Shown piece after piece: positions 1 through 64,000 of a DNA stretch of 64,000 bases; position 1 is the stretch's first letter, and every line of letters starts with the position of its first letter. Both the position numbers and the translations under genes were made by a program. The notes below the pieces were generated by a model that saw nothing but the letters and a program-made list of their open reading frames with translations, was not told where the DNA came from and ran no database searches. Source of the DNA: Actinernus sp. WN-2022 (Eukaryota > Cnidaria > Anthozoa > Actiniaria > Actinernidae); the NCBI GenBank assembly GCA_030867875.1, contig JAOWCC010001501.1, positions 28,292,792-28,356,791 on the forward strand. The letters run 5' to 3'.

Positions 1-2215
1 ACAAATTTACCATCTTCGTAAGCACTGGAAGTAGGTCACTCAGACACCATTTTAGCACCGATGCAGGGATGGGGTCGAGGACGCAAGACTTCTTGGAAAT
101 CTTACCAATTAGTCCCGCTAACTCAACATCAGTTACAGGAGTAAACTCTCGAAGTTGCACCTCACATTGCTGCAGGTCGGAGTCTGGGAACGGGTTGCGC
201 ATGTCTGAACTCCTTGAGACCAGATCACTCCTGATGATGGCTATTTTCTGTTCAAAATAATCAGCGAATTGATTTGCAAGATCTTCGTTAGAGTTGCAAG
301 TAGGATATTCTCTCTCAGTCCGACCTTTGAGCAAGGGTTCCATTGTCTTAAACAACTGCCTTTGATCATTCTGCAGGCCACTAATTAATTCGGAATAATA
401 CTCCTTCTTACCATTGCAAATAAGTTGGTGAACGGTACGACATTGCTTTTGGTATAACTCGCGGTCAATCATCAGCCCAGATTTCCGCCATCGACGTTCA
501 TGTCGCCTTCTCTCGACCTTTTCCTTTTGGATCTCGTGAGTAAACCAGGGAGACGTAGGACGGATAGTGACAACCTTTGTCTTGACAGGGGCGTGGTTAT
601 CTAATATCGACGTTAGGGTCATATTGTATTGGTCAACCAAGTCGTCCAGGGATCGGTGTTCGTAACAACTCAACAGACTTGAGCTCACTACGTCGCTACA
701 GAAACGGGACGAGTCGATACCCTTTAGGCTCCTGTAAGTGATATGCTTCTTCTCTAAGGGCGGCTTGGACAACAAGAGCTTGCAATGTACCGCACAGTGA
801 TCTGACAAAACAGGATCTGATACATGTGTGTTATGTATAAATTTGTCTTGAGTTCGAGTAATTACCAGATCCAAGGTATGGTTACATTTGTGTGTTACGT
901 CTTTCACATGCTGTTCATAGTCGAATGATTGTAGCATTTGAATAAAACGTTTCGCAGGAGCATTATTTTCATCATCAACATGAAAGTTAAAATCTCCCGT
1001 TATGAGCAATTCACAGCGATCAGTAGCCAGTTGTTCAAGAAAAGTTGAAAATTCAGTGAAGAACATTTCGTACGTCAACCCATTTACTTTACTGGGCGGT
1101 GGGCGATAAACCACAACAATCCGAAGTGGCTTGGGTGATTTCATTACCATGTCAACGTGTTCAAATGACTTGAACTTTTTAGTAGGATTCAGTTTTAGAT
1201 CAAGAGTCTTTTTGAACATCAAAGCCACTCCGCCTCCACGACCTTGCCTTGGAACGTGCCTAAAGACGTAGCCTCTGGGTGTAATGTCACTGATAATAAC
1301 TCTATCCTGGTCACCTGGTTGAAGCCATGTTTCTGTCAACGCCATCACATCTACATTGTTTTCAATGATAAATTCATGTATTAATGTAGTCTTGTTCTTG
1401 ATTGACCTTACATTTAGTAGACAAAAATCGAACGCCTTACTCGGCTTGAATGTTGGAGTTAAAGGCGAGCGATTAATGTTTATCAAATTTGGAGAGGCTG
1501 TAATGCATTTGGTCGAGCTTTTGTTGTAGCGCTGCGTGACAAGCTCATGACGTGGAGTAATTCTCACGGGAATGGGTTGTAAACGCGTTCCATTATTTTG
1601 CGCAGAAAGACAGTTGAAGCCCAAACAACTGTTTGGATTTATAAATGGGCAATTAGCGTAACATGCAGCTGTCATGTAATTAGAAGCATCACGCCAGATA
1701 TGATTAGTTTCGTCACGTCGACAATTCGCTGGGCTTCGATTTGTAATGCGTACAGCAATCCTTGACGCAACAGAAGAAGTTGGGCCTGGCATCGGGTGCA
1801 CATCACCGCTAAGTTCTATGGATAGAGCCATGAAATTAAACGCTGCAACCGAGTTAGAATAATACGGAATGTTGCTTTTGAACCATTTTCGTTTGATCGA
1901 ACATTCTTGCAGTCTCTGATGTTTAACACAATAGAGGCGCTCACAGTTGTTGGTGTTTCCCATTGTGCTTGACCAGTCTCCAGGGAAGATGTCGACTCCT
2001 TCGATGCAAATTTCACTTCTTGGCCTTGGGAAGAAATCAGCAACCAGAAAACGTCCAATTCCATCAAGGTGGCTGGTAATATGCCCAGGAAAACTTAGCA
2101 TCCAAGACCCTTCGATGGTTACACACACCTGAGGGCCATTACTTTGGAAAATGGAGTGGTTTTGAAGGCAAAAACAGAGCAAAACTAGAGAGAACAAAAT
2201 TGCATGACCCGCCAT
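1..2215 (-). CDS. LINE (CR1/L2-type) ORF, 5' part: signal peptide, 2A-like motif, endonuclease, start of RT
   Basis: An uninterrupted reading frame starts at the ATG at 2215 and runs off the left edge (738 codons seen). Residues 1-24 (MAGHAILFSLVLLCFC...) look like a signal peptide. Residues ~25-130 form a Cys-containing domain I do not recognise. Residues 137-145 read GDVHPMPGP, a 2A-like ribosome-skipping motif whose usual Asn before PGP is Met. An apurinic-type endonuclease domain follows at ~262-480, with NVRS, TETWL, VVYRPP, GDFNFH and SDHC motifs all present. The window edge cuts into the reverse transcriptase (KKSCVLDPIPASVLKW). In-frame ATGs at 1963 and 1831 are alternative starts; I chose 2215 because it gives the hydrophobic leader. 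The element lies 3' of the PLP-enzyme gene on the same strand. Signal peptides upstream of 2A in such LINEs are known from sea urchin; targeting here is inferred. Confidence 0.85.
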   Translation of the reverse strand, partial: MAGHAILFSLVLLCFCLQNHSIFQSNGPQVCVTIEGSWMLSFPGHITSHLDGIGRFLVADFFPRPRSEICIEGVDIFPGDWSSTMGNTNNCERLYCVKHQRLQECSIKRKWFKSNIPYYSNSVAAFNFMALSIELSGDVHPMPGPTSSVASRIAVRITNRSPANCRRDETNHIWRDASNYMTAACYANCPFINPNSCLGFNCLSAQNNGTRLQPIPVRITPRHELVTQRYNKSSTKCITASPNLININRSPLTPTFKPSKAFDFCLLNVRSIKNKTTLIHEFIIENNVDVMALTETWLQPGDQDRVIISDITPRGYVFRHVPRQGRGGGVALMFKKTLDLKLNPTKKFKSFEHVDMVMKSPKPLRIVVVYRPPPSKVNGLTYEMFFTEFSTFLEQLATDRCELLITGDFNFHVDDENNAPAKRFIQMLQSFDYEQHVKDVTHKCNHTLDLVITRTQDKFIHNTHVSDPVLSDHCAVHCKLLLSKPPLEKKHITYRSLKGIDSSRFCSDVVSSSLLSCYEHRSLDDLVDQYNMTLTSILDNHAPVKTKVVTIRPTSPWFTHEIQKEKVERRRHERRWRKSGLMIDRELYQKQCRTVHQLICNGKKEYYSELISGLQNDQRQLFKTMEPLLKGRTEREYPTCNSNEDLANQFADYFEQKIAIIRSDLVSRSSDMRNPFPDSDLQQCEVQLREFTPVTDVELAGLIGKISKKSCVLDPIPASVLKWCLSDLLPVLTKMVNL

Positions 2216-2815
2216 CTCGTCACCACTACAATACACTGCGTATTGTGAGAACGCCATGAAAACCAAGAACTAAAGTCATATATATATAATTATTTTTCGT
2301 GATTTGATCTTTAAGAATATTGGCCGTTTCTAAAATAAATTGTTTTCAAGAAGACGCTAACCCAAAAAATTGTTTGCAGCAGCACCCACATACACACAAA
2401 AAATGTTTGGCTTGACAAATTTCAAGTTTCATTGGAACCATTCCTGTTTTTAAGTCGTTCTTGAAGTATTTTTCCAAACCATTAGTTCAGAAGGATAAAT
2501 CCTTCAAAGAGTTTTGAAAACTTCGCTTTTAAACTAAGCGAAGTTAGCGAGAAAATGTAAACTGGATGACAAAAAATATATATATTTCATAGCATACATG
2601 CTACCTGAACGGAAATTATGTTAGATCTTTATGGATGCACGGACAAGTTGGAGAGACCGATGAGAGCTCGAATCGGTATCAATTTGCTATCACAGTAATG
2701 ACCGGGAAAGCTTTCTATGCTCATTCTCTGTCCTATCCCCACTATACTACAAGCTACGATGGTTGAAAGGATCGTGATAAAAAAACAATGAGAAGCCTTG
2801 TTAACAGTAATTTTA
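2216..2815. other. No gene seen
   Basis: AT-rich sequence between the LINE start and a dispersed repeat. It includes a short (TA)n run at 2278-2290 and probably the LINE 5' UTR. The small ORF at 2629-2832 has no family resemblance I can see. Confidence 0.4.
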
Positions 2816-2925
2816 TGCAACCATGCAAACAATGTTTCCTAATGATTTATGAAAAGAGATAGTCAGTGTTATTGCGTACTACGATAAAACCTCGCCATTG
2901 TGAAAAATAAGCATGTTATCGCTCT
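2816..2925. repeat. Dispersed repeat, inverted partner at 27550-27655
   Basis: The stretch with CCTAATGATTTATGAAAA and CCTCGCCATTGTGAAAAATA recurs in inverted orientation at 27550-27655 with scattered substitutions. The sequence beyond it (to ~3130) has a partly palindromic tail, also echoed near 27480. Confidence 0.6.
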
Positions 2926-3247
2926 TCCGCTTGCGCCCGAGGGCAGAACCCGAGGTGACTAAATCCCATACCCTCTCGCTCCAGACGGATAACCTTTCAT
3001 AATTTTAATTGATTTTGTGCTAGGTTTTATTCAGTATACCTCACCATTGTGAATACACCCTTGGTCGGAACCCTCGGTGAATAAATTCCATGCCCGGCGC
3101 CGAAAGGAAGGCCAATAACCTTACATATATGGTCTTCACCCTAATATACATAAACTGTCTTGCATTAATGACTGGTCGAATTTCAGCATTGCAGTTATAA
3201 AATAGTTAGTTGCATGCATAAACCATTACATTTACTATAGGATGGCT

Positions 3248-3253
3248 TTTATT
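3248..3253 (-). other. Candidate polyadenylation signal of the PLP-enzyme gene
   Basis: AATAAA on the minus strand about 265 bp beyond the stop codon at 3516. An ATTAAA at 3444-3449 lies closer. Position is the only support. Confidence 0.35.
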
Positions 3254-3515
3254 ACATAAATTGATAATACATCATACGAACATGGGTTGTGCATATTTAC
3301 TTTGACAGAAATGGATTTGTGGTAAGTGAAATTGCTTTACTTTAAACTTTGAGTTAAAGTAGATGAGTTGTCTTTTGTATGACTCATCGGATCAATCACG
3401 GTTTCTGGGAAACCCTCACCCCTCCCCCCTGTTTCACCGTAAATTTAATGGTTAATCATTAATTACACATGATATCCAAGGGAGGGGTGGGTGGATATAA
3501 GTTTCCCCGACTCAT

Positions 3516-3582
3516 CTAGGGCAATTGATCCAGAGCCTGTGCAATGTCCTTTTTCAGGTCCTCTACGTGTTCAAGGCCAATG
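3516..3582 (-). CDS. PLP-enzyme exon 9 (last coding exon)
   Basis: After a pyrimidine-rich tract ending TTGTTGTAG, the exon supplies the third base of a Ser codon begun in exon 8, then reads [20 protein letters not shown], Pro and a TAG stop at 3518-3516. This matches the family's C-terminal RLSxGxExxxDLxxDxxxAL helix. It is 67 bp, in the phase required by exon 8. Confidence 0.88.
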
Positions 3583-6500
3583 CTACAACAAAAAGAAGAC
3601 ATTCAGGTTAGTATTAATGAATTCAATGTTATATGGAAGAGTTAAATACCGAGAACCGAGGCTTTTAGCCAGATACATTTCAAGATTGACAAGGTTTTCA
3701 CACAAAAAAAAACTTTCCTATGAGAAAACAATTCTTTGACCTTCAGAAAAAGTAAACAATACCCTTGTAAATTAAACAAAGCACTGATTCATACAAAAGA
3801 ATAATTATTTTGGCGTTAAGGTACGTCACTAACATGCGCAGTTGGAGTATTGTGAAAAAAATCACGTCCCATAATGATAAGACGGCTCGCGTTCTTAAAG
3901 AGGGAGTGAGTGAAAGTATCGTAATTGAGTTCTCATATCGGGTCATTGAACTGACTGTCAGCTTGAGAGCACAACTTGCATTGGTCATTATAAATGCAAG
4001 GGCTTTATCTGTATATTGACCCGGGTCAATATACAGATAAAGCCCTTGCATTTATAATGACCATAAAGCCCTATGAATAACAAAGAAAACCGAGCCGATC
4101 ATGAAATAATTAACAATATAGACTGCGAGCTCGGCAGACAGTTGGCGAGTAGCGCAGCCCCGAATCAACAATCAAAATCGATAGAAACCAAGAGCGGGTA
4201 GTCTAATTGTTTTAGTATAACCACCAAACCACCGTTCTATCAACTCGGCGATCAACAAACTGTGAGTAAAACTCGGAATTGTTTTTCTTCTATAAGTGAT
4301 TTTTGTCTACAGCGCGCGGAGGGTCGACTATTTAACAATTAGACCCGCAGCCCGAATGGGCTACGAGAAGGCGAGAGGTCTCATTGTTTTAGTATAAACT
4401 ACCTAGCCGGACAGTAGAAAATAATAGAAAGAAACAAATTGAAGTCGAATATTTTTTATTATTTCGTGAAAATGCGTTGGTTTATACTAACAATCGATAG
4501 ACGGCGGCAGGCTAGCCAATCAAATGGTGAGTTTGTCAATAGACGGCGGCTAGCTAGCCAATTAAATGGTGAGTTTGCCAATAGACGGCGGCTGGCTAGC
4601 CAATCAAATGGCGAGTTTGTCAATAGACGGCGGCTGGCTAGCCAATCAAATGGCGAGTTTGCCAATAGTCGGCGGCTGGGTTATGCTAAAAGTAATTACC
4701 TACTTGTAGGGTAATGGCTTGAGTTTCATGACAGACGAGACGGCGTTCGTAAAGGAGTGTGTTGGGGGAGGAGGAGGGTGTGTGTGGGGGGTCCTAGTGG
4801 AGTCAATGGAGAACGACCCGGAGGGGTTCAGCTCCCGCAATAGGCTCTGCGAACTTCAACATTTTGGAGTTAAAAAGTAGCTCCCTGATTGAGATTTAAA
4901 TATTTTTTTAGATTGTTTTCAGATCTTTGGAGGGGAAAAAATCGCTTATGGCATGGAAACATGAGTAATACAGTACCGCTCGAAACTTGTATTCTGATTG
5001 CACCATTATGCTGGAGTGATATTGTACTGCACGTTCTAAAGGTGTTTTCGGTATAGCGGTACAGGCCGGCTCAGAAACATGCCCTAATATTCGTCTGCGG
5101 ATAATTATCTGTTCCGAGAAGGGAATAGTTTACGAGAAGCGAACAGTTTACGAAAAGTGAAAAGTTTACAAGAAGCAAACAGTTCCATAGAGGTTTGACC
5201 TTGTTGCCGGACCCCAGCAAAGATTTAACGTTTTCTTGGATTACTTTACGGATAATTACTATTTTATATTATAACTTAATGCTTTGATGGGCTTAACATC
5301 CTCAGCATTTCTACTGCTTCTTAGGGTAATCACGTGATCAGTGACGTCATAGCTAAGAGAAACACATAATAAAGGATGGGGCATGAAGTTTTATACATCG
5401 GAGAAAATTGATCATGAAAATAAGAATACTTTAATTAGTCAAATATAATCATGGTTAGAGATAGTTTTTATTGATTATGAAGATATGAAGGGGGAAATTT
5501 GGTCACGTGACCTGGAAATAAGTAATCAAAATGTACTGGATATACTAACTTGTTTACTTGATTACCCCATTTTAGAAGGCCTTTCCCCTAAAATATTCGT
5601 GTTAACAGGTCACTTGATCACCCAAAATTCAAAAACACTAGTTAAGCTTCTTTATCACATTAAGTTCTATTGATATACTCCAAGTTTCGTTATATTCACA
5701 TATAACGTTCTAGCTAATAATCTTGAAAAATGTATATTTTTCTATTTTCGTTCAATGACCCATGCCTTAACATACTTGAGATCGAAGCCGAAGGCCACAG
5801 CACAAATATATGGGGCTTATTTTCAAAATTCACACGGTAAGTTACTGTCCTTATCATCCTTCGGCAAACCCTGCTTACTTTACATGGGGATTATATAAAG
5901 ACTATGGCCGCGTTCTTTTGGGACTATTCAGGAATAAGAATAGGCGGAATAGAAGGCAATCGTAATTCTTTTGGGATCGATTACGTTTTAGGAATGAACA
6001 GAATAGCATTCTGTTAATTGCGCTTCCGATAGCATAATAAACAGAATACGGCTTACTCGGAAGAGGTAAAATGGTGTTTTTTTTTGGAACGTTTGGCAGG
6101 AAATCTCTGGCGCGCGCGTCCAGCGAAGTTGTTGGCTCCCAGGTCACCTTAAGACCCGTTTACACAGGCGATTTTTTGTGGAATTTTTGTCGCGATTTTC
6201 ACTGCAATTTTGCTCGCCAGCGAAGTTGCACTTTCAAATCGCGCATGTAAACTAGCGGCGATTTTGATGTATTTTTTGTCGCCACCAAATCGCACTGGTT
6301 TCGAGCATGTTCAAAACTTGATGCAAATTTGCGGCGACTAATGTTGCAGTGGGACGCGACAAAAAGTGCATCAAAAATCGCCTGTGTAAACGGGCAAGTC
6401 CCTTCTATTCCTCATGTTTATTAGAATGGTTATTGGCTAAACATGGTTCCAGATGGCCAACGATGGCTAGACATGGTACGCATATCTAGCCATGTTGCTA

Positions 6501-9500
6501 GCCATCGTTAGCAATCTGGAACCATGTTTAGCCATTCTAAAAAAGATGCGGAATAGAAGGGACTTGCTAGCAGTCACCTCCGTCAAGAACATTCCGTTTT
6601 CGTTAATCTGTTCGTGTTCTTTTTAGCTCCCTCCGCTGCGCTGGCCTTTTACCTGGTAAATACCAAAACAAACATGGCGAAACAAGTTTGAGTTCTCCAA
6701 GCGTTGAGCTCTCCATTCACTGAATTTCGTTAAAAATGCATTTGATCCCAAATGTTTTATCATTAAAATCGATTCTCCATCAAGTAAATAGTTGAACTTT
6801 TAATATATTTTTTTAAGTTGAGTGTGGCGTCTATGAGTTAGAGGTTTCTATTTCCAATATGCTAATTATGTGACGTCACAGGAGGCCAACAAAAGGTCAT
6901 TTCTTTCTCCTTGTGAATTAAACTATTTCTGATTTATACAAAATATTTGGTAAAATCACTGATATAAGTACCAAATATGACATGAACGTTTAGAAAAATA
7001 TGTATATTTCTGCCAGCACATTGTTGTATGATAAATGAGTCCTCATATGTCGTCACATACTTAGCATATCGGAAATAGAAACCTCTATAACTCATAGACG
7101 CCGCACTCAAATTAAAAAATATTTTACAATATTTTGCAATTCAACTATTTACTTGATGGAGAATCGATTTTAATGATTATAAAATTGGGCTTATACGCAC
7201 TTTAATCTTTTAGAAGAACTCCAGTTTGTGTTCTCATCTCCTTTCGACGAATTTGTGGAACGAGATGGCGTCCGTATTTTCCGGCAGGAAAATTGCATGC
7301 GTTCTGACTGGTATAAATTGTTCTTAATTATTCTTAATTGTTCTTAATTGTTCTAGTACCTGAAGAAGGCTGGTTTGGCCAGCCGCAATATTGTAATATT
7401 AAATATAAAATCAGTCCTACGTTGTGTCAGCTTTGCTGTAGTCCTTGGACTTCGTATTCTTAATTGTGCCAACTAATCTAAAGTTTAAAACTTTGAATTC
7501 CTTTTATTTTTACCTGAGTCTAAGAAAGGAACCAAAATCTCCTTTTAGCAAATGATTGCATTCTGGGTTGGCTTCATTTACGGTGTTCATACCACTGCTG
7601 AGTAAGTCTACCAAGCTGTCCACTCCACCGAATGACAACGCCATCTTGATTATCTTGAGATTCTATTCATTGGACAGAAACAAATGAAGTCAACAAGACC
7701 TCGTGCACACGTCGAACGAAGGCGTTTTCAAATGTTCCCATTCTAGCTTTATTGAATAGGTATATTTAGGGTGCGTTTCTTTGGGAATCCAAGATAGGGT
7801 TATAATCCCGGATCACACGGATTTTTAATTGCCAAACGAAACAAAGAATCCGAAAATGGATTTTTTTTGGGCATGAGAGTTCGTTCGAAAAGACAAATCA
7901 GCCACTGCTCGTCAATTCTGGAGGTTAAATGTGCTATTTTCAAGACGTAGACCGCTTTTCACATGAACTTTTTTCGAATCCTTTCCCAAAGAAACGCTCG
8001 AATTACGAATCCTAAGAATCCGGTTTTGGATGATTAATCCGTCAAATCCATTTTGAGTATGGATTCGACGGATTCAAAATCCGTTTTCAGATTCTAGTAA
8101 AGAAACGAAAACTCCATTTTTGGATTCAAGAATCCGGATTCGGATTCTCTCAAAGAAAGGCACGTCTGCTTGCCTAACCAGGGGCCGTCTATCGATCGTG
8201 CGCGAGCGCTATAGATAAAAATCATTTAGAAAAATACTTTTATTCGAGAAATTTTCACTGTTTCCTAGATCGCTAAGTTGATATAACAGAGGTTTGGTTA
8301 TACTAACACTGCCAATTAAACTTGCTCACTCTTGGTTTAAATATGTATAGTTCACTCGGGGCTGCGCCCCTTATCCACTATCTGTGGTTCAAGTTTACCG
8401 CAAAATTTGGGCTCGCGCTCATTTGTCCGCCACTTGGCACTATCAGGCGTTATAATATACCCTACAAATTATATAGATTCTGATTGGTCAACAACGAGTG
8501 CATCAAAAGATTACTGAGTGCACAGTTGCATGCTCTCAGCAAATGTTTGCTCAGTATATTATAAACAAAAGCTTGCATGAACTGCTCGTGCTTTATACTT
8601 GATTTATAGGCACTGAGTGATATTTTGAAAATTCTCAAGTTACACTCAAATATCACTCAGTGCCTATAAGTCCCGTATAGCACTTACGTTCATGCGATTT
8701 CCTCTACTTATAATTCACCATAAAAGTTTGGCGCGCGCTCGTTGGCCAAAAGCACTCACGTGATGTGATTGGGATAGTTCGCGGATGCAAACTATATATC
8801 AGGCGTTATCGGTTCACCACAACATTTTGGCGCGCTCTCATTGTTTCGGCCACTTGGCATTATCAGGCTAATACACAAATTAATAGTGTGTCCGTCGAGG
8901 AACTATCGGCTGATATATAGTTGCCCGCGGAAATTTGATGTTATTAAAACAAATATAAGCCCGAGAACACAGTTCGAGGGCTTATATGTTAGTTTTATGA
9001 ACATCAAATTTCCAAGGGAAACTATCAGCCGATAGTTCCGAGACATACACACTCTATTTGTTGTTATTGTTCATCACAAAATTGTCTTCCGCTCTCAGCG
9101 GGCACCATTATACAAATAGACTTTGTCCGTCGCCTGATAGTTTGCCTCCGCGGACGATAACTATCACATCACGTGATCGCTTGTGGCCAATGAGCACGCG
9201 CGAAAATTTCGTGGTGAACTATAAAAGTCGCCCGTGGGCACTATCAAAATATTTGTGTTGAGCACTAAAGACTATATAGTGTTTCTGTCTCGGTACCATC
9301 GGCTGATAGTTTTAATAATATCAAATTTCCAAGGGAAGCTATCATATAAGTCAAATTTCCGCGGGCAACTATAATCCGATAGTTCTTCGTCTGACATACT
9401 ACTCTATTTGTATAATAGTGGCCCGTGGGCACTACCAAAAACTTTGTGTGGCTGTCTCTATTTGTGTAATAGAAATTTCGAGCTCACAGCTAGTCTGATT

Positions 9501-12500
9501 ACTAAATATTCACATAAATAAATTATATACTGTCTAAAATGTCATATAAAACTAAACAATGTTCAATAATACAATCTTTTATTCAAATGTCTAGAACATT
9601 AGCGTCTTTATAAAGGTTGCTATAACAACGTTCAAAATAACGTAGACAAAGCATTGATCACTAACCTGCATAAACCTGTTAGCATTTTCCGCTGTACCTG
9701 TTATCCCAAACAGTACAATACCACTAAATCCTTTCATCTGCTTTTTAGCAATTCCGTGGTTAGGAAAGGACGGTAAGCCAGGATAGAGAACAGAAGTAAC
9801 CTGTTGAATAGGATAGAGAACAGAGCTGACCCGTTGAACAGGATAGAGAACACATTACCAGAAATCTAACCATACATCGTCAACAATCACGGACATTGCG
9901 CCCGCGGTAAATAAGCGGGTTCTACCATAAATGACTCTAAAATATCCTCAGATTTTACAAAGAATGTATGAAACGACTTCAGAATTTTGCAAATACGAGC
10001 GAACATAATAAATATACTTACCTTGCCGCACCAGCAGTCCAGCATACAAGCCAAAATTATCTGATTGTTGCAAAAATTCAGATCAATTGCTTGTGTTATG
10101 CTTTTCCTTTCCACTATGCTCGGCGTACTACAAAGAAAGTTGCCACTTAATGCTTCTTTTAGACGGGCAAAAATACGCTAAACCCAAAGTTGACAACTTC
10201 ATATCTCTATACCAATATCGATTACTCAATTTGCCGGACTGGGTACTAATGCTAGACATGGTTCTCGTTCGTAATCCAAAATTAAAGATTTAGATTAGAT
10301 TAGATTATACACTCAGACCATTAAGATTTCCTTTCGAACTAAAATCCAACACGATGCTTCACCATTTGTAGTTGTCTCCGATTCGTGAATAGATGACAAT
10401 CTCAGGGTGATTTTACCCAGAAAGGTTCACATGCCTATGTGGGCTACTACTTCATGTAGCTGTGACTTAGCCTAAATTCACCCATTAGTGATTAGCTCTA
10501 AAACACCCAACATTAGTGACTACCTCTAAACACCCTAAATTAGTGAGCACCCATTGTTGACGGTTAGGGTGTTTTTTTAAATGTATGGTTAGGGTTTTAT
10601 AATGGTTTGGGACAGTTTGTGCAGCTACATGAAGTACTTGCCAATTTTGGTATCAAACCAAGCATGCAGTTAATTATGGGATAGCTGTAAAAACGGTAGA
10701 TGTGGTCAGCAGTTAAAGGAACAGTGCCACGGTAATGCGCACGCGTAACACGTGATTATTAATAATGAGAAAGACACGTCACGTCACGTCAAAACTCAAC
10801 TGATCTGGAACGACCTTTGGAATTTTCGCTAGCACGAAATCTAGAGTTAATAGTTTTGTAATTTGCATCAGTTGAGAAGTTCAGGATTTAGAATCGTATA
10901 AACTTCCCACTGAACCATGAGATAGTGCTTCGAAGATCTACATTCATCGTATTCGGGATAATAGTTTAGGAATCCAATCGGCAATGCCGACTCATAAACA
11001 AACAATAACTTCTGTGTGAATTATAATATTTCATTCTTCTGAAGTTTCGCGAAGTGAAAGCGAAACTACGGGGAAACTAACGTTCTGAATTCATAGCTTT
11101 GGGGCTTTGCGATTTCAGGATGAGTTGTTGTACAATTGTAAGAGCGCTTCCACTACAAAATCGGGGAAGAAAAGAGTTCGATTTTGCTAAATAGCGAGGC
11201 CTTGAACTGTACCGAACAAAGGCCGTGTTGACACTTCAATAAATACACGCGAATCATAGTACATTCAGCGACTTACAAGCAGAGTAAATGTCTCCCCCTA
11301 CATTCTCGACGAACCGTCCAAGGGAACTGAATTCAGAGTCAAAAATTCTCGCAAAAATTACGGAGACGAACGAAATACATGTACCATCTTAAATCCTAGA
11401 ATATAAAACTAAATTACTATTCTAAATAGGTATAAGGTCAAATGAAACTTAGGCAAAGCCGATGGAAGAGGATTTCTTTCACGTATCAAATCTCTCCCCA
11501 TCTTTTGATTTCTGGACAACCCAACCAAAATTCAAACATTCGCACATGCGCACTAAGGATGGCACTGTTCCTTTAAACCTGAGCATTTCACTTCCGGTGA
11601 AAATTTCCGCGCGAAAACCAAAATAACCGTATGATTTACATCTCACCCAGGAGCGTAAAATCACTATTTTCCCAAATGTCCGACGTTCTTTATATTTACA
11701 TCTTTGAAAGATTTTAAGTATCACATGAGTATCGACAGTGTCAAAAGTATCCGGTATGTGAAAAATAAGTGTATTCACAGGGAAAACCGCTGACGTACCG
11801 CAGACTCGTCATGACCGGAATAGTTGGCGATGCCGGAAAATTCGGAATTATAAAAGTAAAACAAAAAATGATTTGAAGATAAAGGTTACTGAACCTCCCC
11901 TATCATATATTAGCAAACAACACATTTCTGAAGTCCACACTGCTCAAGGCATTTAAATAATAACGGTAATCAACTCTTTCTCCCCTTCTTTCTACTCGGT
12001 CCGCCATCAGTTGGAAATACCAAAGTGAGCATGCGCACTAGTAACTGGCGAAAGCCGCAGTACATTTATACGCAGGCTCAGAAATTTAATTTACCTAGAT
12101 TTCTGGTAATGGAGCTGATCGACCTGTTGAACAGGATAGAGAACAGAGCTGATCTGTTGAACAGGATAGAGAACAGAGCTAACCTGTTGAACAGGGTAAA
12201 GAACAAAGCTGATCCTTCTGATGAACAGTATAGAGAACAGAGCTGACCTGTTGAACAGGAAAAGGACAGAGCTAACCTGTTGAACAGGATAGAGAACAGA
12301 ACTAACCTGTTGAACAGGATAGAGAACAGAGCTGACCTGTTGAACAGGATAAAGAACAGAGCTGACCTCTTGAACAGGATAGAGAACACAGGATAGAGAA
12401 CAGAGCTAACCTGTTGAACAGGATAGAGAACAGAGCTGATCCTTCTGATGAACAGTATAGAGAACATAGCTGACCTGTTGAACAGAAAAAGGACAGAGCT

Positions 12501-15500
12501 AACCTGTTGAACAGGATAGAGAACAGAACTAACCTGTTGAACAGGATAGAGAACAGAGCTGACCTGTTGAACAGGATAAAGAACAGAGCTGACCTGTTGA
12601 ACAGGATAGAGAACAGAGCTAACCCGCTGTTGAACAGGATAGAGAACAGAGCTGACCTATTGAACAGGATAAAGAACAGAGCTGCAGACCTGTTGAATAG
12701 GATAGAGAACATAGTTGACCTGTTGAACAACGGTAGCGATTCGTAACATGACAAGTTTTTATTATTTCATAACACATACTGGACGAGGAATGATTTTTTA
12801 GGTGCAACAATTAAACAGTAGCAAAACCTCTTTACATTCTGAAGAGTAGACTTACTCCAAGTACCCATGCATGAAATGAAAACTACGAATGACAAAACTT
12901 TATATTTAGCTCCGTTACCGTATGCATTCGCACGTGTACAAGTATAGAATTGAAATCAGATAACAGAAAACTCAGCCAAGCATACCTTATGGTGGTTCTC
13001 CAAGAACGTTGCTATTTCCATGCCATTCAAGTTGTGTTTCTCCATTCGAAGAGGGAGTGTTTTGAGGCCGCGGAGTAACAGAAATCCGTCGAATGGAGAC
13101 TGCATAAAAATATTATTAAGACCAAGTAAATGATCGTTTCATATAATAAGACATTTTCTGTGCACATAATTTCTGGTGGGACTTATGATTAACGTATTTG
13201 TTTTTGATCTTACCTTGGGGAGAATTGCCAGAAATTACAAGATCCGTATCTCATTGCTATTTTTCTTGAAGAAATTTTAAATGTGCTGCGCGTACATCCG
13301 TCACATTATGCGGGAAGTTGTTAGCACGAAAGCAGCGTTAAGCATGGTTTTCACTAACGATATGAAGTCTGGTTTTCACAGCGAAATTAAGCCTGGTTTT
13401 CACTAGCGATACTAAGCCTGGTTTTTACAAGCGATATAGCGATACTTCGTGTTGATAAACATTACATTTGTTATGCTAATATACCAACCATGATTTCAAA
13501 AGGCCGCTTTCTGTCAGGAACCAATCTCTGGTTGGCACAATAATGACAATGGATTACGTGGCAGTAAGTATCGCTATTATAAGCCTGGTTTTTAAATAGC
13601 CTTTTCTTGTTTTACGTATTTTACCGGCTCGTGTCGTTGTGCGTTGTGGAGATTTCTATCTGAAAAACACGCGGAAAACCAGTCTTAAGCATAAGCATAA
13701 GTAACATACGCAGACGCAGTGCCGTATTTATCGTTAGCGGTACCTACTCACAGGTGTGAGATAAGAATAAGCGCCGCTAATACGACCAATGCATTACTGT
13801 GTGTATGTCGTTAGCTAATTAAAACCAGGCTTAAAAGTCGCTCGACGCACAGCAGAGCCTTTTGGGTGCTTACGCACCCACCCAGTATCGTTTACTCTTC
13901 TTTTTAACCGATTAGGCGAAATAAGCGTGAATAAAATCTGACATGAGCGTGCAACTGATGGGTAAATCGTCAATGACTATTAACCAATCAGTGCGCGTTT
14001 TTTCGTGGTTATGTTATAATACAAAAGGTTGGAGTTCTGTAAATAGCGATTAGCATGCGCATGCGTAATGATCTGTTGACTTGACCTTTAAATCGAGCAA
14101 TATTAGTTTCTTGTGAATAACACAAGCATTTGATAAAGAAGATGGCAAGGGATCATTGTAGGACTCTCAAGCTCGAGTTATACGGGAAACAATTTCTTGC
14201 AACTTGTCTCGCAACAATGTTGCGTTGCGAGTTGAAGCGTAGCCTGCTTTCAGGCGGTAGATGGTGTTTTTTTCGCACAGCAAACGGATCATCGAAGCGG
14301 CGCGCCGCCACACTGGCCGAGCGTGATTGAGACTTGGGATCGAATGACAAATGGAGGGGGGAGGGGTGGGGGAAAAGAAGCAGAAAGGAAAGACCGCCTG
14401 CCCGAAAACCCCTGGTTTCTGAGTACAAAAGTTAGATCCCGTCCACCAGCGGACGGGTTATATGATTGGCTGAAACGGTGTCAATCAAAGCTTGAAACGG
14501 TAAGTAAGTAAGTAACTTTATTTAAGTGTCAAATGTATTTAGCTTTGTAACTAATTGGGTACACTAGTCCTACGATTTTACGTTCTTATCCGAGAAGACG
14601 TGAAGGTATAACCATTTGCAGTTGTTTCGCAAAGTTATTTTAACACCCTGAGTGTTGGTCCGGCCGGGGTTTGAACCCGCGACCTCCCGCTCAACAGACC
14701 GGAGCTTGACCACTGAGCTAACCAGGAGGTGGTGTCAAACACGGCAAGTGTTGAAAGCAAGAACTGAAAGGAATAAGTGTAGCCCACGCACAACACTTAT
14801 TCTAGTTACGCCGCTTCGCGTACTGAGCTTACAGTTGATAAAATATGGCCAGTAATACAAAAAGTTTTGTCTTTTTTGAAGACTAAGGTGAAGTACCCTG
14901 GTTCCAGAGGTTTTCTAGTCAAGAGAGAACAGCTACGGAGAAAGAGCCGCGAAGGCGGCGATCGGCGAACTGCGAGAGGTTTGGTGTCGAGTTCTCTTTT
15001 CGCAAGTTCGTAAACCGTAAATATCATACTCTTTCCAAAGCGCCAGAAGATCTTTACTTAGAAGTAGGCTCTGTATATAGCTTCCTCCTGTATCCGTTTT
15101 CAAAGTTATCTCCTTCGCCTTTACCCTGGTTCCAGAGGTTTCTAGAGAGAACACAGCTGCTCGCTTCTTTCTCCGCGGCTGGGTAAAGGTACTTTGAAAT
15201 CGGAGCAGGAGGAAGCTATACAGAGCCTAGGCTTGTTGGTAAAGATGTTCTGGTTGTGCTTTGGAAAGAGTATGATATTTACGGTAAAGAGAACTCGACA
15301 ACGGGCCATGATTTAATTCGCCACTGAAAAGTATTATTGTCGACCAAATTGCAATCCGGCTATTGACTTCACGGCCGTTGAACTAGGAAATAATAAGAAA
15401 TCCGCCTCAATACATTTATGCAACGGTCGTCCATTTCTTTCGGCAAACATTCACTAAGATGGACTTCGACTTCTCAGAGAAAGAGCTTCTCGTTTCTACT

Positions 15501-18500
15501 CTCTCGTTTGGGTTGACGATCACAACATTTACCTGTGTCCTTTGCACTCGTAGTTTGTTTGTCTACGAGTTCTTCAAAAAACATTGTCTCCATCGGAGTT
15601 TTCTTTGAAGTTTAGAGATTTTTTCGATCCTGTTTTTTTTTATGCGAGCTTAATTCTTTTAAGGATGGAAGCAGCCGCTTGTATCGCACCTCTTCTGGTT
15701 CGACAGACTGTGCTGCTGCGGTGCTGGACAGCTCTCTATCTATATCTTGTAATGTTGGTATGTATTTCGGAGGATTTGCAAACTCTTTGAGAGACTGATG
15801 GGGCGAACGTAACAAGCTAAAACCGAACTGTCTACATATATATTCTAAAGTGGTACTGTCGCAGTCCTTTCCATGGAAAACTTTGAACGAAAATAGCTGG
15901 TTTTATTGAAATGTCCGTATCTGAGAACCAATTGACAATTTTGCAAACATTTTGCATTGCATTTGACATCGAGCGAAGTTTGTTTTGAATTGCCCTACAT
16001 CATTATGACGTCACGGCTTGTTTATGAGGGGGACAAAATCGACATGAACAATAGAATTTTGGACTAAATCTGCTCTGCTGAGGAAAATTTAACTTCGAAT
16101 TGTATGGTTTCCAGATATCAGCTGTATCAATGTTTATCCCACAATATTTACCGTATTTGGTGGCTGTTACCGCTATTCTACGTTCTACAAAATGCATTTG
16201 ATAGTGATTTCCTTTGTGTTGTTGCTGTTCTGTCCGATCCCCCTCCCACGACGGTGATCCTTAGCGTTTAAACAATAGATTGTTTTGATTTGACGTCATA
16301 ATGATATAGGGCAATTACACGCTTCATTCCAATCAAACCAAATCAAAATTGGCAGGCTGTCACACGTCGACTCCTATTGGTCAGTTAAGAATGGATTACA
16401 AGTTAACGGAAGTCATGTGCGTGGTGGGCGGATATTCAGAAACCAGGGGTTTTCGGGCAGGCGGTCTTTCCTTTCTGCTTCTCCCCTTCCCCCCTCCATT
16501 TGTCATTCGATCCTAGGTCTCAATCACGCTCGGCCAACATTGCGGCCACTTCGATGTTCCGTTTGCTGCGCGAAAAAAAACACCATCTACCGCCTGAAAG
16601 CAGGCTAGTTGAAGAGCGATGTTGCAGGTATTACCACCCACTCGAGCAACTTGCCACGCAACAAATTTCCATATTGCAAGTTGGAACAACATGTTGCAGA
16701 AAGTAGAAGTGACTTCTACTTTTGGCAACAAATTTTGATTTTGTTGCTCGTATTACCACTGGCGCTGCAACTTGTTGCGCAACAAATCCGCTATCTTTGT
16801 TGACTTCATCATTTGCCAAACCTGTGCCAAAAATGTGCTGCCAAACGTAGAAGTCACTTCTACTTTCTGCAACATGTTGCTGCAACTTGCAACATGGAAA
16901 TTTGTTGCGTGACAAGTTGCTCGAGTGGGTGGTAATACGTGCAACATCGCGCTTCAACTCGCAACGCAACATTGTTGTGAGACAAGTTGCAAGAAATTGT
17001 TACCCGTATTACTTCACCTTTAAGACGATGAATGAAAAAATTCTTATTTGTAAAGAATTCCATGGCATGCAAAATGCTAAGTGTAAAAGGACGATGTGTC
17101 TTATTTGAGAGTGAATAATATTGTTAATTAAGTAACGTATGGAGAGGTCTAGTCGTGAAGTGATAAAGGGTCAAAAGAAGTATTTCAACCGCAACAAAAA
17201 CGCATAACGATAAGCTTATAGAAAACTACGGGTGCGTTCGATTGACAGTATTCCGGAATAAGAATACACAGAATAATCATTACGAATCGTTTATATCGGG
17301 ATTTTGTTAACCACTAGAATATTAAATGTATCCTGAATATCATGCATATTTTGTCAGCAAGTGTTTGTAGCTAAAAGTGAAAAATGTACCTGAACCCAGA
17401 CCTGAACCAGTGATTCCTAGAGATTATTCCATCTATTCTTATTTTGGAATACGGTCAATCGAACCCGCCTTACGTACCAAACATCCCCCGAGAAACTTCT
17501 GGTAATCGTGTATTTGATGTAGCAGCTTTCTTGAAGAGGACGTCACCGAGCCAGCAATTATATCATAGTGACCTCCCATATATTTAGAGCTTAAAATACA
17601 TCAAAATTTGACAAAGATCAGATACGTACTTTTGAAAACAATAGACTGATTAGCGATATGTTTTATACTGAACAAGAGCCCATCTGGGCTTCCACTCGGG
17701 CCACATGAGATTGAAGATGAAATACACTTTCATTTGAAATCCTCTTAGTAATAACCAAAGGGAAGAATTATTAACTGAATTTAGAAGTTTTTAGGTGTGG
17801 CCGGTAGCGCAGTGACTTTCATTCTCTGCTCCCCAAGTATATATGTAATTTTTTTTTTTTTTTTTTCTCGTATGTAAATTAAAGAAGTTGACATTTTAAT
17901 TTAAACACTACTTATTCAAGTAACACACATTAGTCTTCTGTTCTGTTATACTGCAGGTTCCGATTGTCTCAAATGTATGTTTATATTTGTACCATATTAT
18001 AAGTTGTATCCTGTCCATCCTGTGATGGAGCTAGCTATGTCAATTTTGTGTGCCTCAATGTAATTTTATCTGCTGTTCTTGCTATAGCGATACTACATGT
18101 GAACACAACGTCATTTATATATTTACATTTATAATATAGATACGATAGTACGCGCGCTCTGATTGGCTAAGAAGCCATGTTTTATCAGAGTATATAACAT
18201 GGTTAGCCGTGTTATATAGTTTTCAACTGGCGGTTTCCTTTCATCGCGCGCGTAAATCTATATTATAAAACAGATAAAGAAGCCTTAAATCCATGTTTTA
18301 TACTATCATAAAACACTCTGGTCATTTGAGAACACTCTAGAAATGTTGAAAGCACGCGCCTTCGGCATGTGCTTTAACATTTCTCTCATGTTCTCAAATG
18401 CCCATCGTGTTTTATGATAGTATAAAACATGGCTAAGGCTTCTTTATTTGTTAAATATAATGTGGTTTGGCAAAAAAAACGCGTGTTTGTATGACTTGTA

Positions 18501-21500
18501 TGGACTGTATGGGAACTAGCGATTTGGGACTCACAAAATACATCTAAAGTCTCAATTCTGCTTCCAAGTCCAAACATGGTTATCAAGCTAAATGAAGGAT
18601 TCTTCCGTTTTCCCCATATTAACAGACATGTAACAGTATCTTAATCCAGTAGACTCTCTCTAGCTAGGTTATTCTGTCGTAAAACATGCCTTAGCTGTGT
18701 AGTTGACCTGACCCAAACTGTCAACAGTTTTACCATTGACAGATTGCCTAATGTTATGCCAGAGAATAGATTTCTGACAATGACTCATTTATCTATATCT
18801 CCTTGTCTCGTAATGACAACAAGAGGCCAAGTATAACCTCAACAACAAGTCTTTAAAATAACACATGCAATGTTCATTTTAACTTCCTCCCAGTGATTTA
18901 GCATTCAGTTTTGAACTGTATCAGTAGCTTTGTATATTTACTGGCAGCTACCACAGCAGTGTTATGCATGTATCAGTGGACATTATTACTACATAAAACA
19001 TAATCGTGACTACTGGATTTAGCCTGTATATTTATAATATATAAAATGTATATAGTGGCACCAAGGGAACTAGTACTACTACTACTAACAGAAGAGAAAG
19101 TCAATGTATTTAGCATGGTATTGCTATAATTGGGGACAAATATATTTACTCTCGATAATTATCTATACAACTATATAATTCCACTACACTTGAGGGTGGT
19201 CACTACCAGAGATTTGGTTGCATTCTCAGTGTTGCATGGCCTACAATTTAACATTGTGATCCAAGAAGACACAAAGCTTTTAGAACCATTTGCAGATGTC
19301 AGAGCATTAAGGCATGCAGTACCAGTTCTCCCAGTTATTTTAAGGTAGCTTTATACCTGGATTTGAACTCTGACTACCTCCTGCACAACAGACTGACACT
19401 TAACCACTGAGCTTACTGGTTCTGTGATGGGCCAAATTTTGTTCAGATAAAATTAATCGAATTCTATTAAAAATACATCTGAGACATTGAATAAATGTAG
19501 TCCATGGAGTTTTAGCATAGTTTTTGTCATAAATAAATGTTATTATTATAGCCAGAGAATAATACTGGTTCACTACTCATGCTCTTGCGATAAGTGATAA
19601 TGGATATATAATGAACTACAACTGCCAAATGCTGCACATTTGCCCGGGGGGAGGGGTGTTGTTAATATATTGTAACCAGGACTGATCAGTATTATTTTCA
19701 TTCTGGATGAGATAGGACGTATTTCTCAGCAAGTAGCTTTTATGCATTTTGTAAAAGTATAAATCTATTATGCTAGAGAAAATAAGACTGAGTTTGTACC
19801 CTTTCTCTTCATATTTATTTATTTACTAGAAGTAATCATAGATTATCAAAGTGCATTCAACATATTTTTGAAAGAGAAAGGACTGTGGTAACAGTCTGAA
19901 AAGCTGAAAATTGCTGCAATGAAGTGGACGGTGTACGTATATAATCCTGATCAAAAGTGCTTGTTTTTTAACTAATGTGAAAATGTTGATGTCTTGACTT
20001 ATATGTTAATATACAAGGGGATGCATCTGGGTATAAAACTGTAATTATCTTTGTGTAACATTAAATCAATGGATGCGATGCTTATGGGGCTATATGTATG
20101 CATGTGTGTTTTATATGGTTATGGCATTGATTTGAGAATTAGTAGCACATTTTGCTGTGTGGTATACAGTGTAAAGCAATAATTGAAGTTAGTGTAGAAC
20201 ACAAATCAACTCAGGCTTTACATACATACATGAACTTTATTTGAGTGTCAATAGTATTTAGCTGTAAAGCTAATTGGGGACACTATTATTACAGGATATA
20301 TAAAGGGATTAATATAAAGTACGTATAAATAAATATTACTATTCAGATGTGTATAAACTGAATTCCAGTTCCTAGAACATAAACTATATATGGATGTGTA
20401 TAACGTACAGCACATGCAGTTCCTTCGATTTGAACAGATCGTTCACATTACGTTTCCCGGGTATTTTTCAAGTGAGAACAAGGTTGGTTGCAGAATATTG
20501 AGCGCCATTGTTGTTCCAGAATAATTTATGGTCGCTTTGATCAGCCTTGTTTCAGGTCCGTTAGAAATTCAGTGTAGATTAATTGAACACAGCAATGAAG
20601 TCAGTACTTTAAATTTCCCTCACCTTGTACTGTGTTGATATTCCAGTTCCTTGGCATATCAAAGTGTCGGTATAGATTAACTCTCTGTCTGATTGTAGTG
20701 TTAATTTGAATCCGTTAATTTGTATAACGAAGATGTATACACAGTGTCGCAACTCGACACACAAGATACGCCGATTACGGGTATCTAGAAAACTCAGACC
20801 TTGTTTCTCTTCAGCCAGGTCATCTTACTGTTTGTAGTTTCGGTATCTGTATGTACAGCGAAAAGCAGAATCCAGTACAGCGAGCAAGCCAACAGAATTC
20901 ACTCGGTTGTTTACAAATTATGGTGAGTTGATTTGACTGTTCAACTTCGCTGGTGTCGACGTCGTCACCGCGCCGACAAAACAGACCATGTTTGACTTAA
21001 ACCACCACGATGCACACGTGTAGTATTTAAAAAGCTTCTTCACAACTCACACTGAAATATTCATATCCATGTATTTCTCTTCAGCCTTCAGGTATGATTT
21101 ATAGCATCTTGACCATTTGCAGTTTTGGTATCGGCAAACCGAACAGCACAATTCAAAATTATGCAGCGAGCAAGCCAAGCATATTTTTCGATCGCACATT
21201 CACTCGGGTTCAGCATAAATAAATAACAAGTATCCTGAGCCTGTTGGAAGGCTTTCGCACGAGTGAAGTTAAATAAAACATTAAAGTGCTTACACTCCAA
21301 ATTAGAGAGAAAGTTCCTCGCGGGTCCGCCGCCATCTTGATTTACTGTATTAAATTATGTAAATAAATTAACCTGGCTTGTTGTGTGACCAGTACAGTGC
21401 AATCTGATTGGTGTGAATTTGACCTTTAACGCATGCGCAGAACACTTGCTACACGAAATAAAAAAAAATTACGACTTGCATTTTTAGACTCGGTGCTGCC

Positions 21501-24500
21501 ACAGGCAGCCCGAGTAACAAGAGGCTGTACCAGCCTTTACTCGGGCCATATGGAATTCCAACAAGGAATAGTTGGTACAACTTTGCAGGTTGAATTAAAA
21601 AGAGTATTTTACACTTGCAGTTTTTCAGCCTTTGAGAGAATAATAAATTATTTTAGATTATTTTTACAAGAGTTACATATATAAATTATTTTGAAGAAGA
21701 ATTGTGATTCTTTGTCTCCAGAGAAGCCATATAATAAGAATATTATATTAGTCATGTAAAAATAATCCTATTTTAGAGTGCCTGGGATGATAACTGCCAT
21801 GGAAAGCGGAAAGCAAATTGCAGCCATGTTTGTAACGGTAGCTACATGTGTTTGAGACAATATACATGTGGCAACACAAGACCAGTGATAATATTGTGAA
21901 CACGAATGGTTAATTCCGTCCTGCTCTGCTGTTATGGGACTCTTTACCAAACAAATTTCATTTCACATGGTTCAAGGCATGGTTTTAAGGGAAGAATACA
22001 AGAAGCCAAGTAAAACTTCAACAACAAATCTCTTTAAAATAACACATGCAATGTTCCTTTGAACTTCCTTATCAAATCCCCTGGTATGGGGCACCTCTGA
22101 TGAAAGCTGCTGATACATGCTGATTATTTACCCATCCATTTACAACAACAACAAAACATTTTAAGGCAGCAGTCATGATTATGCTTTATGTAGTATATGT
22201 AATCTACTAGATTTAGCCTGTATATTAATATAGAAAATGTATATAGTGGCACCAAGGGAACTAGTACTACTACTACTAACAGAGGAGAGTGTCAATGTAT
22301 TTAGCATGGTATATTGCTATAATTGGGGACAAACACATTTACTCTATATGTATACAACGATATCCACTACACTTGAGGGTAGTCACTACCAGAGCGGATT
22401 TGGTTGCATTCTCAGTGTCGGCCTACGAATTAACATTCTGATCCAAGAAGACACGAAGGTCTAACCAGTTCTTCCAGTTATTTTAAGGTCCTACATGGAT
22501 TTGAAAACTACCTCCTGCACAACAGACTGACACTTAACCACTGAGCTTACTGGAATGCAGTTTAAAGTGCAAATAAGCCCTGGCCAGTTATGATTTTTTT
22601 TGACAGCTTAAATTTTGAAATAAAAATATTTTCATTATGTTTTTAGCGACTGAACTTCCAAATGTAGATTAATTTCCGCGCACGTTCGGGGACTGGGACG
22701 AGAACAAAACGTGACGTCATCAACAGAACTAGTCTCTTCCCGAGCATAAAGCGTTGGCTTAGTTGCAAAATAATTGTCGAATAGATAACTAAGAAAGATG
22801 ATAATATCGCGCTAAACGTTTCGGAGAGCTTTATTCGGCAAGCCTTTAATGCAATGGCGCATCGAGCGTGTTCTGTTGATGACGTCAAAACTAGACTCAG
22901 TGATTTTCGTCCACAGGCAACCCAAGACACGTTTTTGGGCAACTTTGAACGGCCAATACACCATAACAAATCAATCAAATCAACTTTTTATTCCGGAATC
23001 CTTTGTCTATGGCCTCTACTATCTTCGTAAAAAATATAATTAGCCAGGGCTTATATGCACTTTAAGCAAACTGGAGGCTACCATCTTTCTGTTAATTGCG
23101 CGGTCACAACACGAAAAAGAGGCCGGTTGGTCCTCTGGAATGTTGAAGTTGAAATATTAGCAGGAGGTGTGAAACGTGTTAAACATGATTGTTTAGTTGA
23201 AAAATGTTGCTAATCAGTCCTCATTTATCCTTTATTTTTCTTTATAGTACAACCAGCTAGGCGCATAGCAAATTAACGGCATTGTTTCACTGAACATTCA
23301 TTCAGTAGAATGAAGAATAACCAATACGACGTAGAATTATACGGATTTAATGTAGCACAATATTTCGACTAGCCATACTAGTCTTCATCAGGTGCTAAGG
23401 AACTTTTACAATGTGACTTGACAATATATAATGGTAAAACGGAAATGACGTAAAAAACATAATATGATAACGAAAGATAACTAACGGTGTGACTGATTAG
23501 TAGGTCTCGTCGCGTTTGTTAAGGCCATTGGGTTCAAGAGTGTTAGCACGTGTTATGAGATAAGCTTCTTTAGCTTTGCGAATAGCATCACGAGAAGAGA
23601 AAATATGTTCTAAAGGAATTAAAAGGATATTAGATGCAGAGTGGTCAGGGTTAGATAGAAAATGTTCAGATGCAGTGGTGGGTTTGGATTTACTGGAAGG
23701 TTTGTCAACTGTCCTACGATGTTCGTTGAAGCGGTCTTTAAGTCTACGTTTCAGTGCATTTCACAATCTCCCTGGGCGCTTCAATTTCAACATTCCAGAG
23801 GACCTACCGGCCTCGCTGACATGCTAGTTACCAGGACTTATGCATAGGGTCTATTGCAATGAAGTTATAATTCTATTTTCTTTCGCTACGCTCAGCCAAA
23901 TAGAAAGTATTTGTATTTTCTACATGTGAATAATGATAACAACGTTTGGAGGGAGCCGCACAGCTGACAGCATCGTTTATTACAAGTTATTGCAATTGTA
24001 TACGTACTCAGAGACAGTTACAGTTCCTGTCACAGTTACTTTTAGCTCGTAAGAAACTTTTCAAAACATAACTGCATTCCCTGAGGACAGCTGAGGTCTG
24101 TTTATTTGTTTGTCAACTCATTTGTCTTCCCTGTAGGGTAGGGAGAGCGTTTGGTCTCGTGCCCAGGACTCGCAGTAACCGCGCTGGTCGAACCTTAACT
24201 CAAGACAAATCCGCGAAGCCGTTGTGAACTCGAAAACTTCGTCCAAAACAATCGCTTCTTGTGATATTCGACTCATATTTTTCGCTACGAAGGTAGTTTG
24301 CTCATTGGTTTATCTTTGTGTGGTGTTGAAATTGTGTTTGAGTTTTACTTAGTTTCCGATATTGACAATTTCGTTTTCTGTTTTGCCACCAGACTGGCTT
24401 GAAGTTGCCGACCTTGTTATCCGTTATAGTTTGAATTTGAATTGAGCAGTCTTAAAAGTAGGGGAGAGGGGAGGGAGAGTAAAAAAATGAGAAATTCACA

Positions 24501-27500
24501 AAAAGTACGTAAAACATGTTTTATTCTTGTTTTCACTTCACAAACAATATGTACACACGTTTTATTATAGTTTTCACTTCATTATTGTGGTTTGCCTATG
24601 ATGTAACAAAGAGAAAAATATATAAATCTGAGACATGTAACTTTGAAATTTAGAGTAAATTATTAGTTCTCAAATAAATAATAGACTATCATAGTAGTCC
24701 AATTGATGTTCTCGTATTCCAATCAGAATTAAACATGCGATTTCCACTCGGTTTTGGGATTATTAGAGTCATCTGTCTTCACACCAAATAATTAGTTGCA
24801 GTTGTAGATCTGCCCGAATGTTTAGAAATATTCCTGGATCCATATTCCTAACCGGAGGAACTGATAAATTGGGCCAATTTCTGGAGCCCATTTTCTAGTC
24901 TATTAGAAGCTATTTATACTTTAAGAGGAAATAATAAATATCAACACTGCAACCTGGTATTAGAAGTTTGTGTTTTAATCACAGGCTTCCCAGACTCTAC
25001 GTATATTTCCCGCTTATTAGTCTGTTGGGTTACCTGTGGTTTATCGATTAGTTTCATAACGATCTCAGAAGAGTTTAAATAATTGCTTCGTGTGAATTCT
25101 CTTTTCCGATTCCTACGAAATGAATCTTCAATAATAAAAGATTGATACTTAATGAAGTTGTGTGAGTGGTTTTTTGGCGATTTGGGGCCTTCTAAAGCAA
25201 TTTATTAGGATTCGAAATTTTGACCGTTGGCCGAGGCTCTAAGAAAGTTAACAAGGTAGGCAAGTCGACCTCGCCAAAGCACACACTTACCTCAAAGATC
25301 ACCCAAAAATCGGCACTTTTCTTCCTCGCTCGCTATTCAGCTTTCGGCACAGGAGGGAATAGTTATCAAGCAACATCTGACCAGAGATTTAGGAAAATCC
25401 ATCAAATTTATCATCGCCAAACCGCCTCCTCGAGACCCCAAAAGCGCGACCTTGCAATGATCTGTAAGAACCAGAATGACCAAAGCGGTCCAAAATTTTC
25501 CCGACCCTACCCTCAAGCGTGAAATTATACTTCCGCTCGAGGAACGAAAACAAATATATCGCCAATCAGAGAGACCATTACTTGGCCTTTTAACGAAACT
25601 GGCGGTTACAGACTAATTTTGAATTTGGAACTCGCCAATCAGAGGACCAAGACAGTTGGCTGGGGTCTTCACCGAGTGTTATGACAGTTCCACGTGAGAA
25701 ATTTTCGCGAGTTCCAAATTCAAAATTAGTCTGTAACCGCCAGTTTCGTTAAAAGGCCAAGTAATGGTCTCTCTGATTGGCGATATATTTGTTTTCGTTC
25801 CTCGAGCGGAAGTATAATTTCACGCTTGAGGGTAGGGTCGGGAAAATTTTGGACCGCTTTGGTCATTCTGGTTCTTACAGATCATTGCAAGGTCGCGCTT
25901 TTTGGGTCTCGAGGAGGCGGTTTGGCGATGATAAATTTGATGGATTTTCCTAAATCTCTGGTCAGATGTTGCTTGATAACTATTCCCTCCTGTGCCGAAA
26001 GCTGAATAGCGAGCGAGGAAGAAAAGTGCCGATTTTTGGGTGATCTTTGAGGTAAGTGTGTGCTTTGGCGAGGTCGACTTGCCTACCTTGTTAACTTTCT
26101 TAGAGCCTCGGCCAACGGTCAAAATTTCGAATCCTAATAAATTGCTTTAGAAGGCCCCAAATCGCCAAAAAACCACTCACACAACTTCATTAAGTATCAA
26201 TCTTTTATTATTGAAGATTCATTTCGTAGGAATCGGAAAAGAGAATTCACACGAAGCAATTATTTAAACTCTTCTGAGATCGTTATGAAACTAATCGATA
26301 AACCACAGGTAACCCAACAGACTAATAAGCGGGAAATATACGTAGAGTCTGGGAAGCCTGTGTTTTAATACTTAAAATTGCAATTTTTTGGACCCAGTCG
26401 GCCAGTCGCCATCTCTCCTTTCGTAAACGTGAGAATTTTCCGTGCAAACGGCCCGTAAAACTCCTGTCGGCCCTAGAAAAACTGAACATCTTGGTATTTC
26501 AGTCGAAGAAGCGTTTGGTTTCAGCCAAAATGGCCCAAAACTAGGTGATTTGCCGTAACAAGGCATAAGCCAGCTTTGCATCTTCCTTAGTAGCCGCGAT
26601 CTTGGATTTTTCAGAGAGAAGACCTGTCCGCGTGTTTGTTCCGTGCGGAATCGAATCTGATTGGTTGATCCTATTACGTGTTGAGCCAATTCGAAACACA
26701 AAAAAAATTAAAAATATAAAAATAAATAAAAAAGACTTGCGAAACTTGACTCGGGCGGCCAAAGGCCTGGCCCGAGTAATGAAACCTGGCAGAAAATCAA
26801 TTAAAATTATGTAAGGGTTATACACCTGGAGCGACGGGGTATACCAACTAGCTTCCTGCCGATTACTGTTAAAATCACTCATTCGAAGCATCCGGGGAAA
26901 ATTCATGGACTCGATTGAGTTTTAATCCGTTGAAATTATGAAATTCGTTACCCAAAGCGTATGTGTACTTCTTTTATGAAACTAATAAACATTCGAGAGC
27001 TAAAAGTAGCCTTTAATTTATGCGGCCGTTGATAAAACATTGGCGCAAAGCACCATGGGCTCGGACACAGGGTCTTTTAAAGTGCAATGGCCTCAGTTAC
27101 TAGTTTTAAGAAGAACCTCAAAACCTACTTGAGATAGGAAACCTATTTACTAAACCTATTTTCTAGGCAATCGTTTTTAACTTTTAGCATTACCAATTTG
27201 TAATCAAGTTTATTAGTCATTATTAATCATTATATGTTTAATTTTACTATTAGTCATTATATCATTACTATTCTAGTATTAAGTATTCTACAATTATTAT
27301 TTTAGTTATATTCTACAATGTAAAGCGCTTTTGGGCATTTATGGAAAAGGCACTCTATAAATAAAACATTATTGTTATTTAGTCGCCGAGGGTTGCGCTC
27401 AAGGGTACCCTGGTTACAGTGACCGACGTAACCGAGTGGACCTGGGGTCGATCTTCGCGACTTTCGAGCCTCTGGTAACTAGGGTGGCTCAAGGGCGTTA

Positions 27501-30500
27501 CCCAAGGCGAATAAATCCCATGCCCCCGAGGGTAAGGTCGATAAAATGCTTATTTTTCATAATGGCGAGGTATTCTCGTTGTACGCAATAACAATACATA
27601 TTTTCATAAATCATTAGGAAGCATTATTTGCCTGGTTTATTGTTGTATGAAATTACCTTTCATAGGGCTTAGATCATTGTTAATCAATGAAACGTATATT
27701 GTAGTGGATCAGGACTTTCTGAGTGGATAAGACAGTTGACGGATAACCAAGAGATCGAGGTATCGAGATCCGCTCAGGACCCATGCTGTTTTTATCATGT
27801 TCTCATTAAGCCTTTCGCTACTGAACCGGCCGTAACCGTACCTGGAGAAAATTATTGCATCAAACCTAGACATGCTGGAAATACGATGTTGCGATATTAT
27901 TTCAAGGGATGAATGACTTCAAAGCCACAGCTATAACCGGGATCGCTCGACTCTCCCACTTTGGAGAAAAACTTTTTTGTTTTGGAGATCGTTTTTCGTT
28001 TCTTCGATTTTCACGAATTTTGAGGAGCTGAAAATCGGCCCCAAAAATCCTTCCCATTCGCCCTTGAAATCAAAAGCAAACACAAAATCAGCACTTAGTC
28101 GTTACAGTACCTTCTTTAATCTTTCCAACCACCAGGATTGTTAGCACAAAACACACCTAGCGACTGTGAAGCGTGCTATTCGTTATGCTACACTTCTCTC
28201 CACCATGTTTTCCTGCTCCCATCTCCAATTGCATGCTGGGTAATAAAAAAATCACAAGGGGACCCCCCTCTTGGACTCCTGTAGGATTTCTTTTACCCCT
28301 ACAACCAAGAGCGATGATTTGGACTCAAGCCGTTGCTTTAAAGTGACAAAAACACATCCTAATAGGTTGAGCAAGGGGAAAAGACAACCAACTGCAGAAT
28401 TTCAAGGATTTCAGTGAAGAATTATTTCATGTGTCTCAAAGCAGAAACACAATGGAAAAACCCTGTGAAATCCCCTCACAAGGCCTACTAAAAGCAAACC
28501 AAGGGTTGAGTTAGCATTTCACCAATTGAGCCCAAACGCGTCCAGTAGTGAAAGGGTTAAATATTTACTTCTCCGTAGGTAAAAAGTAGAGCTGAGTACT
28601 AAGAAAGTGTGAGGGGACGACGTGTTCTCGAGCTTTAGAATTAAAATCTTATTAGAATCTTACGAGTGAGCGCAGCGAACACGAGAAGATAAAATACGTA
28701 TCTCCAAGCGGCCATGTAATGTTCTGTTTAATATATAAATATCGGTGAAATACCGGTTTTCATCTCTTCCTGAAAAGGCTAGAATTTTTTAAAAGCCAGT
28801 CATATTTTCAAAAGTGATATCTTCACGTGTGAAGATATCATTTATATCTTCGCGTGTGAAGATTTCACTTTTTAGAAAGAAATAAAACTGGTATACTGGT
28901 ATTTCATCGATAATTATATATTAAACGTTTATCTTTGTCCTTGACTGGTTTTAAGAATTATGATTATCATTACTTTAACCATTTCACTACTGGACGCGTT
29001 TGGGCTCAATTGGTGAAATGCAGAGTGCTAACTCAACCCTCCCCCCTCCGTTCCAGTTTGGCTAGCCCGGGGTAGTTAAATACTGCTGACTTTTTAAACC
29101 AAGGGCTCAAACTTTCCCCATGTTGTCATTGGGCAGAACTCTACGAACTCGTCGGCGGTAATATGCTTTCTTCTGTAGGATTTTCAACGATATGTTCTCT
29201 AATATTGGACAAATAAGCCACTGTAAGAGAGCTAGAGGACATCATTAAGTCTGAAAAGTACTTGGTTTGCTTTTAGTAGGCCTTGTGAGGGGTTTCACAG
29301 GATTTTTCCATTGTGTTTCTGCCTTGAGACACATGAAATAATTATTCACTGAAACCCTTGAAATTCCGCAGTTGCTTGTCTTTTCCCCCTGCTCAACCTA
29401 TTAGGATGTGTTTTTGTCACTTTAAAGGTGCGTTTACCAATTTCGTCGCTAAGCAGCGACGTTGCTATGAAGGGTCGGTGCGCGCGCGCTCATGCAAATG
29501 GCGGGGAAAACTTACTGCCGGTTTAGTGAAAAGGCAACGCGCGCGCTTTGCAAGCTCCACTCCTCCAGTTTTGTTTACATTTCGTAAAAGTTACAATGAA
29601 GTTATTTTTGCTACTTCAACCCGGTTTTTTTTACTTTCCCTGCTTCAAGTTTACTTTAAATAATTGCCGAAAAAGAGCGATAAAACCGAGAAAGCCATTC
29701 TAGCTGCGGAGGATCGCTGGACGAGGGAAAATTCCGATGTCAGTGGAATTCTGGTGTCAAGTGCAAACTAATTTTCATTTGGATTTCGACAAAGAAAGTT
29801 TGGAAAGTGCTCGGAAAGAGCTTGTTGATAACGAGGGGAGTCAGAATGTACTTACAAGTGAGCAGCTAGACGTGAGAGGAGTCTTCGAAGAGTTTGGTTT
29901 TGAGCCACTTTCACAAGAAAGTAGCGAAGAAAAATGCAGTGCCTATACGAAAGAGAAATCAACTCCATTTTTTTACGGCGGCTCGTCACGATACTAGGGA
30001 CTTGACTGCCGGGAAGTAATCAGTTAATAATGTCCAAAACGTTTTCATATATTCTGATACCAGAGTGTTCTGATACCCTGGACACTATTTCTAACTATAA
30101 AGAAGCAAAGACCGATACAACGTAGAACGTAGATTGTCGTTCAAGGTTGGAAATGTCTGTGAAAAATGCGTAAGTTAAACATAAATACGGAAACGGACGA
30201 TGGCAAGTTCCTAATAACTTGCGACCATTCCTTTAGAGCGAACAAAGCCTAAGGCCCACTTGCCGAATTTTGTAATTATTTCTTTATTGATCAATGGAGA
30301 ATATTATAAGGATTACGAACATGTGCGAATGATATTACACATTATAGCAAGACATTCCTCTGGAATTGACATATTTAGCAGTGGTTTTGATTGCTATAGG
30401 ATAGAAAACTGAATCAGATTTTGATGTTTCTCCTCGACGCGACGTAAAGTATAAAAGTGAGCTAATTGGGGACACTAGTCCTACGATTTTTATACGTCCT

Positions 30501-33500
30501 TATCCGAGAAGACGTGAAGGTCTACCGTTTACTGTATTATGTAAAGGCAACACCTTCTACTCAATTATTTTAAGACCCTGAGTGTTGGTCCGGCCGGGGT
30601 TTGATCCTGCAACCTCCCGCTCGACAGACCGGCGCTTATTACAACCGGAAGGCGGTTAGACATGTGACTGATTATGGTGCAAATCGACTTCTTTGCGTGA
30701 ATAAACCGCTGGAATTAGATGTCTGATAATGCAGCTCTGTTTCAATTTCACTGATTTCATTTTCTTGTCCAATGCCTTTAGCTTTGCCCTCGCAAATTCC
30801 ATCGGTACACGAGAATCCATGTATGTAAAGATAATTGCTTTGTAACCACCCAAACGCGGCCGCGCCCCGTGGACCGCCCCGTGGGCCGTGGTAACAATAT
30901 TATACTTCCGGTTTCACACAAAAATGAAACTGAGTTCGTGAAACAAAGAAAAGTCAATCCTTTTTCACATAAAAATTGTCCTGAAGTCGCATTGTACAGA
31001 GCCAAGCATGGGTTTAGCGAAAAAAATAAAAATACGTAAGTTATGACCATCGAACTGTTAAAATTCACGGGCCGAAAAAATTCTAAAACGATCAATTTTC
31101 GGTATATCGTAAAACGCCTACTACACCTTTTGTGCCTTACCCAGACCAATGATATATGCAAATATGAAAGCACTATCCCAAAGAAATCATGAATTGATTG
31201 AATTTTTCTACCTTGATGACGTAATAATGACGTCATACGATGATGTTATCAAAATAAAAAGGTCCGTCTCCCAGGAGTTCCTGAGTAATTTATTAATTAT
31301 TTTACTCAAATTGTTGGAGTTTTATGGCGTTTTAAATTCTACTTAGCAATGGCCCAAAACAATTGGTAAACGCACCCTTAACGCAACGGCTTGAATCCAA
31401 ATCACCGCTCTTGTTTGTAGGGGTAAAAAAAAATCCTACAGGAGTCCCAGAGGGGGGTCCCCTTGTGATTTTGTTTTGTTTACCCAGCATGCAACTGGAG
31501 GTGGGAGCAGGGAAACATGGTGGAGAGAAGTGCAGCATTAAGAATAGCACGCTTCACAGTCGCTAGGCGTGTTTTGCGCAAACAAACCTAGTGGTTGGAA
31601 AGATTAAAGAAGGTACTGTAACTGACGACTGAGTGCTGATTTTGTTTTTGCTTTTGATTTCAAGGGCGAATGGGAAGGATTTTTGGGGGCGATTTTCAGC
31701 TCCTCAAAATTCGTAAAAATCGAAGAAACGAAAAACGACCTCCAAAACAAATGCGTTTTTCTCCAAAGTGGGAGAGTCAAGCGATCCCGGTTATAGCTGT
31801 GGCTTTGAAATCATTCATCCCTTGAAATAATATCGCAACATCGTATTTCCAGCATGTCTAGGTTTGATGCAATAATTTTCTCCAGGTACATGCTTCATGT
31901 TGGAGGGGAATATGTTGAGAGCCAAATATGTCCAGGGGAATATGTTGCGAGATTCCCTCAGTCTGCCTATGGAACTGGACAGGGGTTTCGAGATATATTC
32001 CCCCGAAATGAACAAAAAAAAACCGAGCAATGTGAAAAACAAGTTGCATTTAAATAGGACATCCGCATTATGACGTCATTATGACGTCATTTAACTACCA
32101 GAATCCTTTTCGAATTATTTTTCTTATTCAGATTTTTAAACTCCTTTGAGAATACCAAGACAATGGTCCAAATTAGAGGAACAAAAAAAACGTCGCAAAG
32201 AGTTATGGTAGTTGTAGTATCAGACAAATGTCTTATTACTCGGGCTGCCTGTGGCAGCACCGAGTCTTAAAATGCAAGTCGTTATTTTTTTTTTTGTTGG
32301 GTGTCGCAAAATTTCTGCGCATGCGTTAAAGGCCAAATTCACACCAATCAGATTGCACTGTGCTGATCACGCAACAATCGCCAGGTTAATTTATTTACAT
32401 AATTTAATACAGTAAAGCAAGATGGCGGAGGACCAGCGAGGAACTTTCTCTCTAATTTGGAGTCTCATCTCTCAAATGTAAGCCAGTTTAATGTTTTATT
32501 TAACTTCACTCGTGCGAAAGCCTTCCAACAGGCTCAGGATATTTCAACTGGCGCTATTGTCGGAGTCGAAGGACCGCGTTTTTTACCCAGATGGCCAGTG
32601 ATTTTATTATACGACACGTACGACGACCTGAAGCCAGTGTAGGGGCCAGGATCCGGAAAGCTAAAATTCGAAGAAATAGATATTGGAATCTATAAGCCAT
32701 CGGCTCGCTGTGCTGCATTTAAAACATCCGAGGAGAACATCTTATTTTGGGTGAAGACACTTCAAGGCCAATATTAAGAGACTCTTAAAAACTGACAGAG
32801 ATTTAAATTTACCGTAAGTTGGATCAGAGAGTATTGAGATCAAGTTATTTCGTTCCAGCGAGGATATTGACCTAGCGGAAACGGTACAAGCTGTCGAAGG
32901 ATTTTACTTATAATCATCCACGTCTACTTAACAACAGGGATAGTTATGTGCCAAGACATGGGCAAAGATAGAGTTTCCCAGATTACAGATGAAAGTAGAG
33001 AACTTAATGAATGAAGAAACAGAGGTCGTGTTCAACACTTTATGTTATACTAAGAAAACAAAACAAATTACAGAGCCTGCAAGTTCACAAGTCAATGAAA
33101 AACCCCAATCGCCTGTATTTTTGGATCAACATATCCTTGAAACTCCAAAAGCAACATACACATGAGTCAAATTCAAACCGGAAGAGACGGAATTCTTTAG
33201 ATTCTTCACGAGGATAAAAATATTTGTTAGCCCGCAATACGAACTCTCTCGCTGCTTTAATGACCTTGATTTGTAACATGGAGGCTGACCTAACTGATAT
33301 GCGTAATGAATTCTTACTCTCGTCACATCAAAACACGAATCAAGAAACCAAACTCAGTCATTTGGAAGACAAATTAGTGCAGCAAGATAATATATACAAG
33401 ACCGAAATCAAGATGCTGTCATCACGCACAAATATATTATTGACCTAGAAGTTGAAAATGGCGAGTTGAAAGCGGATATAATAAAGCTGTGATCCGACTT

Positions 33501-36500
33501 TCAAACTTAAAAAAAAAAAAAAAAAAAGAAGACAATGAAAGACCAAGGTCTGCAGTGTTCCGAGACTACCCAACCTACTGAAGCTTATCAGTTTGTTCAA
33601 GAGCCATATTTCTTACATGACAACCCGATCCCTATTCATCAGAATACATTTTCTGCGCTAAATGACGAGAGTTTGTAATCACCTGACCGACAACCCACTA
33701 CTAAAGAAAGGGACCATGAAGTACGGTAGTACGGTTAATTCTCGGGTTCAAAACAATGAATATATGCCTGCTCAAATGCAGTGTGTTAAACGAATAAGTA
33801 GTGTTTAAATTAAAAGGTCAACATACGAGAAAAAGAAAACTATTAAATATATACTAGGGGAACAGAGAATGAAAGTCACCGCGCTACCGGCCACTCCTAA
33901 AGACTGCTAAATTCAGCTAATAATTCTTCCCTTTGGTTATTACTAAGAGGATTTCAAATGAAAGTGTATTTCATCTTCAATCTAATGTGGCCCGAGTGAA
34001 AGCCCAGGTGGGCTCTTTTTTGAGAGAGATTCCGAGCTTCGACTTCGTGTACGGGAACACGGATGACGTAAAACAAAGACACAAACTCAAAACAATGAAC
34101 TACAGCAAAACAATACCCTGAAATACAAAGACTGGAACCCTAACCCAGAATATAATACTGATTTTGGTACACGAAGGAGCCAGATTCCGACGAGTAGCCG
34201 ACTGAATTTGTTTAAGGATACATTTGAATCATTGATTATTTCACCAAGCGCAAAGTGAATTATGTTTCAGGCACCTCTTGTCACTTGATGATAACTGAAT
34301 GCAGTGACTCGACCCGGCACCGGAAGGCGATTGTTTTTCTAATGAACTAACGTTCGAATTTTCCGTTTGAAGTCAGCCAGCCGTAGTATTGGCGGCTGTG
34401 TCTCAAGACTAATTATGTATTCAAATTTCTAGATTCTGATTGGCTGAAAAAGAAAGAGCGCGAGTTTCATGCATTTTTCTTGAAAGGCTTCATTTAGACA
34501 TGAAATAATGAAATACAGGCCTGTAGAAATACTGAGCTCTGATTGGCTGAAATGTAATATTTATAGGTATATATGGTATCTACGTACCAGCTGTGTACGA
34601 CTATATCCACCCCGTGACGTAGAGGCGTCTGGTTGTATGGTGATGCATATGTATTGTCGATGATCGTGATCACACTAGACCCCAGACTTTTTCCAAGCTT
34701 TCCAAATTGATCCAAGTCAAGAAGAGTCATAAGTGGGTTCCCAGGGGTTTCACCAAACAAAACCTGATTTGAAAAAAATAACATGTATAAGCCATGATTT
34801 AACAAATCCAAAGCATCTTCAGCAATTCAACTATATGGCCCATTTTCGAGGGATCACTTAATTCAATCTCCCTACGATAATTGGCTGTTTTCTCTGCCTA
34901 GGGGAGTAGTGGTGGGAGGGGGTTCTGAAATTGAATTCAGGGGCGGATATAGGGGAGGGGCTTATGCGGCGCGAGGTTCGGCTTACGCAGCGGCCCCCTC
35001 TAGCGGCCCCCTCTTTATGCATTTCCTGGATCCGCCCCTAGAATGTGTGAAGGCTTCTAGCTCCCGCCTGTTAACTTCACACCGATGGTGAAGCTAGGTG
35101 GATAACAATCAGTTAACGTGATCTGATCCATCCCATGTTCAATCCCCATATAAGTAGTCTTCGCTTTCTAATGCATATAATGTAAAGCGACGGGCTTCGC
35201 AAACGAACACCACTCATTTTCAACGTAACGCCGACACTATACCTGTTTTACGTGTAAGATCGACAAATGTTGCAAGCATATCGAATAAAGGTAGACTTAT
35301 TCAAACTCTGATTCAACAGCTGTCCAACATTTAATTAACTTATATTCTCGTAAATGTTGAATCATGTTGAAACCGTTTAATTTGACCCGCGTGATGGGCA
35401 TGGGCACCTATGGCAGCAGAGTGGACGAGGGCAGTCTGATACTCATTCTCTCGCAGCTTATTTACCCAACATTGTCGAATCATGTTGAAAACGTTTGACC
35501 CGCGTGACGGGCATGGACACCTATGGCAGCAGAGTGGACGAGGGCAGTCTGATACTCATTCTCTCGCAGCTTTACCTAACATTGTTGAATCATGTTGAAA
35601 CCGTTTGACCCGCGTGACGGGCATGGGCACCTATGGCAGCAGAGTGGACGAGGGCAGTCTGATACTCATTCTCTCGCAGCTTATTTATCCAACATTATTG
35701 AATCATGTTGAAAACGTTTGACCCGCGTGACGGGCATGGGCACCTATGGCAGCAGAGTGGACGAGGGCAGTCTGATACTCATTCTCTCGCAGCTTTACCT
35801 AACATTGTTGAATCATGTTGAAAACGTTTGACCCGCGTGACGGGCATGGGCACCTATGGCAGCAGAGTGGACGAGGGCAGTCTGATACCAGTAGCCCATA
35901 ACTAGGAGCGTCCATATCTCCTATATAGCTGTCACGGCGTTTTCACAAGTTGAGCTATTTTTAGATTATTTGCATGTAATTTATTGATTCGCCACTAATA
36001 AAACTTACAAAGTAAATAATACAAAGTAAAATATACAAAGGTTAGTGGCGAGGAAGCCTAAAAATAAACCATTAAGGGCTTATGTGAATTTAGGCTTCCT
36101 CTTAAAACTAACAGCAAGTGGATAGATATGACGAGTAACTATGACGAACTGGCGTATTTTTTCTTGTTATTTTTTGGCGTTACATGTATTCTTAATAATA
36201 ACTAATCATGATTAATATTTACGAGAGATTTTAAATTTACTTTGAAAAGAGAAAGGGAGGCGGAGTTAATAAGTCAGTATCAAGTGAATTAAATAACTTT
36301 GGACCTTGAAAGTATACAGAAAACTGCCTTATGTTGGTTTTGCATAAGGGGTGCGAAAAGCTAAGGCATTTCTAGTTTGTAAGTATGGACTTGATTATTT
36401 GTTAAAAAGATGTTGTTGAATTTGATTGGCAAAAGACCATTTTTGTAGGAGTACAAAAATTGTCCTATCTGTAACAAAAGAATGTCATGGAATTTAATTA

Positions 36501-39500
36501 TGTTTAGTTCTTTAAAAATAGGATCAGTGTGAGCATCAAATTTAGTCTTCATTAGGATTCTAATGACACGTTTTTGAAGTAATACTATAAACGAAGATTG
36601 GATGGGTAAGTAGAGGCCCAGGCTAAATTACAATGTTAGAGACATTGTTAACATTCATACAAATTAGTTTCAGCCGGGTTTCCGTGCTTGGCTGGCACGC
36701 TGGGGTCTGGATCCCAATTAGTGACGCCACGGGCGCATGGTTTTACTACCGCCATTTTGTTTTCACGAGTAGAGCTGTTTTGTATGTTTTCGATCTTAAT
36801 TTGTCAAGTTTCACCGAGATTCTGTCATTATTACCGGCACGATTGTAAGTATGATTTCAGTTTATGTTGGTCATTTTAATCTAGTAACATTTTGTTGTAT
36901 TAGAAGCTGATCATCATTATTATTTGTAGTTTTCACGATAGGTCAATACATATCAAGGTCTCAAGCTGGCCTCCAAGTGTATTGTTCCTGTCAGTGACAA
37001 ACAAACCGAATATTAAGCGCTAAACTAAGTTATCGCTTACAGTGAAAAAATCCGCGAAATGATGGATGGCGAAGAATCAGAGCAAAGTTCGCTGGGTTTA
37101 AGTTTACATGCAGACAAGCAACCACCTCAAGAAAGTCCCGAAGAAAGTTTAGACAAGAAATCTGTGGATCTGGGTGGCACTGCAGTGGAAGAAAACACCA
37201 GAGTAAGAGTCTCTACTGAAAAAGGTCGGTAATTTAAGTTAGATAATCTACTACAGAAGAGAAAAGCAGCTGGAATTGCTATAGCGAAAATAATTGGCCG
37301 AATAAACAATATTCTCAAAGATAACGCCGAATGCAATCTATCAGTTTTAGAAGCTGAGCGTGAAAATCTAGATTCGCTTAGAGATAAACTAAATGAAGCT
37401 CATATCACCTATTACAATGGGCTTGAAGATCCATAGGAGTTACAGCTTGCTTATCAGTGGTATGACATCAGAGATATAGAGTATTTGCAGTTACGTACAC
37501 GAATTTGTGAACAGCTTAGAGCTCGAGAAATACATGTAAATGTACGACCACTAGCTGCTCCAGTAAGCCTTGGAAGAAGCTCTCGAAGAAGTTCCTATAG
37601 CTCAGTGCCCTCTGTTCGCTCAATGAGGATAAAAGCAGCTGCTAGAGCGGCTAGCCTCGAAGTCGAAATGGATTACTTCAGTAGAGAGTGAAATTGAATT
37701 CAAGAGACTGCAAATTGCAAAGGAAATCGCAAAGGCCCGAGCGGAAGAGAGGACAATGAGATTGTTTGATCAATCACGTGACCTCGAATATGAAACTCCG
37801 CAAGCAATTAACATTGATGTGGGTAATATAAACACTAGTATCAAACTGGGATCAGAGCACAATACGAATGCTACAGAAATAATGCCCCAAGCTGGTATTG
37901 TAAACAGTAGTATTGAACAGGGACCCAAGCCCTCCTCAAAGACATTTCTATCCCAAGCCGGTGATATGGGAACCAAACCGCATTTTGATATCAAACAAGA
38001 AACAAAGCCCCTACCCAGTGCCTCATTGGCATTTTCACCTCAAAACAGTAATGGAGGAACCCTGCCCCACTTTGACATCAAGCAAGAAAACAAGTCTAAG
38101 CTCAGTTATCCAGAGACATTTCTACCCCAAGTTAGTGAAAGGCAAACCCAGCCCCACCTTGACATTAAAGATGATATTAAACGAGAAGCAAACTCCCAAG
38201 TTGGTGGTACTAGGGGAACATCTGGTTTTCATGTCAAGAGAGAGCACAATCAACCCCAACACGGTAGAATACGTATGGACCCAAACTGTCAGGAATTCAT
38301 ACCCCCACAATCCCAAGTCAATATATCCCAGGGCAGTACTGATGCAAGACTAACACAGGCCCTGCACCTGATGGTAGAGCAACAAAAGGCCAGTCTCCTC
38401 CCAGTACAAGAACCCCCCATATTCTCAGGAGATCATTTTGATTATCCAAAGTTCATAAGTGCATTTGAATCTCTCATTGAAGCTAGAGTCGAAGACCCCC
38501 AGAGGAGACTTTATTACCTAGATAAGTACACGTCAGGGGGAGCCAATGATATCATCAAAGGTCTTGTCACTCTCAACTCTGTAGATGCTTATTCAAAGGC
38601 AAGGAAAATCCTTAAAGAGAGATATGGGCATCCATACCGTGTATCCCAAACATATAAAGACAAGCTAAGAGACTGGCCCCCTGTAAAGGAGGGTAGTGGC
38701 ACAAGTTTACAGAGGTTTTGTGATTTCCTAGTCCAGTGTGAGGAGGCTATGAAGACCATAAAATATTTAGAAGGTCTCAACTCTGAAGAAACTTTGAGAA
38801 GAGTTAGTGCTAAGTTACCAAGCTACTTGAGTGTGAGATGGTGCCGTAAGGCTAACGATATTATGACACGAGAGGATGCATTTCCCACCTTTCATGACCT
38901 TGTAAAGTTTACCAAGATAGAAGCCGCTTTAGCAACAGACCCTGTCTTTTCTGCTGAAGCTCTCAAAGCAGAACGTAGACAGGAATTCGGCTGAACTCCT
39001 GTAAGGAACAATCGAAGTTCGAGACCAACAAGAGATAAAGGGTCTAGCAGCTTCTCAACAGTTGCTACCAATATCGCAGGTCATAAAACTGGCCCACCCT
39101 CAGTTAAGTGTCCAATGTGCTCCAGGAATCATGATCTTGATAACTGCGCAGATTTTAAGAAGAAGAATTTGTCTGAAAGGAGGGGTTTTGTAGAGAAAGG
39201 GCGACTGTGTTTTGGTTGTCTTGGCCTCGGTCACATGTCCAGACACTGCACCGCTAGGAAGACATGTCAGAGCTGCAACAAGCAACACCCTACAACACTG
39301 CACGATGAGTCCAAGAAGAAAGAAAATAAGAAAGCTTCTAAAGAAGAAAAGGAGGCTGCCAAAGCAGAAACGAAAGACAACACTGTTGAAGACACAGCTA
39401 CAAGCAGCTGCATCAGTGTCTGTAATGCAACTGGAGCTTGCAACAATGTAACAAACTCTATGATTGTTCCTGTGTGGCTGCATCACAAGGATAATCCACA

Positions 39501-42500
39501 GCGTCAATCAATGGTTTACGCATTACTCGATCCAGCTAGCAATGGCACCTTCATTACAGATCAAGTCTTGGAGAAACTAGAAGTGGGATTGAAACTCACC
39601 TGCAGCTAAACACAATGCATGGCACTGAATCAGTTCCCACGATGAAGTTAAATGGATTGATTGTTGAGCGTCTAGATAAGAAGGTGCAAATTGAGCTGCC
39701 AAAGGTATTTTCCAGAGCAGAGATTCCATCTAAGAAGAGTGAAATTCCCAAACCAGAAACTGCTGCAAAGTGGAAGCATCTGAGCAAGATCTCAAGTCAA
39801 ATACCGCCTTACCAGAGTGAAATCGAGGTTGGTCTTCTGATAGGCTCGAATTGTCCTAGGGCAATTAAACCTAGAGAGATCATTCCAGGGAAAAGTAACG
39901 ACCTCTATGCAGTCAGAACTCTGCTTGGTTGGGGGATTATCGGTCCCGTCGACGCAACCAAGAAGCATAGCCAAGTATCAGATGTGTCGTGCAACCGTAT
40001 TGCAGCCTTCGAGATTGGCAACCAACGGCAGACTACCGGCAGGTTCATCACAGAGACAAGAGTTAAGGAAATAATCGACCCCCAAGTAGTTAAGAGGGTG
40101 TTTGAACTTGATTTCAATGAGAGCGATAATACCACGGTGCAAGCGTTGTCACATGAAGATCGGTTATTCCTAACTAAGCTGACAGACGGAGTGAAACACC
40201 TACCTGATGGCCATTATGAGATGCCTTTACCGTTCCGCGAGGATAGTGTCCAGCTGCCAAATAATGAGAAACTCGCAGTGTATCCTCTTCGCCAACTGAA
40301 GTCTAGGTTTGCCCGAGAAGACAAGTATAAGAGTGATTATATCGTATTCATGAACTCTATGATCAAAAACGGGTATGCTGAGAAGATTCCTGAACAAGAA
40401 GAAGAAGGACGCAATGGTCAGGTATGGTACATCCCTCATCATGGGGTGTACCACCCAAAAAAGCCCAATAAAATCCGGGTCGTGTTCGACTGTTCTGCGA
40501 CTTACAAGGGTGAATCTCTCAACGTGCATCTACTACAAGGCCCAGATCTCATCAATGGATTAGTTGGAGTCCTTTCAAGGTTCAGAAAGGAATCTGTCGC
40601 CTTTATGGGAGACATCGAATCAATGTTTTATCAGGTCAAAGTAGCTAATGATTATAGAGATTACTTACGATTTCGATGGTGGGAAGACGGAGATGTAAGT
40701 AAGTTACCACAGAGGTACCGAATGACCGTGCATCTTTTCGGTGCGGCATCTTCCCCCGGCTGCTGCAACTTTGCGCTTAAGAAGACAGCCGACGACCATG
40801 AAGAAAAGATTGGGGCCAGACCAGCAAAGTTCCTGAGGAGAGATTTCTACGTTGACGATGGGTTGACATCAGTAGCTACAAAGAAAGAAGCAGTCAACCC
40901 GAGCGAAGATACTAAAGAAATGTGTCATCGAGGAGGATTTAGATTGCAAAAGGTTGTCTGTAATGAAAGAGAAGTAATTCAATCGATCCCTAGTGAAGAC
41001 CGTGCAGAAGGCCTCAAGGACCTTAACCTGGACAAATATGCACTACCAGTTGAAAGGATGCTTGGTGTCCATTGGTGTATAGAAGCAGAAACCTTCGAAT
41101 TTCGAATTGTGCTGCAAGATCGACCGCTGACACGAAGAGGAATCCTCTCGACCATTAGTAGTATTTATGACCTCGTCGATAAAGGTATGCTTCAAGAACT
41201 TTGCCGTAACAAGGCAGACTGGGATGAAGAAGTACCAGACGAGATGAAGGCAAACTTGGGGAAAATGGAAAAGAGATCTACACTTGATTAAGGAGTTCTC
41301 CATTCCTAGATGTTATCAACCAGAGGGTTTTGGCAAACCAACATCTGTAGAATTGCATCATTTCTCGGATGCGAGTACGACTGGATATGGACAATGTACA
41401 TACATTCGTCTGAAGAATGACCAAGGCAAGTACCACAGTTCTCTAGTGATAGGAAAGTCGAGGGTCACTCCTCTAAACCCGGTCACTATCCCCAGATTAG
41501 AGTTGACAGCAGCGTTAGTCTCAGCGAATTCGAAGATAAGCAACATGCTACAACATGAGTTAGAATACGAGAATCTGAAGGAAACTTTCTGGTGCGATAG
41601 CAAGGTCGTCTTAGGCTACATCAACAATGATGCGAGCAGATATCATGTGTTTGTAGCTAACCGCGTTCAACAGATAAATAATCAAACTTCTCCCGAGCAG
41701 TGGAAGTACATTGATTCAAAGTCAAACCCGGCCGACGATGCATCGCGAGGCCTTGGCGTAAGAGAACTACTAGAGAGACAAAGATGGACCTCAGGCCCAG
41801 AATTCTTTTGTACTCCGGATGAAGAGTGGCCTGCCACCCTAAGCGAGTAACCAGCCGAACTGTCACCAGACGACCCAGAAATCTAGAAGGTAACATCGCG
41901 TGTGACTGACACTCAGGAAACATGGAGTCTGGTAGATGCCCTGCAGTACTTCTCAGACTGGTTCAGAGCAAAGCGAGCTGTGGCTGTCTGCCTTCGCTAC
42001 AAACAAATCCTCAAGGACAGAGTGACTCTCATGAAGGAGGGACAATACGTCCGTCCAAGAAGTTCAAAGGCTGGGAAGCAGATGAGCTATCGACCAGTAA
42101 GTGTTGAAGAACTTGTGAATGCTGAAACATTGATCATCAGGGCAGTGCAAACAGTATCGTTTCCTACCGAAATCAACAAACTACGTTCACTTCACGTGGG
42201 AGATGAAGATGAAGAAAGAGCAATCTCTAAGCAGAGAAAGGCAGCCATGAAGAAGACAAGCTCGCTGTACAAATTAGATCCATTTCTTGATTCGCAAGGT
42301 GTGCTAAGAGTTGGAGGTCGCATTCGACAAGCGAGTGTAGAAGATGGTACCAAGTTTCCCGTAGTTCTTCCAAGAAAGGGCCATATCACAGTCTTGGTGA
42401 TACGTTACCATCATCAGAGAATCAAGCACCAAGACCGTGGAATTACACATAACGAAATCCGGTCTTCAGTAATATGGATAATTAGTGGAAGTTCGGCAGT

Positions 42501-45500
42501 CTCCGAACACATATCGAGATGTATCAAGTGCAGGAAGATGCGTGGAGCTGTTCAAGAGCAGAAAATGGCAGACCTTCCGCCAGATCGCCTGGAACCCTGT
42601 CCACCTTTCACTTATAGCGCAGTCGGTCTGTTTGGCCCCTGGTACATTCAGGAGGGACGGCGAGAGCTAAAACGTTATGGAGTACTTTTTACCTGCCTAG
42701 TTTCAAGAGCCGTTCACATCGAAGTAGCAAATGCGATGGATACAAATTCGTTTCTCAATGCCTACCGACGTTTTATCGGACGGCGTGGTCCTGTAAGAGA
42801 GCTAAGCTGTGACAAGGGACAAATTTTGTAGGAGCTAGGAATGAGATGGAAAAAGCTCTATCCGAAGTGAACAGCGACGTTGTTCGCAACCAGTGGCATC
42901 TCGCAAGAGTAACAGAGGCACAAATAGGTGAAGATGGTCTGGTGCGTACTGTGTCAGTCGTTATTGGTGATCCTTCCATCTCAGGAAGCGGTAAGAGGTT
43001 ACAGCCCCAGACGATGCTGAATAGACCAGTCCAGAAGCTCGTGTTATTGATGTCGGCAACTGATGCTGATGTTTTAAACAGAAAGTGAAATCGAATTGAT
43101 ACTTGATTTCAGAAGGGACTGTTAGAGACATTGTTAACATTCATACAAATTAGTTTCAGCCGGGTTTCCTTGCTTGGCTGGCCCGCTGGGGTCTGGATCC
43201 CAATTAGTGACGTCACGGGCGCATGGTTTTACTACCGCCATTTTGTTTTCACGAGTAGAGCTGTTTTGTATGTTTTCGATCTTAATTTGTCAAGTTTCAC
43301 CGAGATTCTGTCATTATTACCGGCACGATTGTAAGTATGATTTCGGTTTATGTTGGTCATTTTAATCTAGTAACATTTTGTAGTATTAGGAGCTGATCAT
43401 CATTATTATTTGTAGTTTTCACGATAGGTCAATAAATATCAAGGTATCAAGCTGGCCTCCAAGTGTATTGTTCCTGTCAGTGACAAACAAGCCGAATATT
43501 AAGCGCTAAACTAAGTTATCGCTTACATACAATATTGAAGGTAAGGATAAATCATTGCATAATACAGTGTACGTAAAGACGTTTTGGAAAGGTAAAAACT
43601 AGATTTAAAAATTATTCCTACAGATTTCGATATTTTGTTGGCTATATGAGATATATATGTTTTCCAAGATAAATGTTCATCTAGTATTACCCCTAGAAAC
43701 ATGGTTTCTTTTACTTGATCAATTCTCTGGTTGTTTATAACCAACTGAATATTATGACATTGCCTATTTTGTCTTGGCTTAAATACCATGAATTTTGTCT
43801 TTGTTAAATTCAATGAGAGTTTATTTGCCTTGAACCAATCTGATAATTTGTTTATTTCATCATTCAGAGTATTGATCAGGTAAACAGGGTCTTTGTGCGA
43901 GAAAAATAGATTCGTGTCATCAGCAAATAGAATAAGCTCTAATACATTAGAAAATGATTTAAGTCATTGATGTACAAAAAAATAATAGCGGACAGGAGCC
44001 CATTACCAGGAGCGTTCCTCTGTTATGGGTTGGGTCCCCAGCACAGAGGTAGATGATGCTATTTTTAGATTCGAAATTCCCGCGAAAAGAGGTCGCCGCC
44101 ATGTTGGTGCCGTTAAACAATAGATCCCTCGTTAGCTTCTTTTGTTGGGGCACCAACATTTGAATCTCTGGGGATTGAGTGAAAATCAGCAATTCGAATT
44201 CCCGCGTTGAAATGAGAAGAATGATAATGAGAAGTAACGTTAGCTATCTGATTGGCTAAGAATAGCCTACCTTTGTTCTTTTTCGCGCGAAACGCAATTC
44301 TAAAAATAGCCTCATCTACCTCTGTGCTGGGGTACAGACACAGTGGGGAAGATGGACGCTCCTGGTAATGGGCTCCTGTAGCGGACCAAGAATTGAGCCT
44401 TGGAGCACCCCACAGCAAATATTTTAAGGAGAAGAGCAACGCTCATAAACTGAACGAATTGTGTTCTGTTGGAAAAGTAACCTTTAATTCAATCTAATGC
44501 TATGCCACGAATACCGTAATGTTCAAGTTTGTCAAAAAGAATGCTGTGGTTAACAGTGTCGAAGGCTTTCGATAAATCTAAAAAAATTCCAACATCAATT
44601 TCTTTACGATCAATTGCAGATGAAATTTTATCATATATGTCGATCAAAGCAAGCGCAGTTAAGAGTGATTTATTCTGAAACCGAACTGATTATCATTTAA
44701 AATATTACATTTATTAATGTATATCAATAGGCGGTTATAAAATATTATTTCCAAAAATTTAGAGAAGCTTGGTAGAATTGAGAGTGGTCTATAATTGGTG
44801 AACAAATATTGATTATCAGCTTTAAAAAGAGGAATCACGTGAGCAATTTTCATTTCATCAGGAACAATACCATGACTAATGGATAAATTGATAATGTGAG
44901 TCAAGAGTTCAGAAATAATATCAATAGATTGTTTTATTATAGACATAGGTATGTTGTCATTTTTAGATAATTTTCCCACCAATTAGTGGGTTGCACCAGT
45001 GGCGGAACAAAAGATGCCTCATTAGCTACTTTTGTTATACCAACAACATGGCTGCTACGCTTTTGTTATTTTATTCCCTTAGGAATGATTGCTACTCAAG
45101 AATAGCGGGAAACCGTTCTAAAAATAACCTAACTTGTGAAAACGATGTGACATAGGCCCAGTATGCGGGATGGACGCTGTGTCATAGGCCCAGTATGGGG
45201 GATGGACGCTGTGACATAGGCCCAGTATGGGGGATGGACGCTGTGACATAGGCCCAGTATGGGGGATGGACGCTGTGACATAGGCCCAGTATGCGGGATG
45301 GACGCTGTGACATAGGCCCAGTATGGGGGATGGACGCTGTGACATAGGCCCAGTATGCGGGATGGACGCTGTGACATAGGCCAAGTATGGGGGATGGACG
45401 TTGTGACATAGGCCCAGTATGGGGGATGGATGCTGTGACATAGGCCCAGTATGCGGGATGGACGCTCCTGGTTATGGGCTCCTGCTGATACTCATTCTCT

Positions 45501-48500
45501 CGCAGCTTATTTACCCAACATTGTTGAATCGATGTTGGACCGATGTTGGACCGATGTTGGACCGATGTTGGACCGATGTGGAACTGATTTGGAACCGATG
45601 TTGGACCGATGTTACTTAAATTTTTTTTTCAGTTATCATATAAAGGCTCGGTTTCAGCTGTTGGGGTGTCGTTTCTCCAAAGCCTCCCCCCACTAACGGC
45701 TGGGCGCGCGGTCAACACACCGTGTCCGTGACGTCATCTGATTAACTTCAATATTATTCATTTATTTGCGTGTAGCGTTGTTCGATTCCGCGTAAACTTT
45801 CAAAACACATTGGAATTCTTTAAACTAAAACTCCAAGTGTGACGTAGGTAAAGGTTTTTTTAATAACTGTTATTATTAGCTCTCATGTTCACAGTCGAAG
45901 TTTTCAAGGAAAGCCCGGCTGTTGAGAAACCAGGCTACTTTATTTGTTACTCTTTAATATTTAAGTGCCGATCAAGACACTCGCTGACAGAAATTAAAAG
46001 CCGAAATTTATACGGGGATAAAAATTAAGTTCGGAACTCTGAGCTAGAGTCGAGTATTCCCACTTAGTACTTGTGTAGAGTATGTCTCGGAGACATAAAT
46101 TGTACAAACTTAGTACATAGGACTTGAAGAATTGTAAAACTCATTTGATGCAGAGATTTTCAAGTGAATTGTGATTGCAGAGTTGAACGCGTAAACATGG
46201 CCTGCGTCAGACGTGATTTCCTCTCTTCTATAAACTCCTTTAATATGGACTCGTCCGTCTTTTCTTCTCCGATAAAGGCAGCACTAATTTTCTTTGAAGT
46301 AAGAATAGCCGGGCTACCTTGGTCTTGCATCGGTAAAGTTTCCGGGTAAAGTTAAATGAGAAATGACTGAACATTACGAACTTCGCGACCTTTGAGCTGA
46401 CGGTTTCCCAAGTGACTTCCAGAGCCAGAGCCAGTGCGTTTACTGACAAAGTGTCTTCACCCGAAAACTAACTCACTTACTTCTTCTTTGTGTGATTCCT
46501 TGAATTCTTCGAAACCAAACTTTTCCAGAGCAAATTTAAACGCATTTTGGAACAGCAATCGAAAGCCTTTGGTACGGCTTTCAAAAGTTTACAATGTAAA
46601 TTATGCAAATCAATTCAGCGACAGGAATTTAGTGGCAAGTTTTTGATTGGCTAAAACCCGAGAATGTCCGAGCTCGCGCGCCCAGCCGTAAGTGGGGAGA
46701 GGATCGCGGGCTCACCGAAACTCCCACGGCTGGAAACCGAGCCTATCATATACAGTTCGAATAAGTATATAACGATTTTGTTTATTTAATGATAAATCCT
46801 TACATCACAAACTAAGGCTGCTTAATATCAAGTACTTTACCTTGGTATTGTCTTGAACCGCGTTTCTGAACTGTTGAACGTCATCTCCATCTATCCACGT
46901 GATCTCAATTCCATAACGAGGCAGTTCATTACGCAATCTATGCAACGTCCCTTTGTAGGCCTTTTTTGGCCATGGAGCAATCTAGTAAATAATTAAAATC
47001 AAAGATTATGCCAGTGGTACGGCAATACACGGAGATTGAGTTCTGGGGACAATATTAATTAACGATTGAGGCATAGCTATAAGAAAGTGGTAATTACTTG
47101 TCTGGTATACACTATATATGACGTGTCTGAGTATCAGTGTTTATTTCCCGGAGGAATGTATTATATAAAATCGATGTATTATATATTATATAAAATACCG
47201 TGAGAGATACTCTTGAGTCCAATACCGTCAACTCGCGTAGATTAAGAGACATGTGTAGAACATGATTTTAATTAGGAATTCTGAATGGAAGGGTATTAGG
47301 AGACAGAAACTAAACGCAAAAAGACCTGCCACTAACCAATCGGCAGCAGCCTGGATGATTACCTGATAGCTAACGAATCGAAACGAAAGTGGGGCGTGTG
47401 ATCATTCCATATAATTCGAATAAAGACCCACAAGTTTCCGAGTAGCCAATAGCAAGGATTGATCTATGATCTATGCAGTGAAACCTAGTCGATCATAGAT
47501 ATTGGCAGATGCTATAATTTAAATGTTCACGATAGGCCTCGACAATCCGCATGTCAGTAAAATGTTGCCAGTAACTTGCTATTAGGCTCAACCTTTTTAC
47601 TGTTTTTTTTTGGCAATACTTTGTATTGCATTGAGTGATCTCGGGGGGGGGGTTTGGAGGTATATAAAAGGGTAGGAATTTCACGAGTTGAATTAAAGAA
47701 AAGGGTAGGGAAAACTGTCATTTAGGTATTTAAAAGGGCCTTTCAAAATATCTCGAACAGATGCACCTAACGGCTGATTCATCCCATCCAACTCAAGTGT
47801 ATTAAGGCTTGCTTGAACATGAAAACGAGGCAAAATCATTTCGTGTTTTCTTGACCACTTTTCAAGTAAAAATCATAAAACTTTACAGAATTGTAAAAAC
47901 TGGTTTCTTAAATCCACGAGTTATACCGTTGCCACAGAAACCAACGTTGCGCAAAATTAGGCGGGAAATACAATGCAAATTTGGAAATGACGAACTTTTC
48001 AAAACGGGGTGTGGAAAGAGCCCTTACCGTTAACTAAAAAGTTTATCCTCACTTAATTTTAACCAGTAGCGATGTAGGTACACCAATTAGCCTTTTATCC
48101 TTGTCTGCATTTAACATCAGCAGAAATATTGGCGAGAGAAGGCCGGAATTGATCATCTCGTGGTCTACATGATCTATTTGTTTGAGTTCCCATATCGGGT
48201 CATTGATCAGTTTGGGAGCACAACCCAGACTCTTGCCTTATTGATCTCTCATTACAGTATACACGAGTATAGTTCAACTACATTTAGGCTACTGCAGCGA
48301 GGTCTGGACTGAACAACATTGGCAAGGTCCTTTTGGAAAAATTACAAAAAAAATCAGAATAGAGCGGCAAGAATACTTTTACGCGCCGACAATTGAGCAA
48401 GTACCATGTTAGTGCTATCCCAGTTAGGCTAGGGGAAACACTCAATGAACAAAGGATAATATGATCATGAAAGGTGCTAAATGATGTACAAAATCCATAG

Positions 48501-51500
48501 TGGAGTTGGACCGGAATGTCTTGCCGATCATTTTATTACAATGAACGAAACAACGCATGCACCACGATCTCAGAGGCTCCTCCGCCAAGTTATATATTCA
48601 TCGCCCAAATAATGAATATACGAGACTGAAGTGATACCAATAATGGAGCGATACTCTGGAATTAACTACCTCTAGGTCCTCTAGGTTCTCTAGGAATTAA
48701 CTACCTCTAGGTCTGTGTAATGCAAAGTCATTAGCCTCCTTTAAAAAGCTTCTTAAAGTGCCTATGAGCAACATTTTTTTTATTTTAGATATCAATTCTA
48801 AATCTAGTGAATAGTAGAATGGTAAAATATATTTTGCTTTGAATGCTGTGCCGCTGAGTTAAGGAGGTTTTAATATCCAAAATGCTAATTACACGACGTC
48901 AGGGGAGGTATCTGCAATCACTTCTTCGTGGTTGTGAATGGACGTTTCTACTGATATAAGAACAAATTTCTAACATTTTATTTCAACCAAGGGTATAACA
49001 CTGATAATTTGAAAACATTGTTTAATTGTAACAAAAACTTTTGTATAATAATTGATGCCTCCCCTGACGTCATGTAATTAGCATTTTGGATATTAAAACC
49101 TCTTTAACTCAGCGGCACAGCATTCAAAGCAAGATATATTTTACCATTCTACTATTCACTTGATGTAGGATTTATATATAAAATAAAAAAATAACTAAAG
49201 GTTCATAGGCCCTTTAAAACCACCACACTCCTTGAAAAATTAAAGTAAGTCAACTCAATTTAATAGGTTTTACTGCATAAGGATATAGCAAACAATAGTT
49301 TTTAATGATAGCATGGCAAAGTATTATTATTTTTATCACTTGATATAAATAGAGTATTTATTAGTTTATTTATTCTTCTTAGACAAATGCACGGCTTCTG
49401 TGAAAGCTTGTGAAAATCATGCAACTATTGTTGATAGAATTCGGCTGTGGGTAAATAAAGTTCATTCATTCAACGCGTCATTCATTCATTCAACGCAGCC
49501 CATCGCGTCAAATAGACTTCACTAGAGAGAGCGAGGGTCTACAATAAAGACGTTTTCCTTTGTAGAAGGAAGAATCAATATATACAGGGTATTAACTTGT
49601 GAACATATCGCGATACACACTTTCAAGTGATCGAAAAAGATCAAAACAAGTACCACGAAATTTACCAAATGGTCTCCTGAGTGAAGTTTCGCTAGCAGTG
49701 TGGTGGATATTGCCGCCATACCAGAGGAGAACATTAGTGTCCCTACGCCTCCCTCGAACGTACTAATTGCTTGACTGGCGGCGTCAGTAGTTGGATTTCC
49801 CCATCGACCGTACAGAAACTTCTGACCCTAAAAATAAGTTAATCGTTATCTTATTAGGACCTGGTTTACAGGGTAGAAAATCGTGAGATAAAATAATGCA
49901 ATAACAAAAGTAATAATTAAGGTGAAGTAATACGGGTAACGTAACCACTTGCAACTTGTCACACAACAATGTAGGGACATGGTTAGATATCACAGTCAGT
50001 AAAGCCTAGTGCTCTTTAACTAATTAGCATTAGTGAGTCTAGTTCTAAACTATTTCCTACAAAATCGATTAAAGCTTGGTAATGTTTCAGATTTAGTAGT
50101 ACATGTAGTGGTAGGAAAACGTTTCAATAGCGACGGTGCTAAAATTGAGAAACAACGCTTTCCCGCCCATTAGTTTTAGATTTAGGTAGGCATAAGTTAT
50201 TATTTACAACAGCTCTTGTAGAATAACGATAGGAAGGTCTCGACAATAACTTAGCGAGACATTCCGGATAAAGATTATTTAAACACTTAAAAGGATTCGT
50301 TGGCGAATAGTTCATATATTGGAATCATCTTAAGGTCCTTGAATAGACTTAGGGATGGGGTAAGAATGATCCTAGCATCACGTTTTGGGGCTAGTAGCAG
50401 TTGGTCTAGACTTCTGATGTTGTACGTATTGCCATCCACTTTGTAACTTGTTAGACAACAATGTTGCACTATGATGTTGCACGTATTACCATATATAACC
50501 ACGTTGTAACTTGTCACACAACAATGTTGCACTCTGATATTGCACGTATTACCATCCATTTTGTAACTTGTCACACAACAATGTTGCACTCTGATGTTGC
50601 ACGTATTACCATATATCCACTTTGTAACTTGTCATACAACAATGTTGCACTCTGATGTTGCACGTATTGCCATCCATTTTGTAACTTGTCACGCAACAAT
50701 GTTGCACTCTGATGTTACACGTATTACCATCCACTTTGCAACTTGTTCTGCAATAACATTTCATGTTGCGAGTTGCTGCAACATGTTGCAAAAGTAGATT
50801 TGACTTCTGCTGTTGCATCAACTTGCAATATGAAATGCTGTTGCAAAACAGCGTAGGTGGTATTTCGTGCAACGTCAGGCCGCAATATTGCTGCATGACA
50901 AGTTGCAACAGAAGAAAATATTGTTCGTATGACATGTACTTCACCTTTAGATTTTATAGTTCTTATTAACCGAGTGTGGGAGGTCTGTATGGGAGAATCT
51001 TGACCAGGGACGTAGCTAATGGGGAGGGGGTCCTAGGGTGCCCGTGACCCCCTGGGTAAATTATTGAATAGAGGTAAGCGCCTCAGTCTTGCGCTAGTGT
51101 TGGGACCGCATCGTGTAATCGATTATTGTAATTATTGTGTAATTGCATATATTTACACTTTTACATTTTATCATAAGTATTATACATGTAAGTTATTGTA
51201 GATTAGTTTGGCAGGTGAATAGCCACCTGGTGGAGATATTGCCAATAAATCATTATTATTATTATTATTAAGTTAGGTATATCGATCATATAATAACATT
51301 GAGATATATACGTGTAAATTATTATGGATGGGTGTTGTCTAACTTCTTACAAATTCTGTGCCTCACACTCTCCCCCTCTTAATATATATGTCCTCCTGGA
51401 CACCTAATCTAGTGACTCTATTGACTGCTTTCGCTGCTGAAAATTATGAATGTCAGTATAGGTTGATCAGGCCTAACTAAGCATTTAATTTCAGTTCTCC

Positions 51501-54500
51501 AATGTGTCTCTTCTTGAAGTCATCAGATATAGTTCATATTTTCTGATATGAATTTCTAAGTTGCCATTACTCGGCAAGTGAATATTTTTTTTTTTTTTTT
51601 TTTTACAAATAACATAATCTTTAGAATGTAAATAGTTCTTTCCCATAAGGAGATTTCAGTATCCCAAATGGACCATCGGCTGGTGGTAATAACCAGGATA
51701 ACCTCAACCTCCTGCATTCACGTACTGGTTAGGCCAACCCACTGGATACCTGTTGGAAAGCCTCGGTATCCCCAGGAACTGTTGCTGTGGATGCAAGGCA
51801 TCACTTGGGAACCGAGGTGTCGCTAGGAATTGTTGCTGTGGATGGTAGACATCACTGGGGTAACGCGCCTGTACACCTGACACGTATTGTAGATGGTAAG
51901 TCGGACTACCCAGGTTGTGGTAAGTGAGTACTGTTGGTGGTCTGCGGTTACGGATGCTACGCTCTTGAAGTTCGTCTGTTTCCTGTTGCTCGGTCTCACC
52001 TGTGTTGGGTTCTGAAATGATGTTCCTTCGGGGTCTGGCTGTGTCATCGCCTCATGTGCAGTAACCGGGAGTTCTTGTACTCCTTCATCTGGCGGCGTCA
52101 TTGCCTCTTGTGCAACATCCGCGTGTTCTTGCACTCCTTCATCTGGCTGCATCATTGCTTCGTGTGCAACATCCGCGTGTTCTTGCACTTCGCTATCTGG
52201 CTGTTCATTTTCCACTGGTACCCGAGTGTCATTTCCATCCTCGCTTCTTCTGTGAGTAAGGTGCACTGAGAACATAGGAAGTTCTTCGTCCTCAGAGGAT
52301 GCCGTACTGTGTGGTGGATACGGGGTGGGAGGTCTGTCAGCACAACGGGCCACCTCGTGGCGTGAGATTTCGAACTAACACCCAATCTCCTGGTTGCAAC
52401 ACTGACGATCTCACCCTCTTGTCGTGTTGTTTCTTTCCCCTACTCGCACTCTGGCTGGCAGCCTTACTTGCCTTTGTATATGCCTCTGACATAGCTTCCT
52501 TCCACCTGGAAACATACTCAGGGTATGATGTAGTTCCTTCGCGTGGCTTGATGTCAAATAGGAGGTCGATCGGTAATCGGGGTGGCTGCCCAAACAACAG
52601 TTCAAATGGCGCGTATCCAGTTGCTTCATGTTTAGTGCAGTTATATGCGTGGAAAAGTTTATTTACATGGTCCTTCCATTTCGTCTTGTACATCTCTGGG
52701 AGTGTGCGCATCATACCTAGAAGTGTTCTGTTCATGCGTTCAACTTGGCCATTCCCTTGGGGGTGGTATGGGGTTGTACGGGAATGAGCTACACCACAGA
52801 GTTCCTCTAGTCTTCTGAACAATTTATTTTCGAATTCCCCACCCATGTCATGATGTAATTTAGCTGGGAACCCGAACCTTGGTATAAACTCGTTGTAGAT
52901 CTTATCAGCAACTGTAACAGCAGTTTTATTCCGTGTGGGGTAAACTTGCGCATATCTTGTAAAATGATCTACAACTACCAGAATATATTCATAGCCCCCT
53001 GAACTACGCTCGAGATGAACAAAGTCAATAGACACTAGTTCGAATGGTGCACTTGTTATGATGGACTGAAGAGGTTTTGAGGGTTGGGTGTTTCTGTTTT
53101 AAACACTTGCACACTCTATTGATAAAGTGGTCAATATCCCTCCTCATGTAGGGCCAATAAAACCGCTCGCGCGCCATTGCTAATACTCGCTCTGTGCCCA
53201 GATGACCCATCTCCTCATGCAGCTCTCGGTAGACTCTCCTGCGTAACTGCGTAGGGAGTACGATTCTCTGGTCATGATATAAAATGCCATCCCTTGTACT
53301 AACATGAAGTTTATGTAATTCACTTAAATACTTCCTCATCTCCCTCGGTTCTCGCTGCCGGTCCCTCGGTGTTGGCCGTTTGTTTGTTGTAACGTACTTC
53401 ATGACACGCTGGATGTTTGGATCTACCTGAGCTTTCTTTATGTCGATTACTTGGAATGAGCTGACTGTTGGTGTCGAGAGGTATTCTAGAGCATCCGTGT
53501 CATCAGTTACTGCAGACAGCAAAGTGCAGTCACCGTTCTTAAGGGACACGATAGATGTCACAGTCGCACTTAATTCCTCCTGTGATATTGTCTTGGTACA
53601 TGCTGACATGTAACCCTCAAAATCACCTGGTAACCTTGACAGGCTATCGGCATCAGCATTAGCTCTTCCAGGCCGGTATTTGATTTCAAAATTGAAATCA
53701 GCTAGTCCCCCTATCCATCGCAGACCGGTTGCATTTAACTTTGCAGTTGTCAATACGTATGTCAGTGGATTATTGTCTGTGTATATGGTAAAGTTAGGAC
53801 TATAGTACAAATGGTCACGGAACTGCTCACACACCGCCCATTTCAATGCAAGAAATTCTAGTTTCCCAGCATGTAAATTGTAGTTCTTTTCTGCAGGTGT
53901 TAGAGACCTCGAGCCATAGGCTATTACACGCATATATCTTACCATCTTGTCGTTGGTAGAGAACTGCACCAAGTCCTTCCTTTGAAGCATCGGTGTCGAG
54001 CACAAACGGTTGGTTGTGGTCAGGGTACGCCATTACTGGTGGGTTGGAAAGACAGTCAATCAATTTCTCCAACGTTTCCTGGTGCAAGTGCGTCCATACT
54101 ACTGGTTGCTTTGACGGAACCGAACACTGGCTCTTCTTTTTGTTGGAAGTTCTTGATGGGTAGATGCCGACTTTGCAGGTGCTTCCAGTCAATTTTTGAG
54201 AAATCCTTTATATACCGTCGATAATAACCGAGTAGTCCAAGCAGTCTCCTGACTTCGCCCACTGTAGACGGCCGCTTGTCCCTCAGCCCAGTTACTGCCT
54301 CCGTGTTTGCTGGATCTAGGCGATATCTATCTGCTGATACTACTTGACCAAGGTACTTAACTTCTGATTTGAATAGCTCACATTTCCTTGGTTTTAGTTT
54401 TACTCCATGCTGACGCAGGCGTCTGAGGACTTGTCGAACATGGTCGATATGATCTTCAACAAAGGTTTGGCTAAAGACGATTATGTCATCTAGATATGGG

Positions 54501-55401
54501 ACACAAATTGCAATTGTACTCTGATACTAATCAGTGGCGTGATCTCTCTGTCTGATGTAATTTAACCAGGTGTAAATTATTATGGAGGGGTGTTGTCTAA
54601 CGACTTACAAATTCTGTGCCTCATATGCATATATGTAGGAATAACTGACATCGTCACACAGACGCCATGCCACCTGAGAAGCCCGCCAAAACTACACACA
54701 AGCGAACATACACGTGTGTACACCGGCTGTATATGTCAGACGGTACCTACACATGCAAGAAAACATGTAACTAAAGGGTAGTTGGTAGGAGGGACCATAT
54801 CAATACATTCTCAATTCATTGGTGATTGAAGTGATATATCAGTACGTGACTGTTAGCTGCAAAAGGCCTATGAGATTTGATATCTTAGGCCCATTTCAGA
54901 TGCAATTGCACTCATGTACCGAACCTAATTAGATAAACAAAGCCGCCAAATTATTATCCTTTGTTTCAATTACCTACGTTCAGCACGAGTAGTGGACATG
55001 GAGCGGAACTCAATGTAGAGGTGTAATTGACATGTTTATAGCGTCTGTGTAGACTCAACTTGCCCCTCTTCGATCCCCTATTCCCATGAGCCTGTTCGCA
55101 GGCTATACTTAAGGTTAAATGAAGCCGATACATCTCTCCCCTTGCTTTCATGCAACCGGAAGAAAGAACCATTATTATACTTCCGGTCGCATGGAAACGA
55201 GGTTAGAGATGTAACCGGAAGTAGGAACCCAGCATTAGCTAAACAGGGTCGGCACTGTACCTTATCTGGGTCCATCTTGAAAGTTGACGATGCGTATATA
55301 GGAACATTGATGGGCATCGGAGTTTCACACGGATTCCACTGGCTCGCTGCAGCAAGTGTCTCGAAGTGGTTCTCATCCATGTTCATTAGATGTTCGGCCA
55401 T
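3516..55401 (-). CDS. PLP-dependent Cys/Met-metabolism enzyme (cystathionine/methionine gamma-lyase-like), nine exons
   Basis: Joined exons: 55401-55261, 49827-49666, 46981-46841, 34763-34588, 17589-17478, 13099-12986, 9800-9666, 7662-7514, 3582-3516. They total 1197 bp (398 residues plus stop), the usual length of this family. All introns are GT-AG; phases are 0,0,0,2,0,0,0,2. Landmarks in order: [20 protein letters not shown] (phosphate-binding Tyr/Arg); [25 protein letters not shown] (PLP-binding Asp); [16 protein letters not shown] (Schiff-base Lys); [52 protein letters not shown]. The family breaks or forms C-S bonds of cystathionine, methionine or homoserine esters in the cytosol; the exact substrate cannot be read here. 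GHYD replaces the usual GHSD, and the segment between LSFGG and RLSIGLE is unlike standard cystathionine gamma-lyases. No stop or frameshift was found, so it appears functional. Introns range from 2.0 to 17.0 kb and are full of transposons. Confidence 0.9.
3983..4062. repeat. 80-bp perfect palindrome, no spacer
   Basis: The left arm 3983-4022 and right arm 4023-4062 are exact reverse complements, meeting in a CCCGGG centre. It lies in the 3' flanking part of intron 8, next to exon 9. It could extrude as a cruciform. Confidence 0.95.
4496..4680. repeat. 42-bp tandem repeat, about 4.4 copies
   Basis: A unit containing GACGGCGGCTGGCTAGCCAA repeats with a 42-bp period, so all copies stay in one frame. 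This creates spurious ORFs on both strands ([12 protein letters not shown] and [12 protein letters not shown]). Confidence 0.9.
4690..5890. other. No gene seen (intron 8)
   Basis: No conserved coding signal or clear repeat boundary recognised. A poly-GT/G-rich patch lies at 4758-4795 and a TGACGTCA-containing stretch near 5340. Confidence 0.4.
6154..6395. mobile_element. MITE with 'CCCGTTTACACAGGCGATTT' terminal inverted repeats
   Basis: The ends at 6154-6177 and 6373-6395 are inverted copies of each other, with AT-rich non-coding DNA between. Its right end is directly joined to the next MITE at 6394. No transposase; superfamily not assignable. Confidence 0.75.
6394..6567. mobile_element. 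Palindromic MITE with 'GCAAGTCCCTTCTATTCC' ends
   Basis: Exact 18-bp inverted ends at 6394-6411 and 6550-6567. The interior is itself palindromic: GGCTAAACATGGTTCCAGAT pairs with its complement on the other side. Confidence 0.8.
6734..7201. mobile_element. TTAA-flanked hairpin MITE, family A
   Basis: TTAA at 6730-6733 and 7202-7205 bracket a 468-bp element. Its halves are inverted copies: GATTCTCCATCAAGTAAATA near 6770 and its complement near 7145, then GACGTC-containing inner arms. Relatives are at 22566-23061 and 48757-49213. TTAA targets suggest mobilisation by a piggyBac-type transposase. Confidence 0.75.
7354..7398 (+). ncRNA. Hammerhead-like ribozyme relic
   Basis: 45 nt with the same layout as the motif at 23353-23397: stem I half UAGUAC, CUGAAGA (for CUGAUGA), a stem II of GGCUGG pairing CCAGCC, GCAA (for GAAA), UAUU, then GUAAUA pairing 5/6 with stem I. 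Two core positions are mutated, so it is probably inactive. It lies in intron 8, antisense to the host gene. Confidence 0.5.
7514..7662 (-). CDS. PLP-enzyme exon 8
   Basis: The acceptor GAATAG is followed by [20 protein letters not shown], matching the family's LSLGGxESL segment. It ends GSFLRL plus AG before the GTAAAA donor. 149 bp, ending in phase 2. The stretch [20 protein letters not shown] is not like the MTH-containing loop of typical family members. Confidence 0.88.
8604..8669. repeat. Short hairpin
   Basis: TTATAGGCACTGAGTGATAT at 8604 onward is repeated inverted at 8648-8669, with a ~22-bp loop. Confidence 0.7.
8870..9480. mobile_element. Nested hairpin elements with 'CGGCTGATA' arms
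   Basis: 8870-9062 is a long hairpin: ACTATCGGCTGATA and AAATTTGATGTT recur inverted around a core CCCGAGAACACAGTTCGAGG near 8960. Degraded pieces of the same arms recur several times up to 9480 in both orientations. Non-coding. Confidence 0.6.
9666..9800 (-). CDS. PLP-enzyme exon 7
   Basis: The acceptor TTCAACAG precedes [20 protein letters not shown], the family's YPGLPSHPxHxxAKxQ motif. The exon continues through [13 protein letters not shown] and ends FMQ before a GTTAGT donor. 135 bp, phase 0 on both sides. Its first 20 bases and the acceptor form one unit of a 30-bp tandem repeat that continues upstream into the intron. Confidence 0.9.
9781..9859. repeat. Short 30-bp minisatellite overlapping the exon 7 acceptor
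   Basis: Units start at 9781, 9811 and 9841 (the last partial). The first unit contains exon 7 codons 1-7 and the AG acceptor. The other two are intronic copies, one with a mutated acceptor (CGGG). Same unit as the array at 12113-12731. Confidence 0.88.
9860..10712. other. No gene seen (intron 6)
   Basis: Includes a GATTAGATTAGATTA run near 10295 and short ATTAGTGA-type repeats at 10480-10560. No coding signal recognised. Confidence 0.4.
10717..11572. mobile_element. TTAA-flanked non-autonomous element, 'AGGAACAGTGCCA' ends
   Basis: TTAA at 10713-10716 and 11573-11576 flank inverted ends (AGGAACAGTGCCA and its complement). 856 bp with no transposase ORF. A related end (AGGAGCAGTGTCACGGTA) begins at 63639. 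Confidence 0.75.
12113..12731. repeat. 30-bp minisatellite, ~20 copies, intron 6
   Basis: The unit reads on the minus strand as TTCAACAG then GTTAGCTCTGTTCTCTATCC. It is nearly the same as the exon 7 acceptor plus first codons (VTSVLYP). A block of about 228 bp containing the variants CCTTCTGATGAACAG and GGAAAAGGACAG occurs twice (near 12208 and 12436), so the array has a higher-order repeat. The long ORFs across it (to 150 codons) are by-products of the 30-bp period. Confidence 0.93.
12986..13099 (-). CDS. PLP-enzyme exon 6
   Basis: TATGCAG acceptor, then [20 protein letters not shown], the family's highly conserved helix, ending FLENHHK before GTATGC. 114 bp, phase 0 on both sides. The minisatellite begins about 255 bp beyond its donor. 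Confidence 0.92.
13342..13830. mobile_element. TTAA-flanked MITE, 'GC(A/C)TGGTTTT' ends
   Basis: TTAA at 13338-13341 and 13831-13834. The interior repeats AAGCCTGGTTTTCACTAGCG several times near the left end and ends AAAACCAGGC. No coding sequence. Confidence 0.65.
14500..14735 (-). mobile_element. tRNA-derived SINE
   Basis: On the minus strand the head has an A box (TAGCTCAGTGGTCAAG) and a B box (GGTTCAAACCC) with tRNA spacing. The body follows, then a TTACTTACTTAC tail. Copies or fragments: 19055-19421, 20220-20305, 22240-22556 and 30448-30646. Confidence 0.8.
15017..15290. repeat. Hairpin repeat
   Basis: CATACTCTTTCCAAAGCGCC and GTATATAGCTTCCTCCTG recur inverted at 15207-15290. CCCTGGTTCCAGAGG also occurs twice, at 14897 and 15124. 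Confidence 0.6.
17230..17465. mobile_element. MITE abutting the exon 5 splice donor
   Basis: The inverted ends (GGGTGCGTTCGATTGACAGT at 17230 and its near-complement ending 17465) enclose non-coding DNA. The right end stops about 10 bp from the exon 5 donor GT at 17477-17476. Confidence 0.75.
17478..17589 (-). CDS. PLP-enzyme exon 5 (PLP-lysine exon)
   Basis: TTTTAAG acceptor. The first base completes the Cys codon begun in exon 4, giving HSC then [20 protein letters not shown] and ending KFLGGCL before GTACGTAAG. Lys in SKY is the expected Schiff-base residue. 112 bp, ending in phase 0, as exons 4 and 6 require. GHYD is unusual where most relatives have GHSD. Confidence 0.9.
17667..17836. 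repeat. Dispersed repeat, inverted partner 33848-34017
   Basis: CATTTGAAATCCTCTTAGTA and GGCCGGTAGCGC words recur in reverse complement at 33848-34017 with few differences. Both copies are in intron 4, so the pre-mRNA could fold a ~170-bp imperfect duplex. A T-tract follows at 17848. Confidence 0.8.
18266..18460. mobile_element. Hairpin MITE
   Basis: Arms containing AAAGAAGCCTTA, TTTTATACTATCATAAAACA and GAAATGTTGAAAGCAC fold around a GCGCCTTCGGC-like tip at ~18360. The flanks (18108-18480) resemble 58915-58955. Confidence 0.7.
18780..19425. repeat. Diverged duplication with 21990-22560, containing a SINE copy
   Basis: Shared words in the same order include AACACATGCAATGTTC, TATAGTGGCACCAAGGGAAC, the (TAC)n run and AATTGGGGACAAA. 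SINE head at 19421-19340 (minus): A box TAAGCTCAGTGGTTAAG and B box AGTTCAAATCC. The block was copied with the SINE already present. Confidence 0.75.
19430..20215. other. No gene seen (intron 4)
   Basis: AT-rich intronic DNA with no coding or repeat structure I can define. Confidence 0.4.
20220..20305 (-). mobile_element. SINE fragment (tail part)
   Basis: CTTTATTTGAGTGTCAATAG and AGCTAATTGGGGACACTA match the body of the SINE at 14500-14735. The tRNA-like head is missing. Confidence 0.6.
21225..21515. repeat. Dispersed repeat, inverted partner 32238-32545
   Basis: Near-identical reverse-complement copies share CTCCAAATTAGAGAGAAAGT, ACTGTATTAAATTATGTAAA and TGGTGTGAATTTGACCTTTA. Each has an ATGGCGG start (minus here, plus in the partner), but the short frames differ, so no product is claimed. 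Confidence 0.8.
21990..22560. repeat. Second copy of the 18780-19425 block
   Basis: Same word order as the partner, with indels. Its SINE copy (head 22556-22480, minus strand) has lost the B box. Confidence 0.72.
22566..23061. mobile_element. TTAA-flanked MITE, family A relative
   Basis: TTAA at 22562-22565 and 23062-23065 flank inverted ends AGTGCAAATAAGCCCTGGCC / GGCCAGGGCTTATATGCACT-like. The AGTGCxxATAAGCC words link it to 6734-7201 and 48757-49213. Confidence 0.75.
23353..23397 (-). ncRNA. Hammerhead-like ribozyme in a Penelope-like element
   Basis: Minus strand, 45 nt: UAGCAC, then the core CUGAUGA, one unpaired A, stem II GACUAG-UAUGG-CUAGUC, the core GAAA, UAUU, then GUGCUA, a perfect partner of UAGCAC (stem I). 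The predicted cleavage site follows AUU (NUH rule), with a minimal stem III of about two pairs. Short-stem-III hammerheads are described in Penelope-like elements. This one sits just downstream of a Penelope-type endonuclease remnant on the same strand. Activity is not shown. Confidence 0.75.
23497..23770 (-). pseudogene. Penelope-like element, C-terminal GIY-YIG endonuclease remnant
   Basis: Open minus-strand frame ending TAA at 23499-23497. It reads [33 protein letters not shown], then [20 protein letters not shown] and [13 protein letters not shown]. This is the C-terminal half of the GIY-YIG domain seen in Penelope-type and related elements. The GIY...YIG part and the reverse transcriptase are absent, so it is a 5'-truncated relic. 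The hammerhead-like motif follows ~100 bp downstream. Confidence 0.75.
23771..24979. other. No gene seen (intron 4)
   Basis: Ordinary intronic sequence with a short purine-rich run near 24462. No family recognised. Confidence 0.4.
24980..26362. mobile_element. Fold-back element with 655-bp arms
   Basis: The arms 24980-25634 and 25708-26362 are reverse complements about a fixed axis at 25671, with no net indels. I noticed one substitution (near 25440 versus 25904). The loop is 73 bp. TTTTAAT occurs immediately outside both ends (24973-24979 and 26363-26369) as a 7-bp target duplication. Each arm carries the same 100-codon frame ([20 protein letters not shown]...), which I do not recognise and which is probably not a protein. 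Long-armed fold-back elements with 7-bp duplications are known (Galileo, P superfamily); assignment is tentative. Confidence 0.93.
26370..27060. other. No gene seen (intron 4)
   Basis: No conserved frame. An A-rich run lies at 26697-26735, and the SINE- and LINE-like motifs seen elsewhere are absent. Confidence 0.4.
27070..27377 (+). mobile_element. 3' end of a CR1/L2-type LINE
   Basis: The last codons read [16 protein letters not shown] then TAG, the common LINE RT C-terminus. An AT-rich 3' UTR follows, with TGTAAAGCGCTTTTGGGCAT, TATAAATAAA and a short ATT-type tail. 5'-truncated, as is usual for LINE insertions. Confidence 0.75.
27550..27655. repeat. Inverted partner of 2816-2925
   Basis: Reverse complement of the repeat near the left edge, with scattered differences. 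Confidence 0.6.
27706..27783 (+). other. tRNA-like fragment
   Basis: GAGTGGATAAGACAG resembles a D-arm/A box and CGAGATCCGCTCAGGAC a T-arm/acceptor half, with GGATAAC in an anticodon-loop position. The 5' acceptor strand does not pair with the 3' end, so this is a decayed tRNA copy or SINE head, not a functional tRNA. Confidence 0.4.
27838..28563. repeat. Left arm of a large palindromic repeat
   Basis: Matches 28979-31889 in inverted orientation, sharing AAAATTATTGCATCAAACCT at the outer edge and GGACGCGTTTGGGCTCAATT (as complement) at the inner edge. At 28340-28350 it keeps the uninterrupted TTTAAA site into which the other arm took an insertion. Confidence 0.8.
28736..28925. repeat. Hairpin in the palindrome loop
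   Basis: TATCGGTGAAATACCGG at 28740 pairs with CTGGTATTTCATCGATA at ~28898. An inner hairpin GATATCTTCACGTGTGAAG lies at 28818-28860. Confidence 0.65.
29426..31377. mobile_element. piggyBac-type TTAA insertion (1,952 bp)
   Basis: Inverted ends AGGTGCGTTTACCAATT / (complement) GGGTGCGTTTACCAATT are flanked by TTAA at 29422-29425 and 31378-31381. The unoccupied site survives in the other palindrome arm as TTTAAAGCAACGG (as complement), so both edges are exact. The frame at 29737-29997 ([20 protein letters not shown]) is unassigned. No DDE/D transposase was seen, so it is probably non-autonomous. A SINE fragment (30448-30646) sits inside. Confidence 0.85.
30448..30646 (-). mobile_element. SINE copy nested in the TTAA element
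   Basis: Shares AGCTAATTGGGGACACTAGT, TATCCGAGAAGACGTGAAGG and GTGTTGGTCCGGCCGGGGTT with the SINE at 14500-14735. The tRNA-like 5' end is truncated. Confidence 0.75.
32238..32545. repeat. Inverted partner of 21225-21515
   Basis: Reverse-complement copy in the same intron. The two could pair in the primary transcript. Confidence 0.8.
32546..33700 (+). other. Decayed coding-like DNA, unidentified
   Basis: Short frames broken by stops read as if once coding: [20 protein letters not shown] (32550-32640), and a hydrophilic coiled-coil-like stretch with [20 protein letters not shown] (33280-33445). An A-tract at 33509-33527 follows. I recognise no family. Confidence 0.3.
33848..34017. repeat. Inverted partner of 17667-17836
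   Basis: Reverse-complement copy with few differences, 16 kb away in the same intron. Confidence 0.8.
34588..34763 (-). CDS. PLP-enzyme exon 4
   Basis: TTCAAATCAG acceptor, then [20 protein letters not shown], the family's ETPxNP motif. It continues with [20 protein letters not shown] (PLP-pyridine-binding Asp) and GVDIVVHS, ending in two bases of a Cys codon before GTACGT. 176 bp, phase 2 at the 3' end. Confidence 0.93.
34770..35350. other. No gene seen (intron 3)
   Basis: GGGGAGGGG- and CAGCGGCCCCCTC-like low-complexity near 34915-35010. Nothing else recognised. Confidence 0.4.
35354..35890. repeat. ~112-bp satellite, five units
   Basis: Units begin with TTGAATCATGTTGAAA near 35354, 35475, 35585, 35698 and 35809, and contain GGGCACCTATGGCAGCAGAG and TCTGATACTCATTCTCTCGC. 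The last unit runs into a MITE end (CAGTAGCCCATAACTAGGAG at 35888). Part of the same monomer recurs at 45483-45530 next to a related MITE end. Confidence 0.9.
36200..36628 (-). pseudogene. LINE RT C-terminus, third fragment of a split element
   Basis: Reads [46 protein letters not shown] and [20 protein letters not shown] in broken frames. It continues directly from the fragment at 43533-43992 once the BEL/Pao element is removed: YPYLQYC joins NLAWAS. Confidence 0.8.
36634..37041 (+). repeat. 5' LTR of the BEL/Pao element
   Basis: Begins TG and ends CA; nearly identical to 43120-43527. The region near 36640 encodes a run of ORF in several frames by chance. Confidence 0.92.
37059..37691 (+). 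pseudogene. BEL/Pao gag, N-terminal part
   Basis: Starts [20 protein letters not shown]. It is broken by in-frame TAA at 37230, TAG at 37434 and TGA at 37689, with a frame change before the next segment. Between breaks it reads [20 protein letters not shown] and [13 protein letters not shown], a charged coiled-coil-like gag region. Confidence 0.75.
37756..38994 (+). CDS. BEL/Pao gag, central part
   Basis: 412 codons. The first ~190 residues hold imperfect repeats built on [14 protein letters not shown] units. The second half ([20 protein letters not shown] to [19 protein letters not shown]) is the BEL gag domain. The frame is open upstream to about 37690, so the ATG is not a true start. A TGA at 38992 separates it from the zinc-knuckle part, which continues in the same frame. 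Confidence 0.82.
   Translation: MRLFDQSRDLEYETPQAINIDVGNINTSIKLGSEHNTNATEIMPQAGIVNSSIEQGPKPSSKTFLSQAGDMGTKPHFDIKQETKPLPSASLAFSPQNSNGGTLPHFDIKQENKSKLSYPETFLPQVSERQTQPHLDIKDDIKREANSQVGGTRGTSGFHVKREHNQPQHGRIRMDPNCQEFIPPQSQVNISQGSTDARLTQALHLMVEQQKASLLPVQEPPIFSGDHFDYPKFISAFESLIEARVEDPQRRLYYLDKYTSGGANDIIKGLVTLNSVDAYSKARKILKERYGHPYRVSQTYKDKLRDWPPVKEGSGTSLQRFCDFLVQCEEAMKTIKYLEGLNSEETLRRVSAKLPSYLSVRWCRKANDIMTREDAFPTFHDLVKFTKIEAALATDPVFSAEALKAERRQEFG
39115..39609 (+). CDS. BEL/Pao zinc-knuckle and protease segment
   Basis: Three Cys/His clusters: [24 protein letters not shown] (CX2CX4HX4C) and [14 protein letters not shown] Lys/Glu-rich linker follows, then the aspartic protease motif [19 protein letters not shown]. 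The frame breaks at 39607. The expected continuation ([11 protein letters not shown]) is in another frame, so an indel lies just before it. The frame is open upstream to the TGA at 38992. Confidence 0.8.
   Translation: MCSRNHDLDNCADFKKKNLSERRGFVEKGRLCFGCLGLGHMSRHCTARKTCQSCNKQHPTTLHDESKKKENKKASKEEKEAAKAETKDNTVEDTATSSCISVCNATGACNNVTNSMIVPVWLHHKDNPQRQSMVYALLDPASNGTFITDQVLEKLEVGLKLTCS
39615..41291 (+). CDS. BEL/Pao reverse transcriptase
   Basis: 558 codons. The protease tail ([17 protein letters not shown]) leads into [45 protein letters not shown] and the catalytic FYVDDGL. The segment [13 protein letters not shown] lacks about ten residues relative to the usual IYDPLGFxAPFxLxGK, a small deletion. 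A frameshift near 41280 separates RNase H. Confidence 0.9.
   Translation: MHGTESVPTMKLNGLIVERLDKKVQIELPKVFSRAEIPSKKSEIPKPETAAKWKHLSKISSQIPPYQSEIEVGLLIGSNCPRAIKPREIIPGKSNDLYAVRTLLGWGIIGPVDATKKHSQVSDVSCNRIAAFEIGNQRQTTGRFITETRVKEIIDPQVVKRVFELDFNESDNTTVQALSHEDRLFLTKLTDGVKHLPDGHYEMPLPFREDSVQLPNNEKLAVYPLRQLKSRFAREDKYKSDYIVFMNSMIKNGYAEKIPEQEEEGRNGQVWYIPHHGVYHPKKPNKIRVVFDCSATYKGESLNVHLLQGPDLINGLVGVLSRFRKESVAFMGDIESMFYQVKVANDYRDYLRFRWWEDGDVSKLPQRYRMTVHLFGAASSPGCCNFALKKTADDHEEKIGARPAKFLRRDFYVDDGLTSVATKKEAVNPSEDTKEMCHRGGFRLQKVVCNEREVIQSIPSEDRAEGLKDLNLDKYALPVERMLGVHWCIEAETFEFRIVLQDRPLTRRGILSTISSIYDLVDKGMLQELCRNKADWDEEVPDEMKANLGKMEKRSTLD
41284..41850 (+). CDS. BEL/Pao RNase H
   Basis: RNase H acidic residues present in [32 protein letters not shown] and NPADDASRG. 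It is in a different frame from the RT and ends at a TAA before the integrase. Confidence 0.87.
   Translation: MIKEFSIPRCYQPEGFGKPTSVELHHFSDASTTGYGQCTYIRLKNDQGKYHSSLVIGKSRVTPLNPVTIPRLELTAALVSANSKISNMLQHELEYENLKETFWCDSKVVLGYINNDASRYHVFVANRVQQINNQTSPEQWKYIDSKSNPADDASRGLGVRELLERQRWTSGPEFFCTPDEEWPATLSE
41902..42831 (+). pseudogene. BEL/Pao integrase, N-terminal and core (inactive)
   Basis: The HHCC zinc domain is visible ([12 protein letters not shown] ... CIKCRKMRG). The core begins [20 protein letters not shown], where the first catalytic Asp of the usual YxxVDxFGP is Gly. A one-base loss at DKGQIL (normally DxGTNF) causes the TAG at 42829. Confidence 0.85.
42846..43088 (+). pseudogene. BEL/Pao integrase, C-terminal remnant
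   Basis: [17 protein letters not shown], from just after the second Asp, is fused to [20 protein letters not shown] from the C-terminal domain. The catalytic Glu and much of the core are therefore deleted. Confidence 0.8.
43120..43527 (+). repeat. 3' LTR of the BEL/Pao element
   Basis: 408 bp; differs from the 5' LTR at about nine positions. Confidence 0.92.
43533..43992 (-). pseudogene. LINE RT, second fragment
   Basis: Reads [24 protein letters not shown] sequence, then [40 protein letters not shown] and [17 protein letters not shown]. Typical of CR1/L2 RT thumb sequence. BEL/Pao inserted after QYC. Confidence 0.85.
43993..44378. mobile_element. 386-bp MITE inside the LINE
   Basis: Exact inverted ends CAGGAGCCCATTACCAGGAG, with TAGCGGA duplicated at 43986-43992 and 44379-44385 (7-bp target duplication). 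The interior is also inverted (CAGAGGTAGATGATGCTATT / complement near 44310). Confidence 0.88.
44386..44985 (-). pseudogene. LINE RT, first fragment
   Basis: Reads [40 protein letters not shown] and [18 protein letters not shown] (RT motif A, catalytic Asp). It is broken by frame changes. With 43533-43992 and 36200-36628 it forms one LINE copy. Confidence 0.85.
45149..45475. repeat. 32-bp minisatellite, ~10 copies
   Basis: Unit containing CATAGGCCCAGTATGGGGGA and TGGACGCTGTGA, period 32 bp, ending in a MITE end (GACGCTCCTGGTTATGGGCT at 45461). The long ORFs here are period artefacts. Confidence 0.92.
45527..45610. repeat. 11-bp tandem repeat
   Basis: CGATGTTGGAC repeats several times with variants. 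It directly follows a piece of the 112-bp satellite monomer. Confidence 0.85.
45644..46744. mobile_element. Non-autonomous DNA element, 'AGGCTCGGTTTC' ends
   Basis: Inverted ends AGGCTCGGTTTC-AGC and GCTGGAAACCGAGCCT, followed by inner inverted blocks (ACTAACGGCTGGGCGCGCGG and its complement near 46672). No transposase. It lies in intron 3 close to exon 3. Confidence 0.72.
46841..46981 (-). CDS. PLP-enzyme exon 3
   Basis: TTTACTAG acceptor; reads [20 protein letters not shown], then [20 protein letters not shown] and DNTK before GTAAAG. This is the family's 'GDH(L/I)...YxGT' segment up to 'xNTK'. 141 bp, phase 0 on both sides. Confidence 0.9.
46990..48230. other. No gene seen (intron 2)
   Basis: TATATA-rich patch at 47160-47200 and a G run at 47643-47652. 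No coding or element boundaries recognised. Confidence 0.4.
48290..48752 (+). pseudogene. LINE RT C-terminal fragment
   Basis: Broken frames read [48 protein letters not shown] and [15 protein letters not shown], the end of a CR1-type RT. A MITE inserted at its last codons (TTAA at 48753). Confidence 0.8.
48757..49213. mobile_element. TTAA-flanked hairpin MITE, family A
   Basis: TTAA at 48753-48756 and 49214-49217. The two ~180-bp halves are inverted copies (AATGCTGTGCCGCTGAGTTA and GGTTTTAATATCCAAAATGC versus their complements at 49080-49130). Same architecture as 6734-7201. Confidence 0.85.
49666..49827 (-). CDS. PLP-enzyme exon 2
   Basis: ATTTTTAG acceptor; reads [40 protein letters not shown], then [11 protein letters not shown] before GTAAAT. 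Contains the PLP-phosphate-binding YGR and SSGMA motifs. 162 bp, phase 0 on both sides. Confidence 0.93.
49919..50950. mobile_element. MITE expanded by internal tandem repeats
   Basis: Ends resemble AAGGTGAAGTAATACGGGTA (49919) and the inverted TACTTCACCTTTA (50937). The interior is rich in GCAACTTGT/ACAATGTTGC words, as in the 14170-17018 element. About six ~60-bp units lie at 50410-50760. Confidence 0.7.
50410..50760. repeat. ~60-bp tandem repeat, six units
   Basis: Each unit has ACGTATTACCAT, TTTGTAACTTGTCACACAAC and AATGTTGCACTCTGATGTTG; unit starts are near 50423, 50483, 50545, 50603, 50664 and 50721. Confidence 0.85.
51030..51275 (+). mobile_element. Possible LINE/SINE 3' tail with (ATT)n
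   Basis: GGCAGGTGAATAGCCACCTG hairpin, then CCAATAAATC and seven ATT units, directly against the Gypsy LTR remnant. A retroposon tail is the simplest reading. Confidence 0.45.
51823..52353 (-). CDS. Gypsy polyprotein C-terminal tail
   Basis: Acidic tail with [20 protein letters not shown], then about three imperfect 18-residue repeats ([18 protein letters not shown]). This low-complexity tail follows the integrase in many cnidarian Gypsy elements. It overlaps the integrase ORF in another frame, so a frameshift separates them near 52345. Confidence 0.7.
52337..53035 (-). CDS. Gypsy integrase core
   Basis: All three catalytic residues visible: Asp in [20 protein letters not shown], Asp in [14 protein letters not shown] and Glu in [15 protein letters not shown]. 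The C-terminal GPY-like region follows ([18 protein letters not shown]). Frameshifts at both ends. Confidence 0.88.
53025..54005 (-). CDS. Gypsy RNase H C-terminus and integrase zinc domain
   Basis: RNase [59 protein letters not shown]. Integrase [24 protein letters not shown] and [13 protein letters not shown]. An indel near 53035 breaks the frame before the integrase core. Confidence 0.87.
53930..54530 (-). pseudogene. Gypsy RT C-terminal half and RNase H start
   Basis: Begins [20 protein letters not shown] (catalytic YLDD intact), then [20 protein letters not shown] and [21 protein letters not shown] frameshift near 54150 leads to [20 protein letters not shown] and [20 protein letters not shown]. 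The RT fingers are deleted. Confidence 0.85.
54645..55255. other. No gene seen (intron 1 near exon 1)
   Basis: ACACAGACGCCATGCCACC-type unique sequence. GGAAGAAAGAACCATTATTA / ATTATACTTCCGGTCGCATG forms a small inverted repeat at 55150-55215. Confidence 0.4.
55261..55401 (-). CDS. PLP-enzyme exon 1 (start codon)
   Basis: ATG at 55401 in a favourable context (G at -3 and +4). Reads [20 protein letters not shown], then [20 protein letters not shown] before GTACAG. The N-terminal 'PxxxPIYxSSTF' is typical of the family. 141 bp, phase 0. An AG directly precedes the ATG, so an upstream non-coding exon is possible. Confidence 0.88.
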
Positions 55402-55759
55402 CTCAATGAAAAACGAGAAGATTCATTAGGTTATAATCAAATACTTTTAATCGGATAGTTATAGAATGAATGCCGTGTTGTATCGTAGCACATATCCGGC
55501 ATGTACAGATGCAAGAAACCATGTGTTTTGGATCGTAGCACATATCCGGCATGTACAGATACAAGAAATCGTGTGTTGTATCGTATTTACACATATACAC
55601 ATGTACAGATACAGTACAGATACAAGAAACCGTGTTGTATCGTAGAACATATATATACACATGTACAGACACAAGAAACCGTGTGTGTTGTATCGTAGCA
55701 CATATATACCGGCACATGTACAGACACAAGAAACCGTGTGTGTTGTATCGTAGCACATA

Positions 55760-56638
55760 CAGTCAACTCTCTCGTAAGCGGACACCCTCGGGAATTGAAA
55801 AAAGTGTCCGTTAGTAGAGCTGTCCGCTTACGAGAATTATTCCCATAAGCGGACACCAAAGAAAAATAGGGTGGATGTCCGCTTATGGGAGAGTTAATTA
55901 GCGGGTGTTAATTATATGTTTTATTGGGTAGACAAAAATAGCAACTGAAGATATAAAGCGAAACTCTTTATTGATGTCAAATGTTAAAACTCGAAAAAAA
56001 AAATATAGTATAACTCTTCTATATTTAACAAAAAGTTAAACGGGACTTATTGCTGCCGTCCATACATGTAACTTTGGTGCTTCTTAAAAACATCCCATTA
56101 ACAAACAAATACATATCGTGACCAGAGAAGGTTTGCTTGGTCCTATCGATTACAGTTAGGAGAAATAGTCCCTTATGGTTGACTGCCTCCTTGCCACTTG
56201 AGACTTCAGTCTCATATCTACTAAGGCATCATTGACCTTGGTAATTGCCTGGGCTAGCGGCTCGTTTCCTTGCCAGTCAGAAAATGCCGCTAGCCTCCCA
56301 ACAAGTTCCAGTGCCTGTTCCGCAGATGTAACTTCCGGAAGTTGCAGGGGCTGGTCATATTCCTCATCATCGTCGATTTATTGCAAATTAAAGACAAATT
56401 TCATTGCCAAGAGTAAATTATTATACATGGGGTGTTCGCTTACGAGAGCGTAAACAAAAGAAAAATCCAATTTTCATTTTCAAAAGTGTCCGCGTCCGCT
56501 TACGAGAGAGTGTCCGCTTACGGGAATGTGTAAATACAGAGTTTGACTGGGAGATAAAACGGGGATTTGAAAATTAAAGGCGTCCGTTAAAGTAGAGCTG
56601 TCCGCTTACGAGAGTGTCCGTTAGCGGAGAGTTGACTG
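55760..56638. mobile_element. pogo/Tigger-like DNA transposon, internally deleted (879 bp)
   Basis: Inverted ends CAGTCAACTCTC / GAGAGTTGACTG are flanked by TA on both sides. The subterminal word TCCGCTTACGAGA is repeated many times in both orientations. It retains the C-terminus of a transposase (next entry). Confidence 0.88.
56156..56378 (-). pseudogene. Tigger-like transposase C-terminal remnant
   Basis: Open frame to a TAA at 56158-56156: DDDEEYDQPLQLPEVTSAEQ, ALELVGRLAAF, then NDALVDMRLKSQVARRQSTI and RDYFS. The basic 'xxQxTIxDYF' end is characteristic of pogo/Tigger transposases. The DDE core is missing. Confidence 0.75.
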
Positions 56639-57199
56639 TATATACCGGCACATGTACAGATACAAGAAACCGTGTTGTATCGTTGCATATATATACACAT
56701 GTACAGATACAAGTTGATTCATTCAGTCAATGTGATAGCCATGCATCTCTCAACTTAGTGCTCTCGAGTCTTAATTACTTCAGGCTATTTAGTTATTCAC
56801 TTTTTATATTTAGTAGAGATTGTCGCATTCAGATGTAGTTTTAGCGACATTTTGTATGACTACACCTTCAATCTTCATACATGCAATATGGTGGCTCAAC
56901 TGGCCATGGTGGCGAAGGAACAAATGTGACAAAACACGATAAATTCGACATCCGGTTACTATGCCAGTAAATCAGTGACCTGTGCACGTGAACAAGATAT
57001 TCATCAGAATACGAGTACATACCGGTATTTGCGGCCACAGGATGTGAACCAAGCCTAATTTTCCAAGTTATTGCGAAAGCGAAAGCGAACCCGGATTTAT
57101 GTTTTATAAAGTCGGGTCGAAGAGTCTTTATGTACTCAATCTAACTCACAAATGGCACTTTGCGAGCTTAAAAAACATCAAACTGTCTCAGCTAGTAGT

Positions 57200-57690
57200 C
57201 AAGGGCACCCAACGAAGTTTTCGGTGAAAAAGCTGTTCGGGAGAGTAAGTTAGCCTAAAACTTTCGGATTTGAAAAAATTGTCCCTAGAAAATTGTTTTC
57301 TGAAATACTGGCTAGAAAATTTGTTTTTAATCCCTAGAAAATTATAGAAGAAAATGGAGACTAAAAGGTTTTCCCTAAAAAATTCGTACGTCCCAATTCG
57401 TCTGATCAATAGAGTCAGAACAGGAAAAAAGAATCCCTAAAAAATTCGTACCTCCACAGTACAAAACTTTGCAACATGAAGTTACTTGGGCTAGAAAATT
57501 CTTGTTATGTTCTAGACTACTAACAAATTCGTACGCCGGGAATATTTTGCCATAGTATTTTCGGTTGACGCGATTTCCACCTAGAAAATCCGAACAGCTA
57601 ATAGCTTTCTAGAATACATCAAAAGACATAGTAGGCGCCTTAAAATGGCCAGATAAGCGAATTTCAAAAAGTACTCGTTGGGTGCCCTTG
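57200..57690. mobile_element. MITE with 'CAAGGGCACCCAACGA' ends
   Basis: Exact 16-bp inverted ends at 57200-57215 and 57675-57690, with AGTAGT directly outside both. The interior repeats CCCTAGAAAATT / CCCTAAAAAATTCGTAC words irregularly. Confidence 0.82.
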
Positions 57691-58962
57691 AGTAGTTGTG
57701 CTCACATCTGTAGGGGTCGGGTAATAATGATTAAAAACCTGCAACTGGCACTCCATGTAGCCAACATGGTACAGACCCCTCCATTCACGCGTTTTGTCTT
57801 TGTCAGGTTTAGGTTGGATCTTTATCGTTTAAGGTGTAACAACTGTGCCAACTTGGCACGTATTGTTACAGCTATGCAGGCTAGGGATAAATAAACCAGT
57901 TCGCGGTTAATTCCGGCATTTTGAAAGGGGAGCAAACATGGCGCGAAAAACAGTGTTTGTATGAGAATCCGATGCCAAATAATTTCCGTAAAATCGAATT
58001 TCTGAAATATTCACTGTCTGCAAACTTAAGATACCAGGTAAAAGATGAACTGATCAAAATTTGAGCGACGTAGCTGCGCTGGGAAGCGTGTGTGGTGAAC
58101 TCCGTGTTATCAGAGTTCTAGTCAGTTACGTTACCGTCAAGAACTGTGATTGCGTGATTTGTCTGAATTACCGGTTGTTGTCTGGAACCAATCAATTGTC
58201 CGAGTCTAGCTGTCAGTTTATTCGTAGAAACTAACCAGTGTTCTATCACGAATCCTGCAATCTGATTGGCTAAGCTACCACTATCTATTCTGTGATACAT
58301 GTAGATAGCACACCGCGGCAAAACGGTATGCTCCGCTGGCCAAAAGAACGAAGGCTCTGCTATCAAATACAAATTACCGAGGGTTTCAACTTTTTTAGTA
58401 AATAATTTTATAACTTAGTAAACTCACAATGAATTACAAATTAAGAAAACTTCAACCTGTTAAAGTCTTAGGCTTAGCTTTTAAGTAGTTTTCTTATTTT
58501 TTGAGAAAACAGTTCACAAATGGTACTTTTAAGCAGAAATTTTAAAATCACGGGTATGTGCCTGTTGTTTCATTTCGGTTTTCGCGGGAAACTGGGGGCG
58601 GCCGCGCGCCAACAAGAAATAGCAAATACGCATGCGCGTAACGTTTTGCCGCGGTGTGTGTAGATAGTGAGTAGCGAAAAAGCCGGTTTTGAAAAGCAAA
58701 ACAATGGCTGCCAAGTCGTCAAAATGTCAAAAAATCTTCTTGTTTCAGTTTAAGATTGAACTATACTAGTTGGTTTCTACTAAAACAATCGGAGCTACGC
58801 TCCTCGTCAACTATCAGTCGATATAATCTTCGAGGTTAATTGTAAGGGCCGATTCAGACGTCGAACTTTTCATGCGCCGAACCTAATAGCAATACTTACT
58901 GTTTGTAAACACTGACGTCATTTATATATTTGCATATATAATGTGGTTGGCAAAAAAAAACA
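57691..58962. other. No gene recognised
   Basis: Contains a fragment like the 18108-18480 element near 58915-58955. The frame at 58118-58372 lies in a hairpin-rich stretch (GATACATGTAGATAGCACAC) and has no family resemblance. Confidence 0.4.
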
Positions 58963-59040
58963 ATTTTGCCTTCCACTACACAATTCAGACACACACAGTT
59001 ACGTAGGATACTTGGGCATGTTGGTCAGCCGAGCCCAACA
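58963..59040 (-). repeat. Terminal direct repeat B2 of a YR retrotransposon
   Basis: 78 bp matching 59524-59600 except for a one-base indel. Shared words: CACTACACAATTCAGACACA and TTGGTCAGCCGAGCCCAACA. Confidence 0.75.
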
Positions 59041-59359
59041 ACGTTTATTCATATAATTGCTCATAATTGCTTACAGGTATTCGTTCTTCAACTTTTAGTC
59101 TATTTACTACTATTATTAATTATTGCGACACTGCCGGATACGAAAACCCAAAACCACTGTGTGGACTAAACGGGAACGTATACTCCCACCAATGCAGTGC
59201 CGCCAACTCTGGGAGCTGAGGTCATCTAAATACATTTACTCCGATATGATAAATACGATCTTATGCCGATTTAAATTAAACTCGGACGATTCTAACCTAG
59301 CCAGAATGGTTTCCCTTAATGTTCGTTATGCCTCGGGCTTCTCGATCCAATCATTTAAA

Positions 59360-59397
59360 AAAAATGAAGCAAGGTAGCAAGGCTGACCTAGACTTAA
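59360..59397 (-). repeat. Direct repeat A2
   Basis: 38 bp identical to 63595-63632 (AAGCAAGGTAGCAAGGCTGA within), placed between B1 and B2. Confidence 0.75.
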
Positions 59398-59523
59398 CAG
59401 TCACCTACTTATGGCACGCTACATTACCCATAATTCTCAGCACTACTCTCCCCAGGCTTCTGTTCCGTGCCAGCAAAATATTCATTTCTGTGAATTTCGT
59501 ACCTCAACTAACATAAATTACAC

Positions 59524-59600
59524 ATTTTGCCTCCACTACACAATTCAGACACACACAGTTACGTAGGATACTTGGGCATGTTGGTCAGCCGAGCCCAACA
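59524..59600 (-). repeat. Direct repeat B1
   Basis: 77 bp matching B2, directly downstream (on the minus strand) of the tyrosine recombinase remnant. Confidence 0.75.
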
Positions 59601-59639
59601 TGCATATAGATTTACAAAGGTAGGGCCCGAGGGGTGAAC

Positions 59640-59900
59640 CCGTTAGCGAAATTCTCAGTAATTATAGTCCGTTCGCAATAGAGTCTTTACCATACGTGTC
59701 CTTAGCATTAACAGGATTTCCATCTACCGTGCCGCTGGAAGTTTCTGTCTGGAATACCAGAATTAGCGGCTGAAAATGCTCCGCCAGACCTATTGAAATG
59801 TGTACTAAATTTGGAATTATCGGGGACAATATCTTTAAATAATTTCTTATACGATCCCCTAAAGTAGAGTAGCTAACGTGCTTTTTCATACGCAAAAGGC
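59640..59900 (-). pseudogene. Tyrosine recombinase remnant (DIRS/PAT-type)
   Basis: Reads KKLFKDIVPDNSKF, then STHFNRSGGAFSAANSGIPD and RNFQRHGRWKS. These are the HxxR box and the second His/Trp box of YR integrases. The Tyr region (DTYGKDSIANGL) lies in another frame after two stops. Only the C-terminal catalytic part is seen, broken by frameshifts. Confidence 0.75.
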
Positions 59901-59999
59901 GTTTCTGCTTATGGATGTAAATAAAATATCACTGGAATTTCGTTAATTCCTGCCTTAGACATATATATATATACAACCTTAGTAACAGGACAAAACACA

Positions 60000-60810
60000 A
60001 TTTATGCTAGATGTAGACTTGGATGTCTCAGTATCAAATACTGTAAATACGGCGCCAATGAAATGGATTGGCGGGAACATATTTTACTTATAAGAATTCA
60101 TGTGCAAATAATGTTCATCTATTAAATGCTCTAAGGTAGGCTTCAGTAATCCCTCTGGATCTGGATGCTAGGACTGCTTTATTTCAGGTTCTCCTTTAGC
60201 TGTTTGGTTCTATCACTGGTAATGTCTGATAACCACAATTCGTTAATGTCTGATAACCAAAGCTCGTTGGCAGCTTCTGGAGAAAGAAAAATGAAACAGA
60301 AAAAAATAAGGGCATACAGTGAAAGCAGTGATATGGCAAAGACCGTATCAGTATTGAAGTTTTAATAAATTTCATAACATCGATAAGATTATAATGCCCA
60401 TCCAGGGCGTGGCCACGATGCCATACGCCCCTCCAAGGGCCGACTGAAAACACATTTTCAGCGATTACGTGTTACACAAATTCTTTCAAAATCTGTGCAG
60501 AAACATAACACCATTCCTAGTTGAAAAACGTAAGTCAATTGTCAAAGCTTAAACGTTTATTGCCAAATATACAATTGGCTTTACCTCTTGTAAACAACTC
60601 CGGATTATTGCTTAAAACTACCCAATCTTGGACGAAATCAGTCCAATGTATCCCATCTGAACAAAGTACAGGCCAGAAATGACCCAATTTCACAGCGGTA
60701 CAATTACCGTGCCTCTAGCATTACGTACTCGTGTAATCAATTACTTTACAAGTCAGATAGACAGGCTGACATAAGCAATTGTTGTCATAACCCCCAATAC
60801 TGGGAAAATG
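60000..60810. other. Unrecognised, within the YR element
   Basis: Should hold the rest of the recombinase ORF, but I cannot recognise it. A short direct repeat AATGTCTGATAACCA lies at 60221 and 60245. Confidence 0.35.
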
Positions 60811-60811
60811 C

Positions 60812-61856
60812 ATTTACCCCACAAGATCGTGGTCGATAATACCGAGTATTAAACTTTGGCACCTTAGCCTTGTAACAAGCATGCGAACCTTTGGCACCTT
60901 AGCCTTGTAACAAGCATGCGAACCTATCGCACGTGTGCGGACCCCATAAATGTCAATACTAGGAAATGCGTAATCATTAATAGTATAATCGTCATAATCT
61001 ATTATTCTACTAATTTCTTCTGCATGAGAATTTAGCTATTTAGGAATCCATTGTACCTCCGAACTTATTCCCTTGATACAGGTCTGATAAATATCTAAAG
61101 CGATACCGGAATTGTAGATAAAATAAATAAATATTTTATTTGTTATAGCAGGCCGAGTATACAGCTTAAAACTGGTGGGGGCCTGCTTTTACACCTCACA
61201 CTCCCCACAAGTAGATAGGACACTTCAGAGCCATTCATGACAATTTTGGCTACGTTTACATTGTCTGTCTAATGCATTTACCCCGCAAGTTCGTGGTTGA
61301 TAATACTGGGTATTAAACTTCGGCAAATTAGCCTTGTGACAGCATGCGAACCTATCGCACGTGACCCCATAAATGGTGAATACTAAGAAATGCGTAATCA
61401 TTCAGTAGTATCGATGATAGTCATAATCTATTATTCTAATAATTTCTTCTACATGACAATTTAGCTATCTTGGAATCCATTGTGCCTCCAAACTTATTCC
61501 CTTGATACAGGTCTGATAAATATCTAAAGCGATACCGATACTGTAGATAGGGGACCTCAGAGCCATTCGTGACAATTTTGGCTACGTTTACATTTGTACA
61601 TTGTCTGTAAAATGCATTTACCCCTCAAGTTCGTGGTTGCTGATAATGAGTATTAAACTTCGGCAACTTAGCCTTGTAACGGCATGCGAACCTATCGCAC
61701 GTGTGCGGACCCCATAAATGGTCAATACTAAGAAATCCGTCATCATTAATAGTATAATCGTCATAATCTACTATTCTACTAATTCTTCTACAGAACAATT
61801 TAGCTATCTAGGAATCCATAGGTCTGTGATAAATATCTAAAGTAATGAAATGTAGA
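60812..61856. repeat. Three diverged ~340-bp direct repeats
   Basis: Units start at ATTTACCCC near 60812, 61275 and 61614. All contain CTTAGCCTTGTAACA-like, CGAACCTATCGCACGTG and GATAAATATCTAAAG. The first unit carries ~100 extra bases (61116-61215) and a 45-bp internal duplication (60855-60945). They separate the RT and recombinase remnants. Confidence 0.88.
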
Positions 61857-61955
61857 TATGGCACCTACAACGTTCCGGATGCGTCGGAATAGACTATCTT
61901 CAGTCAGTCTATGCTTAACAGGCCATAAAGGGATACCGTTAAGTTTATTAACGAC

Positions 61956-62374
61956 CTAAGTTCTATTACAGACAGAATAAGCCGAGTAACATACAACTGC
62001 TGATTTGGTAGCGGAATTGCGGAGTGATAACAGCGTGAATATTCCTTGTAATAAGTCTAGAAACATTCCCCACGCAATTACAACTGAAATAACTTTGCCG
62101 CAAATAATGCCAATTTTCTTAACATGGAATGTGGAACTTAATGAATCTAACACTGCGGTAAGATCTTTTGACAAGCTTTGAATTCTTTTATCTTTAGCAG
62201 AAATGGTAGCATCTGACGCGTTAAATTAATTAGGGCACAAAACATATTTCCAATGAGAATTAACTTCATTAGGTAGGAACCGAACTTAAACAGATCGGAA
62301 TGCACTTTTAAACTGGCAATTTGCCGTGCTAGAATATAACTGAATGCTGCTACAAGTCCATAGTATATATACAC
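61956..62374 (-). pseudogene. YR retrotransposon RT/RNase H remnant
   Basis: Reads VYIYYGLVAAFSYILARQIA, SLKVHSDLFKFG, LTRQMLPFLLKIKEFK, then HVKKIGIICGKVISVVIAWG. The usual YxDDG of DIRS-type RT has become IYYGL (both Asp codons changed to Tyr), so the enzyme is dead. Confidence 0.72.
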
Positions 62375-62399
62375 TACAGTAGATTTCCTTCAGATCTCC

Positions 62400-63046
62400 A
62401 CTTTTTAATTAGCAGTTTGAACAATTTGGCCTTAAAGAAATATGGTATTGAACTGAAACCGAAAGGCAAAACGCGCGATTCGTCTGTAAATATCCACGAA
62501 AACGACCAATATGTCCTTTGTTCATCAAAAATTACTACGTCGTAATAACCGCATTCAAGTCGAAAGACTGAACATGAAGTGCTCCAGGCTTAACAAATTC
62601 CTTTGAGGACAGACAAATCTTCGCATCTAAACTTGTTCTTATACTTATTTGTATGTGGAGATCTAGTTGGTCTGACACTTCAGAAATACAATCAAGACAC
62701 AATAGTTCATTAATCGCTTCTTCTACAAACACGGCTTCATCAAGAGCCGACTTATTATGTTGTGCCCTGTAAGGACCAGGAATGTACAAAAACGGCAATA
62801 AGTAGCTAAGCCAAGCTAGACAACATATGAAACAATTAAACCGAGGCACTCCATTGCCACCCATTGTTTAAAAGCTCTACGTAATCTTCCCCTTACAGAG
62901 TTGCGCCTCTGAGAAGTTTTAAATTTAGTATTAATGTTTTCAAGTTGTTGGCATTCAACCTCTGGTACGTTACGTATACTAATACCACAATAAAGCTCTA
63001 AGGAACTCACAATGACAAAATCAAAAATTCTAGTTAACCAGAACAT
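62400..63046 (-). pseudogene. YR (DIRS/PAT-type) retrotransposon RT N-terminal part
   Basis: Reads RNSVRGRLRRAFKQWVAMEC, AWLSYLLPFLYIPGPYRAQH, NKSALDEAVFVEEAINELLC, FVKPGALHVQSFDLN and SFSWIFTDESRVLPFGFSSI. The order and spacing match the DIRS-type RT start. Stops and frame changes throughout. Confidence 0.75.
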
Positions 63047-63269
63047 ACTACACCTTTTTCGTAAGTGTCGACACTTTCGCCTAGTCGTTTATGGAGCATT
63101 TGACGAGCGGCAAGGAAGTCAGGATAATTCGCCAACCAGCGTCCAGATAGCCTGCGTAGAAAGCGTGTCTGTGGGTTTTCCGATTGTGTCGTCTGTGTGG
63201 TATAAAGTCCCGGTATAAAGTGTTAATCTGGGAGCTAGATTTTGGCTTGGAGTTTCCCTCACTCTTTGA

Positions 63270-63440
63270 TGTTAGGCTCTGGAGGATGTGAAACGCTTAG
63301 TCAATTTCACAGCCATCACTTCTGCTCTGTAGATAGTTTTCTCCTCCTCCTCATCTTTGACCGCTTCTAGTACAGCTTTAGCGGATTTGTACTGTTCCTC
63401 GTTGCTTTTCTTTTTTGAATGAGGGCGTTCCACCTAAAGT
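63270..63440 (-). pseudogene. Possible gag remnant of the YR element
   Basis: Open charged stretch VERPHSKKKSNEEQYKSAKA, VLEAVKDEEEEKTIYRAEVM, VKLTKRFTSSRA, upstream of the RT on the same strand. Assigned by position only. Confidence 0.4.
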
Positions 63441-63594
63441 TTTTATCTGCTTAATTTCTCTAATCTGTTCTGCTGCACTTTGCGAGTCATTAGACCTTTT
63501 AAGGGCTGCCATAGTTCTTTATAAGAGTAATCACATCTGAGAAATGAGGTCTTCGTTGTTGCGTTCGGTGTTCTTTTTAACTTCGGTTTCTTCC

Positions 63595-63632
63595 AAAAAT
63601 GAAGCAAGGTAGCAAGGCTGACCTAGACTTAA
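63595..63632 (-). repeat. Direct repeat A1 of the YR retrotransposon
   Basis: 38 bp identical to A2 (59360-59397). It marks the likely 5' end of the element. Confidence 0.7.
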
Positions 63633-63638
63633 TTCAAA

Positions 63639-64000
63639 CTCTTAAAGGAGCAGTGTCACGGTACTGCGCATGTCACAGTCTCCAGACATTGAATTGACAG
63701 CTGCATTGTGTAACATCCAATGAGAATCAATCAAAATAATTTGCAGGAAACGCCACACTGTTCGGGTGTTAGCCGTATTCACAGATTGTAGTTATGCACA
63801 GTATATGGCGAGATTTACAAGGATTTTATTCTTCCTACATCCAAGGTAAACAGCATTGAGTAAAGAATGGTATCTATATTTCATTACTTGCTTGTATTTT
63901 TTGCTGTTTCCAGTCGGAAACAGTCCGAATTTGACCAAAGTGAAACAAGCTGCTCGCGTCCGTAGATATATATTTCTTCGTTGTGCACTTTTGACATGAA
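63639..64000. mobile_element. Start of a TTAA MITE, relative of 10717-11572
   Basis: TTAA at 63633-63636-like context (CTTAAAGG), then AGGAGCAGTGTCACGGTACT, close to AGGAACAGTGCCACGGTAAT at 10717. The other end is outside the window or was not recognised. Confidence 0.5.

What the first reader, a model, noticed from the sequence alone, without database searches (positions are those of the whole stretch)
9781..12731. Minisatellite that appears to be born from a splice acceptor and the first codons of exon 7
The 30-bp unit of the ~20-copy array (12113-12731) matches the exon 7 boundary almost exactly: TTCAACAG acceptor plus GTTA(C/G)(T/C)TCTGTTCTCTATCCTG. The exon's own boundary is the first unit of a short array (9781-9859). 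VTSVLYPG is conserved in the enzyme family, so the exon must be the source. The large array therefore places about 20 decoy acceptors, each with in-frame VSSVLYP codons, in the same intron upstream of the true exon. It could alter splicing or add 10-residue repeats to the protein.
Basis: partly seen in the sequence, partly recalled or inferred. Interest (0 to 1): 0.85.

Follow-up and report, generated by a model that had tools for sequence, protein, structure and literature searches.

The report
Minisatellite copied from a splice boundary
In a coral- or anemone-like animal, a 30-letter stretch straddling the edge of an enzyme gene's seventh exon has been copied about 20 times into the neighbouring intron and later cut in two by a jumping gene, which adds one more example to a little-known class of repeats ('mirages') described from lancelets.

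Summary
On the minus strand, an intact nine-exon cystathionine gamma-lyase/methionine gamma-lyase-like gene has a 30-bp array in intron 6 whose unit is the last 10 intron bases plus the first 20 bases of exon 7. The best array unit matches the exon copy at 28 of 30 bases, against at most 21 in 300 shuffles. Sixteen aligned relatives have no insertion at the junction and nearly all keep V-x-YPG, so the exon is the source.

First, the "two arrays" are one 22-unit array ending in exon 7, split by a 2,259-bp transposon with 16-bp inverted ends that recur 62 times in the genome. Second, this is a known kind: "mirage" minisatellites of lancelets (PMC3087553, PMC3902484), reported there not to disturb splicing.

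Twenty of 20 units in the large piece keep AG and 16 keep AG|GT. The one repeat acceptor near the exon has lost its AG, and no frame from the 20 decoys reaches exon 7, so added peptide repeats would need extra donors. No RNA data were available. The boldest open reading: AG|GT decoys act as self-erasing recursive-splicing points.

The parts
9666..9800 (-). Exon 7 (45 codons) of the cystathionine gamma-lyase/methionine gamma-lyase-like gene; its first 20 bases are the exonic half of the repeat unit
   Evidence: Pfam PF01053 E 3.7e-9, profile 272-315; PDB CGL/CGS matches; alignment with relatives
9779..9852 (-). Exon-proximal piece of the array: unit 22 (true acceptor and exon start), unit 21 (acceptor AG changed, reads CGG) and the 3' part of unit 20
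   Evidence: TRF; unit table
9853..12111 (.). TIR DNA transposon inserted in the array; ends CATTACCAGAAATCTA / TAGATTTCTGGTAATG; flanks rejoin to a perfect unit with no target-site duplication
   Evidence: Inverted repeat I3; rejoined flanks; 62 genome copies of the terminal 16-mer, backwards control 0, nine inverted pairs within 4.1 kb including this one; eight other pairs inspected
10713..11576 (.). Second element nested in the first: TTAA-flanked, piggyBac-like repeat with 17-bp inverted ends, high copy number
   Evidence: Inverted repeat I2; genome matches at 90-98% identity; of 17 other copies inspected, 15 show TTAA at both ends and 2 at one end
12112..12729 (-). Distal piece of the array: units 1-19 and most of unit 20; 20 acceptor sites with AG, 16 with AG|GT; contains a 227-bp (7-unit) block duplication
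   Evidence: TRF; unit comparison, units 5-10 versus 12-17; site table
12986..13099 (-). Exon 6 (38 codons), donor AAG|GTATGC, which would splice to exon 7
   Evidence: Pfam 234-270
3516..55401 (-). Whole gene, 9 exons: 55401-55261, 49827-49666, 46981-46841, 34763-34588, 17589-17478, 13099-12986, 9800-9666, 7662-7514, 3582-3516
   Evidence: tblastn with relatives' proteins and reading of splice sites; all eight introns GT-AG and the joined exons read as 398 codons with one final stop

Best explanation
A 30-bp segment spanning the 3' splice boundary of exon 7 (TGTTCAACAG|GTTACTTCTGTTCTCTATCC) was tandemly duplicated, giving a minisatellite of the 'mirage' kind. Shown: unit and boundary are the same sequence, the rejoined array is 22 units long, and exon 7 itself is its last unit. 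Inferred: the copies spread into the intron by slippage or unequal exchange while selection held the exon copy to its protein sequence; a 2-base TG repeat at both array ends is compatible with the founding duplication. Shown by sequence: the exonic codons of each unit are pyrimidine-rich, so the exon 7 acceptor (placed by the protein-level junction, not by RNA) has a copy of its own coding sequence as its polypyrimidine tract. Shown by structure: a TIR transposon, itself carrying a piggyBac-like insert, landed in the array and left 19-20 units about 2.3 kb upstream. Inferred: splicing still joins exon 6 to exon 7, as in lancelet mirages, and the array is mostly tolerated.
For: Match 28/30 versus at most 21/30 in shuffles. 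Array and exon form one 22-unit series once the insert is set aside. In an alignment of 17 proteins (the window's and 16 relatives), no relative has an insertion at the junction and V-x-Y-P-G is at 90% or more, including two archaeal proteins named Kariarchaeaceae and Heimdallarchaeota (one coral gene model, P0006, instead lacks those residues). Exons 6 and 7 cover adjoining Pfam positions. Of nine exons with 60-base flanks compared to the window, only exon 7 matches a tandem array. Acceptor score 10.3 bits at exon 7 against 7.7 at the intron-side end of the array; 16 versus 12 pyrimidines of 20. Transposon ends: 62 genome places against 0 for the backwards control, nine inverted pairs 0.3-4.1 kb apart. 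Lancelet mirages have the same anatomy, are reported not to disturb splicing, and their cluster-boundary units escape homogenisation, as the exon copy does here (passages read).
Against: No orthologous DNA from a related species could be fetched, so the pre-duplication allele is inferred, not seen. No RNA data, so tolerance is an analogy from lancelets; human boundary repeats (PMC2812944, ABCA7) can change splicing. The exon copy differs from all 21 intronic units at one base (C, against G in 20 and A in unit 1; alignment), so the founder was either a slightly different allele or one base has changed since. The TG microhomology is only two bases. The intron-side flank of unit 1 is only presumed to be the original intron end.
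Confidence: 0.85

Rival explanations
1. The array changes splicing in a way that matters: decoy acceptors in the large piece are used, giving poison exons or extra 10-residue repeats, perhaps varying with array length (as with the human ABCA7 VNTR).
For: 20 of 20 large-piece units keep AG and 16 keep AG|GT. 15 of 20 acceptors score 9.2-11.6 on a rough matrix, against 10.3 for the true one. Donor-like CAG|GTTAGT in units 7 and 14 is the same 9-mer as exon 7's own donor. A TAG|GTAAAT donor-like site sits in the transposon end. ABCA7 VNTR length correlates with exon 19 skipping, and one of its units can be retained. Human tandem repeats at exon-intron boundaries are reported to form novel introns.
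Against: No frame from any of the 20 decoys reaches exon 7. The near decoy has lost its AG. Units are 30 nt, very short for exons. Lancelet mirages are reported not to give aberrant mRNA.
Confidence: 0.12
2. The repeat came first: an intronic satellite expanded into, or was converted onto, the start of exon 7.
For: The exon copy and the array are contiguous once the insert is set aside, so exchange in either direction is physically possible.
Against: The YPG motif at the exon start is conserved in the family from archaea to animals, and the array was found nowhere else in the genome (a search that skips very common words).
Confidence: 0.02
3. Two independent arrays, or an assembly artefact, rather than one array split by a transposon.
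For: The pieces lie 2.26 kb apart.
Against: Rejoined flanks restore an exact unit; the intervening segment has perfect 16-bp inverted ends that recur genome-wide, in part as pairs.
Confidence: 0.03

Closest known systems
'Mirage' minisatellites of lancelets (Adh3, globins BflGb6/BflGb9, TnC, PGBD5)
   Same: Tandem duplication of an intron/exon boundary ending at the authentic boundary; BflGb6 likewise duplicates the 3' end of an intron plus the 5' part of the next exon; many but not all units keep AG/GT (PMC3087553 and PMC3902484, passages read)
   Different: Host is an anthozoan-like animal, not a lancelet; 22 units of mostly 30 bp (BflGb6 units are 150-160 bp, 6 and 3 copies in its two haplotypes; Adh3 10-72 bp); interrupted by a transposon; splicing and length variation untested here
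Internal tandem repeats at exon-intron boundaries of human genes in segmental duplications
   Same: Minisatellites (30-bp units on average) located at exon-intron boundaries, some associated with novel introns (PMC2812944, passages read)
   Different: Not checked whether their unit is a copied splice boundary; they lie in recent primate paralogues, and transcript evidence exists
Human ABCA7 intron 18 VNTR
   Same: 25-bp intronic minisatellite next to an exon whose unit contains a splice signal; single-unit retention observed (PMC5954066, passages read)
   Different: Donor rather than acceptor side; the unit is not a multiple of three; functional data exist
[quoted passage not shown] fission yeast SPOG_01682 and SOCG_00815, vertebrate ATP2A1)
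   Same: Tandem copies of a short segment with a proto-splice site, some of it spliced out (PMC4974935 and PMC3629103, passages read)
   Different: Here an existing acceptor boundary was copied; the 5' end of intron 6 (GTATGCTTGG) does not resemble the unit, so the array did not create this intron
Recursive-splicing ratchet points (Drosophila)
   Same: Juxtaposed acceptor and donor, AG|GT (PMC8605326, passages read)
   Different: A tandem array rather than single conserved sites; intron of 3.2 kb, not a very long intron; no splicing evidence

Membership tests
Mirage minisatellite | Repeat unit spans an intron/exon boundary, with exonic and intronic parts both present | tested here: met
   Unit = 10 intron bases + 20 exon bases; 28/30 best match, shuffles at most 21
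Mirage minisatellite | Array is contiguous with the authentic boundary | tested here: met
   Exon 7 start is unit 22 of the rejoined array; in the present sequence only the 2.5-copy piece touches it
Mirage minisatellite | Many, not all, units keep AG/GT signals | tested here: met
   20 of 21 intronic units keep AG, 16 of 21 keep AG|GT
Mirage minisatellite | Copy number varies between alleles | not testable with these tools
   One assembly only; an internal 227-bp block duplication shows past turnover
Mirage minisatellite | Normal mRNA splicing is preserved | not testable with these tools
   No RNA data; protein-level junction is contiguous and the nine exons read as one intact frame
[quoted passage not shown]
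   Exon 6 end and intron 6 start show no match to the array (donor GTATGC)
Recursive splicing sites | Juxtaposed acceptor and donor of good strength | tested here: met
   Rough recalled matrix: with acceptor 9 or more and regenerated donor 6.5 or more, 12 of 13 minus-strand sites of the window lie in the array, 1 site on the plus strand; with acceptor 7 or more, 12 of 18, and 4 on the plus strand. But 7 of 20 large-piece units lack GT or would regenerate only a weak donor
Recursive splicing sites | Stepwise splicing intermediates in RNA | not testable with these tools
   No RNA data
Cys/Met metabolism PLP-dependent enzyme (PF01053) | Pfam domain over the assembled protein | tested here: met
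   E 7.4e-105 over residues 27-346 of the 350-residue join of exons 1-7 and part of exon 8

The most novel reading that the evidence does not exclude
Mirage arrays are tolerated because their decoys erase themselves. If exon 6 is spliced onto an array unit that reads AG|GTTAGT or AG|GTCAGC, the join regenerates a donor (AAG|GTTAGT scores 8.5 and AAG|GTCAGC 6.9; the normal exon 6 donor 8.6) and the transcript can be spliced onward to exon 7, leaving a normal mRNA. Exon 7 itself reads GTTACT, with C at donor position +5 (score 4.4), so the final join does not reopen. This is the one base at which the exon copy differs from all 21 intronic units. The array would be a tandem ladder of ratchet points, and mirages should be able to persist mainly at exons that begin with GT. 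Against it: 7 of the 20 large-piece decoys lack GT or regenerate only a weak donor, and three of those have good acceptor scores.
Probability: 0.1. Interest if true: 0.75.

Novelty: new member of a known kind. Interest (0 to 1): 0.4.

Why it matters
Under the name mirage, boundary-copied minisatellites turned up only for lancelets in the open-access library searched; related boundary repeats are known in humans. A case in an anthozoan-like genome suggests that they are a general outcome of tandem duplication at splice sites. It is an unusually readable example: the source, the direction of copying, a block duplication and a transposon interruption can all be seen. It offers a natural test of how the spliceosome ignores, or silently uses, a dozen or more near-perfect copies of a true acceptor.

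Tried and rejected
Rejected: the idea that the array made intron 6 (its 5' end has no match). Rejected: the idea that decoys add peptide repeats by simple read-through (stops in 20 of 20 frames). An apparent missing exon between exons 8 and 9 disappeared once relatives' proteins were aligned. No Rfam family reached its gathering score in the window. A 4.1-kb copy of the transposon (L063) was looked at for a transposase; I saw only reverse-transcriptase-like fragments by eye (recognised from memory, not searched).

Not achieved: a search for paralogous genes (PF01053) in the assembly did not complete, so paralogues without an array could not be compared. Outer-transposon pieces were not searched as DNA. 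Eukaryotic relatives' DNA is not in the collections, so the predicted ancestral allele was not seen. One search used rough exon edges, and exon 8's 3' edge fell just outside them; it was repeated with corrected edges (same result: outside exon 7, the only extra match is one 31-bp inverted match of exon 5's intron flank, not an array).
Full report
Gene and host. The window is minus-strand for a nine-exon gene (55401 to 3516) of the Cys/Met metabolism PLP-dependent enzyme family (PF01053, E 7.4e-105 for a 350-residue join of exons 1-7 and part of exon 8). All eight introns are GT-AG and the nine exons read as 398 codons and one final stop (exons placed). The best named relatives are anthozoans at 54-61% identity (Actinia, Oculina, Nematostella, Acropora, Desmophyllum, Actinostola, Exaiptasia, best 120 of 6814 hits listed, only the 7999 candidates sharing most words scored), so the host is most likely an anthozoan; this is an inference. 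The assembly has 1.39 Gb.

Observation. Exon 7 begins at 9800 with GTTACTTCTGTTCTCTATCCTGG after ATTCAACAG. A 30-base seed over this boundary matches 16 places in 12113-12731 at 22-28 of 30 (cut-off 22, ungapped) and one intronic place at 9840-9811 at 25. The best match outside the arrays is 19 on the minus strand and 18 on the plus strand. Three hundred dinucleotide shuffles of the array reach at most 21 and 300 shuffles of the seed at most 20, against 28 observed. A DNA search of the assembly found the array nowhere else (this search skips very common words).

Direction. In an alignment of 17 proteins, none of the 16 relatives has an insertion at the exon 6/7 junction, and V-x-Y-P-G is at 90% or more, including two archaeal proteins (named Kariarchaeaceae and Heimdallarchaeota; that these are Asgard archaea is recalled). 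The first residue of exon 7 is V or I in others, and one coral gene model, P0006, lacks these residues. Pfam places exon 6 at 234-270 and exon 7 at 272-315. The exon sequence is therefore ancestral and the array derived. Of nine exons with 60-base flanks compared to the window, only exon 7 matches a tandem array.

One array, split. Perfect 16-base inverted repeats CATTACCAGAAATCTA stand at 9853-9868 and 12096-12111. With that segment set aside, the flanks join into a complete unit and the array becomes 22 units of mostly 30 bp (29-44), exon 7 being the last. The same 16-mer occurs 62 times in the assembly (29 forward, 33 reverse; backwards control 0); 18 of these form nine inverted pairs 0.3-4.1 kb apart, the window's included. 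The eight other pairs show no consistent target-site duplication: one has a 2-base match (L068), six a single matching base, one (L065) none; the window copy has none. Some of these share flanks, so they are not eight independent insertions. Inside lies a second element, 10713-11576, bounded by TTAA and matched at 90-98% elsewhere (TTAA at both ends in 15 of 17 other copies inspected and at one end in 2). Units 5-10 and 12-17 are near-identical (0-3 differences each), parts of a 227-bp block duplicated later (TRF 97%).

Splice signals. With rough recalled matrices the exon 7 acceptor scores 10.3; its pyrimidine tract is the coding part of the preceding unit (16 of 20 pyrimidines). The intron-side end of the array, the likeliest remnant of the original tract, scores 7.7 with 12 of 20. 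All 20 large-piece units keep AG and 16 keep AG|GT; the unit at 9830, in frame with exon 7, has CGG instead. From none of the 20 decoys does the reading frame reach exon 7; stops fall between 12659 and 12080. Nine of 20 units read exactly VSSVLYP after their AG, 13 if close variants count. Units 7 and 14 contain CAG|GTTAGT, identical to exon 7's own donor. With strict thresholds 12 of 13 dual acceptor/donor sites on the minus strand of the window are in the array (plus strand 1); with a laxer acceptor threshold, 12 of 18 (plus strand 4, or 6 if the donor threshold is laxer too).

Interpretation. [quoted passage not shown] PMC3902484 passage; the original 2002 Adh paper is not held). The same paper notes that units could serve as cryptic sites and proposes them as a source of new introns. 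Human repeats at exon-intron boundaries (PMC2812944 passages) and the ABCA7 VNTR (PMC5954066 passages) show that such arrays can change splicing. I therefore file this as a new member of a known kind, probably tolerated, with a possible but unshown effect on splicing. That mirages under this name turned up only for lancelets rests on searches of an open-access library and is not a claim about all literature.

Boldest open reading. Because exon 7 starts with GT, each faithful boundary copy is an AG|GT ratchet point. Use of a decoy would rebuild a donor (AAG|GTTAGT 8.5, AAG|GTTAGC or GTCAGC 6.9; exon 6's own donor 8.6) and be spliced away, while exon 7 itself, with C at +5, rebuilds only a weak one (4.4). 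That base is the one at which the exon copy differs from all 21 intronic units. This would explain why mirages are harmless. Against it: 4 of the 20 large-piece units have no GT (4, 10, 17, 19) and 3 have a weak one (1, 2, 20); of these, units 2, 19 and 20 have good acceptor scores (10.3, 9.2, 10.3). The idea rests on sequence alone and on one diagnostic base.

Noticed in passing
9853-12111 and L063-L070: A TIR element family (ends CATTACCAGAAATCTA) without a consistent target-site duplication; the array gives an exact natural empty site for the window copy. No transposase was recognised in the one 4.1-kb copy looked at.
   Followed up: partly
10713-11576: High-copy piggyBac-like (TTAA, 17-bp inverted ends) repeat; the genome search listed 3383 first-look candidates and scored 40.
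   Followed up: partly
about 24941-26368: Long, near-perfect palindrome: matching open frames occur on opposite strands at 25196-25522 and 25820-26146, one residue apart.
   Followed up: no
7662-7514 (exon 8): Where relatives have an MTH motif, the window's enzyme reads [12 protein letters not shown]; this may affect catalysis or mark a divergent paralogue.
   Followed up: no
whole gene; P0008, P0010 versus P0012, P0014, P0016, P0019, P0028: The window's enzyme is about as similar to two Asgard archaeal homologues (49-50%) as to five non-anthozoan animal ones (45-48%).
   Followed up: no
35355-35888, 45142-45466, 50413-50746: Other tandem arrays in the gene's introns (periods 110, 32 and 57 bp) with no match to its exon boundaries.
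   Followed up: partly
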